A stretch of DNA of 64,000 nucleotides, from positions 125,998 to 189,997 of the forward strand of contig NZ_KE384474.1 in assembly GCF_000425905.1 (NCBI RefSeq), given 5' to 3'. Below the pieces are notes generated by a model. That model made no database searches. It had not been told where the DNA came from and worked only from the letters and a program-made list of their open reading frames with translations. The first letter of the stretch is position 1, and each line of letters begins with the position of its first letter. A program made the position numbers and the translations under genes. The stretch is from Lactobacillus psittaci DSM 15354. Its GTDB lineage: Bacteria; Bacillota; Bacilli; Lactobacillales; Lactobacillaceae. Shown piece by piece: positions 1 through 64,000 of this stretch.

Positions 1-191
1 TGATGATTGATATGGCTCGACGTAATGGTGCTAACCAGGTGACCTTAGAAGTACGAGTAGACAATGAAAAAGCCCAAATGCTTTATCGTAATTTAGGATT
101 TGTTGATGGCTTTGTCAGAGTAGGATATTATCGAGAAGATCATGTAGATGGCTTAGAAATGATCTTATATTTGAAGGGAAAGAAGAAGTAA
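1..191 (+). CDS. rimI: RimI-type ribosomal-protein N-acetyltransferase, C-terminal part
   Basis: About 62 residues of the end of a GNAT acetyltransferase are visible; the 5' part lies outside the window. The segment [19 protein letters not shown] is the typical C-terminal GNAT motif (motif B, with the asparagine/tyrosine pattern NxxAxxLYxxxGF) that contacts acetyl-CoA, and it is followed by [14 protein letters not shown] as in RimI. The family acetylates the N-terminal residue of ribosomal protein S18. The stop is one base from the tsaD start, so the two are co-transcribed; rimI-tsaD pairing is common in Firmicutes and supports the name. The methionine at base 3 is internal and is not the start. 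Confidence 0.85.
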
Positions 192-192
192 A

Positions 193-1236
193 GTGACAGA
201 AAAAAAGGATATTCGCATTTTAGCTTATGAAAGTTCTTGCGATGAAACTTCAACTAGTGTCATTAAGAACGGCTGTGAAATTGAAAGTTTAATCGTTGCA
301 ACTCAGATTAAGTCGCATCAAAGATTTGGTGGTGTAGTTCCAGAAGTTGCTTCTAGACACCATATTGAAGTTATTAGCCAAATTACTAAAGAAGCGCTTA
401 GTGAGGCTAAGGTAACTTGGAATGATATTGATGCTATTGCAGTTACATATGGACCAGGCCTAGTTGGAGCTTTGTTAATTGGAGTAAGTGCGGCTAAGGC
501 AGCAAGTATGGCGACAGGAATTCCATTAATCGGAGTTGACCATATCATGGGGCATATTATGGCAGCACAACTTGAAGATAAAATTGAATATCCAGCTTTA
601 GCTTTGCAGGTATCAGGTGGACATACTGAGCTTGTTTTAATGCATGATCCAATTCATTTTGAAATTATTGGTGATACACGTGATGATGCAGCTGGAGAAG
701 CATATGATAAGATTGGCCGAGTTTTGGGAGTAAATTACCCTGCAGGTAAGACGATTGATAACTGGGCTCACCAAGGTAAAGATACTTTTAATTTCCCACG
801 GGCAATGCTTGAAGATGATGATTATGATTTCTCATTTTCTGGACTTAAGAGTGCTTTTATTAATACTTGTCATCATGCTGATCAAATTGGGGAAAAACTT
901 GATAAATATGACTTAGCTGCAAGTTTTCAAGCGGCTGTAGTTGATGTCTTAAGTCATAAAACAATTCGAGCAATTAAAGAATTTAAGCCTAAGACTTTTG
1001 TTTTAGGTGGGGGAGTTGCTGCTAACAAAGGCTTACGTGAACGCTTAGAAATGGAGATTGCTAAGTTAAAAGATAAGCCAAAAGTAATTATTCCTCCAAT
1101 GAAGTTATGTGGCGATAATGCGGCAATGATAGGAGCTGCTGCATATAATTTATACCAGGCAGGTAAGTTTAGTAGCTTAGACTTAAATGCAGATCCATCA
1201 CTTGAACTTCCTTATGCAGATTCAGTTCTAAATTGA
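193..1236 (+). CDS. tsaD: tRNA N6-threonylcarbamoyladenosine (t6A37) transferase subunit TsaD
   Basis: 347 residues, the normal length for TsaD (formerly Gcp/YgjD). The protein transfers the threonylcarbamoyl group to A37 of ANN-decoding tRNAs, working with TsaB and TsaE in the cytoplasm. Visible family marks are ESSCDET near residue 13, the metal-binding HIMGH motif (H117, H121), the glycine-rich SGGHTEL loop, [12 protein letters not shown], and the late GGGVAAN and CGDNAAM nucleotide-binding segments (ASKHA fold). The start is GTG, one base after the rimI stop, behind the purine-rich end of rimI. A strong hairpin follows the gene. In B. subtilis the next gene is ydiF; here about 12 kb of sugar genes come in between. 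Confidence 0.97.
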
Positions 1237-1270
1237 TGAAATTTAAAATTATTACTTATAAAGGTATGCA

Positions 1271-1306
1271 AAAAGAGCAGTCAATTATTTGACTGCTCTT
1301 TTATTA
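1271..1306. terminator. Bidirectional terminator between tsaD and gtfA
   Basis: A 14-bp perfect inverted repeat (AAAAGAGCAGTCAA / TTGACTGCTCTTTT) with a 4-base loop has T-runs on both sides. It sits between the convergent tsaD and gtfA genes and probably serves both. Confidence 0.9.
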
Positions 1307-1321
1307 TCCTAACTAAAATTA

Positions 1322-2767
1322 TTAATCAAAGTTAACTTCTTTGTCGTTAACTTTAACGCTGTATTCAAGACTTGCTAAATCAAGGTTCAAAACAGCTTTT
1401 CTAGTCTTAGCCTTGTTTTCACGAATGATTTGGATTTGGCTTTCGCTAGGAGTAGTGATATCGATGCTACCTTCTAAGTCAAAGGCTTCTTCTTCGTTTC
1501 TGAATCGTAATAAGTTAAGTAATTTAGCAACTACTGGACGCTTAACTTCTTCAGCTACTTCATCAACTTCGTAGTAGTGACGGTTAATGTTTCTACCTTC
1601 CTTAGTTTCTTCAAGTAACTTCAAGTCGTTTTGACCAGCAAGTAAACCAACGTAGTAAACTTGTGGGATACCAGGTGCAAAGACTTGAACAAGACGTGAA
1701 ATGAAGTACTTCTTGTCATCGTCACCTAAAGCTGAGTAGTAAGTAGTGTTGATTTGGTAAATGTCAAGGTTGTGGTATTCAGCTGAAGAGTACTTACGCT
1801 TAACATTAGCACCCACCTTGTATAATTCGTTAGTGGTCATGTCAATTTCGTCATCAGCTAAAATGTCCTTGGCATCAACAACACCCAAACCATCGTGAGT
1901 ATCCAAAGTAGTGAATTGCTTCATTGGGCTCTTACGTAACCAATCAGCAAGACGCTTAGATTTACCATTGTAAAGTGAGTAAAGTAATACCATAGGTAAA
2001 GCAAAGTCATAAACAAAGTATCCGTGTTCACTAACCTTGAATGGGTACTTGTAGTGTTCGTGAATTTCTGGAAGAAGTTGAGCATCAGTACCCTTTAAGT
2101 CATCATTAGCTTCTTTTAATAAGTCCCAAATTTCTGGTTCAACGAAGAAGTCATTACTATCAAGCTTCTTAACTGCGTATGCAAATGCATCTAATCTGAT
2201 TAAACTTGCACCGTGGTTTGCCAAGTTAACTAAGTTATCCTTAACGAACTTCTTAGTAGTTTCAGTTCTAATATCTAAGTCAAGTTGGTCTTCACCAAAA
2301 GTGTTCCAGATATTAGTCTTAGTGCCATCAGCAAATTCAATAGTTTGGTATGGTGCACGGTCCTTACGCTTGTAGATTAAGTCTACATCTGCTTGAGTAG
2401 GACGATTTTCTGGCCAAAACTTATCCCAGTTAAGGTAAAGGTCCTTGTACTTACTCTTATCCTTGTTTTTAACAAAGTCCTTGTAGTATTCAGAGTGCTT
2501 TGATAAGTGGTTAATCATGAAGTCAAACATAGTGTAGTACTTGCTTGATAATGCTTCAATATCGCTCCAGTCACCGAACTTTTCATCGACTTTGTCGTAA
2601 GTCATTGGTGAAAAGCCACGGTCTCCAGCTGATGGGAAAAATGGCAAGATGTGTAAACCACCAATAGCACCCTTTAAATAATTTTCCAAAACATAGTTTA
2701 GGTCTTTGAGGTTGTGACCCATACTATCAGGGTAGGTAATTAACATTACTTTGTTTTGTAATTTCAT
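1322..2767 (-). CDS. gtfA: Sucrose phosphorylase (GH13)
   Basis: 481 residues, the usual size. The enzyme splits sucrose with phosphate into glucose-1-phosphate and fructose in the cytoplasm. GH13 regions are visible: [11 protein letters not shown] with nucleophile D193, PEIHEHY with acid/base E234, and [10 protein letters not shown] with the transition-state aspartate near D292. The N-terminal [12 protein letters not shown] and [16 protein letters not shown] match GtfA of Lactobacillus and Streptococcus mutans. In the classic msm operon gtfA is the last gene after msmK; here it is a separate, divergently read gene at the far end of the cassette. It should process sucrose released from raffinose by MelA. 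A near-perfect cre-like site lies just before its SD (aaggag), so catabolite control is likely. Confidence 0.95.
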
Positions 2768-2783
2768 AACTATTTACTCCTTG

Positions 2784-2797
2784 TTATAGCGCTTTCA
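2784..2797 (-). promoter_or_regulatory. cre-like / LacI-family operator upstream of gtfA
   Basis: On the minus strand the sequence reads TGAAAGCGCTATAA, 13 of 14 matches to the cre consensus TGWAANCGNTNWCA. It lies 17-30 bases before the gtfA start, downstream of the probable promoter, so a bound CcpA or LacI-type repressor would act as a roadblock. Which of the family members binds cannot be decided from sequence. Confidence 0.6.
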
Positions 2798-2838
2798 GTT
2801 GATTTTATATTGAAATTGTATAAAATAGTTGTATCATA

Positions 2839-2852
2839 TGTAACTATTTACA
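2839..2852. promoter_or_regulatory. Possible LacI-type operator between gtfA and the lacI-type gene
   Basis: TGTAACTATTTACA has perfect TGTAA/TTACA half-sites around four bases. The half-sites match those near the melA promoter. It lies in the divergent gtfA / regulator intergenic region and could be an autoregulatory site. It lacks the central CG usual for LacI-family operators, so confidence is limited. Confidence 0.35.
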
Positions 2853-2908
2853 CAAATTTACATAAAATACAATCTCATATTTTATTATAACGAAAACAAG
2901 GTGATAAA

Positions 2909-3856
2909 GTGAATGCTAATATTAATGATGTAGCTAAAAAAGCTGGAGTTTCAATTGCGACAGTTTCACGCTATGTAAATCAAAATGGTTATGTTGCTAA
3001 TGCAACTGCAGAGAAGATTGAAGCCGCAATTAATGAATTAAATTATAAGCCTAAAAACGGCCATAGGAACACTAATACTTCCAGATCAATTGGCATAATT
3101 TTTCCTTCGATTCGCAATCCCTTATTTTCAGAATTATTTACACATATTGAAAAATCACTTGCAGAAAAAGGATACAGCAGTACTTTATTTTTAGATAATA
3201 ATGAATCACATAGTATTGATGACTATGTTGATTTAATTGCTCAAGGGAAGATTAAAGCAATTATTAATAGCTCTCCTCTTAAGACTAAAAAAATAACTTA
3301 TCAAGGCGTTCCAATTGTTTCATTTGATCGTAATCTTGGACCTAGTATCCCAATGATTTCATGCAATAACTTAGACGGTGGCTTCAAGATCGCTAAGGAA
3401 GTTCTTGCGAGAAAAGCTAAGAAAATTTTGATTCTATCTGGGAATAAGCAAGACTATTTTCCAATCACTGACCGGATAAAGGGAATGGTTAAGGTTTTTA
3501 ATTACTATAATCTAGATATAAAAACAGCCTATACTGATTTTGAAAGCTCTGAAATTGTTCGCAAAGTGCAAATTGATAAATTAATAAAAGATAAAGAATA
3601 TGATGCAATTTGTACTACAGATGATATCACGGCATTATTGGTTCGAGAACAAGCTAGTCTGATTGACTACAGCCCAATTATTACCGGCTTTGATGGATCA
3701 ACCTTTATTAACCACTTATTCCCTAATTTAATTACGATTCGGCAACCACTAGAAGAAATTGCGGGCTTATTGGTAGAAATCTGTCTAAGTCAAAGTGAGA
3801 ATTACAAAGAAAACATCGAAAAAAGATACATTTTGCCTGTTGAGCTAATTAGATAA
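2909..3856 (+). CDS. LacI/GalR-family sugar regulator (short form)
   Basis: 315 residues. An N-terminal LacI helix-turn-helix is clear (INDVAKKAGVSIATVSRYVNQ, residues 4-24), with the hinge helix around residues 45-55. A periplasmic-binding-protein-like effector domain follows (IGIIFPSIRNPLFSEL, FDRNLGPSIPMISCNN, ITGFDGS). The start is GTG behind an AAGGTG SD. It is transcribed away from gtfA and lies upstream of melA in the same direction, with a terminator in between. Likely effectors are alpha-galactosides or sucrose, but this is inferred from position only. It is one of two LacI-type genes in the cassette; the other faces away from msmEFGK. Confidence 0.9.
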   Translation: MNANINDVAKKAGVSIATVSRYVNQNGYVANATAEKIEAAINELNYKPKNGHRNTNTSRSIGIIFPSIRNPLFSELFTHIEKSLAEKGYSSTLFLDNNESHSIDDYVDLIAQGKIKAIINSSPLKTKKITYQGVPIVSFDRNLGPSIPMISCNNLDGGFKIAKEVLARKAKKILILSGNKQDYFPITDRIKGMVKVFNYYNLDIKTAYTDFESSEIVRKVQIDKLIKDKEYDAICTTDDITALLVREQASLIDYSPIITGFDGSTFINHLFPNLITIRQPLEEIAGLLVEICLSQSENYKENIEKRYILPVELIR

Positions 3857-3870
3857 AGTAAATTTATTTA

Positions 3871-3904
3871 AGCCTTGGATTATAATCCAAGGCTTTTTGT
3901 TTTG
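3871..3904 (+). terminator. Terminator after the first lacI-type gene
   Basis: A perfect self-complementary 24-base stretch (AGCCTTGGATTA / TAATCCAAGGCT) is followed by a T-rich tail. It separates the regulator from melA. Confidence 0.85.
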
Positions 3905-3970
3905 CTTTATTTTTTATAAGGTGATAAAAGTAATTTTTAGTAAACATCAACCGTTTTTATCCTTATTTTG

Positions 3971-3983
3971 GTAAACGTTTCAA
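3971..3983. promoter_or_regulatory. LacI-type operator-like element upstream of melA
   Basis: GTAAACGTTTCAA contains the palindrome AAACGTTT typical of LacI-family sites. The identical 13-mer occurs at 8849-8861 just upstream of the second lacI-type gene, which suggests the same protein sees both. Confidence 0.45.
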
Positions 3984-4034
3984 ATTCAATATTTACAACA
4001 CTTATACCCTAAATAAGCACTACTACCGCATCGG

Positions 4035-4084
4035 TGTAAGTGTTTACAAAAAATGAATATAAAGGTACTATGTAACCGTTAACA
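4035..4084 (+). promoter_or_regulatory. melA promoter with overlapping LacI/CcpA operators
   Basis: The -35 is TTTACA (4043-4048), the spacer is 17 bases, and the -10 is TACTAT (4066-4071). TGTAACCGTTAACA (4071-4084) matches the cre consensus at all 14 positions and starts on the last base of the -10. A second palindrome, TGTAAGTGTTTACA (4035-4048), covers the -35. Binding at either would block RNA polymerase. The msmE promoter has the same geometry. Confidence 0.7.
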
Positions 4085-4114
4085 AAAGACAAATTTAAAG
4101 AAAAGAGTAGTAAT

Positions 4115-6301
4115 ATGATCACATTTGATGAACAACAAAAAGTTTTTAACCTCTCAAATTCATCTATTTCTTATCTCTTCTCAATTGAAGAAGGCGGATT
4201 ACTAAGTCACCTATACTATGGCCCTACGATTAGAGGCTATCATGGTGAACGCTTCTACCCAAGAGTTGATCGTGGGTTCTCTGGTAATTTACCTAATTCA
4301 ATGGACCGCACTTATTCAAAAGATGATTTGCTCCAAGAATACTCTGGTAACAATACTGGCGATTTTAGACTACCTGCCGTTGTAATTAAAACTAAAAACG
4401 GCGCAAGAATGACTGATTTTCGTTATCACTCATACAAAATTATTGATGGCAAGCCCAAGCTTGATGGTCTGCCACAAAGTTATGTAGAAAGTGATCAAGA
4501 GGCTCAAACATTGGAAGTAACTTTACGTGATGATGTTATCAAGGCTGATTTAGTTTTAACTTATACAATTTATCGTGATCGCCCAGTTATCACTAGAAAT
4601 GCTCGTGTGATTAACCGTAGCGATGATGCTTTCTACGTTGAAAAGTTAGCTTCCATGCAACTTGACTTAACTAAGCAAGACTACGATTTAGTTTACTTAC
4701 CAGGCCAATATGGGGTTGAACGTCAAACAAGACGTAAGTCAATTGATCAAGGAATTTTTGAAATGTCTAGTCGGCGCGGTGCAAGTTCTCACCATATGAA
4801 TCCATTTGCTGCAATTGTTGATAAGAACACCGATGAATTCCACGGCAATGTTATGGCAACCTTACTTGTATATTCTGGCAACTTTAAGATTAGTTTGGAA
4901 AGTGACCAAATTGATCAAATCCGTTTGCTTGCTGGAATTAACGATGACAATTTTAGCTGGAAATTAAATCCAGGTGAAAGCTTCCAAACTCCTGAAGCTA
5001 TTAACGTTTACTCAACTAAGGGACTTAATGGTATGACTAAAGTTTTCCACCATTTATTGCGCGAACGAGTAGCACGTGGAAAATGGCGGGATCGTCAGCG
5101 TCCAATCATTATCAATAACTGGGAAGCTACTGAAATGAACTTTGATGCTGCTAAGCTTGAGCAAATTGTTGAAGAAGCTAAGCCGCTAGGCATTGAAATG
5201 TTTGTCTTAGATGACGGCTGGTTTGGTCACAGAAATGATGACAATTCGAGTCTTGGTGACTGGTATGTCAATACCAAGAAAATTGACTTACATAAAGTAG
5301 CTAACCAAACTCACGACGCTGGTATGAAATTTGGTCTATGGTTTGAACCAGAAATGATTTCTAAAGATTCAGACTTATATAAGGCTCATCCAGATTACGT
5401 TTTGCATGAACCTGGACGTGGAATGACTTTAGCTAGAAACCAATTGGTACTTGATTTTAGCCGTCCAGAAGTTGTTGACAATATCTTTAATCAAATTTGC
5501 AAGATTCTAGATGATGTAGATATTGATTACATCAAGTGGGATTGCAACCGGAACTTAACTGAAGTTTATTCAGCTGCTTATCCAGCAAATCAAGAAGGTG
5601 AAATTGCTCACCGTCATATCTTGGGTGTCTACAGTTTAATGGAAAGATTAATTGAAAGATATCCAGATATCTTATTTGAAAGTTGTTCTGGTGGTGGTGG
5701 TCGTGATGATGCAGGACTACTTTACTACATGCCACAATGCTGGCCATCAGATAATACAGATGCTAATGAACGCTTAAGAATTCAAGAAGGCACTAGTTTA
5801 GTTTATCCAATGTCTTCAGTTACTGGTCACGTTTCTGCAGTGCCAAATGGTCATACAGCCCGCATTACTAGTTTCAAGATGCGTGGCGATGTTGCAATGA
5901 GTTCAACATTTGGTTATGAATTAGATCCAGGTGCATTAACTGATGCAGAAAAAGCACAAGTAAAAGAGCAAGTTGCCTTTTATAAGAAGCATCGACAATT
6001 AGTCCAATTTGGTAACTTCTACCGCTTGCAGAGTGCTTTTACTGGCAACCATGTTGCTTGGGAATTCGTTAGCCCAGACAAGAGCGAAGCCTTACTCTTT
6101 ATGTATCGTAAGCTAAGTTCAGTTCGCTATGAAATTGTTAATACCAAGATGTATGCCCTTGATCCTGATAAGAATTATCAAGATAGTGTAACTGGTAAAG
6201 TTTATGGTGGGGACGAATTGATGAATGTTGGATTATTTAGAGATCCAACCCATAAAGGTGATTTTATTAGTGAAGTTCATTACTTCAAAGAAGTTAAATA
6301 A
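4115..6301 (+). CDS. melA: Alpha-galactosidase (GH36)
   Basis: 728 residues, the standard length of the lactobacillar MelA/AgaN type. It hydrolyses terminal alpha-1,6-galactose from melibiose, raffinose and stachyose in the cytoplasm; no signal peptide is present. The N-terminal beta-sandwich runs to about residue 320 and the TIM barrel from about 330 to 650. Catalytic marks are DYIKWDCNRN with nucleophile D476 and CWPSDNTDA with acid/base D546; LDDGWFG near 366 and GLWFEPEM near 407 are substrate-binding segments. The SD is AAAGAG a few bases before ATG. The promoter overlaps a perfect cre-like operator. The sugar symporter gene follows 34 bases later without a terminator, so they form an operon. 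Confidence 0.96.
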   Translation: MITFDEQQKVFNLSNSSISYLFSIEEGGLLSHLYYGPTIRGYHGERFYPRVDRGFSGNLPNSMDRTYSKDDLLQEYSGNNTGDFRLPAVVIKTKNGARMTDFRYHSYKIIDGKPKLDGLPQSYVESDQEAQTLEVTLRDDVIKADLVLTYTIYRDRPVITRNARVINRSDDAFYVEKLASMQLDLTKQDYDLVYLPGQYGVERQTRRKSIDQGIFEMSSRRGASSHHMNPFAAIVDKNTDEFHGNVMATLLVYSGNFKISLESDQIDQIRLLAGINDDNFSWKLNPGESFQTPEAINVYSTKGLNGMTKVFHHLLRERVARGKWRDRQRPIIINNWEATEMNFDAAKLEQIVEEAKPLGIEMFVLDDGWFGHRNDDNSSLGDWYVNTKKIDLHKVANQTHDAGMKFGLWFEPEMISKDSDLYKAHPDYVLHEPGRGMTLARNQLVLDFSRPEVVDNIFNQICKILDDVDIDYIKWDCNRNLTEVYSAAYPANQEGEIAHRHILGVYSLMERLIERYPDILFESCSGGGGRDDAGLLYYMPQCWPSDNTDANERLRIQEGTSLVYPMSSVTGHVSAVPNGHTARITSFKMRGDVAMSSTFGYELDPGALTDAEKAQVKEQVAFYKKHRQLVQFGNFYRLQSAFTGNHVAWEFVSPDKSEALLFMYRKLSSVRYEIVNTKMYALDPDKNYQDSVTGKVYGGDELMNVGLFRDPTHKGDFISEVHYFKEVK

Positions 6302-6335
6302 TTGAAATAATAAATATTTTGGAGATAAAAACATT

Positions 6336-7739
6336 ATGCAAAAGTGGAAAAATACCATTGCCTACGGATTAGGGGCATTTGGACATGACTCATTTTACGG
6401 AATTTTAAATACTTATTTATTAATGTTTATCACTAGTATTATGTTTTCTGGTGGAGATAAACATTACACTACTCATATGGTAGCCATTACAACAATGATT
6501 ATCATGGTGGTTAGAATTATCGAATTAGTGCTTGATCCATTTATTGGTTCAATGATTGATAAAACTAATTCCAAATGGGGAAAGTATCGCCCTTGGATTT
6601 TAGGAACTGGTTTGATTTTGGGATTAGGCAGTCCATTCTTGTTTACTACTATGAATGGTTTATCTACCAAGAATGGAAACTTGTTCTTAATTTTATTCAC
6701 TATTATGTTCTTTGTTTTGTATATTGTATATGCATTTAAGGACATTTCTTTCTGGGGATTATTACCAGCAATGTCATTATCATCAGATGATCGTGGTTTT
6801 ACAGCTACCGGTGCGAGAATTGGCTCAACTATTGGTGGTAACATTATTACTGTTTTGTATGCAGTTTTGTTAACTTACTTCTCAGGTTCAAGTAACTTTA
6901 ATGAACATGGTTGGTTCATGTTTGCATTAGTAATTGGTTTAACACAATTTGTTGGTGCAGCCTTCACTGCCTTTGGTACTAAGGAAAAGGCTTCTATTGT
7001 TACTGATCAAAACCAAAAAGAAATTACTATTGGCCAAATTTTTAAAACTATTGGTACTAACGACCAATTAGGCTGGATGTCACTTTCATACATTATTTAT
7101 GGTCTAGGTACCTCAATTACCAACAGTTTTATGCTTTATTACTTCCGTTATGTACTTGATGCACAAGATAAGTGGCAATATGTTGGTTGGTTAGGTATTT
7201 TTAGTGGATTTGTTTCAATCATCTCATATCCATTCTTAGCTAAATTCTTTGGTCGTCGTAAGATTATGGTTGGTTCAATGCTTACTATGGTCTTGTCATA
7301 TATCATCTTCTCACTTACTCAAAACGTTGCTATGACTTTAGTAGCACAACTTTTCTACACTTTAGCTGGTCCGCTTGTATTTATGGTATTATTATTAACT
7401 ATTGCCGACTGTGTAGAATATGGTCAATTAAAGACTGGTCACAGATCAGAAGCTGCCACTAGTGCGGTTCGTCCAATGCTTGATAAGTTCAATGGTGCCG
7501 TAACTACTGGTTTAACAGGTGTGATTGCCGGTATTGTTGGGATGACAGGTAATGTAGCAGCATCAAGTATTACTGCTCATGATGTATTCTTATTTAAGAC
7601 CTTTGCCTTTTACATTCCATTATTAACTACAATCATTGGGATGATTATCTTTGCTACTAAGGTTAAGCTAGATGAAAAGATGCACGCTGATATTGTTAAT
7701 AAGTTAGCTAAAGATATTAAAGCAGAAGAAAATAAGTAA
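6336..7739 (+). CDS. GPH-family sugar:cation symporter (probable alpha-galactoside importer)
   Basis: 467 residues, hydrophobic throughout with about 12 membrane segments, of the glycoside-pentoside-hexuronide (MelB/LacS/RafP) family. The N-terminus (KNTIAYGLGAFGHDSFYG), DPFIGSMIDKTNSKWGKYRPWI and the later DCVEYGQLKTGHRSEA are family signatures. The last keeps the cation/sugar-site region. There is no C-terminal PTS EIIA-like domain as in LacS, so it is not controlled by that kind of phosphorylation. Being downstream of melA it most likely brings in melibiose or raffinose with a proton or sodium. Together with msmEFGK it gives the strain two unrelated routes for related sugars. Confidence 0.9.
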   Translation: MQKWKNTIAYGLGAFGHDSFYGILNTYLLMFITSIMFSGGDKHYTTHMVAITTMIIMVVRIIELVLDPFIGSMIDKTNSKWGKYRPWILGTGLILGLGSPFLFTTMNGLSTKNGNLFLILFTIMFFVLYIVYAFKDISFWGLLPAMSLSSDDRGFTATGARIGSTIGGNIITVLYAVLLTYFSGSSNFNEHGWFMFALVIGLTQFVGAAFTAFGTKEKASIVTDQNQKEITIGQIFKTIGTNDQLGWMSLSYIIYGLGTSITNSFMLYYFRYVLDAQDKWQYVGWLGIFSGFVSIISYPFLAKFFGRRKIMVGSMLTMVLSYIIFSLTQNVAMTLVAQLFYTLAGPLVFMVLLLTIADCVEYGQLKTGHRSEAATSAVRPMLDKFNGAVTTGLTGVIAGIVGMTGNVAASSITAHDVFLFKTFAFYIPLLTTIIGMIIFATKVKLDEKMHADIVNKLAKDIKAEENK

Positions 7740-7757
7740 TCAGTAATTCATAAATGG

Positions 7758-7789
7758 AAAAAGAATCTAGGCAACTAGATTCTTTTTTT
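7758..7789. terminator. Bidirectional terminator between the symporter and the second lacI-type gene
   Basis: AAAAAGAATCTAG, loop GCAA, CTAGATTCTTTTT: a 13-bp stem with T-runs on both strands between convergent genes. Confidence 0.9.
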
Positions 7790-7791
7790 GA

Positions 7792-8820
7792 TTATTTTTT
7801 AGTTTTTGCACTACTTTCTCTTTCAATAAATTTAGATGGTAGTAACAAATGATAGGGAATAGTTCGATGATTAACGAAGCGGTCATGCAATAGCCGGATA
7901 GCTGCTTGCCCCATTTCAAAACTTGGAGCACTGATTGAGCTAAGTGAAGGTACTAGATATGATGCGACTTCAGAGTTGTTATAACTAACGACTTCAATAT
8001 CTGCTGGAATTTGTTTTTGGCTAAGGTGAATAGCGCGATATGCGCCAACAGCTAAGACGTCACTAGCTATAATCACAACTTTAGGAGGATTTTCAATACT
8101 GAGCAGTTGCTTCATCGCACTAAAACCTTCTTCTAAGGTCCAGTTAGTCAAAACCTCTTTAATTGGTAAATTATGTAACTTCATCCAGGTTTCGTAAGCT
8201 TGAGTTCTGGGATCTAGGTTACTTTTTCTAGATAAGTGAGTTTGGTTCATTTCGTTGATGTATCCGCCAATAAAACCGATATTAGTTTCATTTCTTTCTT
8301 GAAGTAAATTCAAAATTCGATTAGTAAAATCAGAGTAAGTGTTGCGAATTAAATCGAATTTGTCAAAGTGGCGATATTCATCGATAATCACAATATTAGA
8401 ATTATAAAGTGAAACGCGTTTAATGAAACTAGCAGTAAAGGTTCCAATAATGATTACGCCGTCAAAGTTTTTAACATTTGAAAAAATAAAATCAGGTTTT
8501 GGAAAATGGATAAAACTACTAATTTCATAATGATTAGCTAGAGCTTCTTCTTGTAAGCCACGATTAATATTTGAAAAATATAAGTCACGATTAAGTTGCT
8601 CAATACTTAAAGCACATAAGACAATAATTTTTCGTTTTTTATTGTTGATATTAATTAAAAGGCGGTTAGGTCGTGGGTCATAATGTAATTTATTTGCTAC
8701 AGCTAATACTTTTTGTCTAGTTGAATCTTTAATTGAAAATGTTTTATCTTGACTTAAAACTCGCGAAACAGTTGCTGGAGAAACCCCAGCTTTTCTGGCA
8801 ATTTCTCTTATACTAGTCAT
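7792..8820 (-). CDS. LacI/GalR-family regulator, probable msm operon repressor
   Basis: 342 residues from the chosen ATG at 8820, which has a GAGGTG SD six bases upstream; an in-frame GTG nine bases earlier falls inside that SD and is unlikely. The HTH reads TSIREIARKAGVSPATVSRV, followed by a LacI effector domain (IGFIGGYINE, VVIIASDVLAVGAYRAI, SYNNSEVASYLVPSLSSI). It is divergent from msmEFGK and shares the intergenic region with three operator-like sequences, so it most likely represses msmEFGK, itself and perhaps melA. In other lactobacilli the gene at this place is called msmR; AraC- and LacI-type msmR both exist, so the symbol is left out. Confidence 0.9.
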   Translation of the reverse strand: MTSIREIARKAGVSPATVSRVLSQDKTFSIKDSTRQKVLAVANKLHYDPRPNRLLININNKKRKIIVLCALSIEQLNRDLYFSNINRGLQEEALANHYEISSFIHFPKPDFIFSNVKNFDGVIIIGTFTASFIKRVSLYNSNIVIIDEYRHFDKFDLIRNTYSDFTNRILNLLQERNETNIGFIGGYINEMNQTHLSRKSNLDPRTQAYETWMKLHNLPIKEVLTNWTLEEGFSAMKQLLSIENPPKVVIIASDVLAVGAYRAIHLSQKQIPADIEVVSYNNSEVASYLVPSLSSISAPSFEMGQAAIRLLHDRFVNHRTIPYHLLLPSKFIERESSAKTKK

Positions 8821-8848
8821 AAATTTCACCTCTGTCAGTAAATATTAA

Positions 8849-8861
8849 GTAAACGTTTCAA
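8849..8861. promoter_or_regulatory. Operator-like element before the second lacI-type gene
   Basis: GTAAACGTTTCAA, the same 13-mer as at 3971-3983 before melA. It lies 29 bases upstream of the regulator start, fitting autoregulation. Confidence 0.45.
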
Positions 8862-8902
8862 TTATTTATTATAAAGGATTCATAGTGCTTTTTCTATGAA
8901 AA

Positions 8903-8960
8903 TGTAACCGCTATAATGTTTACAAATTCATAGCTCTAGTTTACTATGAAACCGTTAACA
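8903..8960 (+). promoter_or_regulatory. msmE promoter with two cre/LacI-type operators
   Basis: The -35 is TTTACA (8919-8924), the spacer 17 bases and the -10 TACTAT (8942-8947). TGAAACCGTTAACA (8947-8960) matches the cre consensus at 14 of 14 positions and begins on the last base of the -10. TGTAACCGCTATAA (8903-8916, 13 of 14) sits above the -35. Two sites flanking a promoter allow looping or joint control by the local repressor and CcpA. Confidence 0.7.
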
Positions 8961-9037
8961 GTAATTGGAAGCGCATTTATAGAATAAATTTGGGTGTAAA
9001 TTATTGCAAATTTATTTTTGGTGAGAGGAGAATTGCG

Positions 9038-10288
9038 ATGAAAAAATGGCTAAAACCGTTTGCTGTTGGAATGGTTGCACTAGCTTCATTATGCTTAACT
9101 GGTTGTAAGCAAAAAGAGGCTGCAAGCAATCAGAAAGTTACAATTGAATTTTTTAATCAAAAACGGGAAATGCAACCAACTTTGAAAAAAATAATTAAAA
9201 AATTCGAAAAAGAGCATCCAAATATTCGAGTGAAAGAAACCGATGTCCCTTCAGCTGGCGATGTTTTGAAGGTTAGAATGCTCTCGGGGGATGCACCGGA
9301 TGTAATTAATATTTATCCACAAAACCTTGACTATCAAACCTGGGCTAAGGCTGGTTATTTTGTTGATATGACGCATAAGTCTTACATTAAGAATATCGTT
9401 AATAATTATGCCGAAAAGTTTGCGATTAATGGAAAGATTTATAATGCTCCATTAAGTGCTAATTTATATGGCTTTTTCTATAATGCAACTGAATTCAAGA
9501 AGTTAGGCTTAAAGATACCAAAAACTTGGGCTGAAATGAAAGCCTTAGTTAAAGAAATAAAGGCTAAAGGAAAGACTCCATTTGCCTTAGCAGGAACTGA
9601 GCCATGGACTTTAAACGGCTATCATAACTTAGCTTTAGCAACAGTAACAGGTGGCTTTAACCAAGCTGAAAACTTGGTTAGATATTCTCCTGTCAACTCA
9701 ATTTCTTTGAAAAATAAATATATTCAATCTGATATTAAGCGACTCGACTTATTACGTGGAACTGCTCAAAAGAATTGGCAAGGGGCTAGCTATAACGACG
9801 CGGTTACTGCCTTTACTAGTGGTAAGGCCTTGATTATGCCTCAAGGATCTTGGGCATTACCTGTAATTACTTCACAAAATCCTAAGTTTAAAGTTAGAAC
9901 TTTTGCTTTTCCAGGGAATAAGGTAGGGCAAGAAATGACTGTTGGTTCAGGTGACATGGCCTTGTCAATATCATCAAGATCTAAACATAAAAAAGCAGCT
10001 GATGAGTTCTTAAAGTTTATGTGTAGTCCTGAAGCAATGCAAATTTACTATGACAAAGATGGCTCTCCATGTACGATTAAAGGTGTTAAGCAAAAGGGTA
10101 AGAATTCAGAGTTAGGTGGCTTAAGCCAGTATGCCTTTACTAAGAAGCATATGGTATGGCTAGGTCAAAAATGGACAACTGAAAATGACTTCTTCAACTT
10201 AACTGGAAATTACTTACTAACAGGTGATAAGAAGCAATTAATTAGCGACTTTAATACCACCTTTAACCCAATGAAGGCTACTAATTAA
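9038..10288 (+). CDS. msmE: Sugar ABC transporter, extracellular substrate-binding lipoprotein
   Basis: 416 residues from ATG 9038, chosen because GAGAGGAG lies at SD distance and a lipoprotein signal begins there: KK, a hydrophobic core, and the lipobox LTGC with C23 as the lipidated residue. An in-frame start 48 bases upstream would place a charged stretch before the signal. The mature part is a family 1 solute-binding protein (IEFFNQKREMQPTLKKI, APLSANLYGFFYN, ALIMPQGSWALP). It should hand raffinose-type sugars to MsmF/MsmG. It is the first gene of a four-gene operon whose order msmE-F-G-K matches the Streptococcus and Lactobacillus multiple-sugar systems. Confidence 0.92.
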   Translation: MKKWLKPFAVGMVALASLCLTGCKQKEAASNQKVTIEFFNQKREMQPTLKKIIKKFEKEHPNIRVKETDVPSAGDVLKVRMLSGDAPDVINIYPQNLDYQTWAKAGYFVDMTHKSYIKNIVNNYAEKFAINGKIYNAPLSANLYGFFYNATEFKKLGLKIPKTWAEMKALVKEIKAKGKTPFALAGTEPWTLNGYHNLALATVTGGFNQAENLVRYSPVNSISLKNKYIQSDIKRLDLLRGTAQKNWQGASYNDAVTAFTSGKALIMPQGSWALPVITSQNPKFKVRTFAFPGNKVGQEMTVGSGDMALSISSRSKHKKAADEFLKFMCSPEAMQIYYDKDGSPCTIKGVKQKGKNSELGGLSQYAFTKKHMVWLGQKWTTENDFFNLTGNYLLTGDKKQLISDFNTTFNPMKATN

Positions 10289-10308
10289 TTTGGATAGGAG
10301 GGTCAAAA

Positions 10309-11184
10309 ATGACATTAAAAAAATTTGCTGCTAAGTATTGGGGTTGGACCTTTCTAATTGTCCCAATTATTTTGCAAGTTATCTTTTTTTACTTTCCAAT
10401 GGTTCAAGGCGCCTTTTATAGTTTGACTGATTGGAATGGCTTTACTTATAACTTCAACTTTGTAGGCTTAAACAACTATAAGATTCTTTTTATGGATGCT
10501 AAGTTTATGAAAGCAATTGGTTTTACCTTATTATTAACGGTATGTTTAATTGCTGGTGAAATTACATTCGGGATTTTAATTGCTCGAGCATTGAATGCAA
10601 AAATTAAGGGACGTTTATTCTGGCGGGCATGGTTCTTCTTCCCAGCAGTTTTATCAGGTTTAACTGTTTCTTTGATTTTTAAACAGGTCTTTAACTATGG
10701 TTTGCCTGCAATTGGAAATTGGTTACATTTACAATTCTTAACTGATTCAATTTTAGGTAGCCAAGTTGGTGCGATTATTGCTGTCATCTTCGTTATGCTT
10801 TGGCAAGGAATCGCGATGCCAGTCATCATTTTCTTAGCTGGGTTGCAAAGTATTCCCGATGAAATTAAAGAAGCAGCTGAAATTGATGGAGCTAACAATA
10901 CGCAAATCTTTTGGAAAATTGAATTACCATATCTTCTTCCAAGTATTTCGATGGTCTTTATTATGGCGCTAAAGGCAGGATTTACCGCCTTTGATCAAAT
11001 CTTTGCTTTAACTAGCGGTGGACCAACAGACTCTACTACTTCAATTGGCTTGTTGATTTATAACTACGCCTTTAAGAATAATCAATATGGTTATGCCAAT
11101 GCGATTGCTTTAGTACTATTTGTGGTAATAGCTTTAATTTCAATTCTACAAGTTAAGTTATCTAGCAAGTATGAAGTGAACTAG
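10309..11184 (+). CDS. msmF: Sugar ABC transporter permease (MalF-type)
   Basis: 291 residues with about six membrane helices. The N-terminal GWTFLIVPIILQVIFFYF is the first helix. The EAA loop that docks the ATPase is clear near residues 185-205 (EIKEAAEIDGANNTQIFWKI). It belongs to the CUT1 permease family and pairs with MsmG. It starts 20 bases after msmE with an AGGAGG SD. Confidence 0.93.
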   Translation: MTLKKFAAKYWGWTFLIVPIILQVIFFYFPMVQGAFYSLTDWNGFTYNFNFVGLNNYKILFMDAKFMKAIGFTLLLTVCLIAGEITFGILIARALNAKIKGRLFWRAWFFFPAVLSGLTVSLIFKQVFNYGLPAIGNWLHLQFLTDSILGSQVGAIIAVIFVMLWQGIAMPVIIFLAGLQSIPDEIKEAAEIDGANNTQIFWKIELPYLLPSISMVFIMALKAGFTAFDQIFALTSGGPTDSTTSIGLLIYNYAFKNNQYGYANAIALVLFVVIALISILQVKLSSKYEVN

Positions 11185-11198
11185 AGGGAGGATTAATC

Positions 11199-12032
11199 AT
11201 GCAAAGTAAACGTGAACCTGGAAATTTCTGGAAATATGTCTTACTAATTTCCGGTGGGATATTAATTTTAGTACCGATTTTATATTCATTTTTGAGTTCG
11301 TTTAAGACTACTAAACAAATCATGGCTAACTTCTTTGCCTTCCCTAATCCATGGACCTGGGCTAACTATCAAAGATTATTTGCTGATGGAATTGGTGGCT
11401 ATTTCTGGAATTCAATTGTAATTAGTGTTGGTTCTGTAATTGCTGTGATGCTCTTTGTGCCAATGGCTGCATATTCAATTGCAAGAAATATGAGCAAAAA
11501 GCGGGCCTTTAACATTATGTACTCACTTTTAATTTTAGGAATCTTTGTTCCATTCCAAGTAATTATGATTCCAATCACTGTTTTAATGAATCGGATTGGC
11601 CTAGCAAATATGTGGGGCTTAATTATTTTGTACTTAACTTATGCAATTCCGCAAACGCTCTTCTTATATGTTGGTTACATTAAGTTAAGCATTCCTGAAA
11701 GTTTAGATGAAGCAGCTGAAATTGATGGTGCAAGTAGATGGACAACTTACTTTAAGATTGCCTTTCCATTAATGAAGCCAATGCACGCCACGACTTTAAT
11801 TGTGAATGCGATGTGGTTTTGGAATGACTTTATGTTACCATTACTAATTTTGAATAAAGACAACCACATGTGGACCTTACCACTATTTCAATACAATTAT
11901 ACTGGACAATACTTCAATGATTACGGTCCAAGCTTTGCTTCATATGTAGTCGGAATTATTACGATTACAATCGTATATTTGATTTTCCAAAAGAATATTA
12001 TTGCTGGTATGAGCAATGGGGCAGTTAAGTAA
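11199..12032 (+). CDS. msmG: Sugar ABC transporter permease (MalG-type)
   Basis: 277 residues, six predicted membrane helices, CUT1 family. The EAA loop reads PESLDEAAEIDGASRWTTY near residues 167-185. The start lies 14 bases after the msmF stop with a GGAGG SD. The C-terminal FQKNIIAGMSNGAVK is a typical MalG-family ending. It forms the channel with MsmF for uptake of alpha-galactosides or related oligosaccharides. Confidence 0.93.
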   Translation: MQSKREPGNFWKYVLLISGGILILVPILYSFLSSFKTTKQIMANFFAFPNPWTWANYQRLFADGIGGYFWNSIVISVGSVIAVMLFVPMAAYSIARNMSKKRAFNIMYSLLILGIFVPFQVIMIPITVLMNRIGLANMWGLIILYLTYAIPQTLFLYVGYIKLSIPESLDEAAEIDGASRWTTYFKIAFPLMKPMHATTLIVNAMWFWNDFMLPLLILNKDNHMWTLPLFQYNYTGQYFNDYGPSFASYVVGIITITIVYLIFQKNIIAGMSNGAVK

Positions 12033-12053
12033 AAGAATAGATGGAGATAAAAA

Positions 12054-13163
12054 ATGGTTAAAGTAGATTTAGATCACGTATATAAAAAATATGATAATGC
12101 AAGTGATTATTCAGTAACTGACTTCAATTTGCACATCAATGATCATGAATTTATTGTGTTTGTTGGGCCTTCTGGTTGTGGTAAATCAACCACTTTGAGA
12201 ATGATTGCTGGACTTGAAGAAATTTCAAAAGGGACGCTAAAAATTGGCGGTAAGGTCATGAATGATGTTGCTCCAAAAGATCGCCAAATTGCGATGGTTT
12301 TTCAAAATTATGCCTTGTATCCACATATGAGTGTTTATGACAATATGGCTTTTGGCTTAAAGTTGCGGCATTATTCAAAAGAAGATATCGACAAAAAAGT
12401 TAAAAATGCTGCAGAAGTCTTAGGACTAGCACATTTGCTTGATCGAAAGCCAGCAGCTTTATCAGGTGGTCAACGTCAGCGTGTAGCACTGGGGCGGGCC
12501 ATCGTGCGGGATGCACCAATCTTTTTGATGGATGAACCTTTAAGTAACTTAGATGCTAAACTTAGAGTATCAATGAGAGCAGAAATTGCTAAGCTGCACC
12601 AAGATTTGAAGACAACAACAATTTATGTTACTCACGACCAAACTGAAGCAATGACTTTAGCTGATAGAATTGTAGTTTTGAAAGATGGTAAAATTCAACA
12701 AGTTGGCAGTCCCTTAGAAGTCTACAATAAGCCAGCTAATGTCTTTGTTGCCGGTTTCATTGGGTCACCAGCGATGAACTTCTTCCATGTCATTTTGAAA
12801 GATGGCAAGATTGTTGATAAAGATAACCAAGACTTTGCTATTCCAGTCCCAGAAGGTAAGTTAAAGGTACTTAAAGAAAAAGGCTATGACAACAAAGAAA
12901 TTATCTTTGGTATTCGTCCTGAAGATGTCCATACTGAAGAAGTCTTCTTAGAAGCCTTTCCAGAAACTGTTGTCACAGCAACTGTAACTGTATCTGAATT
13001 ATTAGGTGCTGAAACTCAGCTCTATACTAAAGTTGGTACAAGTGAATTAGTTTCTCGCGTTGACGCTCGTGACTTTACCAAGCCCGGTAGCAAGATTAAG
13101 ATGGGCTTTGAAATGAATAAGGCTCACTTCTTTGATGCAGAAACTGAATTGACAATTGACTAA
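12054..13163 (+). CDS. msmK: Sugar ABC transporter ATPase (MalK/MsmK type)
   Basis: 369 residues. The nucleotide-binding domain has Walker [10 protein letters not shown] (39-47), the signature [14 protein letters not shown] near 136, Walker [12 protein letters not shown] near 158 and the H-loop [10 protein letters not shown] near 192. A C-terminal regulatory OB/TOBE domain (from about 240; [13 protein letters not shown]) is present, as in MalK/MsmK. It powers MsmEFG; proteins of this group can also serve other CUT1 importers. It is the last gene of the operon, followed by a terminator. melA and gtfA, which belong to the same operon in L. acidophilus-type clusters, are outside it here. Confidence 0.94.
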
Positions 13164-13203
13164 AGCAAAATGAGATAGCGAAGATAGATTTATCTATACT
13201 ACC

Positions 13204-13232
13204 AAAAAAGACGCCACCAGGCGCCTTTTTGT
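13204..13232. terminator. Bidirectional terminator between msmK and the ABC-F gene
   Basis: An A-run, ACGCC-acca-GGCGC hairpin and T-run lie between convergent genes. Confidence 0.75.
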
Positions 13233-15143
13233 TTATGCAAAATTATCTAAATCATTTACTGCTTGTTCCCAATCATTAGTTGCCTGTTCAAGCTCAGCTT
13301 GAACTTTTGATAAGTCCTCTTGCAGGGGCCCTAACTTATCAAAGTTAGAAGCAATTTCTGGATTTGCCATTTCAGTTTGAATATCATTTTCTTTTTGTTC
13401 TAATTCGTCAATTTTTGCTTCTAAATCATCAACTTTTCTTTGAAGTTTACGTTTTTGGGAATCAAGCTTCTTTTGTTCTTGGTAAGAAAGCTTGTTTTCG
13501 CTAACTTTAGGACTTGCTTCAGTTTCAACAGTAGTGACTTGGTTGACTGGCTTGTTCTTTTCTGCGAGGTAATATTCATAGTTACCTTCGTATATTTTTG
13601 CTTGGCCAGCTCTAACAGAAATAATCTTATTAGCAAGTTGATTAATGAAGTAACGGTCGTGAGATACAAATAAAAGTGTCCCATCGAACTTACTTAAAGC
13701 TTGTTCTAGCACTTCTTTGGCTTCAATATCTAAGTGGTTGGTAGGTTCGTCCATGATTAAGAAATTATCATGTTCTAAGGCTAAAACTGTTAAAGTTAGC
13801 CGAGCCCTTTGACCACCTGATAATTGACCAACAACCTTATCGATGTCTTTAGCAGTAAAAAGAAAACTAGCTAAAATTGAACGGACATCTTTTTCAGGCA
13901 TTGACTTGTGACGGTCCCAGATGGTGTCAATCACAGTCTTCTTATAGTCGAGCCCTTGGAGTTCTTGGTCGTAATATCCAATATCTAAACTAGCCCCGTA
14001 CTTAATTGAACCAGACTTAATTGCGAGTTTTTTCATAATGGTCTTAAGTAAAGTAGACTTACCAATCCCATTAGGTCCAATAATTGCCACACGGTCGCCT
14101 TTGTTAACTTGGAAGGAAATATCTTTGACCATGGTCTTGTCAGGATAACCAATAGTTAAGTCTTGGGCAATCAAGACTTCTTTACCAGAAGGGCGGTCAG
14201 CCTTAAAGTTAATCTTGACCTTGCCACTATGCTTAGGTGGGTCAATTCGCTCTAGTTTTTCTAATTGCTTACGCCGACTTTGAGCCCGCTTAGTGGTAGA
14301 AGCACGAACCAAGTTCTTTTGAATAAAGTCTTCGGCAGCTTTAATTTCTTCTTGTTGCTTTTCATAAGCGGCTTCTTGTTGAGCATCACGTAATTCACGC
14401 TCTGCTAAGTAGTGAGTATAGTCTCCTTTAAAGACGGTCAATTTGCCATACCGCATTTCAAAGATTTGATTGGCCAAATGGTCTAAGAAATATTGGTCGT
14501 GAGAGACGGTTAAGATGGCACCAGTATAGTTTTTCAAAAAGCCTTCGAGCCAATCTAAAGTATCTAAGTCAAGATAGTTAGTAGGTTCGTCAAGCAAAAG
14601 TAGGTCTGGCTTTTTAAGTAGCAATTTAACAAAACTAAGTCTAGTCTTTTCACCACCAGATAAAGAGCCAATTTGTTTATCCCAAGTAGCACTTGGAAAG
14701 TTAAAACCATTCAGCACACTTTTAATATCAGCTTGGTAAGTGTAGCCGCCATTTTGTTCAAAATCAAATTGCATTTGATCATAGCGTTTAAGTAAGTCGC
14801 TATCTTCAGGATGGTCTGCAATTTGAGCTTGCATTCTGGTTAAGTTCTCACCTTGAGCAATTAACGGCTTAAAGACTGTTAACATTTCCTCCCAGATGCT
14901 TTTACTTTCATCAAGGGCGTTTTCCTGGGCGATGTAGCCAACATCGATGTCTTTATTAACAGTAAATTCACCCTTAGTTGATTCTTCTTCACCCGTCATA
15001 ATCTTAAGTAAAGTGGTCTTGCCGACACCATTAGGTCCGACTAGGCCGATACGGGCATTATTTTCAATTGAAAAGTTAATATCTTTAAATAATGTAGTTG
15101 CCCCGAATTGTTTTTCGAGGTCATGTCCTTGTGCAATAATCAT
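13233..15143 (-). CDS. ABC-F family ribosome-associated ATPase (YdiF-like)
   Basis: 636 residues with two ABC domains and no membrane segments. Domain 1 has Walker A GPNGVGKTT near residue 36 and LSGGEKTRLSFVKLL; domain 2 has GPNGIGKST near 356 and LSGGQRARLTLTVLAL. The linker (about 240-310, rich in K, E, Q, R) is the arm that enters the ribosomal E site in ABC-F proteins, and the last 80 residues form a coiled coil. The position next to tsaD and rex matches B. subtilis ydiF. The family frees stalled ribosomes or, in some members, gives antibiotic resistance; the housekeeping position favours the former. It is divergent from rex. Confidence 0.9.
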   Translation of the reverse strand: MIIAQGHDLEKQFGATTLFKDINFSIENNARIGLVGPNGVGKTTLLKIMTGEEESTKGEFTVNKDIDVGYIAQENALDESKSIWEEMLTVFKPLIAQGENLTRMQAQIADHPEDSDLLKRYDQMQFDFEQNGGYTYQADIKSVLNGFNFPSATWDKQIGSLSGGEKTRLSFVKLLLKKPDLLLLDEPTNYLDLDTLDWLEGFLKNYTGAILTVSHDQYFLDHLANQIFEMRYGKLTVFKGDYTHYLAERELRDAQQEAAYEKQQEEIKAAEDFIQKNLVRASTTKRAQSRRKQLEKLERIDPPKHSGKVKINFKADRPSGKEVLIAQDLTIGYPDKTMVKDISFQVNKGDRVAIIGPNGIGKSTLLKTIMKKLAIKSGSIKYGASLDIGYYDQELQGLDYKKTVIDTIWDRHKSMPEKDVRSILASFLFTAKDIDKVVGQLSGGQRARLTLTVLALEHDNFLIMDEPTNHLDIEAKEVLEQALSKFDGTLLFVSHDRYFINQLANKIISVRAGQAKIYEGNYEYYLAEKNKPVNQVTTVETEASPKVSENKLSYQEQKKLDSQKRKLQRKVDDLEAKIDELEQKENDIQTEMANPEIASNFDKLGPLQEDLSKVQAELEQATNDWEQAVNDLDNFA

Positions 15144-15228
15144 ATAAATTCACCTGTGAAATATTTTACCATAGCTGCTAGAATCTAAGTAGCACTTGGA
15201 ATCAGCTTTTTTAATTTGTGAAAATTAC

Positions 15229-15280
15229 TTGCAATATAAACACATTTATAGGTATGATATTCATGAAATAATTTTCACAT
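15229..15280 (+). promoter_or_regulatory. rex promoter with Rex-box-like palindrome
   Basis: The -35 is TTGCAA (15229-15234) and the -10 TATGAT (15253-15258), 18 bases apart. The stretch 15261-15280, read on the minus strand, is ATGTGAAAATTATTTCATGA, close to the Rex operator TTGTGAAA-N4-TTTCACAA. It covers the expected transcription start, which fits redox-sensitive autorepression. Confidence 0.55.
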
Positions 15281-15314
15281 TCTTTTATGGATGTAGAAAA
15301 GGAGCACAGTAAGC

Positions 15315-15956
15315 ATGGATAAGATTAAAATTCCTAAAGCAACCGCAAGAAGATTGCCACTTTATTATCGGTATTTGATTTTATTAAATGAAGAAGGCAA
15401 GGATAAAGTATCATCAACTGAATTATCTGAAGCGGTTCAAGTAGATAGTGCTTCTATTCGGCGTGATTTTTCATACTTTGGTGCGCTAGGTAAACGTGGC
15501 TATGGTTATGATGTTAAGAGCTTACTTACTTTCTTTAAAAAGATTTTGAACCAAGATACTTTGACTAATGTCGCCTTAATTGGTGTTGGTAACTTGGGAC
15601 ATGCTTTACTTAACTACAACTTTAAGCGAAGCAATAATATTAGAATCTCTTGTGCCTTTGATATTAATCCAGAATTAACTGGTCGTATTCTTAGCGGAGT
15701 ACCGGTTTATGATATGAAGGATATGGTAGAACAGATTCGCGAACAACAGATTTCAATCGCAATTTTGACTGTGCCACAAGGTAATGCCCAAAAGACTGCT
15801 AATGAAATTGTCCAAGCTGGTGTTAAAGGAATTATGAACTTTACTCCGGTTAGAATTTCTGCTCCAGCTGGTGTGCGGATTCAAAATGTCGATTTGGCAA
15901 CAGAACTACAAACTTTAGTCTACTTTCTTGAAGCTGATAAGAAGTTAGATGATTAA
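15315..15956 (+). CDS. rex: Redox-sensing transcriptional repressor Rex
   Basis: 213 residues, the normal length. The N-terminal winged helix ([41 protein letters not shown]) is highly typical. It is followed by a Rossmann domain with GVGNLGHAL near residue 94 that senses the NADH/NAD+ ratio, and a C-terminal swapped helix. Rex represses fermentative dehydrogenase genes when NADH is low. The SD AAAAGGAG precedes the ATG. It has its own promoter with a Rex-box-like sequence and a terminator after it, so it is monocistronic between the ABC-F gene and groESL. Confidence 0.96.
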
Positions 15957-15983
15957 GCAACTAAGCAATTAGTTGCTTTTTTG
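15957..15983 (+). terminator. Terminator after rex
   Basis: GCAACTAA, loop GCAA, TTAGTTGC, then seven T. Confidence 0.9.
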
Positions 15984-15999
15984 TTGCGTAAAAATAAAA

Positions 16000-16026
16000 T
16001 TAGCACTCAAATGAAAAAAGTGCTAT
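16000..16026 (+). promoter_or_regulatory. CIRCE element 1 (HrcA operator) upstream of groES
   Basis: TTAGCACTC, 9 bases, AAGTGCTAT: two mismatches from TTAGCACTC-N9-GAGTGCTAA. It lies just upstream of the -35 (TTGCAT, 16034-16039; -10 TATTAT, 16057-16062). Confidence 0.8.
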
Positions 16027-16074
16027 TTTTTGCTTGCATCGAGAAGAAAAACATATTATTATAAGCATTGTAAG

Positions 16075-16101
16075 TTAGCACTTAGAAATTAAGAGTGCTA
16101 A
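16075..16101 (+). promoter_or_regulatory. CIRCE element 2 (HrcA operator) upstream of groES
   Basis: TTAGCACTT, 9 bases, GAGTGCTAA: one mismatch from consensus. It lies in the 5' leader right after the -10, so HrcA bound to both elements would bracket the promoter. Confidence 0.92.
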
Positions 16102-16138
16102 AAATAAAGACAAGAATTAAATATAGGAGGGACTAAAC

Positions 16139-16423
16139 GTGTTACAACCTATTGGTGATCGCGTGATCGTAAAAGTTAAAAAAGAAGAAGAAGAAACTGT
16201 TGGCGGTATCGTCCTTGCTTCAAATGCTAAACAAAAGCCAACTGAAGGTGAAGTGGTTGCTGTTGGTAATGGCTTAGTTACTAGCGAAGGTAAGGTTTTG
16301 CCAATGACTGTTAAGGAAGGCGACCGCGTAGTATACGACAAGTACTCTGGCACTAATGTTAAGTACGATGGTGAAGAATACTTGGTCCTTCATGAAAAAG
16401 ACATTTTAGCAATCGTAAAATAA
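16139..16423 (+). CDS. groES: Co-chaperonin GroES
   Basis: 94 residues, standard size. It forms the heptameric lid of the GroEL folding chamber. Typical segments are [11 protein letters not shown] at the N-terminus, [14 protein letters not shown] (mobile loop, about 17-32), and the C-terminal [16 protein letters not shown]. The start is GTG with a strong TAGGAGG SD. groEL follows after 50 bases in the same operon, which is controlled by two CIRCE elements (HrcA heat-shock repressor). Confidence 0.97.
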
Positions 16424-16452
16424 TTTGACTATTAACTAAAAATTCAAACTAA

Positions 16453-18099
<1,647 letters not shown>

Positions 18100-18118
18100 A
18101 AATCTAGCTTATAATTTT

Positions 18119-18157
18119 AAAGCTCTAGGACATAGAAGTTCTAGGGCTTTTTATTTT
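18119..18157 (+). terminator. Terminator after groEL
   Basis: AAAGCTCTAG and CTAGGGCTTT form a 10-bp stem (one G-T pair) with a 12-base loop and a T-rich tail. Confidence 0.85.
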
Positions 18158-18221
18158 GCAGAAAATTTTGGCATTTATTTTCGTATTTATAAATATAAGG
18201 AAAAATATAGGAGGAAAATGA

Positions 18222-19067
18222 ATGCTAGAAGAGCAAAAGTACTATGGCTTTACAAATGATGAGATTTTTGGCAGTATTATGCAAAATAAGCGCTTTTGTA
18301 AGGCGATTATTCAGGCAGCGCTACCAGATGTGAATGTGGTGTCGATAGAAAGTGTTGATGCGCAAAAAGAATTGGGTACTAAGAGTGATAAGCGAAGTAA
18401 GTCTATCAGGCTCGATATTGCAGTCAAAGACAAGGTAGGGAATTTGTATGACGTCGAGATGCAGGTAAACAACAATCACGATATTGGGCCACGGATGCGA
18501 TATTATCAGTCGTCGATGGATAGGGATACTTTAGATAGAGGCGAACCGTACACTTCATTATCACGTACTTATTTAATTTTCTTGTGTGCCTTTGATCCGT
18601 TTGGCAGGGGCAAGCTACGGTATAGTTTTCACTTGTATGACGATGAAGATAAGAGTATTCAGCTAAAAAACAATGCTGAGAATATCATCATTAATTCAAA
18701 GGGTAGCGGAAATGGCGACACCGATTTGTTAAATCTCCAAAAGTTGATGAACGATGATAAAATAGAAGCAACAGGAGTTTTTAAAGAAATTCAGACAAAA
18801 ATTCAAGAGTATAATGATGATCCAAAAAGGAGAAATCTTATGAGAACAGCAGAATTACGAATGAAGGAAGAAATTGCTGTAGCAACTAGACAAGAAGCAC
18901 GTAGAAAAGATCAGAATACGGTAATAGCTTTCGTAACATTCTTTAAACGTACGCAACCTAAAATAAGTGAAGCAGAAGTATATTCAGCAATCAAAGATTC
19001 GGTTGGTCCAGACTTCAGCCTCAGTGATGGTGAAATTCGAGAAATAATCCATCAGAATTTGAAGTAA
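18222..19067 (+). CDS. Rpn/PD-(D/E)XK-type nuclease (recombination-promoting nuclease / transposase-like family)
   Basis: 281 residues. The N-terminal YYGFTNDEIFGSIMQNK and KRSKSIRLDIAVKD...YDVEMQV show the PD-(D/E)XK nuclease core with an E-x-Q end (D near 66, E and Q near 84-86). The family is common in lactobacilli and was once annotated as transposase; E. coli Rpn relatives cut DNA and have been linked to defence. The C-terminal 75 residues (from M207) are helical and charged and can be made separately: a perfect SD (AAAAAGGAG) sits seven bases before an in-frame ATG at 18840. A 25-base copy of that SD/start region recurs right after the stop. The gene has its own SD (AGGAGG) and terminator. 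Confidence 0.85.
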   Translation: MLEEQKYYGFTNDEIFGSIMQNKRFCKAIIQAALPDVNVVSIESVDAQKELGTKSDKRSKSIRLDIAVKDKVGNLYDVEMQVNNNHDIGPRMRYYQSSMDRDTLDRGEPYTSLSRTYLIFLCAFDPFGRGKLRYSFHLYDDEDKSIQLKNNAENIIINSKGSGNGDTDLLNLQKLMNDDKIEATGVFKEIQTKIQEYNDDPKRRNLMRTAELRMKEEIAVATRQEARRKDQNTVIAFVTFFKRTQPKISEAEVYSAIKDSVGPDFSLSDGEIREIIHQNLK

Positions 19068-19097
19068 GCTACAAGGAGAAATCTTATGAGAACAGCA
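18827..19097. repeat. 25-bp direct repeat bracketing the Rpn C-terminal module
   Basis: The 25 bases at 18827-18851 (SD, ATG and first codons of the internal start) recur exactly at 19073-19097, 246 bp apart. The second copy begins five bases after the stop. The repeats therefore enclose exactly the C-terminal module. Confidence 0.9.
18840..19067 (+). CDS. Possible internal product of the Rpn-type gene (C-terminal 75 residues)
   Basis: An ATG in frame with the nuclease gene is preceded at ideal distance by AAAAAGGAG. The product would be a 75-residue basic/acidic helical protein without the nuclease core. In E. coli Rpn proteins a short C-terminal form from an internal start has been reported to restrain the full-length toxin-like nuclease. 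That this also happens here is inference from the SD and frame only. Confidence 0.5.
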   Translation: MRTAELRMKEEIAVATRQEARRKDQNTVIAFVTFFKRTQPKISEAEVYSAIKDSVGPDFSLSDGEIREIIHQNLK

Positions 19098-19133
19098 AAG
19101 AAATAAAGCTTGCTGAAAAATATTCTCCAAAAT
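19086..19133 (+). pseudogene. Remnant of a second Rpn C-terminal module
   Basis: After the repeated SD and ATG the reading frame stops after six codons (MRTAKK). A one-base frame shift reads EIKLAEKYSPK, which resembles the charged helical tails of the family. It looks like a decayed alternative tail left by duplication or recombination. The stretch is short and the reading is tentative. Confidence 0.4.
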
Positions 19134-19138
19134 AAGAA

Positions 19139-19176
19139 ACTGGTAAGTTAGCCCATGCTGATTTACCAGCTTTTTG
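19139..19176 (+). terminator. Terminator after the Rpn-type gene
   Basis: CTGGTAA and TTACCAG enclose an inner AGC-ccat-GCT stem, followed by CTTTTTG. Confidence 0.8.
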
Positions 19177-19243
19177 TATACAATTATCAGGTGAAAAAGA
19201 TATCGTGATGATATACTTAACTTAAATACCGGGAGGGATAGCT

Positions 19244-20077
19244 ATGGAAATTGGGGAAGCATTGAAAATTACACGGAAGAAGTTGAATCTCAGCCAAAGT
19301 GAAATGGCGGGAGATATTTTGACTAAGTCTTATTATTCTAAGATAGAGCGTGGGATTCATGAAATTAATGCGCGAGATTTAATTGATATCCTCAATTTGC
19401 ATGGCATTAGAATTCAGGACTTCTTTGAGGAATTTAATTTTGAAAAAAACACCTTCGGAAAAAGTAACTTTGATAATTTACACAGGTTAGTGGGAAATGC
19501 TTATTATCAAAAAGATACTGATGGGCTTTTGAAAGTTATTGATGCAATAGATAAATTCCCAAATAGTCAAAATAATCGGCTGGCTAGGGGGCTTCGAGTC
19601 GAAGCAAAACTACTTTATCAAGGATTAAAATATGGTCCAGAAAAGATTGATGACGAAACAATCAGAGAAGTTAAACAGCTGATGTTTAATTCAGATAATT
19701 GGGATGAGTTGAGTTTGACTCTGTTGTCAGTTTCGCTTTCGTTTTTTAAGAATGATGAATTAAGCGCAATTATCAAAGCAATAGTAACTAGAAATAAGCC
19801 AGATAAGTTAACTTCTAGAAATCGAGAAATAGTATCTTCAATTCTGATTAACTATTTAGCTTATTCATATAATAGAAAAATCACTAAAGGAGCGGCACTT
19901 TCTCTGACATTTTCCTGGTTAAGCGAGCTGGATTCATCACCTAAAAATTGTTTGACTAAAATTTATGCTAACTATTTTCAAATGTTACTGTCTGGCAATA
20001 AAGAAAAAGCTAATCAAATTCGCCAATTTTTGAATGATAATGGCATGGAAGACTTAACACGCTATTTAGCAAGATAA
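19244..20077 (+). CDS. Rgg/GadR/MutR-family (RRNPP-like) transcriptional regulator
   Basis: 277 residues. The N-terminal HTH_3 domain (IGEALKITRKKLNLSQSEMAG, SYYSKIERGIHEI, residues 3-40) is followed by a long helical C-terminal region of the kind that forms TPR-like peptide-binding repeats. Size and domain order match Rgg regulators. Rgg proteins often respond to a short secreted peptide; no convincing peptide gene was found next to it. The next gene is an ABC exporter in the same direction behind a terminator, and it may be the target. The SD is GGGAGGG. Confidence 0.8.
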   Translation: MEIGEALKITRKKLNLSQSEMAGDILTKSYYSKIERGIHEINARDLIDILNLHGIRIQDFFEEFNFEKNTFGKSNFDNLHRLVGNAYYQKDTDGLLKVIDAIDKFPNSQNNRLARGLRVEAKLLYQGLKYGPEKIDDETIREVKQLMFNSDNWDELSLTLLSVSLSFFKNDELSAIIKAIVTRNKPDKLTSRNREIVSSILINYLAYSYNRKITKGAALSLTFSWLSELDSSPKNCLTKIYANYFQMLLSGNKEKANQIRQFLNDNGMEDLTRYLAR

Positions 20078-20104
20078 AAAGTGTCAATTTCGACACTTTT
20101 TTAT
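20076..20104 (+). terminator. Terminator after the Rgg-like gene
   Basis: AAAAAGTGTC, loop, GACACTTTTTT; it overlaps the stop codon. Confidence 0.8.
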
Positions 20105-20165
20105 TTTGTTTGAATTACATGATATTATTAATTAAAAATAAGAAAACAAAAACGGAGGGAGAGCC

Positions 20166-21731
20166 ATGATCTACCAAAACTATTCAAAGTTCAAGTTCTT
20201 TTGGCTTAACTTTTTTGGCTTAATCTATAGTACCGAAAATATTATTATGGCCTACATGGTCGGTAGCTTAACCAATATGGCTACTAAGAAAGAATTCTCA
20301 GCATTGCCTCAGCTATTCATTCAGCTAGTGGTCATCTTAACGGTAGTCTTGATTTCTAATTTAATTTTTAATTATTTGAAGGCTGACGCGATTAAAACTA
20401 CTAATATTAAGCTTAGGACTAGCGTGCTTAAGGGGATGCTTACTAGTAAACATGAAGATAGTGCGAACTTGGGCTTTTTGACCAATGACTTCAAGCTCCT
20501 TGAGACTAATCGCTATGAAGCCGAGATTCAAATCTTGTTCTATTCATATACAGTCGTGCTGGCTCTAGGTTATTCGCTCTACCTCAACTGGATGCTGACA
20601 CTGGTCTTCTTAGTTGGTGCTAGTCTGCCAGCAGTTGTGTCAAACATCTTCCAAAAGCAAATTCAAACTAGCTCCGTTGCTTGGACTAAGGCCAACGACA
20701 AGTACGTTAACCAGACTAAGCACTTGTTAGCTGGGACTGAAGTTTTCAGTTTATTCAATAAAAGAAATGCAGCAGTTGCGCAAAATCGAGTCACTGTTGA
20801 CAATCTTGAAGATAAGCTTGCCAAGATGAACCTAGCAAAAGATAATACCAATGCTTTCTTGAACATTATTGCAATTGGCGGCACCTTTCTTGTACCGTTT
20901 GCAATTGGGGTGGTGCTGGTCATTCAAGGCCAAACAACTCTTGGCGCTTTATTTGCGATTATTCAATTATCGAACTCCTTCGTTAACCCAATCTTACAAA
21001 TTTTGAGTGAACGGAATAACTTAACAACCACCAAGGATATCGTTGAAAAAATTAAGCAGTTGTCAGCTCAAGGTCAAAAGGTTGAAAAAGCTGCAATTTC
21101 TGACTTTAGTAGCTTAGCAGTTAAAGATATTAACTTGAGCCGGCAAGGTAATAAGTTGGCAAACGGGATTAGCTTTACTTTGAATAAAGGTGAAAAGCTT
21201 GCCGTCATTGGACCATCAGGTTCAGGAAAGTCGACGCTGCTCCAATTCTTGTTATATGGTGACTTCGGGAGCGCAGATGAAATTAAGCTTGATAACTCGA
21301 GTGTGAAAGCTGGCAGCTTCAGCAACTTATTCAGTTACGCTAGTCAAAAGGCTATCATCTTTCCTGAAAGTCTCTGGTTCAATCTGACCTTAGGTGCTGA
21401 GCTAGCTGAAAGTGAAGTAAGAGCAGTGTGCGAGCAACTTGACTTAGGTGACTTGGTTCGGGAGAAGGGCTTTGACTATCAGTTAGGTGATAATGCCGAT
21501 CAGCTCTCAGGTGGGCAACTATCAAGAATTGGCCTTGCGCGGGCGATTTTAGCTAAGCGACCAGTTTTACTATTAGATGAAATTAACGCTTCACTTGATA
21601 AGAAGACCGCAGCTGATGTTGAAAATTACTTGCTTAATTCAGACTTGACCTTCATTGAAATTAACCACCACTATGATAGTGAAAGCTTGGCTAAGTATGA
21701 CCAAGTAGTGGACTTTAGTAAATATATGTAG
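20166..21731 (+). CDS. ABC transporter, fused permease and ATPase (exporter type)
   Basis: 521 residues. About five or six membrane helices occupy residues 10-280 and an ATPase domain the rest: Walker A GPSGSGKST near 348, signature LSGGQLSRIGLARAIL near 445, Walker B VLLLDEINASLD near 468, and an H-loop in IEINHHYD near 500. It is a half transporter that should work as a homodimer, since no partner gene is adjacent. Substrate unknown; similar stand-alone genes next to Rgg-type regulators are often called multidrug or peptide exporters. Codon use is richer in G and C than in the flanking Rgg gene. Confidence 0.85.
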   Translation: MIYQNYSKFKFFWLNFFGLIYSTENIIMAYMVGSLTNMATKKEFSALPQLFIQLVVILTVVLISNLIFNYLKADAIKTTNIKLRTSVLKGMLTSKHEDSANLGFLTNDFKLLETNRYEAEIQILFYSYTVVLALGYSLYLNWMLTLVFLVGASLPAVVSNIFQKQIQTSSVAWTKANDKYVNQTKHLLAGTEVFSLFNKRNAAVAQNRVTVDNLEDKLAKMNLAKDNTNAFLNIIAIGGTFLVPFAIGVVLVIQGQTTLGALFAIIQLSNSFVNPILQILSERNNLTTTKDIVEKIKQLSAQGQKVEKAAISDFSSLAVKDINLSRQGNKLANGISFTLNKGEKLAVIGPSGSGKSTLLQFLLYGDFGSADEIKLDNSSVKAGSFSNLFSYASQKAIIFPESLWFNLTLGAELAESEVRAVCEQLDLGDLVREKGFDYQLGDNADQLSGGQLSRIGLARAILAKRPVLLLDEINASLDKKTAADVENYLLNSDLTFIEINHHYDSESLAKYDQVVDFSKYM

Positions 21732-21746
21732 GAAAAATTTAGAAAG

Positions 21747-21793
21747 AAAAACGGCCTCAGTCATAGGAACACCTATGTGAGGTCGTTTTTTTG
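21747..21793. terminator. Bidirectional terminator
   Basis: AAAAACGGCCTCA..CATAGG-aaca-CCTATG..TGAGGTCGTTTTT: a long stem between convergent genes, with T-runs on both strands. Confidence 0.9.
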
Positions 21794-21798
21794 CATAA

Positions 21799-22470
21799 TT
21801 ATTGGGTTAAACCTTGAGTGTTGTTGACGCGATTGACGTAAGTCTTAACTTGGGCATCTGAGTAGTGTTCAGCAACATAAACAATGATTTGCTTAACGTT
21901 AGCTTGACCTAAAATCTTGTATTCAGGCTCAAGCGGATTTTGGCCAACTGACTTGAAAAGTTGAATAGTGTCGCCACTGACAAAGTAACCATAAGAAGCA
22001 TCTGTTTGTTCAGCAGTAATTGAAAACTTGGATTTTGATTTATCTTTATCGTCAGGGCCACCAGCGACATTGAGGTAGTTAGTCTTGTTACTAGTGGTTA
22101 AAATCTGGTTGTAAAAGCTATTTGGCAACTTGCCTGCAGCATATAGTAAGACGAAAGCACCAAATTGATCTGCGTTGATATTTTGTGGATCAAAGGCCTG
22201 ATGACCACTAACTGTTTGGCTGAGGTTACCGACCTTGTATTTTGCTAAAGCAGCAGTTGCTGGGTCAGTCTTTTTGGCAGCTTTCGAAGTGCTTGAGCTA
22301 GCTTTTTGGGTAGACTTGGTTGAAGAATTGGTAGACTTCTTTTCAACCTTGCTAGAACTAATGGTGCTAGATTGATGGGTAACGATGGCTTTTGTAGAGT
22401 GAAAAACATACAAAAGTATGCCTACTACAATACCAACAATTAGCCACACTTTTTTATTTTTAGTATTCAT
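21799..22470 (-). CDS. Membrane-anchored or secreted protein with Ser/Thr-rich linker, unknown function
   Basis: 223 residues. A basic N-terminus (MNTKNKKVW) precedes one hydrophobic helix (about 8-24) with no lipobox cysteine, so it is a signal anchor or uncleaved signal. Residues 32-70 are a low-complexity S/T/K stretch typical of wall-spanning linkers. The remaining 150 residues look like a folded extracellular domain (SGHQAFDPQNINADQFGAF, YVAEHYSDAQVKTYVN). Similar architectures are frequent in lactobacilli and have no assigned role. It has its own promoter region and shares a terminator with the ABC exporter. I do not recognise a named family with confidence. Confidence 0.75.
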   Translation of the reverse strand: MNTKNKKVWLIVGIVVGILLYVFHSTKAIVTHQSSTISSSKVEKKSTNSSTKSTQKASSSTSKAAKKTDPATAALAKYKVGNLSQTVSGHQAFDPQNINADQFGAFVLLYAAGKLPNSFYNQILTTSNKTNYLNVAGGPDDKDKSKSKFSITAEQTDASYGYFVSGDTIQLFKSVGQNPLEPEYKILGQANVKQIIVYVAEHYSDAQVKTYVNRVNNTQGLTQ

Positions 22471-22606
22471 ATATTCCCTCCATGTGGTTTGAAACTATGA
22501 TTTTATTATAGCGGAAAAATGCGTGCAGGCAATGTGCAGGGATGGTGGAGAAGTGCGTAGTTGTTGGATATAATTATAGGTATCTAAGCACAAGGAAGCG
22601 TAAATA

Positions 22607-23617
22607 TTGGATCAAAATAAAGTTACTGTAGCTGAATTTCTTAATAGTCAAAAAGTTTATCCGACAGGATACTACATTTTAGATACTGCCGGAGAAAAGA
22701 CTAATCATTTTGCTGATGCGGATAAAGATTACATTGAATATTCATATAATGTTGGTCGATATAATAAGTTAAAAGTAGGCTCTGTCTTTTTATATCGCAG
22801 AACAACTTCTACCACTAAAGAAGGAAAATTCAAGTTTGATGGTGGTGGAATAATTTCAGCGATCAGTGAACCAGATAATGAAAAGAATGTAGTTGCTAAA
22901 ATTACAAATGCCTTTATTTTTGATCATCCAATTATGCAAGGAGATCCTGGATTAGAGCAGATGACGTGGGAAAGCAAGAAGAAAAAAGTGCCCGGAAAAT
23001 GGAGCCATTTTTGGAATCAGTATGGGATGCAGGAGATTAGTGAAAGAGATTTTCAAAATCTAACTGCAAATCATTTGGTAAAACCACTTGTAAAGGCTTT
23101 CTCACCTAAGGCTACATTTTCAGCTGAAACTATTTCTTCAATGATGACACTTACAATTTATCAGATGAATCAGGAGCACCAATTTGTCTGTCATACTGAA
23201 AAAATAGCTAATGATCTTAGTTTTGCCAAAAATGAAATTGTAGCTGGTCAACTTGGAAAAGAATTGGTCTATCGCTGGTTATGTAAAAAAGCAGTAGAGA
23301 CTGGAAGTAAACGACCAGAAATTATAGATGGTAAATCTGCCGGCGATATCAGGTATTTTGATAGGGATGGTAAAAGAAAAATTGTGGTAGTTAAGACGAC
23401 AATTGCTAGTTATGTGGACAAGTTTTCTTTGAATTCTGTGGAATTGAAATTATTAGCACGAAAACCAGAAGATTTTGAAGTCTTTAGAGTATTTAACTTG
23501 GATAGAAATCATTTAGCTTATGCTGATATAGCAATATATCAGAACTTATGTGATAATAAGAATTTTGTTCAGGTGCCAACTAGAGTCAGAGTTGAATTGA
23601 ATCGAGAAAAGAAGTAG
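22607..23617 (+). CDS. DUF3883-like protein, probable defence-associated nuclease
   Basis: 336 residues, TTG start with an AAGGAAG SD and a TATAAT box at 22569-22574. The C-terminal part (about 215-320) resembles DUF3883: GQLGKELVYRWLCKKA, GDIRYFDRDGKRKIVVVKTT, then FSLNSVELKLLARKPEDFEVFRVFNLD. In DUF3883 the strand normally reads EVK; here it is VVK, so an acidic catalytic residue may be missing or displaced. The first 120 residues (VGRYNKLKVGSVFLYRR, GGGIISAIS) look like a small beta-rich domain, perhaps of the PUA/EVE type that reads modified bases; that is a guess. It heads the defence island, 32 bases before the AbiH gene, likely in one operon. Confidence 0.6.
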   Translation: MDQNKVTVAEFLNSQKVYPTGYYILDTAGEKTNHFADADKDYIEYSYNVGRYNKLKVGSVFLYRRTTSTTKEGKFKFDGGGIISAISEPDNEKNVVAKITNAFIFDHPIMQGDPGLEQMTWESKKKKVPGKWSHFWNQYGMQEISERDFQNLTANHLVKPLVKAFSPKATFSAETISSMMTLTIYQMNQEHQFVCHTEKIANDLSFAKNEIVAGQLGKELVYRWLCKKAVETGSKRPEIIDGKSAGDIRYFDRDGKRKIVVVKTTIASYVDKFSLNSVELKLLARKPEDFEVFRVFNLDRNHLAYADIAIYQNLCDNKNFVQVPTRVRVELNREKK

Positions 23618-23649
23618 AGAGTTTTAAAGTTATAAAAGGAGGAAAAATA

Positions 23650-24915
23650 TTGAAACGACTGATTGTACTAGGAAATGGTTTTGATATTCATTGCGGATTA
23701 AAAAGTTCTTATTCTGATTTTTTCTTGGATAGATTTAAAACATTATTTGGTAAAGGTAAAGAGAATATAAAATCTATTGAAGAATTAGATGATATTTTGT
23801 CTAAAAAAAGGGACCAAATATTATTTGTTATCTCAAATGTAAAAAGTAGTCTGAATTTTAATCCACAAGAAAATCATGACAGCGATTATTTTAAACATTA
23901 TAAAGATAAATATATTTCAAAAGATAGTGATATCACAAGATGGGATTTATTCTTTTTATTTGCTCAAGCTTGTGTAGGTAAGGAAGTAACATCTTATGAA
24001 TGGCAGGATGTAGAATCAATTATCTTTGAAGTGGTATCAATGGCTTTAAATGAGAAGTATAGTCCTAAGGTATCTTATAAAGATGAAATTACGATTGGCA
24101 CGCGTTCATTAAGTGGTAGAAAATTATTTAAAGAAATTATTTATTACCTTTCGTATGTAGGGAAAAACACTTCTGAAGAAGTAGCTGCAGAGTTGTTAAG
24201 TGAATTAAAAAAATTCGAAGACGTTTTTAGCAAATTTATTTCTAGTCAAATTAATTTAGATTGTGCAGATGACGGATATGTTAAGAATGCGATTGACTTA
24301 TATGAAAATATTTCTAAGTGCAATAAACGCAATAAAAATGCGTCAGGAGAACGAGTAGATGTATTAAGCTTTAACTACTCATTGGATGAGGAGTTCAAAA
24401 ATACTTTAGATAGTAAAATAGATGATATGAGATTGAAATCTTGGTCTAATATACATGGAATTGCTCATCATGAAAAGACCCCATATTATCCTGCTCCTGT
24501 TTTTGGAATTGATAACCATGATATTGTGTCTCAAGTTGAAGGAAATGACTTTCGAATATCCTTTACTAAAGAGTATAGGGTAATAGAAAATGGAATCAAC
24601 GAAGTAAGAGCTTCGAACGGATACACAAATACAGATGTGATTTCAATTTATGGGCATTCTTTAGGTGAAGCCGATTATTCGTACTTTGAAGCATTATTTG
24701 ATGAAAATGATCTTTATTTCTCTAACTGTAAATTGGAATATTATTATTACTCTGGTAAAAGTGAAGCAGAGAAGTTGATAAATCGGCAGATGGCTATTAA
24801 AAGTTTGTATAAATTACTTATGAATTATGGAAAAACTTTGAGTGATACACATGGTGCTAATATTGTTACTAAGTTAAATTTAGAAAATAGACTTAGTTTA
24901 ATTCCAAGTAAATAG
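23650..24915 (+). CDS. abiH: AbiH-family phage abortive-infection protein
   Basis: 421 residues, TTG start with an AGGAGG SD. The N-terminus RLIVLGNGFDIHCGLKSSY matches the AbiH family signature (IxGNGFDxxxGLxTxYxxF). Further family marks are VLSFNYSLDEEF, NIHG and the near C-terminal SIYGHSLGEADYSYF. AbiH proteins were found on lactococcal plasmids as phage-resistance factors; the mechanism is not settled. It is placed directly after the DUF3883-like gene and before a terminator, so the pair forms its own unit next to the restriction-modification operon. Confidence 0.85.
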   Translation: MKRLIVLGNGFDIHCGLKSSYSDFFLDRFKTLFGKGKENIKSIEELDDILSKKRDQILFVISNVKSSLNFNPQENHDSDYFKHYKDKYISKDSDITRWDLFFLFAQACVGKEVTSYEWQDVESIIFEVVSMALNEKYSPKVSYKDEITIGTRSLSGRKLFKEIIYYLSYVGKNTSEEVAAELLSELKKFEDVFSKFISSQINLDCADDGYVKNAIDLYENISKCNKRNKNASGERVDVLSFNYSLDEEFKNTLDSKIDDMRLKSWSNIHGIAHHEKTPYYPAPVFGIDNHDIVSQVEGNDFRISFTKEYRVIENGINEVRASNGYTNTDVISIYGHSLGEADYSYFEALFDENDLYFSNCKLEYYYYSGKSEAEKLINRQMAIKSLYKLLMNYGKTLSDTHGANIVTKLNLENRLSLIPSK

Positions 24916-25007
24916 CTTCAAGGTGAGTGGGGCGTTTCTTGAAAAGAGAATCATATTGATAATTTAACAAGTTATCAGTCACAAAAAAGTATATTTTAAA
25001 ATATTGA

Positions 25008-25047
25008 GATCAAGATTTTCTTATTATGGATATCTTGATCTTTTTAT
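25008..25047 (+). terminator. Terminator between abiH and the mod operon
   Basis: GATCAAGAT and ATCTTGATC with a 15-base loop, followed by TTTTT. It isolates the type III operon from the upstream genes. Confidence 0.85.
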
Positions 25048-25053
25048 TTGTGA

Positions 25054-25084
25054 TTGTACAAGTAAGATCTGCTATTGCTATAAT
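25054..25084 (+). promoter_or_regulatory. Promoter of the mod1-mod2-res operon
   Basis: TATAAT (25079-25084) preceded by TGC gives an extended -10; TTGTAC (25054-25059) is a -35 candidate at 19 bases. The mod1 start is 36 bases downstream of the -10. Confidence 0.65.
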
Positions 25085-25119
25085 GATCTTATATTTTGGT
25101 GTTTTATAGGAGAAGATAA

Positions 25120-27102
25120 ATGATCAAGGATAATGAAAATTACAATGAGAATGTAAAAGCCAATACTGCATTCTTGAATGAATTAAAAGAAAAATTGCCA
25201 GAATTTTTCGGGGGGGGTACGGACCACTTCGACTACGAAAAGTTCAAGCAAGCATTAAAAGAGCATAATGTTGAAGAATTAAAAGATGGATATCAACTCA
25301 ACTTTATCGGTAAGGACTATGCGCGTCGACAAGCTGGAGAACTGCCAACTAGTGTAATTGTTCCAGATGAAGAACAAAATAATGGTGAGGGGAAAGATAG
25401 TAAGAATCTGTTCTTTACAGGAGATAACTTAGAAGTCTTACGTCATTTGCAAGCAAATTATACAGGAAAAATTGACATAATTTATATTGATCCTCCGTAT
25501 AATACAGGAGGAGATGGCTTTACATATCCAGATGATTTTGAATATTCAGATAGTCAATTGAAAGAAATGTTTGGTTTAGATGAAGATGAAGTTGAACGAA
25601 TGAAAAGTATTCAAGGAAGTTCAAGTCATTCAGCATGGTTGACATTTATGTATCCTAGAATCTTCTTAGCTAGACATTTATTATCAAATAAAGGGTGTTT
25701 CTTTATGAGTATAGATGATAATGAATTATCTAATGCAAAATTAATGATGGATGAAATATTCGGTGAAAAACAATATATCTGCATAGCTCCTAGAAAGACA
25801 GGCGCCGGCGCCGCGGCCACTAGATCGGATTCTGAATTACGTAAATTAAATGACTATGTTTTAATTTATTCCAAAAACATTGTTAAATTTAGAAAGAAAG
25901 TTGTAGGAGTAAAAGAATATCCACTTTCTGATAAATATGGAGAATATAGGTTGGGACAATTTCAGGCTTCAGGTTCTGATGCAACAAGAATGGCAAGGCC
26001 TAATATGTACTATCCTATATATTTAACTAAAGATGGACGCCTTACCATAAGATTTAAGGAAGATGTAATAAAAACTATTTTCCCAAGCCAAGTTAATGGA
26101 TTAGACGGTAGATGGATGTGGAAACCAGAAAAATTTGAAAAAGATAATGAAAAATTTATTGAGTATGATGGGAGAAATCTAAAAAGGAAAATTTATAAAA
26201 ATCCTTTAGAAGATCAAACAAAATATCAAGTTGAGAAAGCTTGGTTAGAAAAATATCCAAATAAAAATGGTACAGTTCATTTGGCCGATTTGTTAAAAAA
26301 GAAGGGGTTGTTTAGTAATCCAAAACCTGTGGAATTAATTGAATTTCTTTTGAACTTGGTTGATGTAAAATCACCATTAATTTTAGATTTTTTTGCTGGC
26401 TCATCAACCACAGCAGAAGCTACATTGAGATTGAATATTGAAGATGGCGAAAATCGCAAATTTATTATGGTACAGTTACCTCAAAAGACTTATAGTTTTA
26501 AAAAAAATGGAGAAGAGGTACCAGCTAAAGGGACAGAAGCGGCATATAAAGCAGGCTTCCGCTCAATCGATGAAATTTCTCGTGAACGTATTCGTCGAGC
26601 AGCAGCTAAGATTAAAGAAGAAAATGAACTAACCTTATCTAAAGATTTTGATGGAAGCTTCAAGCATTATTATGTTGTAAAGCCACAGCAAAAGACGTTA
26701 GATGAGATTAATGACTTTGATCCTAATAATACGGACTTGTTTAACAACATGTTGGACAATTTCTCTAGCAAAAATCTTGATGTTCAAGGAAATGCTAAGG
26801 GTGAAGATACAGTTATAACAACTTGGTTAGCTAAAGATGGATATCAATTCGATGCACCTATTAATAAAATAGATCTTGCTGGTTATCAAGGAACAATTGT
26901 TGATGAAACTCGCTTATATTTAATTGCACCAAATTGGACTAGTAAAAACACACAAGATCTTCTTAATAAACTTGGTACCAATCAATTAACAATTCAAACA
27001 GTTGTGATTTTTGGATATTCATTCAATATTGCAGAGCTAAAAGAGTTAGAAACGGGTTTGAAACAACTCGATTCTAATATAAACTTAGTAAAGAGATATT
27101 AA
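25120..27102 (+). CDS. mod: Type III restriction-modification methyltransferase Mod1 (phase ON)
   Basis: 660 residues. It is a beta-class N6-adenine methyltransferase with motif IV DPPYNTG (124-130) ahead of the central target-recognition region and the SAM-binding motif I LDFFAGSSTTAE (near 423), the order typical of type III Mod. The Mod subunit sets the recognition sequence for both methylation and restriction. Codons 31-34 (GGGT) are written by a run of 8 G at 25210-25217; this length keeps the frame open. Residues 228-233 (GAGAAA) come from an 18-base stretch of pure G and C. The next gene, mod2, is a close relative with a different centre. Confidence 0.93.
   Translation: MIKDNENYNENVKANTAFLNELKEKLPEFFGGGTDHFDYEKFKQALKEHNVEELKDGYQLNFIGKDYARRQAGELPTSVIVPDEEQNNGEGKDSKNLFFTGDNLEVLRHLQANYTGKIDIIYIDPPYNTGGDGFTYPDDFEYSDSQLKEMFGLDEDEVERMKSIQGSSSHSAWLTFMYPRIFLARHLLSNKGCFFMSIDDNELSNAKLMMDEIFGEKQYICIAPRKTGAGAAATRSDSELRKLNDYVLIYSKNIVKFRKKVVGVKEYPLSDKYGEYRLGQFQASGSDATRMARPNMYYPIYLTKDGRLTIRFKEDVIKTIFPSQVNGLDGRWMWKPEKFEKDNEKFIEYDGRNLKRKIYKNPLEDQTKYQVEKAWLEKYPNKNGTVHLADLLKKKGLFSNPKPVELIEFLLNLVDVKSPLILDFFAGSSTTAEATLRLNIEDGENRKFIMVQLPQKTYSFKKNGEEVPAKGTEAAYKAGFRSIDEISRERIRRAAAKIKEENELTLSKDFDGSFKHYYVVKPQQKTLDEINDFDPNNTDLFNNMLDNFSSKNLDVQGNAKGEDTVITTWLAKDGYQFDAPINKIDLAGYQGTIVDETRLYLIAPNWTSKNTQDLLNKLGTNQLTIQTVVIFGYSFNIAELKELETGLKQLDSNINLVKRY
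25210..25217 (+). repeat. Poly-G(8) tract in mod1 (ON)
   Basis: Eight consecutive G, 90 bases into the gene. Frame is open at this length. Gain or loss of one G would shift the frame early in the gene. Confidence 0.97.
25399..25436 (+). repeat. 38-bp exact repeat shared by mod1 and mod2 (copy 1)
   Basis: Identical to 27408-27445. It is the longest exact match noticed between the genes; a 32-bp match follows near 25582 and 27592. Such direct repeats allow recombination between the two mod genes. Confidence 0.85.
25801..25818 (+). repeat. 18-base all-G/C stretch inside mod1
   Basis: Two GGCGCC units followed by GCGGCC encode GAGAAA in the target-recognition region. No other gene in the AT-rich island shows such a run. 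It could be a short tandem expansion. Confidence 0.9.
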
Positions 27103-27127
27103 GACTAAGTTTATAGAGGAGATTAGT

Positions 27128-29036
27128 ATGATTAAGGATAATGAGCAATATAATCAAGAAGTAACTCCAACTTCTGCTTTTGAAAAAGAATTAAGAGAAA
27201 AGCTACCTGAATTTTTCGGGGGGGGGTACAGCCGGCTTTGATTACGAGAAGTTCAAGTCTGCACTCAGAAGCAACGGTGTTAAAGAATTAAAAGATGGGT
27301 ATCAGCTCAACTTTATTGGTAAAGATTATGCACGTCGACAAGCTGGGGAATTGCCAACTAGTGTAATTGTTCCAGATGAAAAACAAAACAATGGTGAAGG
27401 TAAAGACAGTAAGAATCTGTTCTTTACAGGAGATAACTTAGAAGTTTTACGCCACTTGCAAGCAAACTACACTGGTAAAATTGACGTGATTTATATTGAT
27501 CCTCCATATAATACAGGGAATGGAGACTTTGTTTATCCAGATAACTTTGATTATACAGATAGTCAACTTAAAGAAATGTTTGGACTAGATGCCGATGAAG
27601 TTGAACGAATGAAAAGTATTCAAGGGAGTTCAAGTCATTCAGCATGGTTGACTTTTATGTATCCGAGATTAGTTTTAGCTAAGAAACTTTTAGCAAGTGT
27701 AGGTGTTGTTCTTGTATCGATTGACGACAATGAGCAATCAAATCTTTATCAGTTACTTTCAGATATTTTTGGTGAAAGCGAAATTGATACAATGATCTGG
27801 AATAAGGAATCTGAAGGAAGTAGTGGTAGCTTAAAAGCTGTAAATCGATTTAAAGGCTCACACGAATATGTATTAATAGCTTATAAATTTAAAGCTGAAA
27901 CTAAATTTAATCAGATACATGAAGCACTTAAAGGAAGAGAAAAAGAATTAGTTACTGCTAATTTAGCAGTAAATCAAAGTGTGGAAAATAAAAACCATCC
28001 TAATTTCTTTACTATAACTAATCCTTCAGGAGATAGTTTTACTAGACAATGGAAATGGAATAAAGAAAAAATTGATGCCCTAATTAATGAAAATTTGATT
28101 TATTGGGGAAGTGATGGACATAAACAGCCACGCTTAATAATTCCATTAGATGAAAGACGTACTATATATTTAAATTCCATTTTAAATTATGGAAGTACAA
28201 CTCAAGGAAGAGTTGATTTTGAAGCCCTTTTTGGTAATGCTTTATTTTCCTACCCTAAACCGGTAGTTTTATTAAAGAAGTTGCTAGAAGCTGTTACTTC
28301 AAAAGAATCGATTATCCTCGACTTCTTTGCCGGCTCCTCAACGACAGCCGATGCTGTAATGCAACTTAACGCAGAAGATGGCGGAAATCGTAAGTTCATC
28401 ATGGTGCAGTTACCAGAAAAGACCTACACTACAAACAAAGATGGCAAAGAAGTTCCAACTAAGGGTGGTAAAGCTGCTTATGATGCGGGCTTCCGTTCAA
28501 TTGACGAAATTTCCCGTGAACGTATTCGCCGTGCAGCTGTCAAAATTAAAGAAGAAAAAGGATCAGATTTACCTGAAAACTTTGATGGAAGTTTTAAACA
28601 CTACCGTGTTGTGAAGCCAAATACCCAAACTCTAAAAGAAATCGATGACTTTGATCCAAATGCAATTGACTTGTTTAACAATATGTTAGATAACTTCTCT
28701 AGTGAAAAATTAAATCTCCCTGGAAATACTACAGGAGAAGAAACTGTTCTTACTACTTGGCTTGCAGCTGATGGTTATAGCTTTGATGCTGATATAAAAG
28801 AACTGAAGATAAATGATTATATTGCTCATATTGTAGAAAATAACCGTCTTTACTTAATTAAAGATGGCTGGACTGCAGAAAATACTAAGACCTTAATCAA
28901 TTTACTAGGCACTAATCAATTAGCAATTCAATCTATCGTATTATTTGGCTATTCATTCAATATTGCTGAATTACGTGAACTTGAAAATGCGCTTAAACAA
29001 TTGGATGCAAATGTAAACTTAATCAAGAGGTATTAG
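27128..29036 (+). CDS. mod: Type III methyltransferase Mod2, frameshifted at poly-G (phase OFF)
   Basis: From ATG 27128, with an AGAGGAG SD six bases upstream, the reading frame copies the Mod1 N-terminus. It passes through 9 G (27218-27226) and stops at TGA 27239-27241 after 37 codons. With 8 G the frame would read GGGTAGFDYEKFK, as in Mod1, and continue to the stop at 29036, giving 635 residues. The downstream frame is fully open and holds DPPYNTG, LDFFAGSSTTAD and a conserved C-terminus. Residues equivalent to Mod1 220-400 differ (IWNKESEGSSGSLKAVNRF), so it should have another target. All features point to a reversible OFF state rather than decay. A TTG at 27351 has no proper SD. Confidence 0.88.
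27218..27226 (+). repeat. Poly-G(9) tract in mod2 (OFF)
   Basis: Nine consecutive G at the position homologous to the mod1 tract. The extra base shifts the frame to a stop 13 bases further on. Confidence 0.95.
27408..27445 (+). repeat. 38-bp exact repeat shared by mod1 and mod2 (copy 2)
   Basis: Second copy of the match at 25399-25436. Confidence 0.85.
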
Positions 29037-29037
29037 A

Positions 29038-32022
29038 ATGAGAATAAAACTTGAAACATTGCCTCATCAAACTCGGGCATTAGAGGCAATTAATAAGAAA
29101 TTCCCAGGAATTGATAAGTATAGTGATGATCCTGATGCTAACTATATTTATGCAAATCCTTTAATTAAAGGTAGATATCAAGAAAAGAATAATATTGATA
29201 TAAAAATGGAAACAGGTACTGGTAAAACTTATGTTTATACCAGAATGATGTATGAACTACATAAACAACATGGCTTATTTAAGTTCATTATAGTTGTACC
29301 TTCTCCAAGTATTAAGGAAGGTACTCGTAGCTTTATTACTAGTGATTATGCTAAGCAACACTTTTCTGAATTTTATGAAAATACAAGTGTTCAACTTAAC
29401 GTAATTAATAAGGGGGACTTTAATAGTCGCTCAGGTAGAAAAAATTTCCCTGCTCAATTATCTGAATTTGTAGAAGCAACTAGACAAAATGTTAATCAGA
29501 TTCAAGTGCTTTTAATTAATGCAGGGATGCTTAATTCTAAGAACATGAAGTCATCTGATTATGACCAAACTTTGCTTGGTGGTGAAACTTGTCCTTTAAA
29601 GGCAATTGCGGCTACAAGACCAGTAGTTATAATTGATGAACCTCACCGCTTTCCTAGAGATAAGAAGTTCTACAAAATGATTGAAGAACTCAAGCCACAA
29701 TGGATTGTTAGATTTGGGGCTACTTTCCCAGAAATTACTGAAGGTAGGGGAAAGAATAAAGTAGTTAAACGGGATTACTATCGTGGTGAACCTCAATTTG
29801 ATTTGAATGCGATTGATAGTTTCAATCAGGGATTAGTTAAAGGAATTGATATTGACTATCCAGATCTTTCAAAAGAAGAAGCAAGTAATCTTTATAAAGT
29901 TAAATCTGCTAAACCACGTGAGTTAACTCTGACTAAGGATGGAAAAGAATATACCATTAAAAATGGTGAAAATTTAGCAGATATTGATCCTGAATTTGCT
30001 GGTTCTATTACCTATGAAGGTAGTTCTGATCACTTGCTGTCAAATGGTTTAGCTCTTGAAAAAGATATGAAGTTAATCCCAGGGATATATTCAACTTCTT
30101 ATCAGGATCAAATTATTACAGAAGCAATTGATAAGCACTTTAAGGCTGAGAAAGCTAACTTTTTAAGACCAAATAATGCACCAAAGATAAAGACACTTTC
30201 ATTATTCTTTATTGATAGTATCTACAGTTTTAGAGGATCAAAAGATGGCAATGGTAAAGGCTGGTTAGCTGAACATTTTGAAAAGATCTTAACTAAAAAG
30301 TTGAAGGATGAAATCGAAGAAGCAGAATTTGCAATTTCTGATCGTGAAAAAGAGTATGCCTCATTTTTGAAAGCAACTTTAAAGAGCCTAAATTCAGATA
30401 ATCAAGATGTATATGCTGGTTATTTTAGTGAAGATAATGCTAATAGTGATGAAGAGATCCAAAAGCAAGTAGATGATATTCTTAAGAACAAAGAGAAGCT
30501 TTTAAGTTTTAAGGATAAAAATGGTAATTGGATTACCAGAAGATTCTTATTCTCTAAATGGACTTTGCGTGAAGGTTGGGATAATCCTAATGTATTCGTA
30601 ATTGCTAAGTTACGTTCTTCAGGTTCAGAAAATAGTAAGATTCAAGAAGTAGGTCGTGGTTTGCGTTTACCAGTTGATGAAAATGGTCACCGACTTCCAC
30701 AAGAAGAATGGCAAAGTCGTTTATCTTTCTTAATCAGTTTTGATGAAGAAGAATTCGCCAGTAAATTAGTTGGAGAAATTAACAGCGACGTACGAATTAA
30801 AATCGATAAGACTAAACTTACTGATGATATGGTGGATTTAGCAGTTAAGGAAATACAAAAAGATAATCCTGACTATTCTAAGAAAGATTTACTTAACAAA
30901 CTTGGTAAGCTAGGAGTAATTGACTTCGATCATAATTTTGAAGATAGAGTAACAGTTGATAATGAAGAAATGTCAGGTTATGACGCATTTATGAAACTCT
31001 ATCCTGCTGTTGAACACAAGACTCATATTGTTGAAGGTACAGTAAGAGATATGAAAGCAGCTAAAATCGATCCAACTAGAATTAAGCTTCGCAAGAGTAA
31101 TTGGGATATGTTAAAAGATCTTTGGCAACAATTAGCTCGTAGACAAATGATCGTTTACAGCGATGGTATGAATGAGCAAGCCGCTTCAATTGCTAAAGAA
31201 GTGTTCAGAAATGATGATAATTTTGTAATTCATTCACGTGAAATCATTCACCAAGAAATTAGATCTGGACAAGATAAAACTAAAGTCGAAATTCGTGATA
31301 CTCGCCAAGATTATAATTCTGGATATTACACTCTAGCTTATGGTAAATTCCTTAAGCAATTAGCAGTAAGTACTAACTTATCAGTTAATTTGATAAATAA
31401 CTTGATGATTGATGCTATGGCGCGTTTTAATAATCAAAAGAAATATATCAATGAAAAAACTTTAGCCAACTTAATTAGAGACTTTAACAAGCGATTCAAT
31501 GAAGTGTTAAAGGAAAACTATCATTATCAAAAGTTAGACTTTTACAGTAATACGTCTATTTACAATTCTCAAAAGCAAGAATTTGTTGATACTGTTCCAG
31601 CGACTGCCTTAGGAATTTATTCTGATAATGCGGTTGAAGATGATAAATATTTGTACGATCGTCCACCTCTTCGCTTTGATAGTACTGATCCAGAATTGAA
31701 AATTTTAAAGCGTACATATGATGATAAGATCATTGCTTTTGGTAAATTACCTAAGAGTGCAATTAAGATCCCAAGATATGACAAGGGAACTACTACCCCT
31801 GACTTTATTTTTGTAATTGAACGAGAAGATGGTCAGAATTCTTATCTTGTAGTAGAAACTAAAGCTGAAAATATGCGTAAAGATGATGAAGTGATTACGT
31901 CAATTCAAAAGAATTACTTTGATCAATTAAAGAATAGTAATGTCTACTATAAGATGGCTACAAGTGAAGATGACTTTAGAAATAAACTTCAAGAAGTGGA
32001 AGATAGTGAGGAGATTAATTAA
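29038..32022 (+). CDS. res: Type III restriction endonuclease subunit Res
   Basis: 994 residues, usual for Res. It has a superfamily 2 helicase core with Walker A METGTGKT (57-64) and Walker B-like IIDEPHRF (D200-H203), then FSKWTLREGWDNPNVFVIAKL and QEVGRGLRLPV (motif VI). The C-terminal PD-(D/E)XK nuclease shows PDFIFVI near 921 and VVETKAE near 940. Res joins Mod to cut DNA beside paired inverted sites after ATP-driven sliding. The start lies one base after the mod2 stop with its own SD (AAGAGG), so it can be made when mod2 is OFF. The stop overlaps the next ATG (TAATG), showing translational coupling to the ParB-like gene. Confidence 0.95.
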   Translation: MRIKLETLPHQTRALEAINKKFPGIDKYSDDPDANYIYANPLIKGRYQEKNNIDIKMETGTGKTYVYTRMMYELHKQHGLFKFIIVVPSPSIKEGTRSFITSDYAKQHFSEFYENTSVQLNVINKGDFNSRSGRKNFPAQLSEFVEATRQNVNQIQVLLINAGMLNSKNMKSSDYDQTLLGGETCPLKAIAATRPVVIIDEPHRFPRDKKFYKMIEELKPQWIVRFGATFPEITEGRGKNKVVKRDYYRGEPQFDLNAIDSFNQGLVKGIDIDYPDLSKEEASNLYKVKSAKPRELTLTKDGKEYTIKNGENLADIDPEFAGSITYEGSSDHLLSNGLALEKDMKLIPGIYSTSYQDQIITEAIDKHFKAEKANFLRPNNAPKIKTLSLFFIDSIYSFRGSKDGNGKGWLAEHFEKILTKKLKDEIEEAEFAISDREKEYASFLKATLKSLNSDNQDVYAGYFSEDNANSDEEIQKQVDDILKNKEKLLSFKDKNGNWITRRFLFSKWTLREGWDNPNVFVIAKLRSSGSENSKIQEVGRGLRLPVDENGHRLPQEEWQSRLSFLISFDEEEFASKLVGEINSDVRIKIDKTKLTDDMVDLAVKEIQKDNPDYSKKDLLNKLGKLGVIDFDHNFEDRVTVDNEEMSGYDAFMKLYPAVEHKTHIVEGTVRDMKAAKIDPTRIKLRKSNWDMLKDLWQQLARRQMIVYSDGMNEQAASIAKEVFRNDDNFVIHSREIIHQEIRSGQDKTKVEIRDTRQDYNSGYYTLAYGKFLKQLAVSTNLSVNLINNLMIDAMARFNNQKKYINEKTLANLIRDFNKRFNEVLKENYHYQKLDFYSNTSIYNSQKQEFVDTVPATALGIYSDNAVEDDKYLYDRPPLRFDSTDPELKILKRTYDDKIIAFGKLPKSAIKIPRYDKGTTTPDFIFVIEREDGQNSYLVVETKAENMRKDDEVITSIQKNYFDQLKNSNVYYKMATSEDDFRNKLQEVEDSEEIN

Positions 32023-33332
32023 TGACATCACTGATGCAATTAGTTGAAAGTGGTCAAATTGAAAAAACAGGTGCTAAGCCTAAACTGCCAGTTAAGATAG
32101 ATGGAATAAATGAAGAAAATTTATATGTATATCGAATTCCGCTAGATTTACTATTTTATAATGATAAAAATGGCCGTATTGCGACAGGGATGCAAAGGCT
32201 CGCAATGACTATGGATCCTGTTTCTGATAGAATTGATCCTTCATATAACGATCAAATTGCTGAACTGATTGAAGCTGATAATAAAGCAGCTTTAAAGCAA
32301 ACCCAAGCATCTATCAAAAAGAATGGTCAAAAGTTATTTGGTTATGTTCTAGATGATGGCCGGATTATTGATGGTAATCGTCGTTTTACAGCACTTAGAA
32401 ATTTGCAGAAAGAAACTGGCAAGACCTATTATTATGAAGCGGTTATTTTGCCATTTACTTTTGATGCACAAACTGATCGAATTAAGATTAAAAAGCTTGA
32501 AATTGCTATTCAAATGGGAATTGAAGAGCGGCAATCTTATAATCCAGTTGACTTAGCACTTGATGTTTATAACACAACTTCTGGTGAAAATAAGATGATG
32601 TCAATTGAGGATTATGCTTCTGATGCCAATATGAAAATTAAAGAAGCAAAACAAATCCTTGATGCTGCTATTTATATGCGCAAGTTCTTGGAATTTATAG
32701 GTGCAGATCAAAATAACTTCTCAATTATCAAAGATTCTAAGACGTATTCTCTTTTTGTTGAAATGGCTAGAAAACTTGAGAGTGGCAAAATCTTTGGTGA
32801 TGACTTAGATAGTGAAGTCGAAAAAAATGAAACTATTAGAACTTATTTTGCCTTGATTCTTTATGAAATCAAAGTTGGAGCTACGAGCAATCAAAGTACT
32901 CTAGCTTATAAAATGAGAGATTATGTCAAAAAAATTGTTGATTCAGATAAAAATGAAGACTTTAATGACGACATGAGTGATCATGTTGATGACATTGAAG
33001 ATACTTTAAACGATCAAACAATTAATAATTTGACTGATCTTTCAAATGCAATGAAAGAAGTAAATGATCAATTTGATCAAGTTGGTGAAAAGTTCGATCG
33101 GCAATTAAGAGAATCTAACAAGCAAGAAACCGCAGAAGCATTGGTTTCAGATGTTTCAGATGCTGTTTCATTATTGAAAGAACTTGAGCAAAATGGTGGA
33201 TTGAAGACTAATCTTACTTATAGTCAATTTGATCGTGATCAAATTCAAAAATTGCAGTATAGTATGCGTGATTTAGCAATTTTAGCCAAGAAGTTGTTTG
33301 AAAAATATGGTGAAGAATTAGATGAATCCTAA
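32022..33332 (+). CDS. ParB/Srx-like domain protein coupled to the type III system
   Basis: 436 residues. An N-terminal ParB-like nuclease-fold domain is suggested by VYRIPLDLLFYNDKNGRI, IKKNGQKLFGYVLDD and GRIIDGNRRFTALRNL (about 112-126), the last matching the ParB box (GxRRxxA). The fold binds nucleotides in ParB and carries nuclease activity in other members. The C-terminal half is acidic and helical, possibly a coiled coil (residues 290-380). Its start overlaps the res stop by one base and its end overlaps the helicase gene by 11 bases. Such packing argues that Res, this protein and the helicase work together. A role in a standard type III enzyme is not known. Confidence 0.7.
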   Translation: MTSLMQLVESGQIEKTGAKPKLPVKIDGINEENLYVYRIPLDLLFYNDKNGRIATGMQRLAMTMDPVSDRIDPSYNDQIAELIEADNKAALKQTQASIKKNGQKLFGYVLDDGRIIDGNRRFTALRNLQKETGKTYYYEAVILPFTFDAQTDRIKIKKLEIAIQMGIEERQSYNPVDLALDVYNTTSGENKMMSIEDYASDANMKIKEAKQILDAAIYMRKFLEFIGADQNNFSIIKDSKTYSLFVEMARKLESGKIFGDDLDSEVEKNETIRTYFALILYEIKVGATSNQSTLAYKMRDYVKKIVDSDKNEDFNDDMSDHVDDIEDTLNDQTINNLTDLSNAMKEVNDQFDQVGEKFDRQLRESNKQETAEALVSDVSDAVSLLKELEQNGGLKTNLTYSQFDRDQIQKLQYSMRDLAILAKKLFEKYGEELDES

Positions 33333-35193
33333 AGTTATCGAAACTGAAACTGGTCAATTTCAATTAGTGGATGATGAAGCTCAAACTTTACAAACAAGAG
33401 CTGCACAAAGAGTAATTAAGACATTCGCTCCTTATTTTGAAGATGAAGACGCAATGGTTTTTAAAGCAGAATTAAATTATGTTCAGATGTTAACCTTGAT
33501 TGATAAACTAAACAAAAAACTCGCCAAGAAAAATCTCCCCTTAGTTGAAACAAGTCAAGATTTCAATGACTTTGTTGATCAGCGTAAATATGCTATTAAA
33601 GAGCAACGTGATGCTGGAATTATGATCAAAGACGGCAATCCAAGATGGCAAAAAGAATTCGAAGAGTTTAAGCGAATAGTTGCTAATGAAGTAAGTCGTC
33701 CATTAAAGCCAGAACAAGAAAAGGCTAGTTTTTTCTTAAGTGTTATGAAAAGAGCTGCTAATTTTTCTGTTCCTGGTGCGGGCAAGACGGCTATGACCTA
33801 TGGTGCATTTGCATATCTTTCAAGTCCAGAGAAAAATGAAGTAGACAAAATGCTAGTTGTTTGCCCTTTGAACGCCTTTTATGCTTGGCAAAGTGAATTT
33901 AAAGAAGTATTTGGTGATAAGAGACAGCTCAAGGTATTAAACTTCAGAGCCAGTCAATTTGATAACAATTCTGGTGCAATCGAGTTTGCATGGCCAAATA
34001 TTAATTTGGCAATTATTAATTATGAATCACTTGCCAAAAATAAAGATTTGATCAATCGTTTAGTCGATGAAAAAACTATGTTAGTTTTTGACGAAGTCCA
34101 TAGAATTAAAGGTGTTCATGGTCAAAGAGCAAAAGCTGCTCTAAACTTGAGCAAGAAGCCATATTATCGTTATGTTTTAACAGGTACACCAATTCCGAAT
34201 GGTTATCAAGATATATTTAATTTCTTGCATATTATGTATCCAGATGAATATTCATCGTTTTTTGCTTGGAGTTTGAATGATTTAAGTCATATTGATGCCG
34301 AATCGGTAAATGAAAAATTAGCTCCATTTTTTTGGCGAACAAATAAAGAGGATCTCGAAGTTCCAAAGCCTGATCCAGATATAATTTATAAAAATGTACC
34401 AAGTGAAGATCAAGTGGCACTTGCTGAATCAATTTATGAGCATGAAAATGGAGCTTTGGCTCTTTATATTCGTTTGTTACAGGCATCAACCAATCCAAGC
34501 TTATTGAGATATAACATCAATTACCAAGATCTTGGATTAACCGAAGGTGAGTCTAAAGAATGGGATGAAAGTAAGACTAAGATTGAACGACAAAATATCA
34601 GTAACGCTGACAATTATCGGAAATTTAAGCTTGAAAAAATGAGCTCTCCGAAATTTGAGAGAGGGATCAAGTTAGTAAAAGAGCTAACATCCCAAGGTAA
34701 AAAGGTATTAATCTGGGGGATGTTTGTTGGTACGATGGAAAAGATTACTGATACTTTAAATAAAGCGGGTATCAAATCTATTTTAATTTATGGTGGAACT
34801 CCTAAGGAAATGCGGGATGGATTAATTGAGCAATTTAGACATGGTGATGTTCAGGTATTAGTATCTAATCCAAATACTTTAGGAGAATCCATTTCATTGC
34901 ACCAAACCGTTCACGATGCAATTTATTTTGAATATAATTTCAACTTAACATTTATGTTGCAGTCACGTGATAGAATTAATCGTTTGGGACTTCCAGCAGA
35001 TCAATATACTAGATATCATTATTTGATGACTGAAGGAGATACTGCTCATGCAAGTTTTATTGATGAAAAAGTGTATGAGCGATTAAAAGAAAAAGAACAA
35101 GTCATGATTGATGCGATAGATGGTAAGATGCTTGTTCCTGAATATACTGATGATTATCTCGAAGAAGTTAAGAAGATTGTTATGGATAGATAA
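33322..35193 (+). CDS. SNF2-type helicase/ATPase coupled to the type III system
   Basis: 623 residues. Helicase motifs are complete: I PGAGKT (151-156), II FDEVHRIKG near 256, III LTGTPIPNG near 286, then the SNF2-type YPDEYSSFFAW. The second RecA domain starts near 455 (GKKVLIWGMF, IYGGTPKEMRDGLIEQF) and motif VI is QSRDRINRLG near 547. The first 130 residues carry no known domain. SNF2 ATPases move along double-stranded DNA and occur in DISARM and related defence loci. It is last in the five-gene operon and followed by a terminator. Its 11-base overlap with the ParB-like gene marks a co-evolved pair. Confidence 0.85.
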   Translation: MNPKVIETETGQFQLVDDEAQTLQTRAAQRVIKTFAPYFEDEDAMVFKAELNYVQMLTLIDKLNKKLAKKNLPLVETSQDFNDFVDQRKYAIKEQRDAGIMIKDGNPRWQKEFEEFKRIVANEVSRPLKPEQEKASFFLSVMKRAANFSVPGAGKTAMTYGAFAYLSSPEKNEVDKMLVVCPLNAFYAWQSEFKEVFGDKRQLKVLNFRASQFDNNSGAIEFAWPNINLAIINYESLAKNKDLINRLVDEKTMLVFDEVHRIKGVHGQRAKAALNLSKKPYYRYVLTGTPIPNGYQDIFNFLHIMYPDEYSSFFAWSLNDLSHIDAESVNEKLAPFFWRTNKEDLEVPKPDPDIIYKNVPSEDQVALAESIYEHENGALALYIRLLQASTNPSLLRYNINYQDLGLTEGESKEWDESKTKIERQNISNADNYRKFKLEKMSSPKFERGIKLVKELTSQGKKVLIWGMFVGTMEKITDTLNKAGIKSILIYGGTPKEMRDGLIEQFRHGDVQVLVSNPNTLGESISLHQTVHDAIYFEYNFNLTFMLQSRDRINRLGLPADQYTRYHYLMTEGDTAHASFIDEKVYERLKEKEQVMIDAIDGKMLVPEYTDDYLEEVKKIVMDR

Positions 35194-35201
35194 ATTTAAA
35201 A

Positions 35202-35232
35202 TAAAAGGCCAGTTTTTACTGGTCTTTTATTT
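35202..35232 (+). terminator. Terminator of the type III operon
   Basis: AAAAGGCCAGT, loop, ACTGGTCTTTT and a T-rich tail directly after the SNF2 gene. Confidence 0.85.
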
Positions 35233-35290
35233 GAGGTTACGCCCCAAAATGGATTTATGTTATTCCTAGAACTTAAGGTGGTGCTATTAA

Positions 35291-36778
35291 ATGTTTTTAT
35301 CTGTTTTAAAACTTATTAATGATGTATTTTCTGTTGATTTTATGAACACGCTAGTTAGCATAATTGGAACTTTGTCCATTCCTATAATAATTAGCGCTTG
35401 GACTTCATGGGGAATAGATAGTAAAGAAGAATCTAGTTGGATAAGTTTACAAAAAAATAAAATAATGGCCCAGCCCAAACAAATCGTTGCTTTAACCGCT
35501 GCTTTTATAATTTCAATTTTCTTTTGTGGATTAATTGGACAAGCAATTGAACAATTCAAGAAAGAAATGATTTCATTATATAAAATAAGGATATTTTTTA
35601 TTTTAGTGTTTTGCATTAGCTGTATCTGGACGTTTAGATTTCTTTATCTATCTACCTTCCTATTCAAAACTGATATAAGGCCTGATAAGCGTTATGATAA
35701 AAAGGGAGTGTATTTGTTAACAAATACAAAAGTTAAGCCGGATAAACAGTTAGAATATTGGATTGTTTTCTTGAAATATGCATCATTAACTAATAGAACA
35801 GTTGATAGCGATAATATCTATATTGATAATTTTTATAATATGCTAATTATTGCAAGTAAAAGATTTGCAGAATTGGATGAATATTGGTTTAACTCGTTTG
35901 TCTTTCAAATAAGGGCATATTTCGATAAATTACAGTTGAATAAAGGAACAAAGGATTCGCAGATAAATGAAAAGTATCTGTACCTTTGCTTTAAAGAAGA
36001 ACTAAGGAATCGTACTGCATTAAGTGGTTGGTTTAATTTGCTGAAAATGCAAAAAGATTATATTACGTCATTAAAAACGTCAACAACTATGGATTCATTC
36101 TATTTTATGAGAGTGATATCAAAATTAAATAATGAATTGTCAGAGAGTAAGAATAATGAGGGAAAGTTAAAGATACTTTATCGATATTATGTGACCGCAC
36201 AATTAAATGCTAAAAGTAATTTAGGCTCTGTTGAAGAGTTGAAAATAACATCTAGTGGTTTGAAATCAGATAATAGAAATCTATACTTGCTTTTAGACCT
36301 CTTTTTCAAAGAGCTTCAAAATCTTGATGTAATTTCGAATGATAGCGCAATATATAATTTATTCCCAGATTCTAATGCGGTTGTTGTTTTAAAATTGTAT
36401 CTATTAATGATGAACTTCTTACTTCTACCTGGGGTGACAAGTGATGAAAATCAACATTTGGGAGAACAGTTATTAAGTGCGCCGGATAAATATAAAATAA
36501 TTTCAACCACTCCTGTAATGGTTGAAGAAAGTAGACTTAAACAGGAGCAGGAAAGAAGAGATATCGAGAGTTTTAAGATTTATGCTTTTTATTTTATTAA
36601 AATCGGGTATTATAACCGAATTGTGAAGAGATGTAATTCCTTAATTGAATTATTAAATGATGATCGTTGGGATAATAAATACAGCAATAGAAAATTATAT
36701 TTATATTTAACCCAAAAGTTTTTAGAAATTTTGAAACAATGTCATCAGGAATCTAAAAGAGAAAATCAAAATAATTAA
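35291..36778 (+). CDS. Membrane protein of unknown function in the defence island
   Basis: 495 residues, ATG with an AAGGTGG SD. Three hydrophobic segments lie in the first 125 residues: FMNTLVSIIGTLSIPIIISA (about 18-37), QIVALTAAFIISIFFCGLIG (about 60-79) and IRIFFILVFCISCIWTFRFL (about 96-115). The remaining 370 residues are hydrophilic, mostly helical and rich in K, N, D and Y. No enzyme motif was found. It is very AT-rich, like the AbiH gene, and unlike the mutS side, which suggests recent gain with the island. An N-terminal membrane module with a large cytoplasmic domain is a plan seen in several abortive-infection effectors, but this is only an analogy. Confidence 0.75.
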   Translation: MFLSVLKLINDVFSVDFMNTLVSIIGTLSIPIIISAWTSWGIDSKEESSWISLQKNKIMAQPKQIVALTAAFIISIFFCGLIGQAIEQFKKEMISLYKIRIFFILVFCISCIWTFRFLYLSTFLFKTDIRPDKRYDKKGVYLLTNTKVKPDKQLEYWIVFLKYASLTNRTVDSDNIYIDNFYNMLIIASKRFAELDEYWFNSFVFQIRAYFDKLQLNKGTKDSQINEKYLYLCFKEELRNRTALSGWFNLLKMQKDYITSLKTSTTMDSFYFMRVISKLNNELSESKNNEGKLKILYRYYVTAQLNAKSNLGSVEELKITSSGLKSDNRNLYLLLDLFFKELQNLDVISNDSAIYNLFPDSNAVVVLKLYLLMMNFLLLPGVTSDENQHLGEQLLSAPDKYKIISTTPVMVEESRLKQEQERRDIESFKIYAFYFIKIGYYNRIVKRCNSLIELLNDDRWDNKYSNRKLYLYLTQKFLEILKQCHQESKRENQNN

Positions 36779-36779
36779 A

Positions 36780-36809
36780 TTTACACTAATAAAGTGCTCT
36801 TGCTAAAAT
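36780..36809 (+). promoter_or_regulatory. Candidate promoter for the 35-codon peptide
   Basis: TTTACA (36780-36785) with TAAAAT 18 bases on. Between it and the ATG lies a small GCCT-acg-AGGC hairpin. Weak evidence. Confidence 0.35.
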
Positions 36810-36876
36810 ATAGTTACGGATCATGCTTGGTAGCCTACGAGGCGCTGAGCTCTTTACATAAGGAGAATGAAATATT

Positions 36877-36984
36877 ATGAAGTGGCAAAATTTTGAACCT
36901 TTATTTCAATATCTTGGTACTTTAGGTTTTTCCTATCTATTAGTAGATTTGTACTATTGGTATAAAGACCATAAAAATAAATAA
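36877..36984 (+). CDS. 35-residue putative membrane peptide
   Basis: An ATG follows AAGGAG at about 11 bases. The peptide MKWQNFEPLFQYLGTLGFSY continues with a hydrophobic LLVDLYYW stretch and ends in a charged tail (YKDHKNK). The shape, one short membrane helix with a polar lysine-rich tail, recalls small Fst/Lpt-type toxins and other regulatory membrane peptides. No antisense RNA promoter or the usual repeats were recognised. It stands alone between the membrane-protein gene and mutS, with a terminator after it. It is the only content of the 304-base gap apart from the promoter, hairpin and terminator. Confidence 0.5.
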   Translation: MKWQNFEPLFQYLGTLGFSYLLVDLYYWYKDHKNK

Positions 36985-37002
36985 CCATAATCTAGACTTT
37001 TC

Positions 37003-37033
37003 AAACGTCGAGTTTTTCTCGGCGTTTTTCTTT
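37003..37033 (+). terminator. Terminator upstream of mutS
   Basis: AAACGTCGAG, loop TTTTT, CTCGGCGTTT (one G-T pair) and a T-run. It closes off the island before the core genes. Confidence 0.85.
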
Positions 37034-37034
37034 T

Positions 37035-37043
37035 TGCTATAAT
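37035..37043 (+). promoter_or_regulatory. mutS promoter (extended -10)
   Basis: TGCTATAAT directly after the terminator; no clear -35, as is usual for extended -10 promoters. mutS starts 39 bases downstream. Confidence 0.6.
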
Positions 37044-37082
37044 AGAAACAGTAATTTCTTTTTTAAGGGGAACAGGTAACTA

Positions 37083-39668
37083 ATGGCTGACACAACTCCA
37101 ATGATGCAACAATACTATGATATTAAGGCGCAATATCCTGATGCCTTTTTGTTCTACCGCGTTGGTGACTTCTATGAACTGTTTGAAGATGATGCGGTAA
37201 AAGGCGCGCAAATCTTAGAATTGACCCTGACCCACCGCTCTAATAAGAGTGAGAATCCGATTCCTATGGCTGGTGTGCCTCACCAAGCAGTGGATTCTTA
37301 TGTGAATACTTTGGTCGAGAAGGGGTATAAGGTAGCGCTTTGTGAACAACTTGAAGACCCTAAGCAGGCTAAGGGAATGGTTAAGCGTGGAATTATCCAG
37401 TTAGTCACTCCCGGAACTATGATGAACGAAGGGCATAATGGTAGCGATAGTAACTATTTGACTTCGGTCTTTTCAACTAAGACTGGTTTTGGGCTAGCTT
37501 ATTCTGATTTATCCACTGGTGAAATTTACACAACTCACCTTAAGAGTTTTAATGATGTCTTGAATGAGTTATTGTCCTTGCGTACTAAGGAAGTTGTCTA
37601 TGAAGGAGCCTTGACTGCTAAGGAAAAGGATATCTTAAAAAAGAGCAATATCACTATTTCTCAACCAGTAAAAGCTGAAAAAGAACATGCCGAAGTGTCT
37701 TATGCGGTGCAAAAGTTGACTAATCCTGGGGAAAAGAATGCAACTAAGCAGTTAGTTGTGTATTTGTTGTCAACCCAAAAAAGGAGCCTGGCGCACCTTC
37801 AAATTGCTCAAAGTTATGAAGTATCACAATATTTGCAAATGTCACATGTGGTGCAAAATAACTTGGAATTAGTTGCTAGTGCTAAGACCGGTAAGAAGAT
37901 GGGGTCGCTATTTTGGGTGCTAGATAAGACTAATACTGCAATGGGAAGTCGCTTGCTTAAGCAGTGGTTGGCACGGCCACTTTTGAGTAAGGAGGCAATT
38001 GTGGCTCGGCAAGATATGGTTCAGGCCTTACTTGATAACTACTTTAGCCGGGAAAATATTAAGGATGCTCTAAAGGGTGTCTATGACTTAGAGCGCTTGA
38101 TTGGCCGAATTGCCTTCGGGAGTGCAAATGCGCGTGAACTCTTGCAGTTAAGTAACTCACTTGAAGCAATTCCAGTGATTAAGCAGGCTTTGTTTGAAGC
38201 AGGCGATGAGACTTTAGCTAAGTTTGCGGATGATATTTTAGACTTGTCTGAAGTAGCCAAGAAGATTCGCAAGACGATTGTTGACGACCCGCCAGTTTTA
38301 ACTACTGATGGTGGCATTATTCGTGCAGGCGTTGACGAGCAACTTGACCGCTATAAAGATGCGATGAATAACGGTAAGAATTGGGTGGCACAACTTCAAG
38401 CTAAAGAGCGTGAAGTTACCGGAATTGAAAACTTGAAGGTGGGCTACAATAAGGTCTTCGGCTACTTTATTCAAGTGTCTAAGGGTAACGTTGCTAAGGT
38501 GCCAGAAGGGCGTTATATTCGTAAACAAACTTTAACTAGTTCAGAGCGTTATATCACTCCTGAACTAAAAGAGCATGAAAACTTAATTCTTGAAGCAGAA
38601 AATAAGTCAACTGACCTTGAATATCAAATCTTTACCCAGTTAAGAGAATATATCAAGACCTTTATCCCTAAGTTGCAAGCCTTAGCAAATACTGTGGCTA
38701 GCTTGGATGTCTTTGCCGGCCTAGCAACAGTAGCTGAAAGCAATAATTACTGCCGGCCAAGTTTTGATACTGACCACCAAGCAATTAAGGTTGTAGCTGG
38801 TCGGCACCCAGTAGTTGAAAAGGTCTTAGTTGATGGTGAATATATCCCTAACGATGTTCGCATGGATGAAGCTACTAGTGTCTTCTTGATTACTGGACCT
38901 AACATGTCTGGTAAGAGTACTTACATGCGGCAGATGGCGCTGATTGCTATCATGGCTCAGATTGGTTCATTTGTCCCAGCTCAAGAAGCTAAATTGCCAA
39001 TCTTTGATCAGATTTTTACCAGAATTGGGGCAGCTGATGACCTAATTAGTGGGCAGTCAACCTTCATGGTAGAAATGAGCGAAGCTAATGATGCTTTGCA
39101 ACATGCCACTAAGCGCTCACTCGTCTTATTTGATGAAATTGGCCGCGGAACTGCGACTTACGATGGGATGGCGTTAGCTGGGGCAATTGTTAAGTACTTG
39201 CATGACAAGATTGGCGCTAAGACCTTATTTGCAACCCACTACCATGAATTAACTGATATGGATAAGACACTGGACCATTTGAAGAATATCCACGTGGGTG
39301 CCACTGAAGAAAATGGCAAGTTGATTTTCTTACATAAGATTTTGCCAGGCCCAGCTGATCAATCATACGGTATTCACGTTGCCCAACTTGCGGGTTTGCC
39401 AACGCGGGTCTTAACTGAAGCTAGCAAGATGCTTAAGCGACTAGAAGCTCAAGGAGCTAGTGCGGTTGAGCCAGCAAGTTTGCAACTGGATTTGTTTAGT
39501 CCAAGTCAAGCAGATGAAGCAAGTGAAGCTGCTGAGACTAGCAGTTTAACTAAGGCCCAAGAGCAAGTCTTAGATGAATTAAACAGTCTATATTTAGCTG
39601 ACAAGACACCACTAGAAATCATGCAACTAGTCAATAATTGGCAACAAGATTTGAAGGATGAAAATTAA
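37083..39668 (+). CDS. mutS: DNA mismatch repair protein MutS
   Basis: 861 residues, the normal length. The N-terminal mismatch-reading loop is present (FLFYRVGDFYELFEDDA, with the Phe-x-Glu pattern FYE). The core and clamp are followed by the ATPase with Walker A GPNMSGKST near 611, the DEIGRGTATYDG segment and THYHEL. MutS finds mismatches and small loops and recruits MutL. Such loops include slipped poly-G tracts like those in mod1 and mod2. Its stop overlaps the mutL start by one base (TAATG). The operon likely extends through mutL, ruvA and ruvB. Confidence 0.98.
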   Translation: MADTTPMMQQYYDIKAQYPDAFLFYRVGDFYELFEDDAVKGAQILELTLTHRSNKSENPIPMAGVPHQAVDSYVNTLVEKGYKVALCEQLEDPKQAKGMVKRGIIQLVTPGTMMNEGHNGSDSNYLTSVFSTKTGFGLAYSDLSTGEIYTTHLKSFNDVLNELLSLRTKEVVYEGALTAKEKDILKKSNITISQPVKAEKEHAEVSYAVQKLTNPGEKNATKQLVVYLLSTQKRSLAHLQIAQSYEVSQYLQMSHVVQNNLELVASAKTGKKMGSLFWVLDKTNTAMGSRLLKQWLARPLLSKEAIVARQDMVQALLDNYFSRENIKDALKGVYDLERLIGRIAFGSANARELLQLSNSLEAIPVIKQALFEAGDETLAKFADDILDLSEVAKKIRKTIVDDPPVLTTDGGIIRAGVDEQLDRYKDAMNNGKNWVAQLQAKEREVTGIENLKVGYNKVFGYFIQVSKGNVAKVPEGRYIRKQTLTSSERYITPELKEHENLILEAENKSTDLEYQIFTQLREYIKTFIPKLQALANTVASLDVFAGLATVAESNNYCRPSFDTDHQAIKVVAGRHPVVEKVLVDGEYIPNDVRMDEATSVFLITGPNMSGKSTYMRQMALIAIMAQIGSFVPAQEAKLPIFDQIFTRIGAADDLISGQSTFMVEMSEANDALQHATKRSLVLFDEIGRGTATYDGMALAGAIVKYLHDKIGAKTLFATHYHELTDMDKTLDHLKNIHVGATEENGKLIFLHKILPGPADQSYGIHVAQLAGLPTRVLTEASKMLKRLEAQGASAVEPASLQLDLFSPSQADEASEAAETSSLTKAQEQVLDELNSLYLADKTPLEIMQLVNNWQQDLKDEN

Positions 39669-41521
39669 TGGCTAAAATTCATGAACTATCAGAAAATTTA
39701 ACCAACCAGATTGCTGCTGGTGAGGTAATTGAACGGCCTGCAAGTGTGGTCAAAGAATTAGTTGAAAACGCAATTGATGCCGGCAGTAGTCAAATTGAAG
39801 TTGAATTTTTTGATGCGGGTTTAAAGAAAATTGTGGTCTCTGACAATGGTAGCGGGATTGCAGCTGATGAGCTTGACTTAGCCTTTAAGCGGCATGCAAC
39901 TAGCAAAATTGCCACTGAACGTGACTTGTTTAAGATTGCGACCCTGGGTTTTCGCGGGGAAGCCTTAGCTTCGATTGTGGCAGTTTCACACACTGAGGTT
40001 GTTACTAGTAGTGACGGTATCAGTGCCGTGAAGGCTGAATTTGCCGGTGGGCAAAAATTAAGTAGTGAGACTAGCGCTGGTACTAAGGGGACCAAGATTA
40101 GCGTTAGTGACCTCTTTTACAACACGCCAGCGCGCTTGAAATACCTTAAGAGTCCGCGAACTGAAACGATGAAGATTGTGGATATTGTTAACCGGATTGC
40201 ATTAGGGCACAGCGATATCAGTTTCACCTTAAAAAATGAAGGTAAGATTTTACTCAAGACTGTTGGCAATGGCAATTTACGCCAAGATTTAGCCAATATT
40301 TATGGTCGCTTCATTGCCCAAGACATGTTAGAAGTTAAGCAGGCTGATCCTGATTTTACCTTAACTGGATTAATTTCTAAGCCAGAGACAACTCGGTCTA
40401 GTCGCAACTTTATTTCGATTTTACTTAATGGCCGCTATATTAAAAACTTTCAGCTAAACAAGGCCATCTTAGCCGGCTACGGTAGTAAAATTGCAACCGG
40501 ACGGTATCCAATTGTGGTTTTAGAAATTAAACTTGATCCGCTATTAGTTGATGTCAACGTCCACCCAACTAAAGAGCAGGTCCGCCTGTCAAAAGAAAAA
40601 GAACTCAGCCGTTTGATTACAACAGCAATTAGTTCAACTTTAACTAGTGAGCAGACCAGTCTTTCGGGCCTAGATAATTTAACCAAGAAGCCAGATTTAC
40701 AAGCTCAATTAGCCTTTAACTTAGGCAAAAATGTCGTTGACACCAGTCGCTCTTACCAAAAAGAGACGCCAGCTCCGAAGATTGCTGAAAGTAGCAGTCA
40801 ATATGTTAACTTAAATGAGGTGCGCGAAGACAGCCGGTACGTTTTGACCGCTAGTTGGGACCAAAATGTTGCTGCGCAAGCTAAGCTAACGCCATTTGGC
40901 CAGGATCAGGCCAAGCAAGATGTGATTAGTGCAGGGGATGAAGCACTAGCGCACTCCTTGCCAAACTTGACCTATTTTGGGCATAATAGTAGCTATATTT
41001 TTGCTGGTAGTGAAGGCGACTTATATTTAGTTGACCAATTAGCTGCTCAGCGTAGTGTGCTCTTTAATGAAGTGCTAACTGAAATGGAGGCGCAAGACAA
41101 GTACTCACAGACCTTGCTGACGCCACTAGTTTTAGACTTTGGTAGTAGCGACTTTTTGAAGCTGAAGGATCAAGCTGATACTTTAGCTAAGCTTGGCATC
41201 AAGCTCGAAGTCTTTGGCCAAAATAGTTTTATCCTGGCAGCATATCCCCTTTGGATGCAAGTCCAAAATGAAAATACCTTGCGGACCATTTTGGATGAAT
41301 TTTTAAATAGCAAGGATTTAGCTGATTTGAAATTTAACTTGGCTAAAGCCGAAGTGAAGCGGCGAACCAGAAAAGCGCCGAAGTTAGCAGCAGCAGCTTG
41401 CCAGGACTTATTAGAGCAATTAGGTCAACTGGCCGACCCATTTCATGATCCATTTGGTCAGGTTACGCTAGTTAAGTTCACCCAGACAGAATTAAATCGA
41501 ATGTTTAAAAAAGGCGAATAA
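39668..41521 (+). CDS. mutL: DNA mismatch repair protein MutL
   Basis: 617 residues. The GHKL ATPase motifs are [17 protein letters not shown] and [10 protein letters not shown] within the first 100 residues. The C-terminal dimerisation domain starts near 430. Low-GC Gram-positive MutL proteins usually have a DQHAA(x)2E endonuclease motif; here the matching place reads [18 protein letters not shown], with L in place of H, so metal-dependent nicking may be altered. The C-terminal [22 protein letters not shown] fits the family's CPHGRP region only loosely. Both changes occur in other lactobacilli as far as I recall, but this needs alignment. The start is coupled to mutS. Confidence 0.95.
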
Positions 41522-41523
41522 GA

Positions 41524-42102
41524 ATGTACGAATATTTAGAAGGAACAATTACGATTATTACCCCTAGTTACCTAGCGTTAGATGTTGGCGGTCAAGGCTT
41601 CAAGGTGTATAGTGCCAAGCCTTATAGCTACAGCCAGGGGCAACACGTGCGCTTGTATGTTGAACAAGTTGTGCGTGATAATGACATTAGCTTGTATGGT
41701 TTTAGTTCAAGCGAGGAAAAGGACTTATTCTTACGCTTGTTGAGTGTTTCAGGAATTGGCCCTAAGAGTGCGATGGCGATTATGGCGGCAGAAAATTCTG
41801 ATTCACTAGCCCAAGCAATTGAAAATGGTGAAGTTAACTACTTGACTAAGTTTCCTGGTGTCGGCAAGAAGACTGCTAGCCAGATTGTGCTTGATTTAAA
41901 AGGTAAGCTTGGCAGCTTTGTCCAGCAGGATCTCTTTACTCAAGATACTTCTCAAGCCCTTAGTGATGCCTTGATGGCACTAGCTGCATTAGGCTACACG
42001 CAAAAAGAGATTGCCAAGATTAAGCCTAAGCTTGAAAAACAAAATTGCAGTGAAGCTGACGAATATGTCAAAGAGGGCTTGAAGTTATTACTTAAGAAAT
42101 AA
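41524..42102 (+). CDS. ruvA: Holliday junction branch-migration protein RuvA
   Basis: 192 residues. The N-terminal OB domain begins [28 protein letters not shown]; two helix-hairpin-helix motifs follow ([16 protein letters not shown] and [16 protein letters not shown]). The C-terminal domain III contacts RuvB. RuvA binds four-way junctions and loads RuvB. It starts two bases after mutL and shares its operon; the mutSL-ruvAB order is typical for lactobacilli. A separate RuvX-type protein is encoded downstream at 51770. Confidence 0.97.
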
Positions 42103-42134
42103 ACGATAGCATTATTACAGGAAAGGTGGGAATT

Positions 42135-43136
42135 ATGGATTCAGAGCGAATTGTTGAAGCAGACGAAACAAGTAGCGACAGCAGTGAACTTTCTTTGAGA
42201 CCGCAAACCTTTAGCCAGTATATCGGCCAAAAGCGGGTAAAAGAAGAGATGGAAGTTTACATTCAAGCTGCCAAAAAACGTGATGAGGCGCTTGACCACG
42301 TCTTGCTTTATGGACCACCAGGTCTAGGGAAGACGACTATGGCCTTTGTCATTGCCAATGAACTTGGAGTCAACATCAAAAATACTTCAGGACCCGCAAT
42401 TGAGCGGGCTGGCGACCTAGTGGCCCTACTATCTGACCTTGAGCCGGGGGATGTTTTATTTATTGATGAAATTCACCGCTTGGCTAAGCCAATTGAAGAA
42501 ATTCTTTATTCAGCCATGGAAGACTTTTATGTCGATATTGTGGTCGGCGAAGGCTCAAGCAGTCATGCAGTACATGTCCCACTTCCACCTTTTACCTTGA
42601 TTGGAGCCACAACGCGGGCCGGGGACTTATCAGCTCCTTTGCGTGATCGCTTCGGGATTGTAGCTCATATGCAGTACTACACAATTAGTGACTTAGAAAA
42701 GATTATTGCCCGCTCTAGCCAAGTTTTTGGTACCGAAATTGGTAAAACTGCCGCCCATGAACTTGCCCGCAGAAGTCGGGGGACGCCGCGAATTGCCAAC
42801 CGTTTACTCAAGCGGGTGCGTGATTTTGCCCAAGTTAAGGGTGAAGTAAAAATTTCCTTTGCGACGACCAGCGATGCCTTAGATAAGTTGCAAGTCGATA
42901 ATGCAGGTTTAGATTTAACTGACCGGAAGATTTTACAAACAATTATTGAAGCTTATAATGGTGGCCCGGTTGGTATTCGCACTTTAGCTGCTAATATCGG
43001 GGAAGATATTGATACGCTAGAAGCGGTTTATGAGCCATACCTCTTGCAGCACAAGTTCATTACGATGACTCCACGGGGCAGAATGGCGACGAAGAAGGCC
43101 TACTTACAACTAGGAATAGTCTATCCAGAACAATAA
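42135..43136 (+). CDS. ruvB: Holliday junction helicase RuvB
   Basis: 333 residues from ATG 42135, which has AAAGGTGGG at SD distance; an in-frame GTG nine bases upstream lies within that SD. AAA+ motifs are Walker [10 protein letters not shown] near 58, Walker B DEIHRL, sensor [18 protein letters not shown], and an arginine finger in the same region. The C-terminal winged helix ([16 protein letters not shown]) binds DNA. Six-subunit rings of RuvB pull DNA through the RuvA-bound junction. Confidence 0.97.
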
Positions 43137-43195
43137 CTAGCAAATGTAATAAAGTTTAGTATAATATTATTAGTTAATATAATGAGGTGAAAGAT

Positions 43196-43570
43196 TTGAG
43201 TAATTTAATTTTTGCCGGTGCAGCTGCCGGTTTTGGTGGAGCTTACGGCTCAATTTTGATGTTCGTTGTTTTAATTGCTTTCATGTACTTTTTCATGATT
43301 CGCCCACAAAAGAAGCAAAATGACGCACGGATGAAGATGATTAACCAACTTAAGAAGGGCGATAAGGTTATTTTAGTTGATGGCTTACATGCCAAGATTG
43401 ACTCAATCAACGATGAAAAGAAAACTATTGTGGTTGATGCTGATGGTATCTACTTAACTTTTAGCCGGATTGCAGTTCGTGAAGTAATCCCTGCTGAAAC
43501 TGAAACTAAGCCTGAAACTACTGAAAAGTCAGCAGATTCAGAAAAGTCAGAAACTAAAGAAGACAAGTAA
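43196..43570 (+). CDS. yajC: Preprotein translocase accessory subunit YajC
   Basis: 124 residues from TTG 43196, preferred because GAGGTG stands six bases upstream; an in-frame GTG at 43187 overlaps that SD. One membrane helix (SILMFVVLIAFMYFFMI, about 20-36) is followed by the hallmark RPQKKQ and the KKGDKVI segment. The C-terminal 25 residues are an acidic ETK repeat tail. YajC associates with SecDF/SecYEG. A TATAAT box lies at 43160-43165 and a terminator follows. Confidence 0.92.
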   Translation: MSNLIFAGAAAGFGGAYGSILMFVVLIAFMYFFMIRPQKKQNDARMKMINQLKKGDKVILVDGLHAKIDSINDEKKTIVVDADGIYLTFSRIAVREVIPAETETKPETTEKSADSEKSETKEDK

Positions 43571-43596
43571 AAAAGCGCCGAAAGGCGTTTTTTCTA
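43569..43596 (+). terminator. Terminator after yajC
   Basis: A-run, CGCC-gaaa-GGCG, T-run. Confidence 0.88.
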
Positions 43597-43662
43597 TGCC
43601 AGCAAAGATTATGTTGTAAAATATGATTGATAGTGAATGATTTTGATTAAAGGAGCTTTTTT

Positions 43663-45114
43663 ATGAAAAATGTCCCAGTTGTAATAGTTATTTTTGGGGG
43701 GAGTGGTGATTTGGCTCACCGCAAGCTTTATCCTGCCCTTTATAACTTATTTGAACAAGGCCTACTAGCAGAAAATTTTGCAGTTATTGGGACGGCCCGC
43801 AGACCATGGAGTCATGACTATTTGCGTGAGCAAGTAATTGACAGTGTCAAAGAAACAGGCGCAAAGACAAATTTAGACCGCTTAACAGATTTTGCTAGTC
43901 ACTTTTACTACCAATCTCATGATGTAACTAATGTTGAACACTATACTGCAGTTAAGGATTTAGCAACAGAACTTGATCAAAAGTATCAAGCTCAAGGAAA
44001 TAGAATCTTTTACATGGCAATGGCGCCACGCTTTTTTGGTACGATTGCAACCCACATTAATGATCAAAAACTTACCGGTTCTGGTTTCAACCGAATCGTA
44101 GTGGAAAAGCCATTTGGCCATTCATTAGACTCAGCTAAGGTGTTAAATGACGAAATCAAGGCCTCATTTGATGAGTCAGAAATTTATCGAATTGACCACT
44201 ATTTGGGCAAAGAAATGATTCAAAACATTTTGCCAATGCGCTTATCTAATCCTTTGATTAAGAATATTTGGTCAAGTAAATACATCAAAAACGTACAAGT
44301 AACCTTAGCAGAGAACCTCGGTGTTGAAGCTCGCGGTGCTTATTATGAAACTTCAGGTGCCTTGCGTGATATGGTGCAAAACCACATCTTCCAAATTATT
44401 ACCTTACTTGCCATGGGCGAGCCGGCTTCTTTATCTAGTAGCGATATCCACGCTAAAAAGCAAGAACTAGTCGATAGTATGCTAATTCCTGATAGTGAGT
44501 TTGTTACTCGCCACTTTGTTCGTGGACAATATGATCGCACTGATGATACTTTTAGTTACTTGCAAGAACCTAATGTTGCCCCTGACTCTAAGACTGAAAC
44601 TTATGTAGCTGGTGAAGTTAAGTTCAAGGCTGGTGCCTTGAAGGATGTACCGATTTACTTTAGAACCGGGAAGAAGATGCGCGAAAAGAAGAGCCGAATT
44701 GATATCGTCTTGCGCCATATGAATAACTTGTATGGCCAAGCGCACTCTAACAACATCACCATTATTATTGATCCAAGAAGTGAAATCTATATCACAATTA
44801 ATGGTAAAAAGATTGTCGGTAGTGGTATTCGCCGTGAGAACTTAACTTATCGCTTTGATGATTATGAAAATGCCCAAGTAGCTGATGGCTACGAACGCTT
44901 ATTAAGAGATGTTGTTTGCGGTGACCAAACTAACTTCACCCACTGGAGTGAATTAGCCAAATTCTGGGAATTTATTGATGCAGTTGAACTTGCTTGGAGC
45001 AAAGAAAATGAAGCTGGCAAGGCAGTAATTGCCCAATATCCTCAAGGAAAGCTTGGCCCAGTTGAAGCGGATGAAATTTTTGAAACTCCAACTGAGCGCT
45101 GGATTTATGAATAA
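43663..45114 (+). CDS. zwf: Glucose-6-phosphate 1-dehydrogenase
   Basis: 483 residues. The N-terminal NADP-binding loop is FGGSGDLAHRKLYPAL and the active-site motif RIDHYLGKE lies near residue 176 (catalytic His two residues later in the family's numbering). The enzyme makes 6-phosphogluconolactone and NADPH, opening the oxidative pentose phosphate route. The SD is AAAGGAG. Its stop overlaps the dinB start by one base, an operon also seen in related lactobacilli. A run of six G writes the GGS of the nucleotide loop; see the rejected list. Confidence 0.97.
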   Translation: MKNVPVVIVIFGGSGDLAHRKLYPALYNLFEQGLLAENFAVIGTARRPWSHDYLREQVIDSVKETGAKTNLDRLTDFASHFYYQSHDVTNVEHYTAVKDLATELDQKYQAQGNRIFYMAMAPRFFGTIATHINDQKLTGSGFNRIVVEKPFGHSLDSAKVLNDEIKASFDESEIYRIDHYLGKEMIQNILPMRLSNPLIKNIWSSKYIKNVQVTLAENLGVEARGAYYETSGALRDMVQNHIFQIITLLAMGEPASLSSSDIHAKKQELVDSMLIPDSEFVTRHFVRGQYDRTDDTFSYLQEPNVAPDSKTETYVAGEVKFKAGALKDVPIYFRTGKKMREKKSRIDIVLRHMNNLYGQAHSNNITIIIDPRSEIYITINGKKIVGSGIRRENLTYRFDDYENAQVADGYERLLRDVVCGDQTNFTHWSELAKFWEFIDAVELAWSKENEAGKAVIAQYPQGKLGPVEADEIFETPTERWIYE

Positions 45115-46226
45115 TGCAATTGCTGCCAAAAAATGATTATCACCGTAAAATTATTCATTTAGATATGGATGCGTTTTATGCTTCTGTTGAGATGCGTGAT
45201 AATCCTGCTCTAAAGACCAAGGCCTTGGTTATTGGCCATGATCCCCGGCAAAATGGTGGGCATGGAGTAGTTGCTACGGCGAATTATTTAGCTCGTCAGT
45301 ACGGCGTCCATAGTGCAATGCCGGCAAGTCGTGCTTTAAGGTTAGTTCCAAAAGATTTATTAGCTTTTGTTAAACCAAATTTTGACAAGTATCGCCAAGT
45401 TTCTCAGCAAGTTCATGAAATTATGCATGAAGTTACAGACCAAGTTGAAAGTGTAGCACTAGATGAAGCTTATATGGATGTAACTAAAAATAAGCTGGGC
45501 GACTATAGCGCAGTTGAACTGGGGAGTTACATGCAAGACAAAATCTATCAAGAGCTTCACTTAACAGCTAGTTTTGGCGTAAGTTTTAATAAGTTTTTGG
45601 CCAAGATGGGGTCGGAATATGCAAAGCCTTTTGGTAGAACGATTATCTTGCCGGAAACTAGTTTGGCTTTTTTAGCTCGCCAGCCAGTTGACCATTTCCC
45701 AGGAGTCGGAAAAAAGACCAGCCAGATTCTACATGAAGCTGGAATTGAGACGGGACTTGATTTACAGAAATTGCCGGTTGATTATTTTACTAAGAATTTT
45801 GGAAAATTCGGTTATGCAATTTATTTACACGCCCATGCCATTGACTTTAGTCCGGTTAAAGCCCAAAGACAGCGTAAGTCAATTGGAAAAGAGACTACTT
45901 TTATTCCGTTTGTTTTTAATCGAAATGAACTGTGGCAGCAACTTAAAAATTTTGCCCAACTGATTTGTCAAAAGTTGCAAAGTCAAAACTTAACTTGTAA
46001 GGTAGTGACCTTAAAGTATCGTAGTCCAGACTTTGTCACTTTGACTAAACGCATTACTCTAGCTAAAAGAACAAATGATAGTAAAATCGTCTATCAAACA
46101 GCAGTTGAACTCTTAGAGTTAGTGCCCTATGATAACGGCGTAAGATTATTAGGCTTGAGCGTGAGTGAACTAGAACATGCAAATTTTGAAGAAATCAGTC
46201 TTGGTTTATTTCCAACTGATTGGTAA
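45114..46226 (+). CDS. dinB: DNA polymerase IV (Y family)
   Basis: 370 residues. The Y-family core shows IIHLDMDAFYASVEMRDNP with the first catalytic aspartates (near D18 and D20) and VESVALDEAYMDVT with the D-E pair near residue 119. A helix-hairpin-helix ([17 protein letters not shown]) and a little-finger domain follow. The SOS/translesion enzyme is error-prone and makes single-base deletions, so it could affect homopolymer tracts. It is translated coupled to zwf. No clear LexA box was seen because the gene shares the zwf promoter. Confidence 0.95.
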   Translation: MQLLPKNDYHRKIIHLDMDAFYASVEMRDNPALKTKALVIGHDPRQNGGHGVVATANYLARQYGVHSAMPASRALRLVPKDLLAFVKPNFDKYRQVSQQVHEIMHEVTDQVESVALDEAYMDVTKNKLGDYSAVELGSYMQDKIYQELHLTASFGVSFNKFLAKMGSEYAKPFGRTIILPETSLAFLARQPVDHFPGVGKKTSQILHEAGIETGLDLQKLPVDYFTKNFGKFGYAIYLHAHAIDFSPVKAQRQRKSIGKETTFIPFVFNRNELWQQLKNFAQLICQKLQSQNLTCKVVTLKYRSPDFVTLTKRITLAKRTNDSKIVYQTAVELLELVPYDNGVRLLGLSVSELEHANFEEISLGLFPTDW

Positions 46227-46271
46227 AATTAATATTTAAAAAGTAAATTTGAAACTGTTACTAAGGAGACA

Positions 46272-47234
46272 ATGATGGCTAATACAACTTTTGATGAAAT
46301 TTATAAGAAGATTAAAGAATATGACACAATTATCTTGCACCGTCATATCAGTCCAGATCCTGATGCAATTGGTTCACAAGCTGGACTTGGCCGTTCAATT
46401 AAGTTAGCCTTCCCTGAAAAGCGAGTTTTATATGCTGGGGTTGACTGGGGCGATTTAACTTGGATTAACACTGGTAGTGAAATTAAAGATGAAGATTACA
46501 AGGGTGCTTTAGTTATTACTACTGATACTGCTAATACGCCAAGAGTAAGTGACCAACGTTTTAACATGGGTGACTTTTTGATTAAAATTGACCACCACCC
46601 AAACATTGATCCATACGGCGATTTATACTACGTAGATGATCAAAAGCCAGCTGCTAGTGAAATCATTGCCGACTTCTTATTGGCTGAAAAGATGCCAATT
46701 ACAGCTGAAGTTGCATATCCAATTTATGCCGGCATTGTTGGGGACACTGGTCGTTTTATGTACCCAGAAACTAGCACCCACACCTTTGAAATTGCAGCTA
46801 TGCTTGCTAAGACTGGTATCAACATCAATGAAATTGCCAGAAATATTAGCGATGTTACTTTCAAACAAGCCAAGCTCCAAAGTAGCGTTTTAGACTACAT
46901 GACTGTTGATGAAAGTGGCGCAGCTTATGCTGTTTTAACGCAAAAGACCTTGAAAGATCTTGGTGTGACAACTGAAGAAGCCTCAGTAACTGTTTCAACT
47001 CCAGGTAGAATTAAAGATATCATTGCTTGGAGCGTAATTGTTGAATTAGAAGATGGTACTTACCGAGTACATTATCGTTCAAAGGGCCCTGTAATTAATC
47101 ACTTAGCTGAAAAGCACAATGGTGGTGGCCATGCTTTAGCAAGTGGTGCTAAGGCTAAAGATAAGGCTGAAATTGCCGAAATCTTTGCCGAATTAGTAGA
47201 TGTAACTAAGAAATATAATGGTGAACATGAATAA
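46272..47234 (+). CDS. DHH/DHHA1 phosphoesterase, NrnA-like
   Basis: 320 residues. DHH motifs are ILHRHISPDPDAIGSQ (about 19-35), TTDTANTPR, DHHPNIDP and the DHHA1 tail GGGHALASGAK. Size and order match the NrnA (YtqI) family, which degrades short RNA oligomers and pAp or acts on cyclic dinucleotide products. The start may be at 46272 or the next ATG (46275), with AAGGAG upstream. The end overlaps the DEAD-box gene, so the two are co-translated. Confidence 0.9.
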   Translation: MMANTTFDEIYKKIKEYDTIILHRHISPDPDAIGSQAGLGRSIKLAFPEKRVLYAGVDWGDLTWINTGSEIKDEDYKGALVITTDTANTPRVSDQRFNMGDFLIKIDHHPNIDPYGDLYYVDDQKPAASEIIADFLLAEKMPITAEVAYPIYAGIVGDTGRFMYPETSTHTFEIAAMLAKTGININEIARNISDVTFKQAKLQSSVLDYMTVDESGAAYAVLTQKTLKDLGVTTEEASVTVSTPGRIKDIIAWSVIVELEDGTYRVHYRSKGPVINHLAEKHNGGGHALASGAKAKDKAEIAEIFAELVDVTKKYNGEHE

Positions 47235-48585
47235 TATTTTTGAAGATTCAAGAATTAATCCAAATATTCAAGCTGGTTTAAAGGCAATTAAGTTTGTAAA
47301 GCCAACTAAAGTCCAAAGTGAAGTTATTCCTGCCTTTTTCTCTGGAAAGAACTTGTTAGTGCAAGCAGCAACCGGTAGTGGAAAGACTCACGCATATTTA
47401 ATTCCAGCTTTAAATCAGATTGACTTTGATCGTGATGTAACACAAGTAGTTATTACCGCGCCAAGTCGTGAACTAGCTCAGCAGCTTTATAAGGTTGCAA
47501 GGCAATTGCGTGACGCAAGTAACTTACCAATTTCAATTAGTTTACTAAGTGGTGGTAGTGATCGCGAACGTCAAATTGAAAAGGCTGAAAGTAAGGCTCC
47601 ACAACTAATTGTTGCAACTCCTGGACGTTTACTTGATTTTAGTGAAAAGCGCATTTTAAACCTAAGCGAAGTTAAGATTTTTGTTATCGATGAAGCTGAT
47701 ATGAGTTTAGATTTAGGCTTTTTGGGTGACATTGATAAAGTTGCTGCTAAAATGCCTAAAGATGTTCAATTTGCAGCCTTTTCAGCAACTATTCCAGTTA
47801 AATTGGATAACTTTTTGCGTAAGTATATGCAAAAGCCTGAAAGAATCATTATTGAAAATCCTGCAGTAATTGCACCAACGATTCAAAATGACTTGCTAGA
47901 TATCGGCTCAAAAGACCGCAAGAACTTACTCTACAAGTTGTTAACGATGGGACAACCATATTTGGCTTTAGTTTTTGCTAATACTAAGACTAAAGTTGAT
48001 GAAATTGCTAGCTACTTACAAGATCAAGGCTTACGAGTAGCTAAGATTCATGGCGGAATTACTGAGCGTGAACGTAAGCGGACTTTACGTTTGGTGCGAC
48101 AAGGCGATTTTCAATATGTGGTTGCTACCGACTTAGCTGCTCGCGGAATCGATATTGATGGCGTTAGCTTGGTAATTAATTATGAATTACCGAAAGATTT
48201 AGAATTCGTAATTCACAGAATTGGTAGAACTGGTCGGAATGGTTTAGCTGGTCATGCAATTACTTTGATTCGCGAAGAAGAAATGAATCAAGTGGCTAAC
48301 TTGGAACATATTGGCGTTAAGTTTAACTTTGTTGAATTAAAAAATGGTGAATTGGTTGCTAGAACCCACTATCGTCGTCGCGAAAGTAGAAATGCAAGTA
48401 CTCACGCATTAGATGGCCGTTTACGTGGTTTAGTTAAAAAAGTTAAAGTTAAGAAAAAACCAGGCTATAAAAAGAAAATTAGAAACGCAATTGCAGAAGA
48501 TGCGCGTCAAAAACGTAAGCTAGAAAAGCGACACGAAGCTAGAGTAGAAAAACGGCGTCGCAAGCGCAAACGCGTTGACAAATAG
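47218..48585 (+). CDS. DEAD-box RNA helicase (CshB-like)
   Basis: 455 residues. Motifs: Q-motif region (KPTKVQSEVIPAFFSG), I AATGSGKT near 55, Ia PSRELAQQ, II IDEADMSLDLGF, III SAT, then FANTKTK, ATDLAARGIDI and HRIGRTGR. A very basic tail of about 75 residues (KKVKVKKKPGYKKK, EKRRRKRKRVDK) should bind RNA. The size and tail fit the CshB/YqfR group acting in ribosome assembly or mRNA decay. The start overlaps the preceding gene by 17 bases; a second ATG at 47227 is also possible and no strong SD separates them. Confidence 0.92.
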   Translation: MVNMNNIFEDSRINPNIQAGLKAIKFVKPTKVQSEVIPAFFSGKNLLVQAATGSGKTHAYLIPALNQIDFDRDVTQVVITAPSRELAQQLYKVARQLRDASNLPISISLLSGGSDRERQIEKAESKAPQLIVATPGRLLDFSEKRILNLSEVKIFVIDEADMSLDLGFLGDIDKVAAKMPKDVQFAAFSATIPVKLDNFLRKYMQKPERIIIENPAVIAPTIQNDLLDIGSKDRKNLLYKLLTMGQPYLALVFANTKTKVDEIASYLQDQGLRVAKIHGGITERERKRTLRLVRQGDFQYVVATDLAARGIDIDGVSLVINYELPKDLEFVIHRIGRTGRNGLAGHAITLIREEEMNQVANLEHIGVKFNFVELKNGELVARTHYRRRESRNASTHALDGRLRGLVKKVKVKKKPGYKKKIRNAIAEDARQKRKLEKRHEARVEKRRRKRKRVDK

Positions 48586-48609
48586 CCTTGAAGTAGTAAA
48601 ATAATTTTC

Positions 48610-48802
48610 AGCTAAAGATATATTCTCTACATCCCTTATTTTTAGAGAGAGCTAGTTGGTGGGAAGGCTTAATAAGGCGTAGAGAATGCTCCTTTACGAT
48701 AATTTGAATTTAATATTTAAAGTGGTAACAAAAACACTGTTGCAAGCAAGGTGGTACCGCGCGAAGGCGTCCTTGAGTTAGTTTTGCAATAGTGTTTTTT
48801 AA
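48610..48802 (+). promoter_or_regulatory. T-box riboswitch (tRNA-Ala responsive) upstream of alaS
   Basis: The invariant T-box sequence AAGGTGGTACCGCG is at 48748-48761. Stem I is marked by TTCTCTAC / GTAGAGAA and the AGAGA/GNUG-like region TTGGTGGGAAGG. A GCT at 48688-48690 is the probable alanine specifier. The terminator stem is AAAACACTGTTGCAA (about 48730-48744) with TTGCAATAGTGTTTT and a T-run. Uncharged tRNA-Ala would favour the antiterminator and raise AlaRS. It fills most of the gap between the helicase gene and alaS. Confidence 0.92.
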
Positions 48803-48817
48803 TTTAAGGAGATAGAA

Positions 48818-51463
48818 ATGAAGAAACTTACAAGTTCAGAGTTTCGGCAAATGTACCTTGATTTCTTTAAAGAACATGGTCACATGGTTTTGCCATCACA
48901 ATCATTAATCCCACAAGATGATCCAACTTTACTTTGGATTAACTCTGGGGTTGCAACTATGAAGAAGTATTTCGATGGTTCAGTTGTTCCTAAGAACCGT
49001 AGAATTACTAGTTCACAAAAGTCAATCAGAACTAACGATATTGAAAACGTTGGTAAGACTGCTCGTCACCAAACTTTCTTTGAAATGCTTGGTAACTTCA
49101 GTGTTGGTGACTACTTTAGAGATGAAGCTATTCCTTGGGCTTGGGAATTCTTAACTAGTCCTAAGTGGCTTGGTTTAGACAAGGATAAGCTTTACTGTAC
49201 TGTTTACCCTAAAGACGTTGATTCTCAAAGAGTTTGGGAAAAGGCAGGGATGCCAAAAGACCACATTATCAAGTTAGAAGACAACTTTTGGGATATCGGT
49301 GAAGGTCCATGTGGTCCTGATACTGAAATTTTCTACGATCGTGGTCAAGAAAATAACGACGTAGCTGAAGATGATCCAGAAAACTTCCCAGGTGGTGAAA
49401 ACGCACGTTACCTTGAAATTTGGAACATTGTGTTTTCACAATACAACCACTTACCAAATGGTGAATATGTTGATCAACCACACAAGAACATCGATACTGG
49501 GATGGGTCTTGAACGGGTACTTTCAATCTTGCAAGATGCCCCAACTAACTTTGAAACTGACTTATTCATGCCAATGATTCATGAAACTGAAAAGATGAGT
49601 GCTGGCAAGAAATACGCAACCAACAAAGAAGATGACATTGCCTTTAAGATTATTGCGGACCACGTACGTGCAGTTTCATTTGCAATTGGCGATGGTGCAC
49701 TTCCATCAAACTCAGGCCGTGGATACGTTTTACGTCGTTTAATCAGACGTGCTGACTTAAATGGTAAGCGTTTGGGTATTAACGGAGCCTTCCTTTACAA
49801 GTTAGTACCAGTTGTTGGTAAAGTGATGGAAAGTCACTACCCAGAAGTCTTGAAGCAAGCTCCATTCATTCAAAAAGTAATTAAGAATGAAGAAGATCGC
49901 TTCGGTGCTACTCTTGAATCAGGTTTAACTTTACTTGATGACTTAATCGAAAAGGCTAGCGCAAGTGACGACAAGACCATTTCTGGTAAGGATGCCTTCA
50001 AGTTATTTGATACTTACGGTTTCCCATATGAATTAACTTTTGAAGCTGCTCAAGACAAGGGCTTGAAGGTTGATAAAGCTGGCTTTGATAAGGAAATGGC
50101 AGCTCAAAAAGAACGTGCTAGAAAAGCTCGTGGTGACTTACAATCAATGGGTCGTCAAGATGAAACCTTGATGAACATTAAGGACAAGTCAGAATTTGAA
50201 TACGGCGTTTACGAAGAAAAGCATGCTAAGTTAATTGACATTGTGGTTAACGACAAGTTAGTTGATAAGGCAGATGGCGAAACCGCAATTTTAATCTTTG
50301 ATAAGACTCCATTTTACGCAGAACGTGGTGGTCAAGTAGCCGACCATGGTGATATTTATGACCAAAATGGTGACTTAGTAGCCAAGGTTACTGATGTACA
50401 ACACGCACCAAATGACCAAAACATGCACTTTGTTGACCTTATTTTACCAATGGAAAAGGGTAAAGAATATGTTTTGAAGATTGATGCTCACCGCCGTGAA
50501 GGCTTGCGTCACTCACACACTGCAACTCACTTAATTCACGCTGCACTTCGTGAAGTCTTAGGTGAACATACGCACCAAGCAGGTTCTTTAGTTGATCCTG
50601 ACTTCTTACGTTTCGACTTTACTGCTATTGACCCAATGACCCCACGTGAAATTGAAACTGTTGAACGTTTAGTTAACCAAAAGATTTGGGAAAACATTGA
50701 CGTAAAGACTACGATTACTGATCCAGAAACCGGTAAGAAGATGGGTGCATTAGCCCTCTTTAACGGTAAGTACGGTGACAAAGTTCGCGTTGTTCAAGTT
50801 AACGACTTCTCAATTGAATTCTGTGGTGGGACTCACTGTTCAAATACTGCTCAAATTGGTATCTTCAAGATTATTTCAGAACAAGCAATTGGTGCCGGTA
50901 TGCGTAGAATTGAAGCTGTAACTAGTGAAAAGGCCTACGAATATCTTGCAAATCGTGATGCTTTACTTGAAGAAATCAAGCAAGAAGTTAAGGCTACTAA
51001 GGCTGATGACATTAAGGGCAAGATTAGCTCAATGGAAGAAGACTTACGTAACAGCCAAAAGAAGGTTGCTGAACTTGAATTAAGCATTAATCAAGCCAAG
51101 GCTGGTGACTTGTTTGCAAATCCTGAAACTGTTGGTGATTTAACTGTTATTGCTAAAATTGCTGATGTTAACGGTATGAACGACTTACGTGAATTAGCTG
51201 ATACTTGGAAGAGCGAAAATAAGAGTGATGTTTTAGTTCTTGCTTGTGCAAATGATGGTAAGGCTAACATGGTAATCAGCTTAGCTGATACTGCAATTAA
51301 GAAAGGCCTTAAGGCTGGTGACTTAATTAAGGCAGTTGCCCCAACCTTTGGTGGTGGCGGTGGTGGCCGTCCTAACATGGCTCAAGCCGGTGGTAAGAAC
51401 CCTGATGGCTTAGATGATGCAATCAAACTTGCCTTGAAAGAAATTGCGGCTAAGTTAAAATAA
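48818..51463 (+). CDS. alaS: Alanyl-tRNA synthetase
   Basis: 881 residues, full length. The class II catalytic core runs through the first 240 residues (GHMVLPSQSLIPQDDPTLL, RHQTFFEMLGNFSVGDYF, NTGMGLERV-like DTGMGLERVLS). The editing domain has the zinc ligands HTATHLIHAALREVLG and CGGTHCSNT. The C-Ala domain ends with the glycine-rich GGGGGGRPNMAQAGG. The enzyme charges tRNA-Ala and clears Ser and Gly errors. It is controlled by the T-box directly upstream. The SD is AAGGAGAT. Confidence 0.98.
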   Translation: MKKLTSSEFRQMYLDFFKEHGHMVLPSQSLIPQDDPTLLWINSGVATMKKYFDGSVVPKNRRITSSQKSIRTNDIENVGKTARHQTFFEMLGNFSVGDYFRDEAIPWAWEFLTSPKWLGLDKDKLYCTVYPKDVDSQRVWEKAGMPKDHIIKLEDNFWDIGEGPCGPDTEIFYDRGQENNDVAEDDPENFPGGENARYLEIWNIVFSQYNHLPNGEYVDQPHKNIDTGMGLERVLSILQDAPTNFETDLFMPMIHETEKMSAGKKYATNKEDDIAFKIIADHVRAVSFAIGDGALPSNSGRGYVLRRLIRRADLNGKRLGINGAFLYKLVPVVGKVMESHYPEVLKQAPFIQKVIKNEEDRFGATLESGLTLLDDLIEKASASDDKTISGKDAFKLFDTYGFPYELTFEAAQDKGLKVDKAGFDKEMAAQKERARKARGDLQSMGRQDETLMNIKDKSEFEYGVYEEKHAKLIDIVVNDKLVDKADGETAILIFDKTPFYAERGGQVADHGDIYDQNGDLVAKVTDVQHAPNDQNMHFVDLILPMEKGKEYVLKIDAHRREGLRHSHTATHLIHAALREVLGEHTHQAGSLVDPDFLRFDFTAIDPMTPREIETVERLVNQKIWENIDVKTTITDPETGKKMGALALFNGKYGDKVRVVQVNDFSIEFCGGTHCSNTAQIGIFKIISEQAIGAGMRRIEAVTSEKAYEYLANRDALLEEIKQEVKATKADDIKGKISSMEEDLRNSQKKVAELELSINQAKAGDLFANPETVGDLTVIAKIADVNGMNDLRELADTWKSENKSDVLVLACANDGKANMVISLADTAIKKGLKAGDLIKAVAPTFGGGGGGRPNMAQAGGKNPDGLDDAIKLALKEIAAKLK

Positions 51464-51512
51464 TTGTTTTACTGGGCTATTTCAAGTAAAATTGCCTTGG
51501 GAGGAATGAATT

Positions 51513-51770
51513 ATGAGTTCGCTAGATAAAACTATGCATTTTGATTTTAATCAAAATAAAGGCAAAAATGTTTATGATACTCTTCAAGACGTATATGCTG
51601 CACTTGAGGAAAAAGGCTACAATCCTACTAATCAAATTGTAGGCTACTTACTTTCCGGCGACCCAGCATATATTCCTCGTCATAATGATGCACGTAACTT
51701 AATTTTGAAACATGAACGTGATGAAATTATCGAGGAATTAGTTAAGAGTTACTTAGGTAAGGACAAATAA
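51513..51770 (+). CDS. ireB: IreB family regulatory phosphoprotein
   Basis: 85 residues, the typical UPF0297/YrzL size. The N-terminus [16 protein letters not shown] contains the threonine residues phosphorylated by the PASTA kinase IreK in enterococci, and [20 protein letters not shown] is the conserved family core. IreB affects cephalosporin tolerance in Enterococcus. It starts a compact ireB-ruvX-DUF1292 cluster, order conserved after alaS. The stop overlaps the ruvX start by one base. Confidence 0.95.
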
Positions 51771-52216
51771 TGCGCTTATTAGGTCTTGATGTAGGTTCAA
51801 AGACTGTAGGAGTCGCAATAAGTGATGAACTGGGGTATACTGCCCAAAAGTTAGAAACAATTCCAATTGATGAAAGTAAATTCAACTTTGGAATGAAGCA
51901 AATCAAGAAATTAGTTCGTGAATATGAGGTCTCAGCTTTTGTTTTGGGATTACCAAAAAATATGGATGGTAGTAATGGTGCATCAGTTACTCGCAGTCAA
52001 GCCTATGGCAAGAGGTTAGCAGATAAGTTTAAGCTCCCAGTGCATTTTACTGATGAGCGATTAACTACAGTCCAAGCTGATCGAGTATTAATTGATGAAG
52101 CTGACATCCATGATCGTCACAAGCGTAAAGATGTGATTGACCAAATGGCCGCGGTACTGATTTTGCAAACTTACTTAGATTTACAAAGAAGGAAGACAGA
52201 TGGCAGCAAAGATTAA
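51770..52216 (+). CDS. ruvX: Pre-16S rRNA nuclease / Holliday junction resolvase-like YqgF
   Basis: 148 residues with an RNase H-like fold. The first strand [20 protein letters not shown] carries the first catalytic Asp (D7); the second acidic site is in [13 protein letters not shown] and the third in [14 protein letters not shown]. YqgF trims 16S rRNA ends; Holliday junction cleavage was proposed earlier. Translational coupling to ireB and a 17-base overlap with the DUF1292 gene mark a tight operon. Confidence 0.95.
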
Positions 52217-52514
52217 TCCAGGTGATGATAAAGATCGCCAAATTACTTTGATTGATGATCAAGGTAATGAAGAATTATTTGAAGTTTTATTCACTTTTCA
52301 CTCAGACGATTATGATAAGTCTTATGTTTTACTTTATCCTGCAGCAATTGGCGAAGACGAAGATATTGAAGTTCAAGCTTTCAGCTATGATGCCGATGAT
52401 GCTGGTGATGTAACAAGTAGTGACTTACATGAAATCGAATCTGATGAAGAATGGGCAATGGTTCAAGGTGTTTTGAATACATTCTTAGATGATGATCGTT
52501 TAAGTGGTGAATAA
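52200..52514 (+). CDS. DUF1292 protein (YrzB-like)
   Basis: 104 residues, strongly acidic. The family pattern is clear: [28 protein letters not shown] and [11 protein letters not shown]. Its function is unknown; it nearly always travels with ireB and ruvX. SD AAGGAAGAC lies inside the end of ruvX. A terminator follows. Confidence 0.92.
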
Positions 52515-52517
52515 GAC

Positions 52518-52548
52518 GAAAGACTGGCATGAGCCGGTCTTTTTTTCG
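52518..52548 (+). terminator. Terminator after the ireB-ruvX cluster
   Basis: AAAGACTGGC-atga-GCCGGTCTTT and a T-run (one G-T pair), just upstream of mutS2. Confidence 0.88.
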
Positions 52549-52564
52549 TAGGAAAAGAAGGATT

Positions 52565-54925
52565 ATGAATCAAAAAATATTAAAGATTTTAGAATATGGA
52601 CGGATAACTGAGCAATTAGCTAATTTAGCAGTGACAGAAGCTGCTAAGGAAGTTGCTAGTAATTTAAAGCCAGCTACTGAACCTAGCGAAGTTAAGCGGC
52701 TACTAGCTCAAACTTTGGCAGTGGTTAATTTACTTAGAATTAGAGGTAACTTACCCATTACCAACTTTAAGCCACTCACTGAAAGCCTTAAGCGGCTTAA
52801 ATTAAAAGCTAGTTTAAATGGGGAAGAATTGGCCAATATCTTATTAATTTTTAGTCTGGCGCATGAAATGAATAAATTTGCAGAAGATAGTCAAGAAAAT
52901 GACCTTGATTTAACTGCAATTAGTGAATTATTGGCTAAGCTTGAAGTTCCTGAAGACTTATATCGTAAGTTAAAGCAAGCTGTTGATTTTGATGGGATTT
53001 TACTTGATACAGCTTCAAGTGAACTCGAAAGAATTAGACATGATTTACGTGCCAATGAAGCAGAAATTAAGGCTAAAATGGCTAGTTTGTCTAAGGCTTC
53101 AAGTAAATACTTGTCAGATAACTTGGTGACAATCAGAGATGATCGTTACGTTTTGCCAGTTAAGCAAGAATTTAAGGGAAAATTAGGTGGCGTTGTTCAC
53201 GACCAATCTGCCAGTGGTCAAACTTTATTTGTTGAACCTGAAGCAGTTTTAAGCTTGAATAACCGCCAGCAAAGTTTATTAGCTCAAGAGCGTAAAGAAA
53301 TTCGCCGAATTTTACGCGAATTATCCTTAGCTGCAGGATTAGAAATTGAAAAAATTCAAAATTGTAGCCAAAGTTTGACTATCCTTGACTTTATTCAGGC
53401 TAAAGCTAAACTTGCTAAGCAGATGAAAGCAACTGAACCCAAGTTAAATTTAGAGCACCAAGTTAACTTGAAGAAGGCGCGTCACCCATTAATTGATCCA
53501 GAAAAAGTTGTAGCAAATGACATTAGTTTAGGGATTGACTTTGATACCATGTTAATCACTGGTCCCAACACTGGTGGTAAGACCATTACTTTGAAGACAA
53601 TTGGCCTTTTGCAATTAATGGCACAATCAGGCTTATTCATTCCAGCTCAAGAAGATAGTCAAGTGGGGATTTTTGATGAAATTTTCGCTGATATTGGGGA
53701 TGAACAATCAATTGAGCAGTCGCTATCGACTTTTTCTTCTCACATGAATGACATTATTCAGATTATGCGCGATGTGAACCAAAATACTTTGGTTTTGATC
53801 GATGAGATTGGGGCAGGGACTGACCCAGAAGAAGGTGCTAGCTTAGCTATTAGTATTTTGGACTATCTAAGAGATAAAAGAGCCAAAATTATGGTTACAA
53901 CGCACTATCCCGAATTAAAGCTTTACGGCTATAACCGAGAACGTACTACCAATGCCTCAATGGAATTCGATGTTAAAAAGCTTACGCCAACTTATGTTTT
54001 ACAAGTTGGGATTCCTGGTTACAGTAATGCCTTTGCTATTACTCGCCGTTTGGGGATGGACGAAAAGGTAGTTAAGCGGGCTGAAAGTTTAACTAAAGAT
54101 AGCGATTCAGAGTTAAATCGCATGATTGCCCGCTTAAATGAACAAACCAAAGAAGTAGCCACCAAGAAAAAGCAGTTACTTAAAAATCTTGATCAAGCCC
54201 AAGCTTTAGTTAAAAAATTGCAAGATGGTCTTGATATTTACGAACAAAGAGTACAAAAGCAAGTTGATTTTGCAAATGAACGGGCTAATGAAGTTATTGC
54301 CAAAAAGCGTAAAAAGGCCGAGGCAATTATTGCTGAGCTTGAAAAGCAAAAGTCTGCGGGCGCACATGTCGCTGAGAATAAATTAATTGATGCTAAGGGC
54401 CAATTTAATAAGCTAAGCAAAGAAGCCAATAACTTAGCTCACAATAAGGTCTTAAAGCGGGAAAAGAAGCGACATCAAGTTGCTGTCGGTGACCGCGTGA
54501 AAGTTTTATCTTATGGACAAGTTGGTACAGTTACTAAAAAACTTTCTGAGCATGATTATGAAGTACAAATGGGTATCATGAAAGTGAAAATTAGTGATAC
54601 TGACATTGAAAAAGAAACTAGTAAGGCGCCAAAGAAAAAGCAAACTGTGGTTAAGACAACTAGAAAACTTAACCGCGCCAGTGCAAGCAGCCAACTAGAC
54701 CTACGGGGCCAGCGCTATGAAGAAGCAATGATTAATCTTGATCGCTATATTGATGCATCACTGTTAGCTGGATTAGGCAGTGTGGTTATTGTTCATGGAA
54801 TTGGTACCGGAGCAATTAGACAGGGTGTTTGGCAATATTTGAAGTCAAGTCGTCATGTAAAGAGCTTTAACTATGCACCTGCTAATGAAGGTGGTAATGG
54901 TGCCACAATTGTTGAATTAAAATAA
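52565..54925 (+). CDS. mutS2: Endonuclease MutS2
   Basis: 786 residues from ATG 52565, the usual length; the SD AAGAAGGA precedes it, while an upstream in-frame ATG at 52529 would lie inside the terminator stem. The core and ATPase domains include GPNTGGKT near 344, DEIGAGTDPEEGA and TTHYPELK. A coiled coil (about 510-630) and a C-terminal Smr domain (LDLRGQRYEEA, VVIVHGIGTGAIRQGV) follow. There is no mismatch-reading domain. MutS2 limits recombination and also rescues collided ribosomes in B. subtilis. Confidence 0.95.
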   Translation: MNQKILKILEYGRITEQLANLAVTEAAKEVASNLKPATEPSEVKRLLAQTLAVVNLLRIRGNLPITNFKPLTESLKRLKLKASLNGEELANILLIFSLAHEMNKFAEDSQENDLDLTAISELLAKLEVPEDLYRKLKQAVDFDGILLDTASSELERIRHDLRANEAEIKAKMASLSKASSKYLSDNLVTIRDDRYVLPVKQEFKGKLGGVVHDQSASGQTLFVEPEAVLSLNNRQQSLLAQERKEIRRILRELSLAAGLEIEKIQNCSQSLTILDFIQAKAKLAKQMKATEPKLNLEHQVNLKKARHPLIDPEKVVANDISLGIDFDTMLITGPNTGGKTITLKTIGLLQLMAQSGLFIPAQEDSQVGIFDEIFADIGDEQSIEQSLSTFSSHMNDIIQIMRDVNQNTLVLIDEIGAGTDPEEGASLAISILDYLRDKRAKIMVTTHYPELKLYGYNRERTTNASMEFDVKKLTPTYVLQVGIPGYSNAFAITRRLGMDEKVVKRAESLTKDSDSELNRMIARLNEQTKEVATKKKQLLKNLDQAQALVKKLQDGLDIYEQRVQKQVDFANERANEVIAKKRKKAEAIIAELEKQKSAGAHVAENKLIDAKGQFNKLSKEANNLAHNKVLKREKKRHQVAVGDRVKVLSYGQVGTVTKKLSEHDYEVQMGIMKVKISDTDIEKETSKAPKKKQTVVKTTRKLNRASASSQLDLRGQRYEEAMINLDRYIDASLLAGLGSVVIVHGIGTGAIRQGVWQYLKSSRHVKSFNYAPANEGGNGATIVELK

Positions 54926-55025
54926 AACTTAAGTGAGCAATTTACTTGCAAAAAGTAAGTAGCTAACTTAGAATTTAAATATCAAGAAATGAATTAAAAT
55001 AAATTATATGAAATGAGGTATAAAG

Positions 55026-55337
55026 ATGGTTGAAGCTTTAACTGAAAAGAACTTTGAAGAAGAGACCAAAGATGGCGTTGTTTTAACTGATTTTTGGGCA
55101 ACTTGGTGTGGACCTTGTCGGATGCAATCACCAGTAATTGATGAACTTGCCGAAGAAAGACAAGACGTTAAGTTCACTAAAGTGGATGTTGATGAAAATC
55201 AATCAATTGCTAAGAATCTAGGTATTATGGCAATTCCAACTTTAATCATTAAGAAAAATGGTGAAATTGTTGACAGAATTACCGGTTACACTCCCAAAGA
55301 AAAGTTAGATGAAATTTTAGATCAATATGTTGACTAA
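55026..55337 (+). CDS. trxA: Thioredoxin
   Basis: 103 residues with the redox centre DFWATWCGPCRM (Cys near 30 and 33), the cis-proline AIPTLII and the C-terminal helix. It reduces protein disulfides using thioredoxin reductase. It follows mutS2 after 100 bases and has GAGGT as SD. The mutS2-trxA order is common in Firmicutes. Confidence 0.97.
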   Translation: MVEALTEKNFEEETKDGVVLTDFWATWCGPCRMQSPVIDELAEERQDVKFTKVDVDENQSIAKNLGIMAIPTLIIKKNGEIVDRITGYTPKEKLDEILDQYVD

Positions 55338-55338
55338 C

Positions 55339-55370
55339 AAAAAAGGCTGCAAATTTGCAGCCTTTTAAAA
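55339..55370. terminator. Bidirectional terminator between trxA and yslB
   Basis: A perfect 26-base palindrome (AAAAGGCTGCAAA / TTTGCAGCCTTTT) that overlaps the end of the minus-strand gene. Confidence 0.88.
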
Positions 55371-55760
55371 TTGAGCAATAATTTGAACTTTTTGCTCTTT
55401 AGTTAGAATTGTAACGCTAGCTTCGCATGGGCGATCATTAGCTTTTTCTAGTGTTTCAGCAATAATTCCAGCTTCTAATTCAAAATCTGTTGATTTTGAA
55501 TCTAATCGATCAGTTACGCTTTGACCAGTAAGTTCAAAAGTTTGACTAGCTCTTTTTTCTTTTACTAAGGTAAGAGCTCCAAACTCTGACATTTCGAAGA
55601 ATTCGGTTAAATCACTGACATCACTTAAGGCGTAATGCCGTGCGATTTGTTTACCAGCCCAGTAAAGAATTTCTTTAGTATCTTCACCTAAAATCTTGGG
55701 TAGTAAGAAATCGCGGTAAAGCTGATTGATAAAATATGAGTGTTCGTTATTTGCTTGCAT
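55365..55760 (-). CDS. DUF2507 protein (YslB-like)
   Basis: 131 residues. FLLPKILGEDTKEILYWAGKQIARHY is the recognisable DUF2507 core (V4R-like fold), with a later LEAGIIAETLE. In Firmicutes it is often found between trxA and murI, as here. Function unknown. SD AAAGGGATGG precedes the ATG. The stop overlaps the shared terminator. Confidence 0.88.
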   Translation of the reverse strand: MQANNEHSYFINQLYRDFLLPKILGEDTKEILYWAGKQIARHYALSDVSDLTEFFEMSEFGALTLVKEKRASQTFELTGQSVTDRLDSKSTDFELEAGIIAETLEKANDRPCEASVTILTKEQKVQIIAQF

Positions 55761-55943
55761 ATAATTCCATCCCTTTGCATTCTATTCCATTTTACATTAG
55801 ACTTAACAAGCGGTCTAGCAATAATTTAATGAATATTTGTGATAAAAATAATGAGCTTAAGTAATAACAAAGCAAATATTGCTTGAATTCAAAAAAAAGA
55901 GTTAAATAAGTTAAGACTAGTGCAAGAAATAAGGAGATAAAAA

Positions 55944-56738
55944 ATGGATAATCGTCCTATTGGATTATTAGACTCAGGTATTGGTGGTCTAACAGTCTTA
56001 AAAAAAGTAATTGCCAAACTTCCAAATGAATCGACTGTGTTTATTGGAGATCAAGCACATATGCCATATGGCGATCGAAATCGCGAAGAAGTGGTTGAGC
56101 TAACTAGAAATAGTGTTAAGTTTTTACTTTCCAAAAATGTTAAAGTGATTATTTTTGCATGTAATACTGCCACTGCTGCAGCAATGGATATCATTCAAAA
56201 GGAGATTGAACCGCAGATCATTGGTGTGATTCAATCAGGTAGCCTTGCAGCAGCAAGGGTAAGCAAAAGTAAAAAAGTTGCAGTAATTGGAACTAAAGTT
56301 ACCATTGCTTCGCATGCTTATAAAAACGAAATTCAATTTAGAGATTCTGAAATAGCTGTAACTGAACTTGCAACACCTCATTTAGCTCCGTTAGTTGAAA
56401 AGCAAGCTAGTTTTGAGGAAAATTTAAAAGAAGTAAAAAATAGTCTTTTGCCCCTAAAAAATCATAAATTTGATACAATGGTCTTAGGATGTACACACTA
56501 TCCAATTATTCGCGATGAGATTAGAGCGGCAGTAGGTGAAGCGGTTACGCTAGTTGATCCTGCAGATCAAGTGGCCCAATATACTGAGAACGTTTTAAAG
56601 CGTGATAAGTTGCAGGCAACTGGACCAGCGAAGCATGAGTATTACACAACGGGCAATGCGGCTAACTTTACTGTAGTGGCTGAAAAATGGCTAAATGATC
56701 AGACAGTGTGTGCTGAACATGTTGAAACAGGAGATTAA
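55944..56738 (+). CDS. murI: Glutamate racemase
   Basis: 264 residues. Catalytic cysteines are visible in FACNTATAAA (near 74) and VLGCTHYPI (near 184), and the N-terminal IGLLDSGIGGLTVLK is diagnostic. It makes D-glutamate for peptidoglycan. The SD is AAGGAG. The next gene starts three bases after its stop, so the two are an operon. Confidence 0.97.
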   Translation: MDNRPIGLLDSGIGGLTVLKKVIAKLPNESTVFIGDQAHMPYGDRNREEVVELTRNSVKFLLSKNVKVIIFACNTATAAAMDIIQKEIEPQIIGVIQSGSLAAARVSKSKKVAVIGTKVTIASHAYKNEIQFRDSEIAVTELATPHLAPLVEKQASFEENLKEVKNSLLPLKNHKFDTMVLGCTHYPIIRDEIRAAVGEAVTLVDPADQVAQYTENVLKRDKLQATGPAKHEYYTTGNAANFTVVAEKWLNDQTVCAEHVETGD

Positions 56739-56741
56739 ATT

Positions 56742-57359
56742 ATGGAAAAGGTAATTCTTTTTGCAACCAATAATCAAAATAAAGTCAAAGAATTAAAGGC
56801 AGCTTTTGAAAAGGCTGGTCTCGATTATGAAATTAAGACTGATGCTGATTTTGCTGATATGCCACATATTAGTGAAAATGGTACTACTTTTGCTGAAAAT
56901 GCAACTATTAAAGCCCACACTATGGCTGAATTTGCTAAGATGCCAACCGTTAGTGATGACTCTGGCTTAGTAGTTGATAAGTTAAATGGCGCACCTGGTG
57001 TTCATTCAGCTCGCTATGGTGGTGAAGCTCACAATGATGCTAGAAATAATGCCAAGTTATTGGCTTCTTTAGGTGGTATTCCACAAGAAGAAAGAAAGGC
57101 AAAATTTGTTTCAACTTTTGTTGTTTCAATGCCTGGTCACTTTGACAAAGATTTAGTTATTACCGGTGAATGTGATGGTGAAGTTTTAGCTATTCCTCGT
57201 GGTCGTGATGGTTTTGGCTATGATCCATTATTCTACGTTCCAGAAAAGAAGAAAACATTTGCTGAAATGACTACTGATGAAAAGAACGAAGTATCTCACC
57301 GTGGTCGCGCATTAAAGCAATTAATGGAAAAACTACCTAGCTGGTTAGAACAATTTTAA
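56742..57359 (+). CDS. XTP/dITP diphosphatase (Ham1/RdgB)
   Basis: 205 residues. The N-terminal LFATNNQNKVKELK, the metal site TVSDDSGLVVDKLNGAPGVHSARYGG and the substrate region GRDGFGYDPLFYVPE are complete. The enzyme removes deaminated purine nucleotides from the pool. It sits three bases after murI, an order shared by many lactobacilli, and ten bases before the tautomerase gene. Confidence 0.96.
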   Translation: MEKVILFATNNQNKVKELKAAFEKAGLDYEIKTDADFADMPHISENGTTFAENATIKAHTMAEFAKMPTVSDDSGLVVDKLNGAPGVHSARYGGEAHNDARNNAKLLASLGGIPQEERKAKFVSTFVVSMPGHFDKDLVITGECDGEVLAIPRGRDGFGYDPLFYVPEKKKTFAEMTTDEKNEVSHRGRALKQLMEKLPSWLEQF

Positions 57360-57369
57360 GGAGTAGCTT

Positions 57370-57549
57370 ATGCCATTTGTCCATATTGAGTTAATTAAGG
57401 GACGTTCAGATAAGCAACTTGAACAAATGATGAAAGATGTTACTGAAGCCGTTCATAAAAATACAGGTGCTCCTAAAGAGCATATTCATGTGATTATTAA
57501 TGAATTAGGCCATCACACTTACGGAAATAATGGTGAGTGGAAGGCATAA
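57370..57549 (+). CDS. 4-oxalocrotonate tautomerase family protein
   Basis: 59 residues. [20 protein letters not shown] has the catalytic proline directly after the initiator Met, as required, and the [16 protein letters not shown] segment is typical of small DmpI/YwhB-type tautomerases. The physiological substrate in lactobacilli is unknown. The SD AAGGAGT lies at the end of the upstream gene, and a strong terminator closes the murI-XTPase-tautomerase operon. Confidence 0.92.
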
Positions 57550-57583
57550 AAAAAGCTGGTTAAAACCAGCTTTTTTATTTTAC
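57550..57583. terminator. Bidirectional terminator after the tautomerase gene
   Basis: AAAAGCTGGTT, short loop, AACCAGCTTTT with runs of A and T on each side, between convergent genes. Confidence 0.9.
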
Positions 57584-57593
57584 TATCTATCTA

Positions 57594-58433
57594 TTATTTT
57601 TTACTTGTTTCAATATTTGACTGACCAAATTCGACGCCTGCAGCCTGAAAGGCTGAGATATAGCCTGAAAAGTATGTATTCTTAATCTCAATTGAATTAC
57701 CACTAACTACTTGTAAATGGACTTGGTAAGTTAAATTAGGCCCAGATTGGCTAATAATGCCATATAAAGCAGGTGGAGTTGAAAGATACTTTTCTAAGTG
57801 ACTAAGTTTAGTGTTAGTTTCTTTAATTAAGGCTTCAACTTTATCTAAATCATTTGAAGCACTAATTTCTAAATTAATATCAACGCCGAAACCACCATGA
57901 GAAATATTGGTCACATTTAAAATATTACGGTTGGGAATATAAATTAGTGATCCATCTGTTTGTTTAATGCAAGTGGTTCTAATTCCTAAGCGGACAACGC
58001 TACCAGTTTCTGTCCCAATTTTGACCCAATCACCGACGTTATATTGCTCTTCACTCAAAATAAAAAATCCGTTAACTAGGTCGCTCACAAAGCCTTGGGC
58101 TCCCATCCCTAAAGCAAGAGAAAAGATTCCGGCACTGGCAAGTAGCGTGCCAACGGGAACACCTAAGATACTTAAAACACCAAAGAGATAGAAGAAGAGC
58201 GTTGTATATTGAAAAACATTAGTTGATAAGTTAGCGATTGTTTGACTTCGCTTGTTAAGCTTAACTCGACCTTTGAGAAAATATTTGGCAATAATTCTTT
58301 TCCCAAAGCGGGTAATCAGGATAAAAATTAAGGTTGTAATGACTAATTGCCAAATGATTCCTAAAAAATTATTTAGGATGTTTGACCAATTAATTGAAAC
58401 TTCGGGCATTTTTAATGTTTTAATATAAGACAT
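57594..58433 (-). CDS. Small-conductance mechanosensitive channel (MscS family)
   Basis: 279 residues from ATG 58433, which has AAGGTG six bases upstream; a GTG at 58442 lies within that SD. Three hydrophobic stretches occupy residues 15-115. The pore-lining helix reads SAGIFSLALGMGAQGFVSDLV, glycine-alanine rich as in MscS, then NGFFILSEEQYNVGDWVKIG starts the cytoplasmic beta domain. It should release solutes under osmotic downshock. Short Gram-positive YkuT-type members have this length. Confidence 0.92.
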   Translation of the reverse strand: MSYIKTLKMPEVSINWSNILNNFLGIIWQLVITTLIFILITRFGKRIIAKYFLKGRVKLNKRSQTIANLSTNVFQYTTLFFYLFGVLSILGVPVGTLLASAGIFSLALGMGAQGFVSDLVNGFFILSEEQYNVGDWVKIGTETGSVVRLGIRTTCIKQTDGSLIYIPNRNILNVTNISHGGFGVDINLEISASNDLDKVEALIKETNTKLSHLEKYLSTPPALYGIISQSGPNLTYQVHLQVVSGNSIEIKNTYFSGYISAFQAAGVEFGQSNIETSKK

Positions 58434-58546
58434 CATGTTCACCTTTTCATGTTATGATAGTTATAGCATAACATGAAAATTCAATAAATTGTCAGATAAG
58501 TAAATTCATGCTAGACTTTTTTTAGATAAATATGTGGAGGAATATT

Positions 58547-58972
58547 ATGACTATTTCAATTGGGGAACTTGCAGCAGTTATTGCCGCAGTCGCTTTCTTA
58601 CTTTTTGTATTGTTTACAATTCCAGTCTTAGTTAAAGCAACTAAAACCTTAAAAAAGGTAGAACATACTATGGACTTAACTAACGATGCAGTTGCTAAAT
58701 TAAGTAATGATGTTGATGACTTACTTAAACAAACAACTGATTTAGTTGATAAGTCAAACGTCTTACTTGATGATGTTAACCAAAAAATGAAGACTGTTGA
58801 TCCTGTTGTTCAAGCAGCAGCTGATTTAGGTGAAAGTGTTTCTGACTTAAATGAAGCTTCCAGAAATTTAGCTAGTCGCGCAGGTGAATTGAATTTCAAA
58901 AAAACAGGTCTAGTTACCACAATTTTGACTAGTGTGCTTGCTAGACGGAGAAGACGTCGCGGATTAGATTAA
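58547..58972 (+). CDS. DUF948 membrane-anchored protein
   Basis: 141 residues from ATG 58547, chosen for the TGGAGGA SD; an upstream ATG (58532) precedes that SD. One N-terminal membrane helix (about 6-28) leads into a heptad-like helix of T, L, V and D residues (LTNDAVAKLSNDVDDLLKQT), the DUF948 pattern, and a basic end (RRRRRRG). Role unknown; it often pairs with a YtxH gene, as here, and both may form a general-stress envelope operon. Confidence 0.9.
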   Translation: MTISIGELAAVIAAVAFLLFVLFTIPVLVKATKTLKKVEHTMDLTNDAVAKLSNDVDDLLKQTTDLVDKSNVLLDDVNQKMKTVDPVVQAAADLGESVSDLNEASRNLASRAGELNFKKTGLVTTILTSVLARRRRRRGLD

Positions 58973-58984
58973 AGGAGAAAAATC

Positions 58985-59344
58985 ATGAAGAAATTAGGCT
59001 CATTTTTATTAGGTACAATTGTTGGTGCAACTGCAGGGTTAGTTGCAGCAAGTTATTTGTTAGATGACGAAACTGTTGAAGATTTAAAGAAAAAGGTTAC
59101 CGATAAAGTAAATAATGTTACTGAAAAGGTAGCTGACAATGATACTTTACAAGACTTGAAAAAAAGATATGACAACAGCACGGAAATCGTTAAGAATCAA
59201 CTTTCAGCTTTTCCCAATCCAGTTGAAGATGATTCAGAATTAAAGGATTTTGATGATATTGTTATTGATTCAACTAAGACTAGTCTTGGTAGTGATGAAA
59301 AAAATGATCAAAAGACTTTAAGCGAATTAGACCATGCTGAATAG
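58985..59344 (+). CDS. YtxH-like envelope protein
   Basis: 119 residues. The N-terminus MKKLGSFLLGTIVGATAGLV is the glycine/alanine-rich YtxH membrane segment; the rest is a charged helix (KKKVTDKVNNVTEKVADN) with an acidic tail. Starts 12 bases after DUF948 with AAAGGAG. In other Firmicutes these are linked to general stress; function unproved. Confidence 0.88.
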   Translation: MKKLGSFLLGTIVGATAGLVAASYLLDDETVEDLKKKVTDKVNNVTEKVADNDTLQDLKKRYDNSTEIVKNQLSAFPNPVEDDSELKDFDDIVIDSTKTSLGSDEKNDQKTLSELDHAE

Positions 59345-59363
59345 GCATAAAAGTTAAGATAAG

Positions 59364-59395
59364 AAAAAGGTGACTTTTTAGAGTCACCTTTTTTG
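59364..59395. terminator. Bidirectional terminator between ytxH and pepQ
   Basis: AAAAAGGTGACT-tttt-AGAGTCACCTTTTTT with a T-run, between convergent genes. Confidence 0.9.
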
Positions 59396-59416
59396 TGTGT
59401 TAATTTTTAAATTGAA

Positions 59417-60526
59417 TTATTTTTCTCTTAAAGGGATGTATTTAAGAGCTTTGTCAGTTTTAGTAAATGATTCAAAGCCATTCTTGGTTACTACACCACA
59501 GTCTTCAATTCGAACGCCACCAACACCTGGAATGTAAATACCGGGTTCAATTGAGAAGCACATACCTTCTTGGATTACTAAATCATTGCCTTCCATAATT
59601 GATGGAAATTCATGGACGTTCTTACCGATACCATGACCAAGACGATGGATAAAGTATTCACCATAGCCGGCCTTAGTAATAATATCACGAGCTACTGCAT
59701 CTAATTCAGCAGCAGTAATACCAGGCTTAGCTGCTTCAATAGCAGCTTGTTGAGCTTCACGGTCAATTTCATAAATTTCTTTTTGCTTATCAGTTGGAGT
59801 ACCATAAGCTACAGTTCTTGAAGCATCAGATGCATAACCTTTGTGCATGGTACCTAAGTCAAACAAGACAAGTTCATTAGGCTTAACTGTGTTCATTGTT
59901 GGACCAAGGTGTGGATTAGAGGCGTTTTCACCAGCTTGAACGATGGTTTCGAAACTTTGGTGCATTACCCCTTTTTGTAACTTAAGTTGATAGTCAATTT
60001 GACCAGCAATATAACGTTCAGTTACGCCAGTTGCAATATTGTCAAAACCAACTTGGAAGGCAAAATCAGCTTCAGCTCCAGCGGCTTTTAATTTTTCAAT
60101 TTCTGCACTAGTCTTGTATAAACGTAAGTGATCAATAAAATCTGACAAATTATGGTCAAAGTTACTGTTGGCAAAAGCGGTTTGTAAGAATTTGTATCTT
60201 TCAACTGGTAAGTTATTTTGTTCAATTGCCCAATTTTGGTAATTCTTGGTACGTTTTTCTACATAGCTTTTAATAATTTGCCATGGATTTTCATGGTCTA
60301 AGTAACCATACACGTCGCCATTCCATTCAGAATGCTTGGCTTCTTCAACATTTAAAGCAGGGCAGAAGATAAATGGTTCTGCATCTCTAAATGCCAAAAG
60401 AGCAAAGATTCTTTCTTCTGGTTCCATTTCATAGCCAGTAAAATAGGCGATGGTAATTGGGTTAGAAATATAGGCGGCGTCAAGCTGATTTTCAGCTAAC
60501 CAGTTTTGTAACTTATCTAGATTCAT
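59417..60526 (-). CDS. pepQ: Xaa-Pro dipeptidase (prolidase)
   Basis: 369 residues, M24 family. The N-terminal creatinase-like domain ([13 protein letters not shown]) is followed by the pita-bread metal site: [20 protein letters not shown] (two aspartates), [13 protein letters not shown] (His) and the two glutamates in FSIEPGIY and VRIEDCGVV. It cleaves dipeptides with C-terminal proline, useful in casein use. Divergent from ccpA, an arrangement conserved in lactobacilli; the shared region contains a cre site. SD AAGGAGTG. Confidence 0.96.
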
Positions 60527-60596
60527 AAAAACACTCCTTTTTGACTAGAATAGGTTAAATTAATTATAACAAAAAAATACCATAAAAAAATATTAT

Positions 60597-60634
60597 TGAA
60601 AACGCTTGCAATAAGAATATTTTTATGGTATTCT
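60597..60634 (+). promoter_or_regulatory. ccpA promoter with overlapping cre site
   Basis: TGAAAACGCTTGCA (60597-60610) matches the cre consensus at 13 of 14 positions and overlaps the -35 TTGCAA (60606-60611); the -10 is TATTCT (60629-60634), 17 bases on. Binding would repress ccpA, and the site also faces pepQ. Confidence 0.75.
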
Positions 60635-60667
60635 AATTAGATGAATAGTTTGAAAGAGGAGCGAATT

Positions 60668-61660
60668 ATGCAAAAACAAGATGTAACAATCTATGATGTC
60701 GCTCGAGAAGCTAAAGTTTCAATGGCTACAGTTTCGCGAGTTGTTAATGGTAATAACAACGTTCGCAAGGAAACACGTGAACGAGTATTAAAGGTCATCA
60801 AAGAACTCAATTATCAACCAAATGCAGTTGCTCAAGGACTTGCATCTAAGAGAACCACTACTGTTGGGTTAATCGTGCCTGATTTGACTAATTTGTATTT
60901 TGCTGAATTGTCAAAAGGTATTGATGACATTGCAACTTTATATAAGTATAACATTATTTTATCTAGTGTGGAAAATAAACTGCTAAAGGAAAATGAAGTT
61001 ATTCAAAACTTACTTAATAAACAAGTGGATGGCGTAATTTACATGGCAGACCGTTTATCAGATGATGCTGCTGAAGCTTTTGACCGTACTAAGACTCCTG
61101 TAGTGTTGGCTGGAACAATTGATGGCCGTGATCGGTTTGCATCTGTAAATATTGATTATCAAAAATCAGACACTGAAGCTTTACAACTTCTTTTAGAAAA
61201 GGGCGCTAAGAAATTAGCCTTAGTCCTTGGTGATAAGGATGCAGCAATCAATAAGGAAAACAGAATTTTGGCTTACAAGAATTTTGTTAAGCAACATGGC
61301 TTGACTGAACACATCTTTGATTCTGTTTATACTTATGAAGATGGTTATGAATTATATCAAAAAATTGCTAGTTATGGGATTGATGGTGTATTAGTAACCA
61401 AGAATTTACCTACAGCTGGTTTGTTAAATGCTTGCTTAGATGACGGTAAGAAGGTTCCAGACGATTTACAACTTATTACTTCTTCTGAAACTGATATTTC
61501 ACAAGTTGTTCGTCCTGGCTTAACTAATATCAAGCAACCTTTGTATGATATTGGTGCGGTTGCTATGAGATTATTAACTAAGTTAATGTCTGATGAACCT
61601 TTAGATGAAAAGCATATCGTTTTACCTTATGAATTAATTGAAAAAGGTTCAACCAAGTAA
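60668..61660 (+). CDS. ccpA: Catabolite control protein A
   Basis: 330 residues from ATG 60668 with an AGAGGAG SD; an ATG at 60641 coincides with the expected transcription start and is not used. HTH reads VTIYDVAREAKVSMATVSRV, then the hinge and effector domain (VGLIVPDLTNLYFAELSKGIDD). The HPr-Ser-P contact region and LTNIKQPLYDIGAVAMRLL are typical of CcpA. With Ser-phosphorylated HPr it binds cre sites and controls sugar genes, probably including gtfA, melA and msmE in this window. Conserved position next to pepQ supports CcpA rather than another LacI-type protein. Confidence 0.96.
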   Translation: MQKQDVTIYDVAREAKVSMATVSRVVNGNNNVRKETRERVLKVIKELNYQPNAVAQGLASKRTTTVGLIVPDLTNLYFAELSKGIDDIATLYKYNIILSSVENKLLKENEVIQNLLNKQVDGVIYMADRLSDDAAEAFDRTKTPVVLAGTIDGRDRFASVNIDYQKSDTEALQLLLEKGAKKLALVLGDKDAAINKENRILAYKNFVKQHGLTEHIFDSVYTYEDGYELYQKIASYGIDGVLVTKNLPTAGLLNACLDDGKKVPDDLQLITSSETDISQVVRPGLTNIKQPLYDIGAVAMRLLTKLMSDEPLDEKHIVLPYELIEKGSTK

Positions 61661-61676
61661 ATTTATCAAGAAAAAT

Positions 61677-61714
61677 AAAAAGCTGATTCTGACAAAACAG
61701 AATCAGCTTTTTGT
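61677..61714. terminator. Bidirectional terminator between ccpA and pepV
   Basis: AAAAAGCTGATTCT, loop, AGAATCAGCTTTTT between convergent genes. Confidence 0.92.
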
Positions 61715-61726
61715 TTAAATGTTATT

Positions 61727-63133
61727 TTAGTCAGCGTCTTTAGTTAATTCGTAAATTGCTTCAGCGTAAATGCTAATTGAATTAATTAAATCGTCGACTT
61801 TCATATATTCATTTGCTTGGTGCATAACCATTGGTGCATCTTCTGGTTGAGCACCGAAGGCAACACCATGTTCAAATAAACGACCATAAGTACCGCCACC
61901 GATAACAACTTCGTGACCTGGAAGACCAGTTTGCTTTTCAAAAACATTAAGTAAGGTCTTAACAAGTGGATCATCACCTGGTACATAGTGAGGTTCTTCA
62001 AAGCCATTAAATGATGCTTCTAAGATATCACCATATTTTTCAGTAACTTGCTTAACCATCTTGTCTGGGTCGGTTCCTTGTGGGTAACGAATGTTGTCAC
62101 GAAGTTCAGCTTTTTCGCCTTTCTTAAAGTCAAACATACTTGGAGCACTTGATAAATCGCTCATTAAGTCGTCATGGTGAGCAATACCTAATTTTTCACC
62201 CTTGAAGTCTTCATGTTCAACGCTACTTAAGAAGTGAACGTAGTTCTTAGCAGTACCAGCTAAGTCAAGACTATCTAAGAAGACTGCTAGGAAAGTAGCT
62301 GCGTTACGTCCAACTTGAGGAGCAGAAGCATGAGCACCTTGACCAACTAATTCTAAGTTAGCAGTATTACCTTCAATTTCGAATTTGCCTTCTAAGTTGT
62401 TATCAGCTAAGAATTTTTCAAAGCTGGCCTTAATGTCAGCTAAGTTATCAGCCTTGATACTTGCAAAAGCCTTTTGTGGAGTTACGTTTTCTGCAATTCC
62501 TGCCTTGAAAGTAAGAAGGTCAACACTGCCAGTACCTGCAGCTTCTTTAAAGTTCATAACTAAAGTGTAGATACCTTGTTCACCATTGATAATTGGAAAT
62601 TCGGCATCTGGTGAGAAGACTTGGTCTGGAGTTGGTTCATGCTTTAAGTAGTAATCGATTCCTACCCAGTTAGTTTCTTCATTAGTACCTAAAACAAAGT
62701 CAATCTTCTTCTTAGGCTTGAAACCAGCTTCCTTCAAAATAAGCATGCCATAGTATGCAGCTAAAGCTGGCCCCTTGTCATCAGCACTACCACGGCCAAT
62801 AATCTTACCATCTTGAATTAGCATCTTAAATGGATCAGTTACCCAGCCGTCCCCAGCAGGAACCACGTCCATGTGGCCAATAACACCTAAGCGTTTTTGA
62901 CCTTCACCATAATTAACACGTCCAGCGTAATTGTTAAAGTTTTGAACATCAAAACCATCTCTTTCAGCAAAGGAAAGAAATTTCTTCATGGCCTTAACTG
63001 GACCAGGACCTACAGGGTATTCTTCACTTGCATTTGCTAAGTCTTCAGAAGAATCAATTGCGATTAATTCACCTAAATCTTTTAAAATGTCATCTTTTTT
63101 AGCGAGCGCTAATTTTTTGTAATCTAATTCCAT
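61727..63133 (-). CDS. pepV: Dipeptidase PepV
   Basis: 468 residues from ATG 63133, preferred because AGAAAGGAG is the only good SD; an in-frame codon 36 bases upstream lacks one. M20 metallopeptidase marks: GVIGHMDVVPAGDGW (metal His and Asp), GRGSADDKGPALAAYYGM, GTNEETNWVGIDYY and a C-terminal GGGTYGR. The first 15 residues match Lactobacillus delbrueckii PepV (ELDYKKLALAKKDDILKDL-like). It cleaves many dipeptides in the cytoplasm. Confidence 0.96.
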   Translation of the reverse strand: MELDYKKLALAKKDDILKDLGELIAIDSSEDLANASEEYPVGPGPVKAMKKFLSFAERDGFDVQNFNNYAGRVNYGEGQKRLGVIGHMDVVPAGDGWVTDPFKMLIQDGKIIGRGSADDKGPALAAYYGMLILKEAGFKPKKKIDFVLGTNEETNWVGIDYYLKHEPTPDQVFSPDAEFPIINGEQGIYTLVMNFKEAAGTGSVDLLTFKAGIAENVTPQKAFASIKADNLADIKASFEKFLADNNLEGKFEIEGNTANLELVGQGAHASAPQVGRNAATFLAVFLDSLDLAGTAKNYVHFLSSVEHEDFKGEKLGIAHHDDLMSDLSSAPSMFDFKKGEKAELRDNIRYPQGTDPDKMVKQVTEKYGDILEASFNGFEEPHYVPGDDPLVKTLLNVFEKQTGLPGHEVVIGGGTYGRLFEHGVAFGAQPEDAPMVMHQANEYMKVDDLINSISIYAEAIYELTKDAD

Positions 63134-63198
63134 TAAAAAAGACTCCTTTCTAAATTCTTTTGTTCGCATTTTGCGTTTATACTATAAATTTTAGCATA

Positions 63199-63230
63199 GA
63201 AAAAAGACGCCTCATAATAAAAGCGTCTTG
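63199..63230 (-). terminator. Terminator of the glycerophosphodiesterase gene
   Basis: Read on the minus strand: AAGACGC, loop, GCGTCTT, then a T-run. Confidence 0.75.
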
Positions 63231-63235
63231 AAAGT

Positions 63236-64000
63236 TTAGGAAAAGTTTTTCATTGGAAAATAGTTTTGAAGCTTAACTGTCTTTAAAACCTTAAATGGTA
63301 GTAGCTGGATATTAGTAAATGAATGATCACTTGTTTGATATTCATGAAAAGCAAAGGAGTTTAATGGTAAATCGGTAAAGAGGACATTTTTGCTTTCAAT
63401 CCAGCCTAATTTAGTTTTTAGCCAAAGATTGTCACTTGTGCCAGTATAAGCCAATACTTGATATTTCTTACCAGCGATTAATTTTTGGCTTAAAGCTGAA
63501 GTGTGATCACTATTTTGATAGATTTGCCCAGATTTATGAGGAGCCAAAGTAATTCGACTATTTAAAAATGGCTTCAGCTTATCATAGTTTAGGGAAAAAC
63601 TAAGATTTTCTGCACTAATAAAACTATGCTCACCTAGTTGATAGTATAACTTTTGGCTAGTTTGAATACTTGCTATTACATGGACAGTTTCTAGAAAGTG
63701 TAGTTTGCTTTTGTTATTCACAGGTTCGTATGGATTCATTTGGGTAGTTTGGCTACTTTTATTTAAATAAGTTGCATCCTTATCAATCTTAATTTTTTTT
63801 GCTCCCTCTTTTGCAACCTTATATTTATAACCAGTTGCAGGGAAGTTAGTTACTACACCATCAATGTTATTATTAATTAGCCAGTTCCAAAGTTTAGGTG
63901 ATTCATCCATTTCTGCCCAAACGAAGATTTTTTTGTCACTTCCATGGAGCCAACTAACTAAATTAGGATATTTTTCAATTAAATCCGAAGAGACATTCAC
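63236..64000 (-). CDS. Glycerophosphodiester phosphodiesterase with C-terminal wall-type domain, partial
   Basis: 254 residues of the C-terminal part; the 5' end lies beyond the window. The segment KIFVWAEMDESPKLWNWLIN and NNNIDGVVTNFPATG is the end of a GDPD TIM barrel (final strand DGVxTNFP). The remaining 180 residues contain two SH3-like or SLAP-like stretches (HKSGQIYQNSD, YQVLAYTGTSDNLWLKTKLGWIESKNV) that bind cell-wall material in lactobacilli. It would split glycerophosphodiesters, perhaps from lipoteichoic acid turnover, at the cell surface. The first methionine in this frame is not the start. Confidence 0.8.
   Translation of the reverse strand: MNVSSDLIEKYPNLVSWLHGSDKKIFVWAEMDESPKLWNWLINNNIDGVVTNFPATGYKYKVAKEGAKKIKIDKDATYLNKSSQTTQMNPYEPVNNKSKLHFLETVHVIASIQTSQKLYYQLGEHSFISAENLSFSLNYDKLKPFLNSRITLAPHKSGQIYQNSDHTSALSQKLIAGKKYQVLAYTGTSDNLWLKTKLGWIESKNVLFTDLPLNSFAFHEYQTSDHSFTNIQLLPFKVLKTVKLQNYFPMKNFS

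Follow-up and report, generated by a model that had tools for sequence, protein, structure and literature searches.

Type III DNA methyltransferase genes (mod) that are turned ON and OFF by simple repeats have been described in Haemophilus, Neisseria, Helicobacter, Moraxella and Kingella, and 17.4% of the type III mods in REBASE contain repeats (PMC7394358). In Mycoplasma agalactiae 5632-like strains two tandem mods about 65% identical, MAGa1570 and MAGa1580, are served by one Res and carry GA repeats near their 5′ ends; the authors suggest that both are phase variable and consider a heterodimer, while fragment analysis, as documented in the available text of that report, found active length variation in two strains, and there in the MAGa1580 homologues alone (PMC9465063). 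Actinobacillus pleuropneumoniae has two distinct repeat-bearing mods and hence four ON/OFF combinations, as the pair described here would have, a location in tandem with one Res not being stated in the accessible part of the account (PMC7394358). A Gram-positive type III mod with a 5′ repeat is likewise known, ModS of Streptococcus suis; there, unlike in the present case, each strain has one mod, its recognition region varies between alleles and the repeat unit is a pentanucleotide, GAGCA (PMC6265453). As to poly-G tracts, switching in Gram-positives has been reported for Bifidobacterium pili (PMC9187656) and suggested in Gardnerella, including surface-protein and methyltransferase genes (PMC11287997).

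The locus analysed here, in a window of 64,000 bases (the whole stretch of DNA under study), resembles that of M. agalactiae in its tandem mods, their 5′ repeats and a downstream res in a likely operon. It differs in that the tracts are poly-G instead of GA dinucleotides, and in the presence of ParB-like and SNF2 genes, of which the available text on the M. agalactiae tandem makes no mention (PMC9465063). Tandem repeat-bearing mods with one Res are already known from M. agalactiae, and it is the poly-G form that differs. To our knowledge, the phasevarion mods of Haemophilus, Neisseria, Helicobacter, Moraxella and Kingella each lie in a locus of their own, unlike the two mods in one operon found in the window. 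Judged by title and the start of the abstract, none of the matches listed from the literature on phase variation in lactobacilli describes such a pair. The features of the locus are:

25055..25084, + strand: promoter-like site upstream of mod1, TGTACA-18-TATAAT with TG before the −10, a consensus match only
25120..27102, + strand: mod1, type III DNA methyltransferase, 660 aa, open (ON); PF01555, PF18273; PDLC03641 MTase_III, 6e-194; EcoP15I Mod 4zcf, 6e-78
25210..25217, + strand: G8 tract of mod1, codons 31-33
25765..26304, + strand: mod1 target-recognition region, aa 216-395, with limits set on the alignment
27128..29036, + strand: mod2, type III DNA methyltransferase, OFF because the tract breaks its frame; domain matches on the part downstream of 27351
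27218..27226, + strand: G9 tract of mod2, codon position as in mod1
27239..27241, + strand: TGA terminating mod2 in the 9-G state
27774..28238, + strand: target-recognition region of mod2, approximate bounds
29038..32022, + strand: res, type III restriction subunit, 994 aa, full length; PF04851, PF19778; NF012027, 1279 bits (cut-off 564)
32022..33332, + strand: accessory gene, 436 aa, conserved after res; a Lactococcus plasmid counterpart is annotated as ParB N-terminal domain protein
33322..35193, + strand: accessory SNF2-type helicase, 623 aa; PF00176

Mod1 starts with the ATG at 25120 and runs through 660 codons to 27102. In mod2, the ATG at 27128 is followed by 37 sense codons and the TGA, while a second frame is open from 27219 to 29036, with no further stop across the 605 codons after the tract. 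Both tracts begin directly after codon 30 (…KLPEFF), and in either gene the frame is open at 5, 8 and 11 G, whereas 6, 7, 9 and 10 G lead to a stop at codons 37 to 55; that is, a repeat lies in the 5′ part of both open reading frames and only lengths 3n apart keep them open. An earlier note on this DNA had described mod1 as open with 8 G and mod2 as stopped after 37 codons with 9 G, with an intact downstream frame that one G fewer would restore and with the tracts at homologous positions, and all of this was borne out by the reading of the frames. The search for other disabling mutations in mod2, which the note had named as a possible refutation, found none in this assembly: the frame is open and constraint is present.

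The same note had called the genes type III mods with one Res, with different recognition regions and with the catalytic motifs of mod2 retained, and here too the analysis agrees. By Pfam, both Mods contain PF01555 and the EcoP15I C-terminal domain PF18273, and MTase_III is the best PADLOC model for both. The D124-P-P-Y and FFAGS columns are invariant in 20 aligned mods (mod1 and 19 relatives) and the residues are likewise present in mod2, with DPPY before and the FxGxG-type motif after the recognition region, the arrangement of beta-class N6/N4 Mods. Mod1 and Mod2 are 80% identical over aa 36-215, 17% in the recognition region and 66% in the C-terminal part. Res, which starts 1 nt after the stop codon of mod2, has its motor and nuclease domains, and these domain assignments identify the locus as two type III mods with one Res. 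Pfam, PADLOC and NCBIfam give no match to the 436-aa accessory gene at E 0.001. Promoter-consensus matches in the region number 30, against a mean of 45.7 in shuffles. EcoP15I (PDB 4zcf) shares Mod family and domain layout with mod1, differing in the lack of a glycine run at the aligned site and in that its complex has one kind of Mod.

The tracts are the sole G or C runs of at least 7 in the window, the next longest being one of 6 and seven of 5. Three 8-G matches were observed (the 9-G run counting twice) against a mean of 0.15 in 100 dinucleotide shuffles of the window, one of which also reached 3, so the mere presence of the tracts is only mildly unusual. Over the 1.54 Mb assembly, both strands, there are 14 distinct runs of at least 7, 5 of at least 8 and one of 9, the mod2 tract itself, where base composition alone predicts about 20.5, 4.0 and 0.8. 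Since these counts are unremarkable, it is position that matters, and the stronger fact is that both tracts occupy one codon position of two tandem paralogues. Each tract opens with two GGG codons; GGG makes up 10.8% of the Gly codons in the other open reading frames of the window, and four of them would have a probability of 0.108^4 = 1.4e-4 if codons were independent. The tract is predicted to encode a loop between two helices (pLDDT about 64 in that block) in a structure model whose weakness (mean pLDDT 67.3) restricted its use to this loop.

Comparison was made with 26 near loci of the genus and family (8 + 18). The set leaves out the distant loci L120-L123 and the fragment L167, as well as two Salmonella loci that consist of mod and res alone. 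Mod, res, the ParB-like gene and the SNF2 gene are all present in 18 of the 26; in the other 8 at least one gene is missing, cut by a contig end or decayed. By annotation, the four-gene order also exists on plasmids of Lacticaseibacillus paracasei, Lactiplantibacillus plantarum, Limosilactobacillus reuteri and Lactococcus lactis. A search for plasmid relatives at E up to 1e-40 gave 203 records, all below 60% identity, the best five named matches being from lactobacilli. Eight plasmid loci taken from 30 listed among the 203 were examined; one has an A9 run upstream and the other seven have no repeat of the kinds sought (for L233 within the 156 nt upstream that were covered). No second mod was seen in the operon of any of the 26 near loci, the contigs of L114, L118, L155 and L165 ending in mod or less than 300 nt upstream of it; G037 is a genome with two loci of this type, L114 and L115, each on its own contig. 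Among 96 loci, 89 with a mod match, more than one mod-like match was found in two, L037 and G201. The G201 genes belong to a different type III system: one copy carries (GACA)19, and in the other the first open reading frame is shorter.

Repeats in related mods were sought in 43 mod-like rows of the family loci, from 400 nt upstream to the end, some genes being split in two. They occur in 11 of the 43 rows, or in 9 if two A runs are set aside, and seven of the 26 near loci have a mod-associated repeat; the other 19 have none of the kinds counted, one of them having an A10 run. The repeats are G8, out of frame, in G027; (GCACA)20 in G008; (TCAC)9 twice, around an assembly gap, in G132; (TGAGT)10 and 11 in G373 and G281; (GACA)19 in the other type III system of G201; (AGAC)20 in G100; (GAGCA)30 in G395; and (AC)18 in L026. 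Read from the ATG of mod, the G100 repeat is in frame; in G395 the repeat keeps the frame if translation starts at an upstream ATG, but not if it starts at the ATG located at the repeat itself. The GAGCA unit of G395 is the one found in ModS of S. suis. In G008, whose contig begins inside the repeat, and in G132, whose repeat contains an N gap, the repeats seem to lie within a leader open reading frame, the stop of which overlaps the mod start codon. The G8 run of G027 precedes motif I and the gene is out of frame, 7 G giving the family sequence LMGGNYFDTPKP; the SNF2 gene of G027 is also frameshifted, so its shut mod may be a case of decay. A weaker case is the G014 mod, which is frameshifted close to a G6 run in a comparable region. 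From these repeats, it seems that this mod family acquired switching on several occasions. The earlier view that paired phase-variable mods are unusual in Lactobacillus needs qualifying: type III mods with repeats are no rarity in this family, seven of the 26 near loci carrying other repeats, and a tandem pair has been published in M. agalactiae.

The alignment also bears on the origin of the pair. None of the 24 relatives in the alignment, which comprise 22 near loci out of the 26 plus the 2 Salmonella mods, has a G run at the tract site; they vary in length there and have other residues, most commonly T-K-(D/E)-G-x-F-D. Poly-Gly merely conserved at this site is thereby ruled out, and the tract was most likely gained in this genome. 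In trees, mod1 and mod2 group as sisters by their N-terminal parts (97/94; 98% of bootstrap trees) but not by their C-terminal parts (2%), from which it follows that the 5′ part with the tract either arose once or passed from one gene to the other by copying. The N-terminal part shows dN 0.15 and dS 0.90 against a dS of 2.7 in the C-terminal part, so that the former would be younger or homogenised. In its recognition region, mod2 shares 61% identity with an intact mod from another genus (G075) and 14-24% with the other 23 aligned relatives; this region has probably been exchanged.

In the C-terminal part, pN/pS against G046 is 0.27 for mod2 and 0.35 for mod1, and it is also lower for mod2 against G438, G201 and G031; the mod2 recognition region against that of G075 gives 0.355. 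Where the recognition regions compared are unlike (14-24% identity), the ratios, about 0.75-1.13 for mod1 and mod2 alike, are uninformative, and in most pN/pS and dN/dS comparisons synonymous sites are at or close to saturation. The ratios indicate that mod2 is under purifying selection, with a constraint not weaker than that of mod1. Decay of mod2 was considered, and the dN/dS test shows no sign of it.

Taking into account the anatomy of the genes, the selection on them, the recurrence of repeats in relatives and the placement of the G tracts of this genome, we consider it likely that this is a phase-variable EcoP15I-like type III system with two Mods, the switching being inferred from one assembly. 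In the model, mod1, mod2, res and the ParB-like and SNF2 genes form an operon in which each Mod is switched by slipped-strand mispairing in the G tract at codons 31-33. Eight G (or 5 or 11) would yield a full-length Mod and other lengths a stop within 55 codons, and tract length would change within the population. Each Mod would pair with the single Res, and the cell would mark and cut by specificity 1, specificity 2, both or neither, while the altered methylation would change gene expression or phage resistance. With both genes ON, Mod1-Mod2 heterodimers may form. In EcoP15I, reading and methylation are split between its two Mods (PMC4490356), one Mod reading and the other methylating; the four methylation and restriction states proposed earlier are kept in the model, but that count left such heterodimers out. 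Against switching, tracts of 8-9 G are short for rapid slippage in a cell whose mismatch repair is functional; a full-length mutS is located at 37083-39668.

Other explanations have to be set against this one. Homopolymer length is a frequent sequencing error, and mod2 is intact apart from its tract, as would be expected if it truly had 8 G and both mods were constitutively on. However, a run of 8 G is not a common feature of the genus (it occurs in 39 of 75 genomes and is absent from 36), and pure tracts of 8-9 G are present in both mods, with none at the site in the 24 aligned relatives; an error would affect how the ON or OFF state is scored and would still leave each gene with a slippery tract, and we regard it as quite improbable. 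The present out-of-frame state of mod2, together with the broken mods of two genomes of the same genus (G035 and G014), could instead point to a recent pseudogene produced by a chance frameshift in a slippery run, which the cell would not use as a switch. Against it stand the 605 codons free of other stops, the undiminished constraint on mod2 and the presence of the same tract in the open mod1, which make this origin improbable.

Runs of 8-9 identical bases can also make a polymerase or ribosome slip, in which case the 9-G gene would yield some full Mod2 with the DNA unchanged; related mods bear tetra- and pentanucleotide repeats, a better fit to phase variation at the DNA level, and slippage of this kind is highly improbable. 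If the tracts do switch, as in the preferred reading, a bacterium from what is presumably a food-related and for the most part harmless group would vary its restriction specificity, and possibly gene expression, in the manner of host-adapted pathogens. A clonal culture would then be a mixture of methylation types, with effects on transformation efficiency, phage resistance of cultures and strain reproducibility. The two Mods with one Res would moreover provide a natural test of heterodimeric Mod function.

The placement of G tracts over the genome is a by-product of the analysis more interesting than the mod pair itself. Of the assembly's 14 runs of at least 7 G, two are those of the mods, and YSIRK surface-protein genes account for three inside their first 110 codons and a further three upstream. 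The others comprise one within a tRNA-Met gene, one at the ribosome site of a transporter gene (presumably an ABC transporter), one in a TTGACA-19-TAGAAT spacer before the gene of an exported protein, which we take to be levansucrase-like, and three elsewhere. Of the 12 YSIRK sites recognized by Pfam, six lie no more than 350 nt from a tract of at least 7 G, where 0.076 would be expected (P about 2.5e-10), in a test framed after three cases had been seen and with the 350-nt limit chosen afterwards. G tracts in this genome are non-random in their placement. A poly-G switch set acting genome-wide, on the Mods with their Res, YSIRK proteins (through tracts upstream or within the coding part) and exported proteins with promoter-spacer tracts, with a third, heterodimeric activity when both Mods are on, is a tentative extension that we hold to be rather unlikely; if true, phage defence, methylome and cell surface would be diversified by one mutational mechanism. 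In 40 stretches from seven genomes chosen for their many tracts (one stretch from G043) there are 43 runs of at least 8, of which 14 lie between −35/−10-like hexamers matching at least 9 of 12 positions, and 7 at least 10, counts made without a chance control. Many other tracts in the seven genomes, above all in G018, have no promoter-like context. Orthologous tracts can differ between species, as in the 8, 8 and 9 G found before a 334-aa gene in G021, G014 and G059.

The order of mod, res, a ParB-like gene and an SNF2-type helicase gene is kept in 18 of the 26 related mod loci of the genus and family, the accessory genes occupying 32022-35193 in the window. The ParB-like gene, of 436 amino acids, found no match in the family libraries (Pfam, PADLOC, NCBIfam), and the helicase gave only weak matches to other defence helicases in family libraries. 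On one L. paracasei plasmid of 8.8 kb the annotation lists mod, res, ParB-like and SNF2 genes alone, although its gene table may not be complete. The operon is flanked in the window by:

22607-24915, NOV_C-domain gene and AbiH-like gene, directly 5' of the operon
37083-39668, mutS, full length (861 aa), downstream

Since AbiH adjoins the same operon in the relative G037 too, the region resembles a defence island. The downstream gene is, judging from its sequence, presumably mutS, whose product limits homopolymer slippage.

Repeats accompany mod genes in other relatives, on stretches fetched from their genomes:

L118 1-205 (G008), pentanucleotide repeat before mod, in an apparent short leader ORF
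L152 9073-9317 (G132), tetranucleotide repeat before mod, in an apparent short leader ORF
L117 7671-7678 (G027), G8 run throwing a single mod out of frame
L117 ~14312 (G027), frameshift in the SNF2 gene of that same operon
L230 reverse complement 9679-13539 (G201), second type III locus, of another kind, bearing a tandem pair of mods

In G008 and G132 the stop codon of the repeat-bearing apparent leader ORF overlaps the mod start codon, and these repeats could possibly act as a switch through translational coupling. At the G201 locus the second mod is open, with (GACA)19 at its start, while the first is a short ORF whose repeat is reduced to a remnant.

Elsewhere in the genome of the window (stretches L169, L171 and L173-L175), at 6 of the 12 YSIRK surface-protein genes a run of at least 7 G lies within 350 nt, a limit set after the first cases had been seen:

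C1:141836, C1:417965, C8:8924, inside the genes
C1:410640, C5:28801, C6:55550, upstream of the genes

In all six the G residues are on the coding strand, and the tracts are candidate switches of the cell surface. G7-G9 runs also separate promoter-like hexamers:

C3:12962 (L172), C5:28801 (L173; the run already listed upstream of a YSIRK gene), genome of the window
L203-L205, L223, L224, L226, other genomes

These hexamers are TTGACA-like and TAAACT/TAGAAT-like, by consensus resemblance with no chance control. A change in run length would alter the spacing of such putative promoters; the genes 3' of the runs mostly encode exported proteins.
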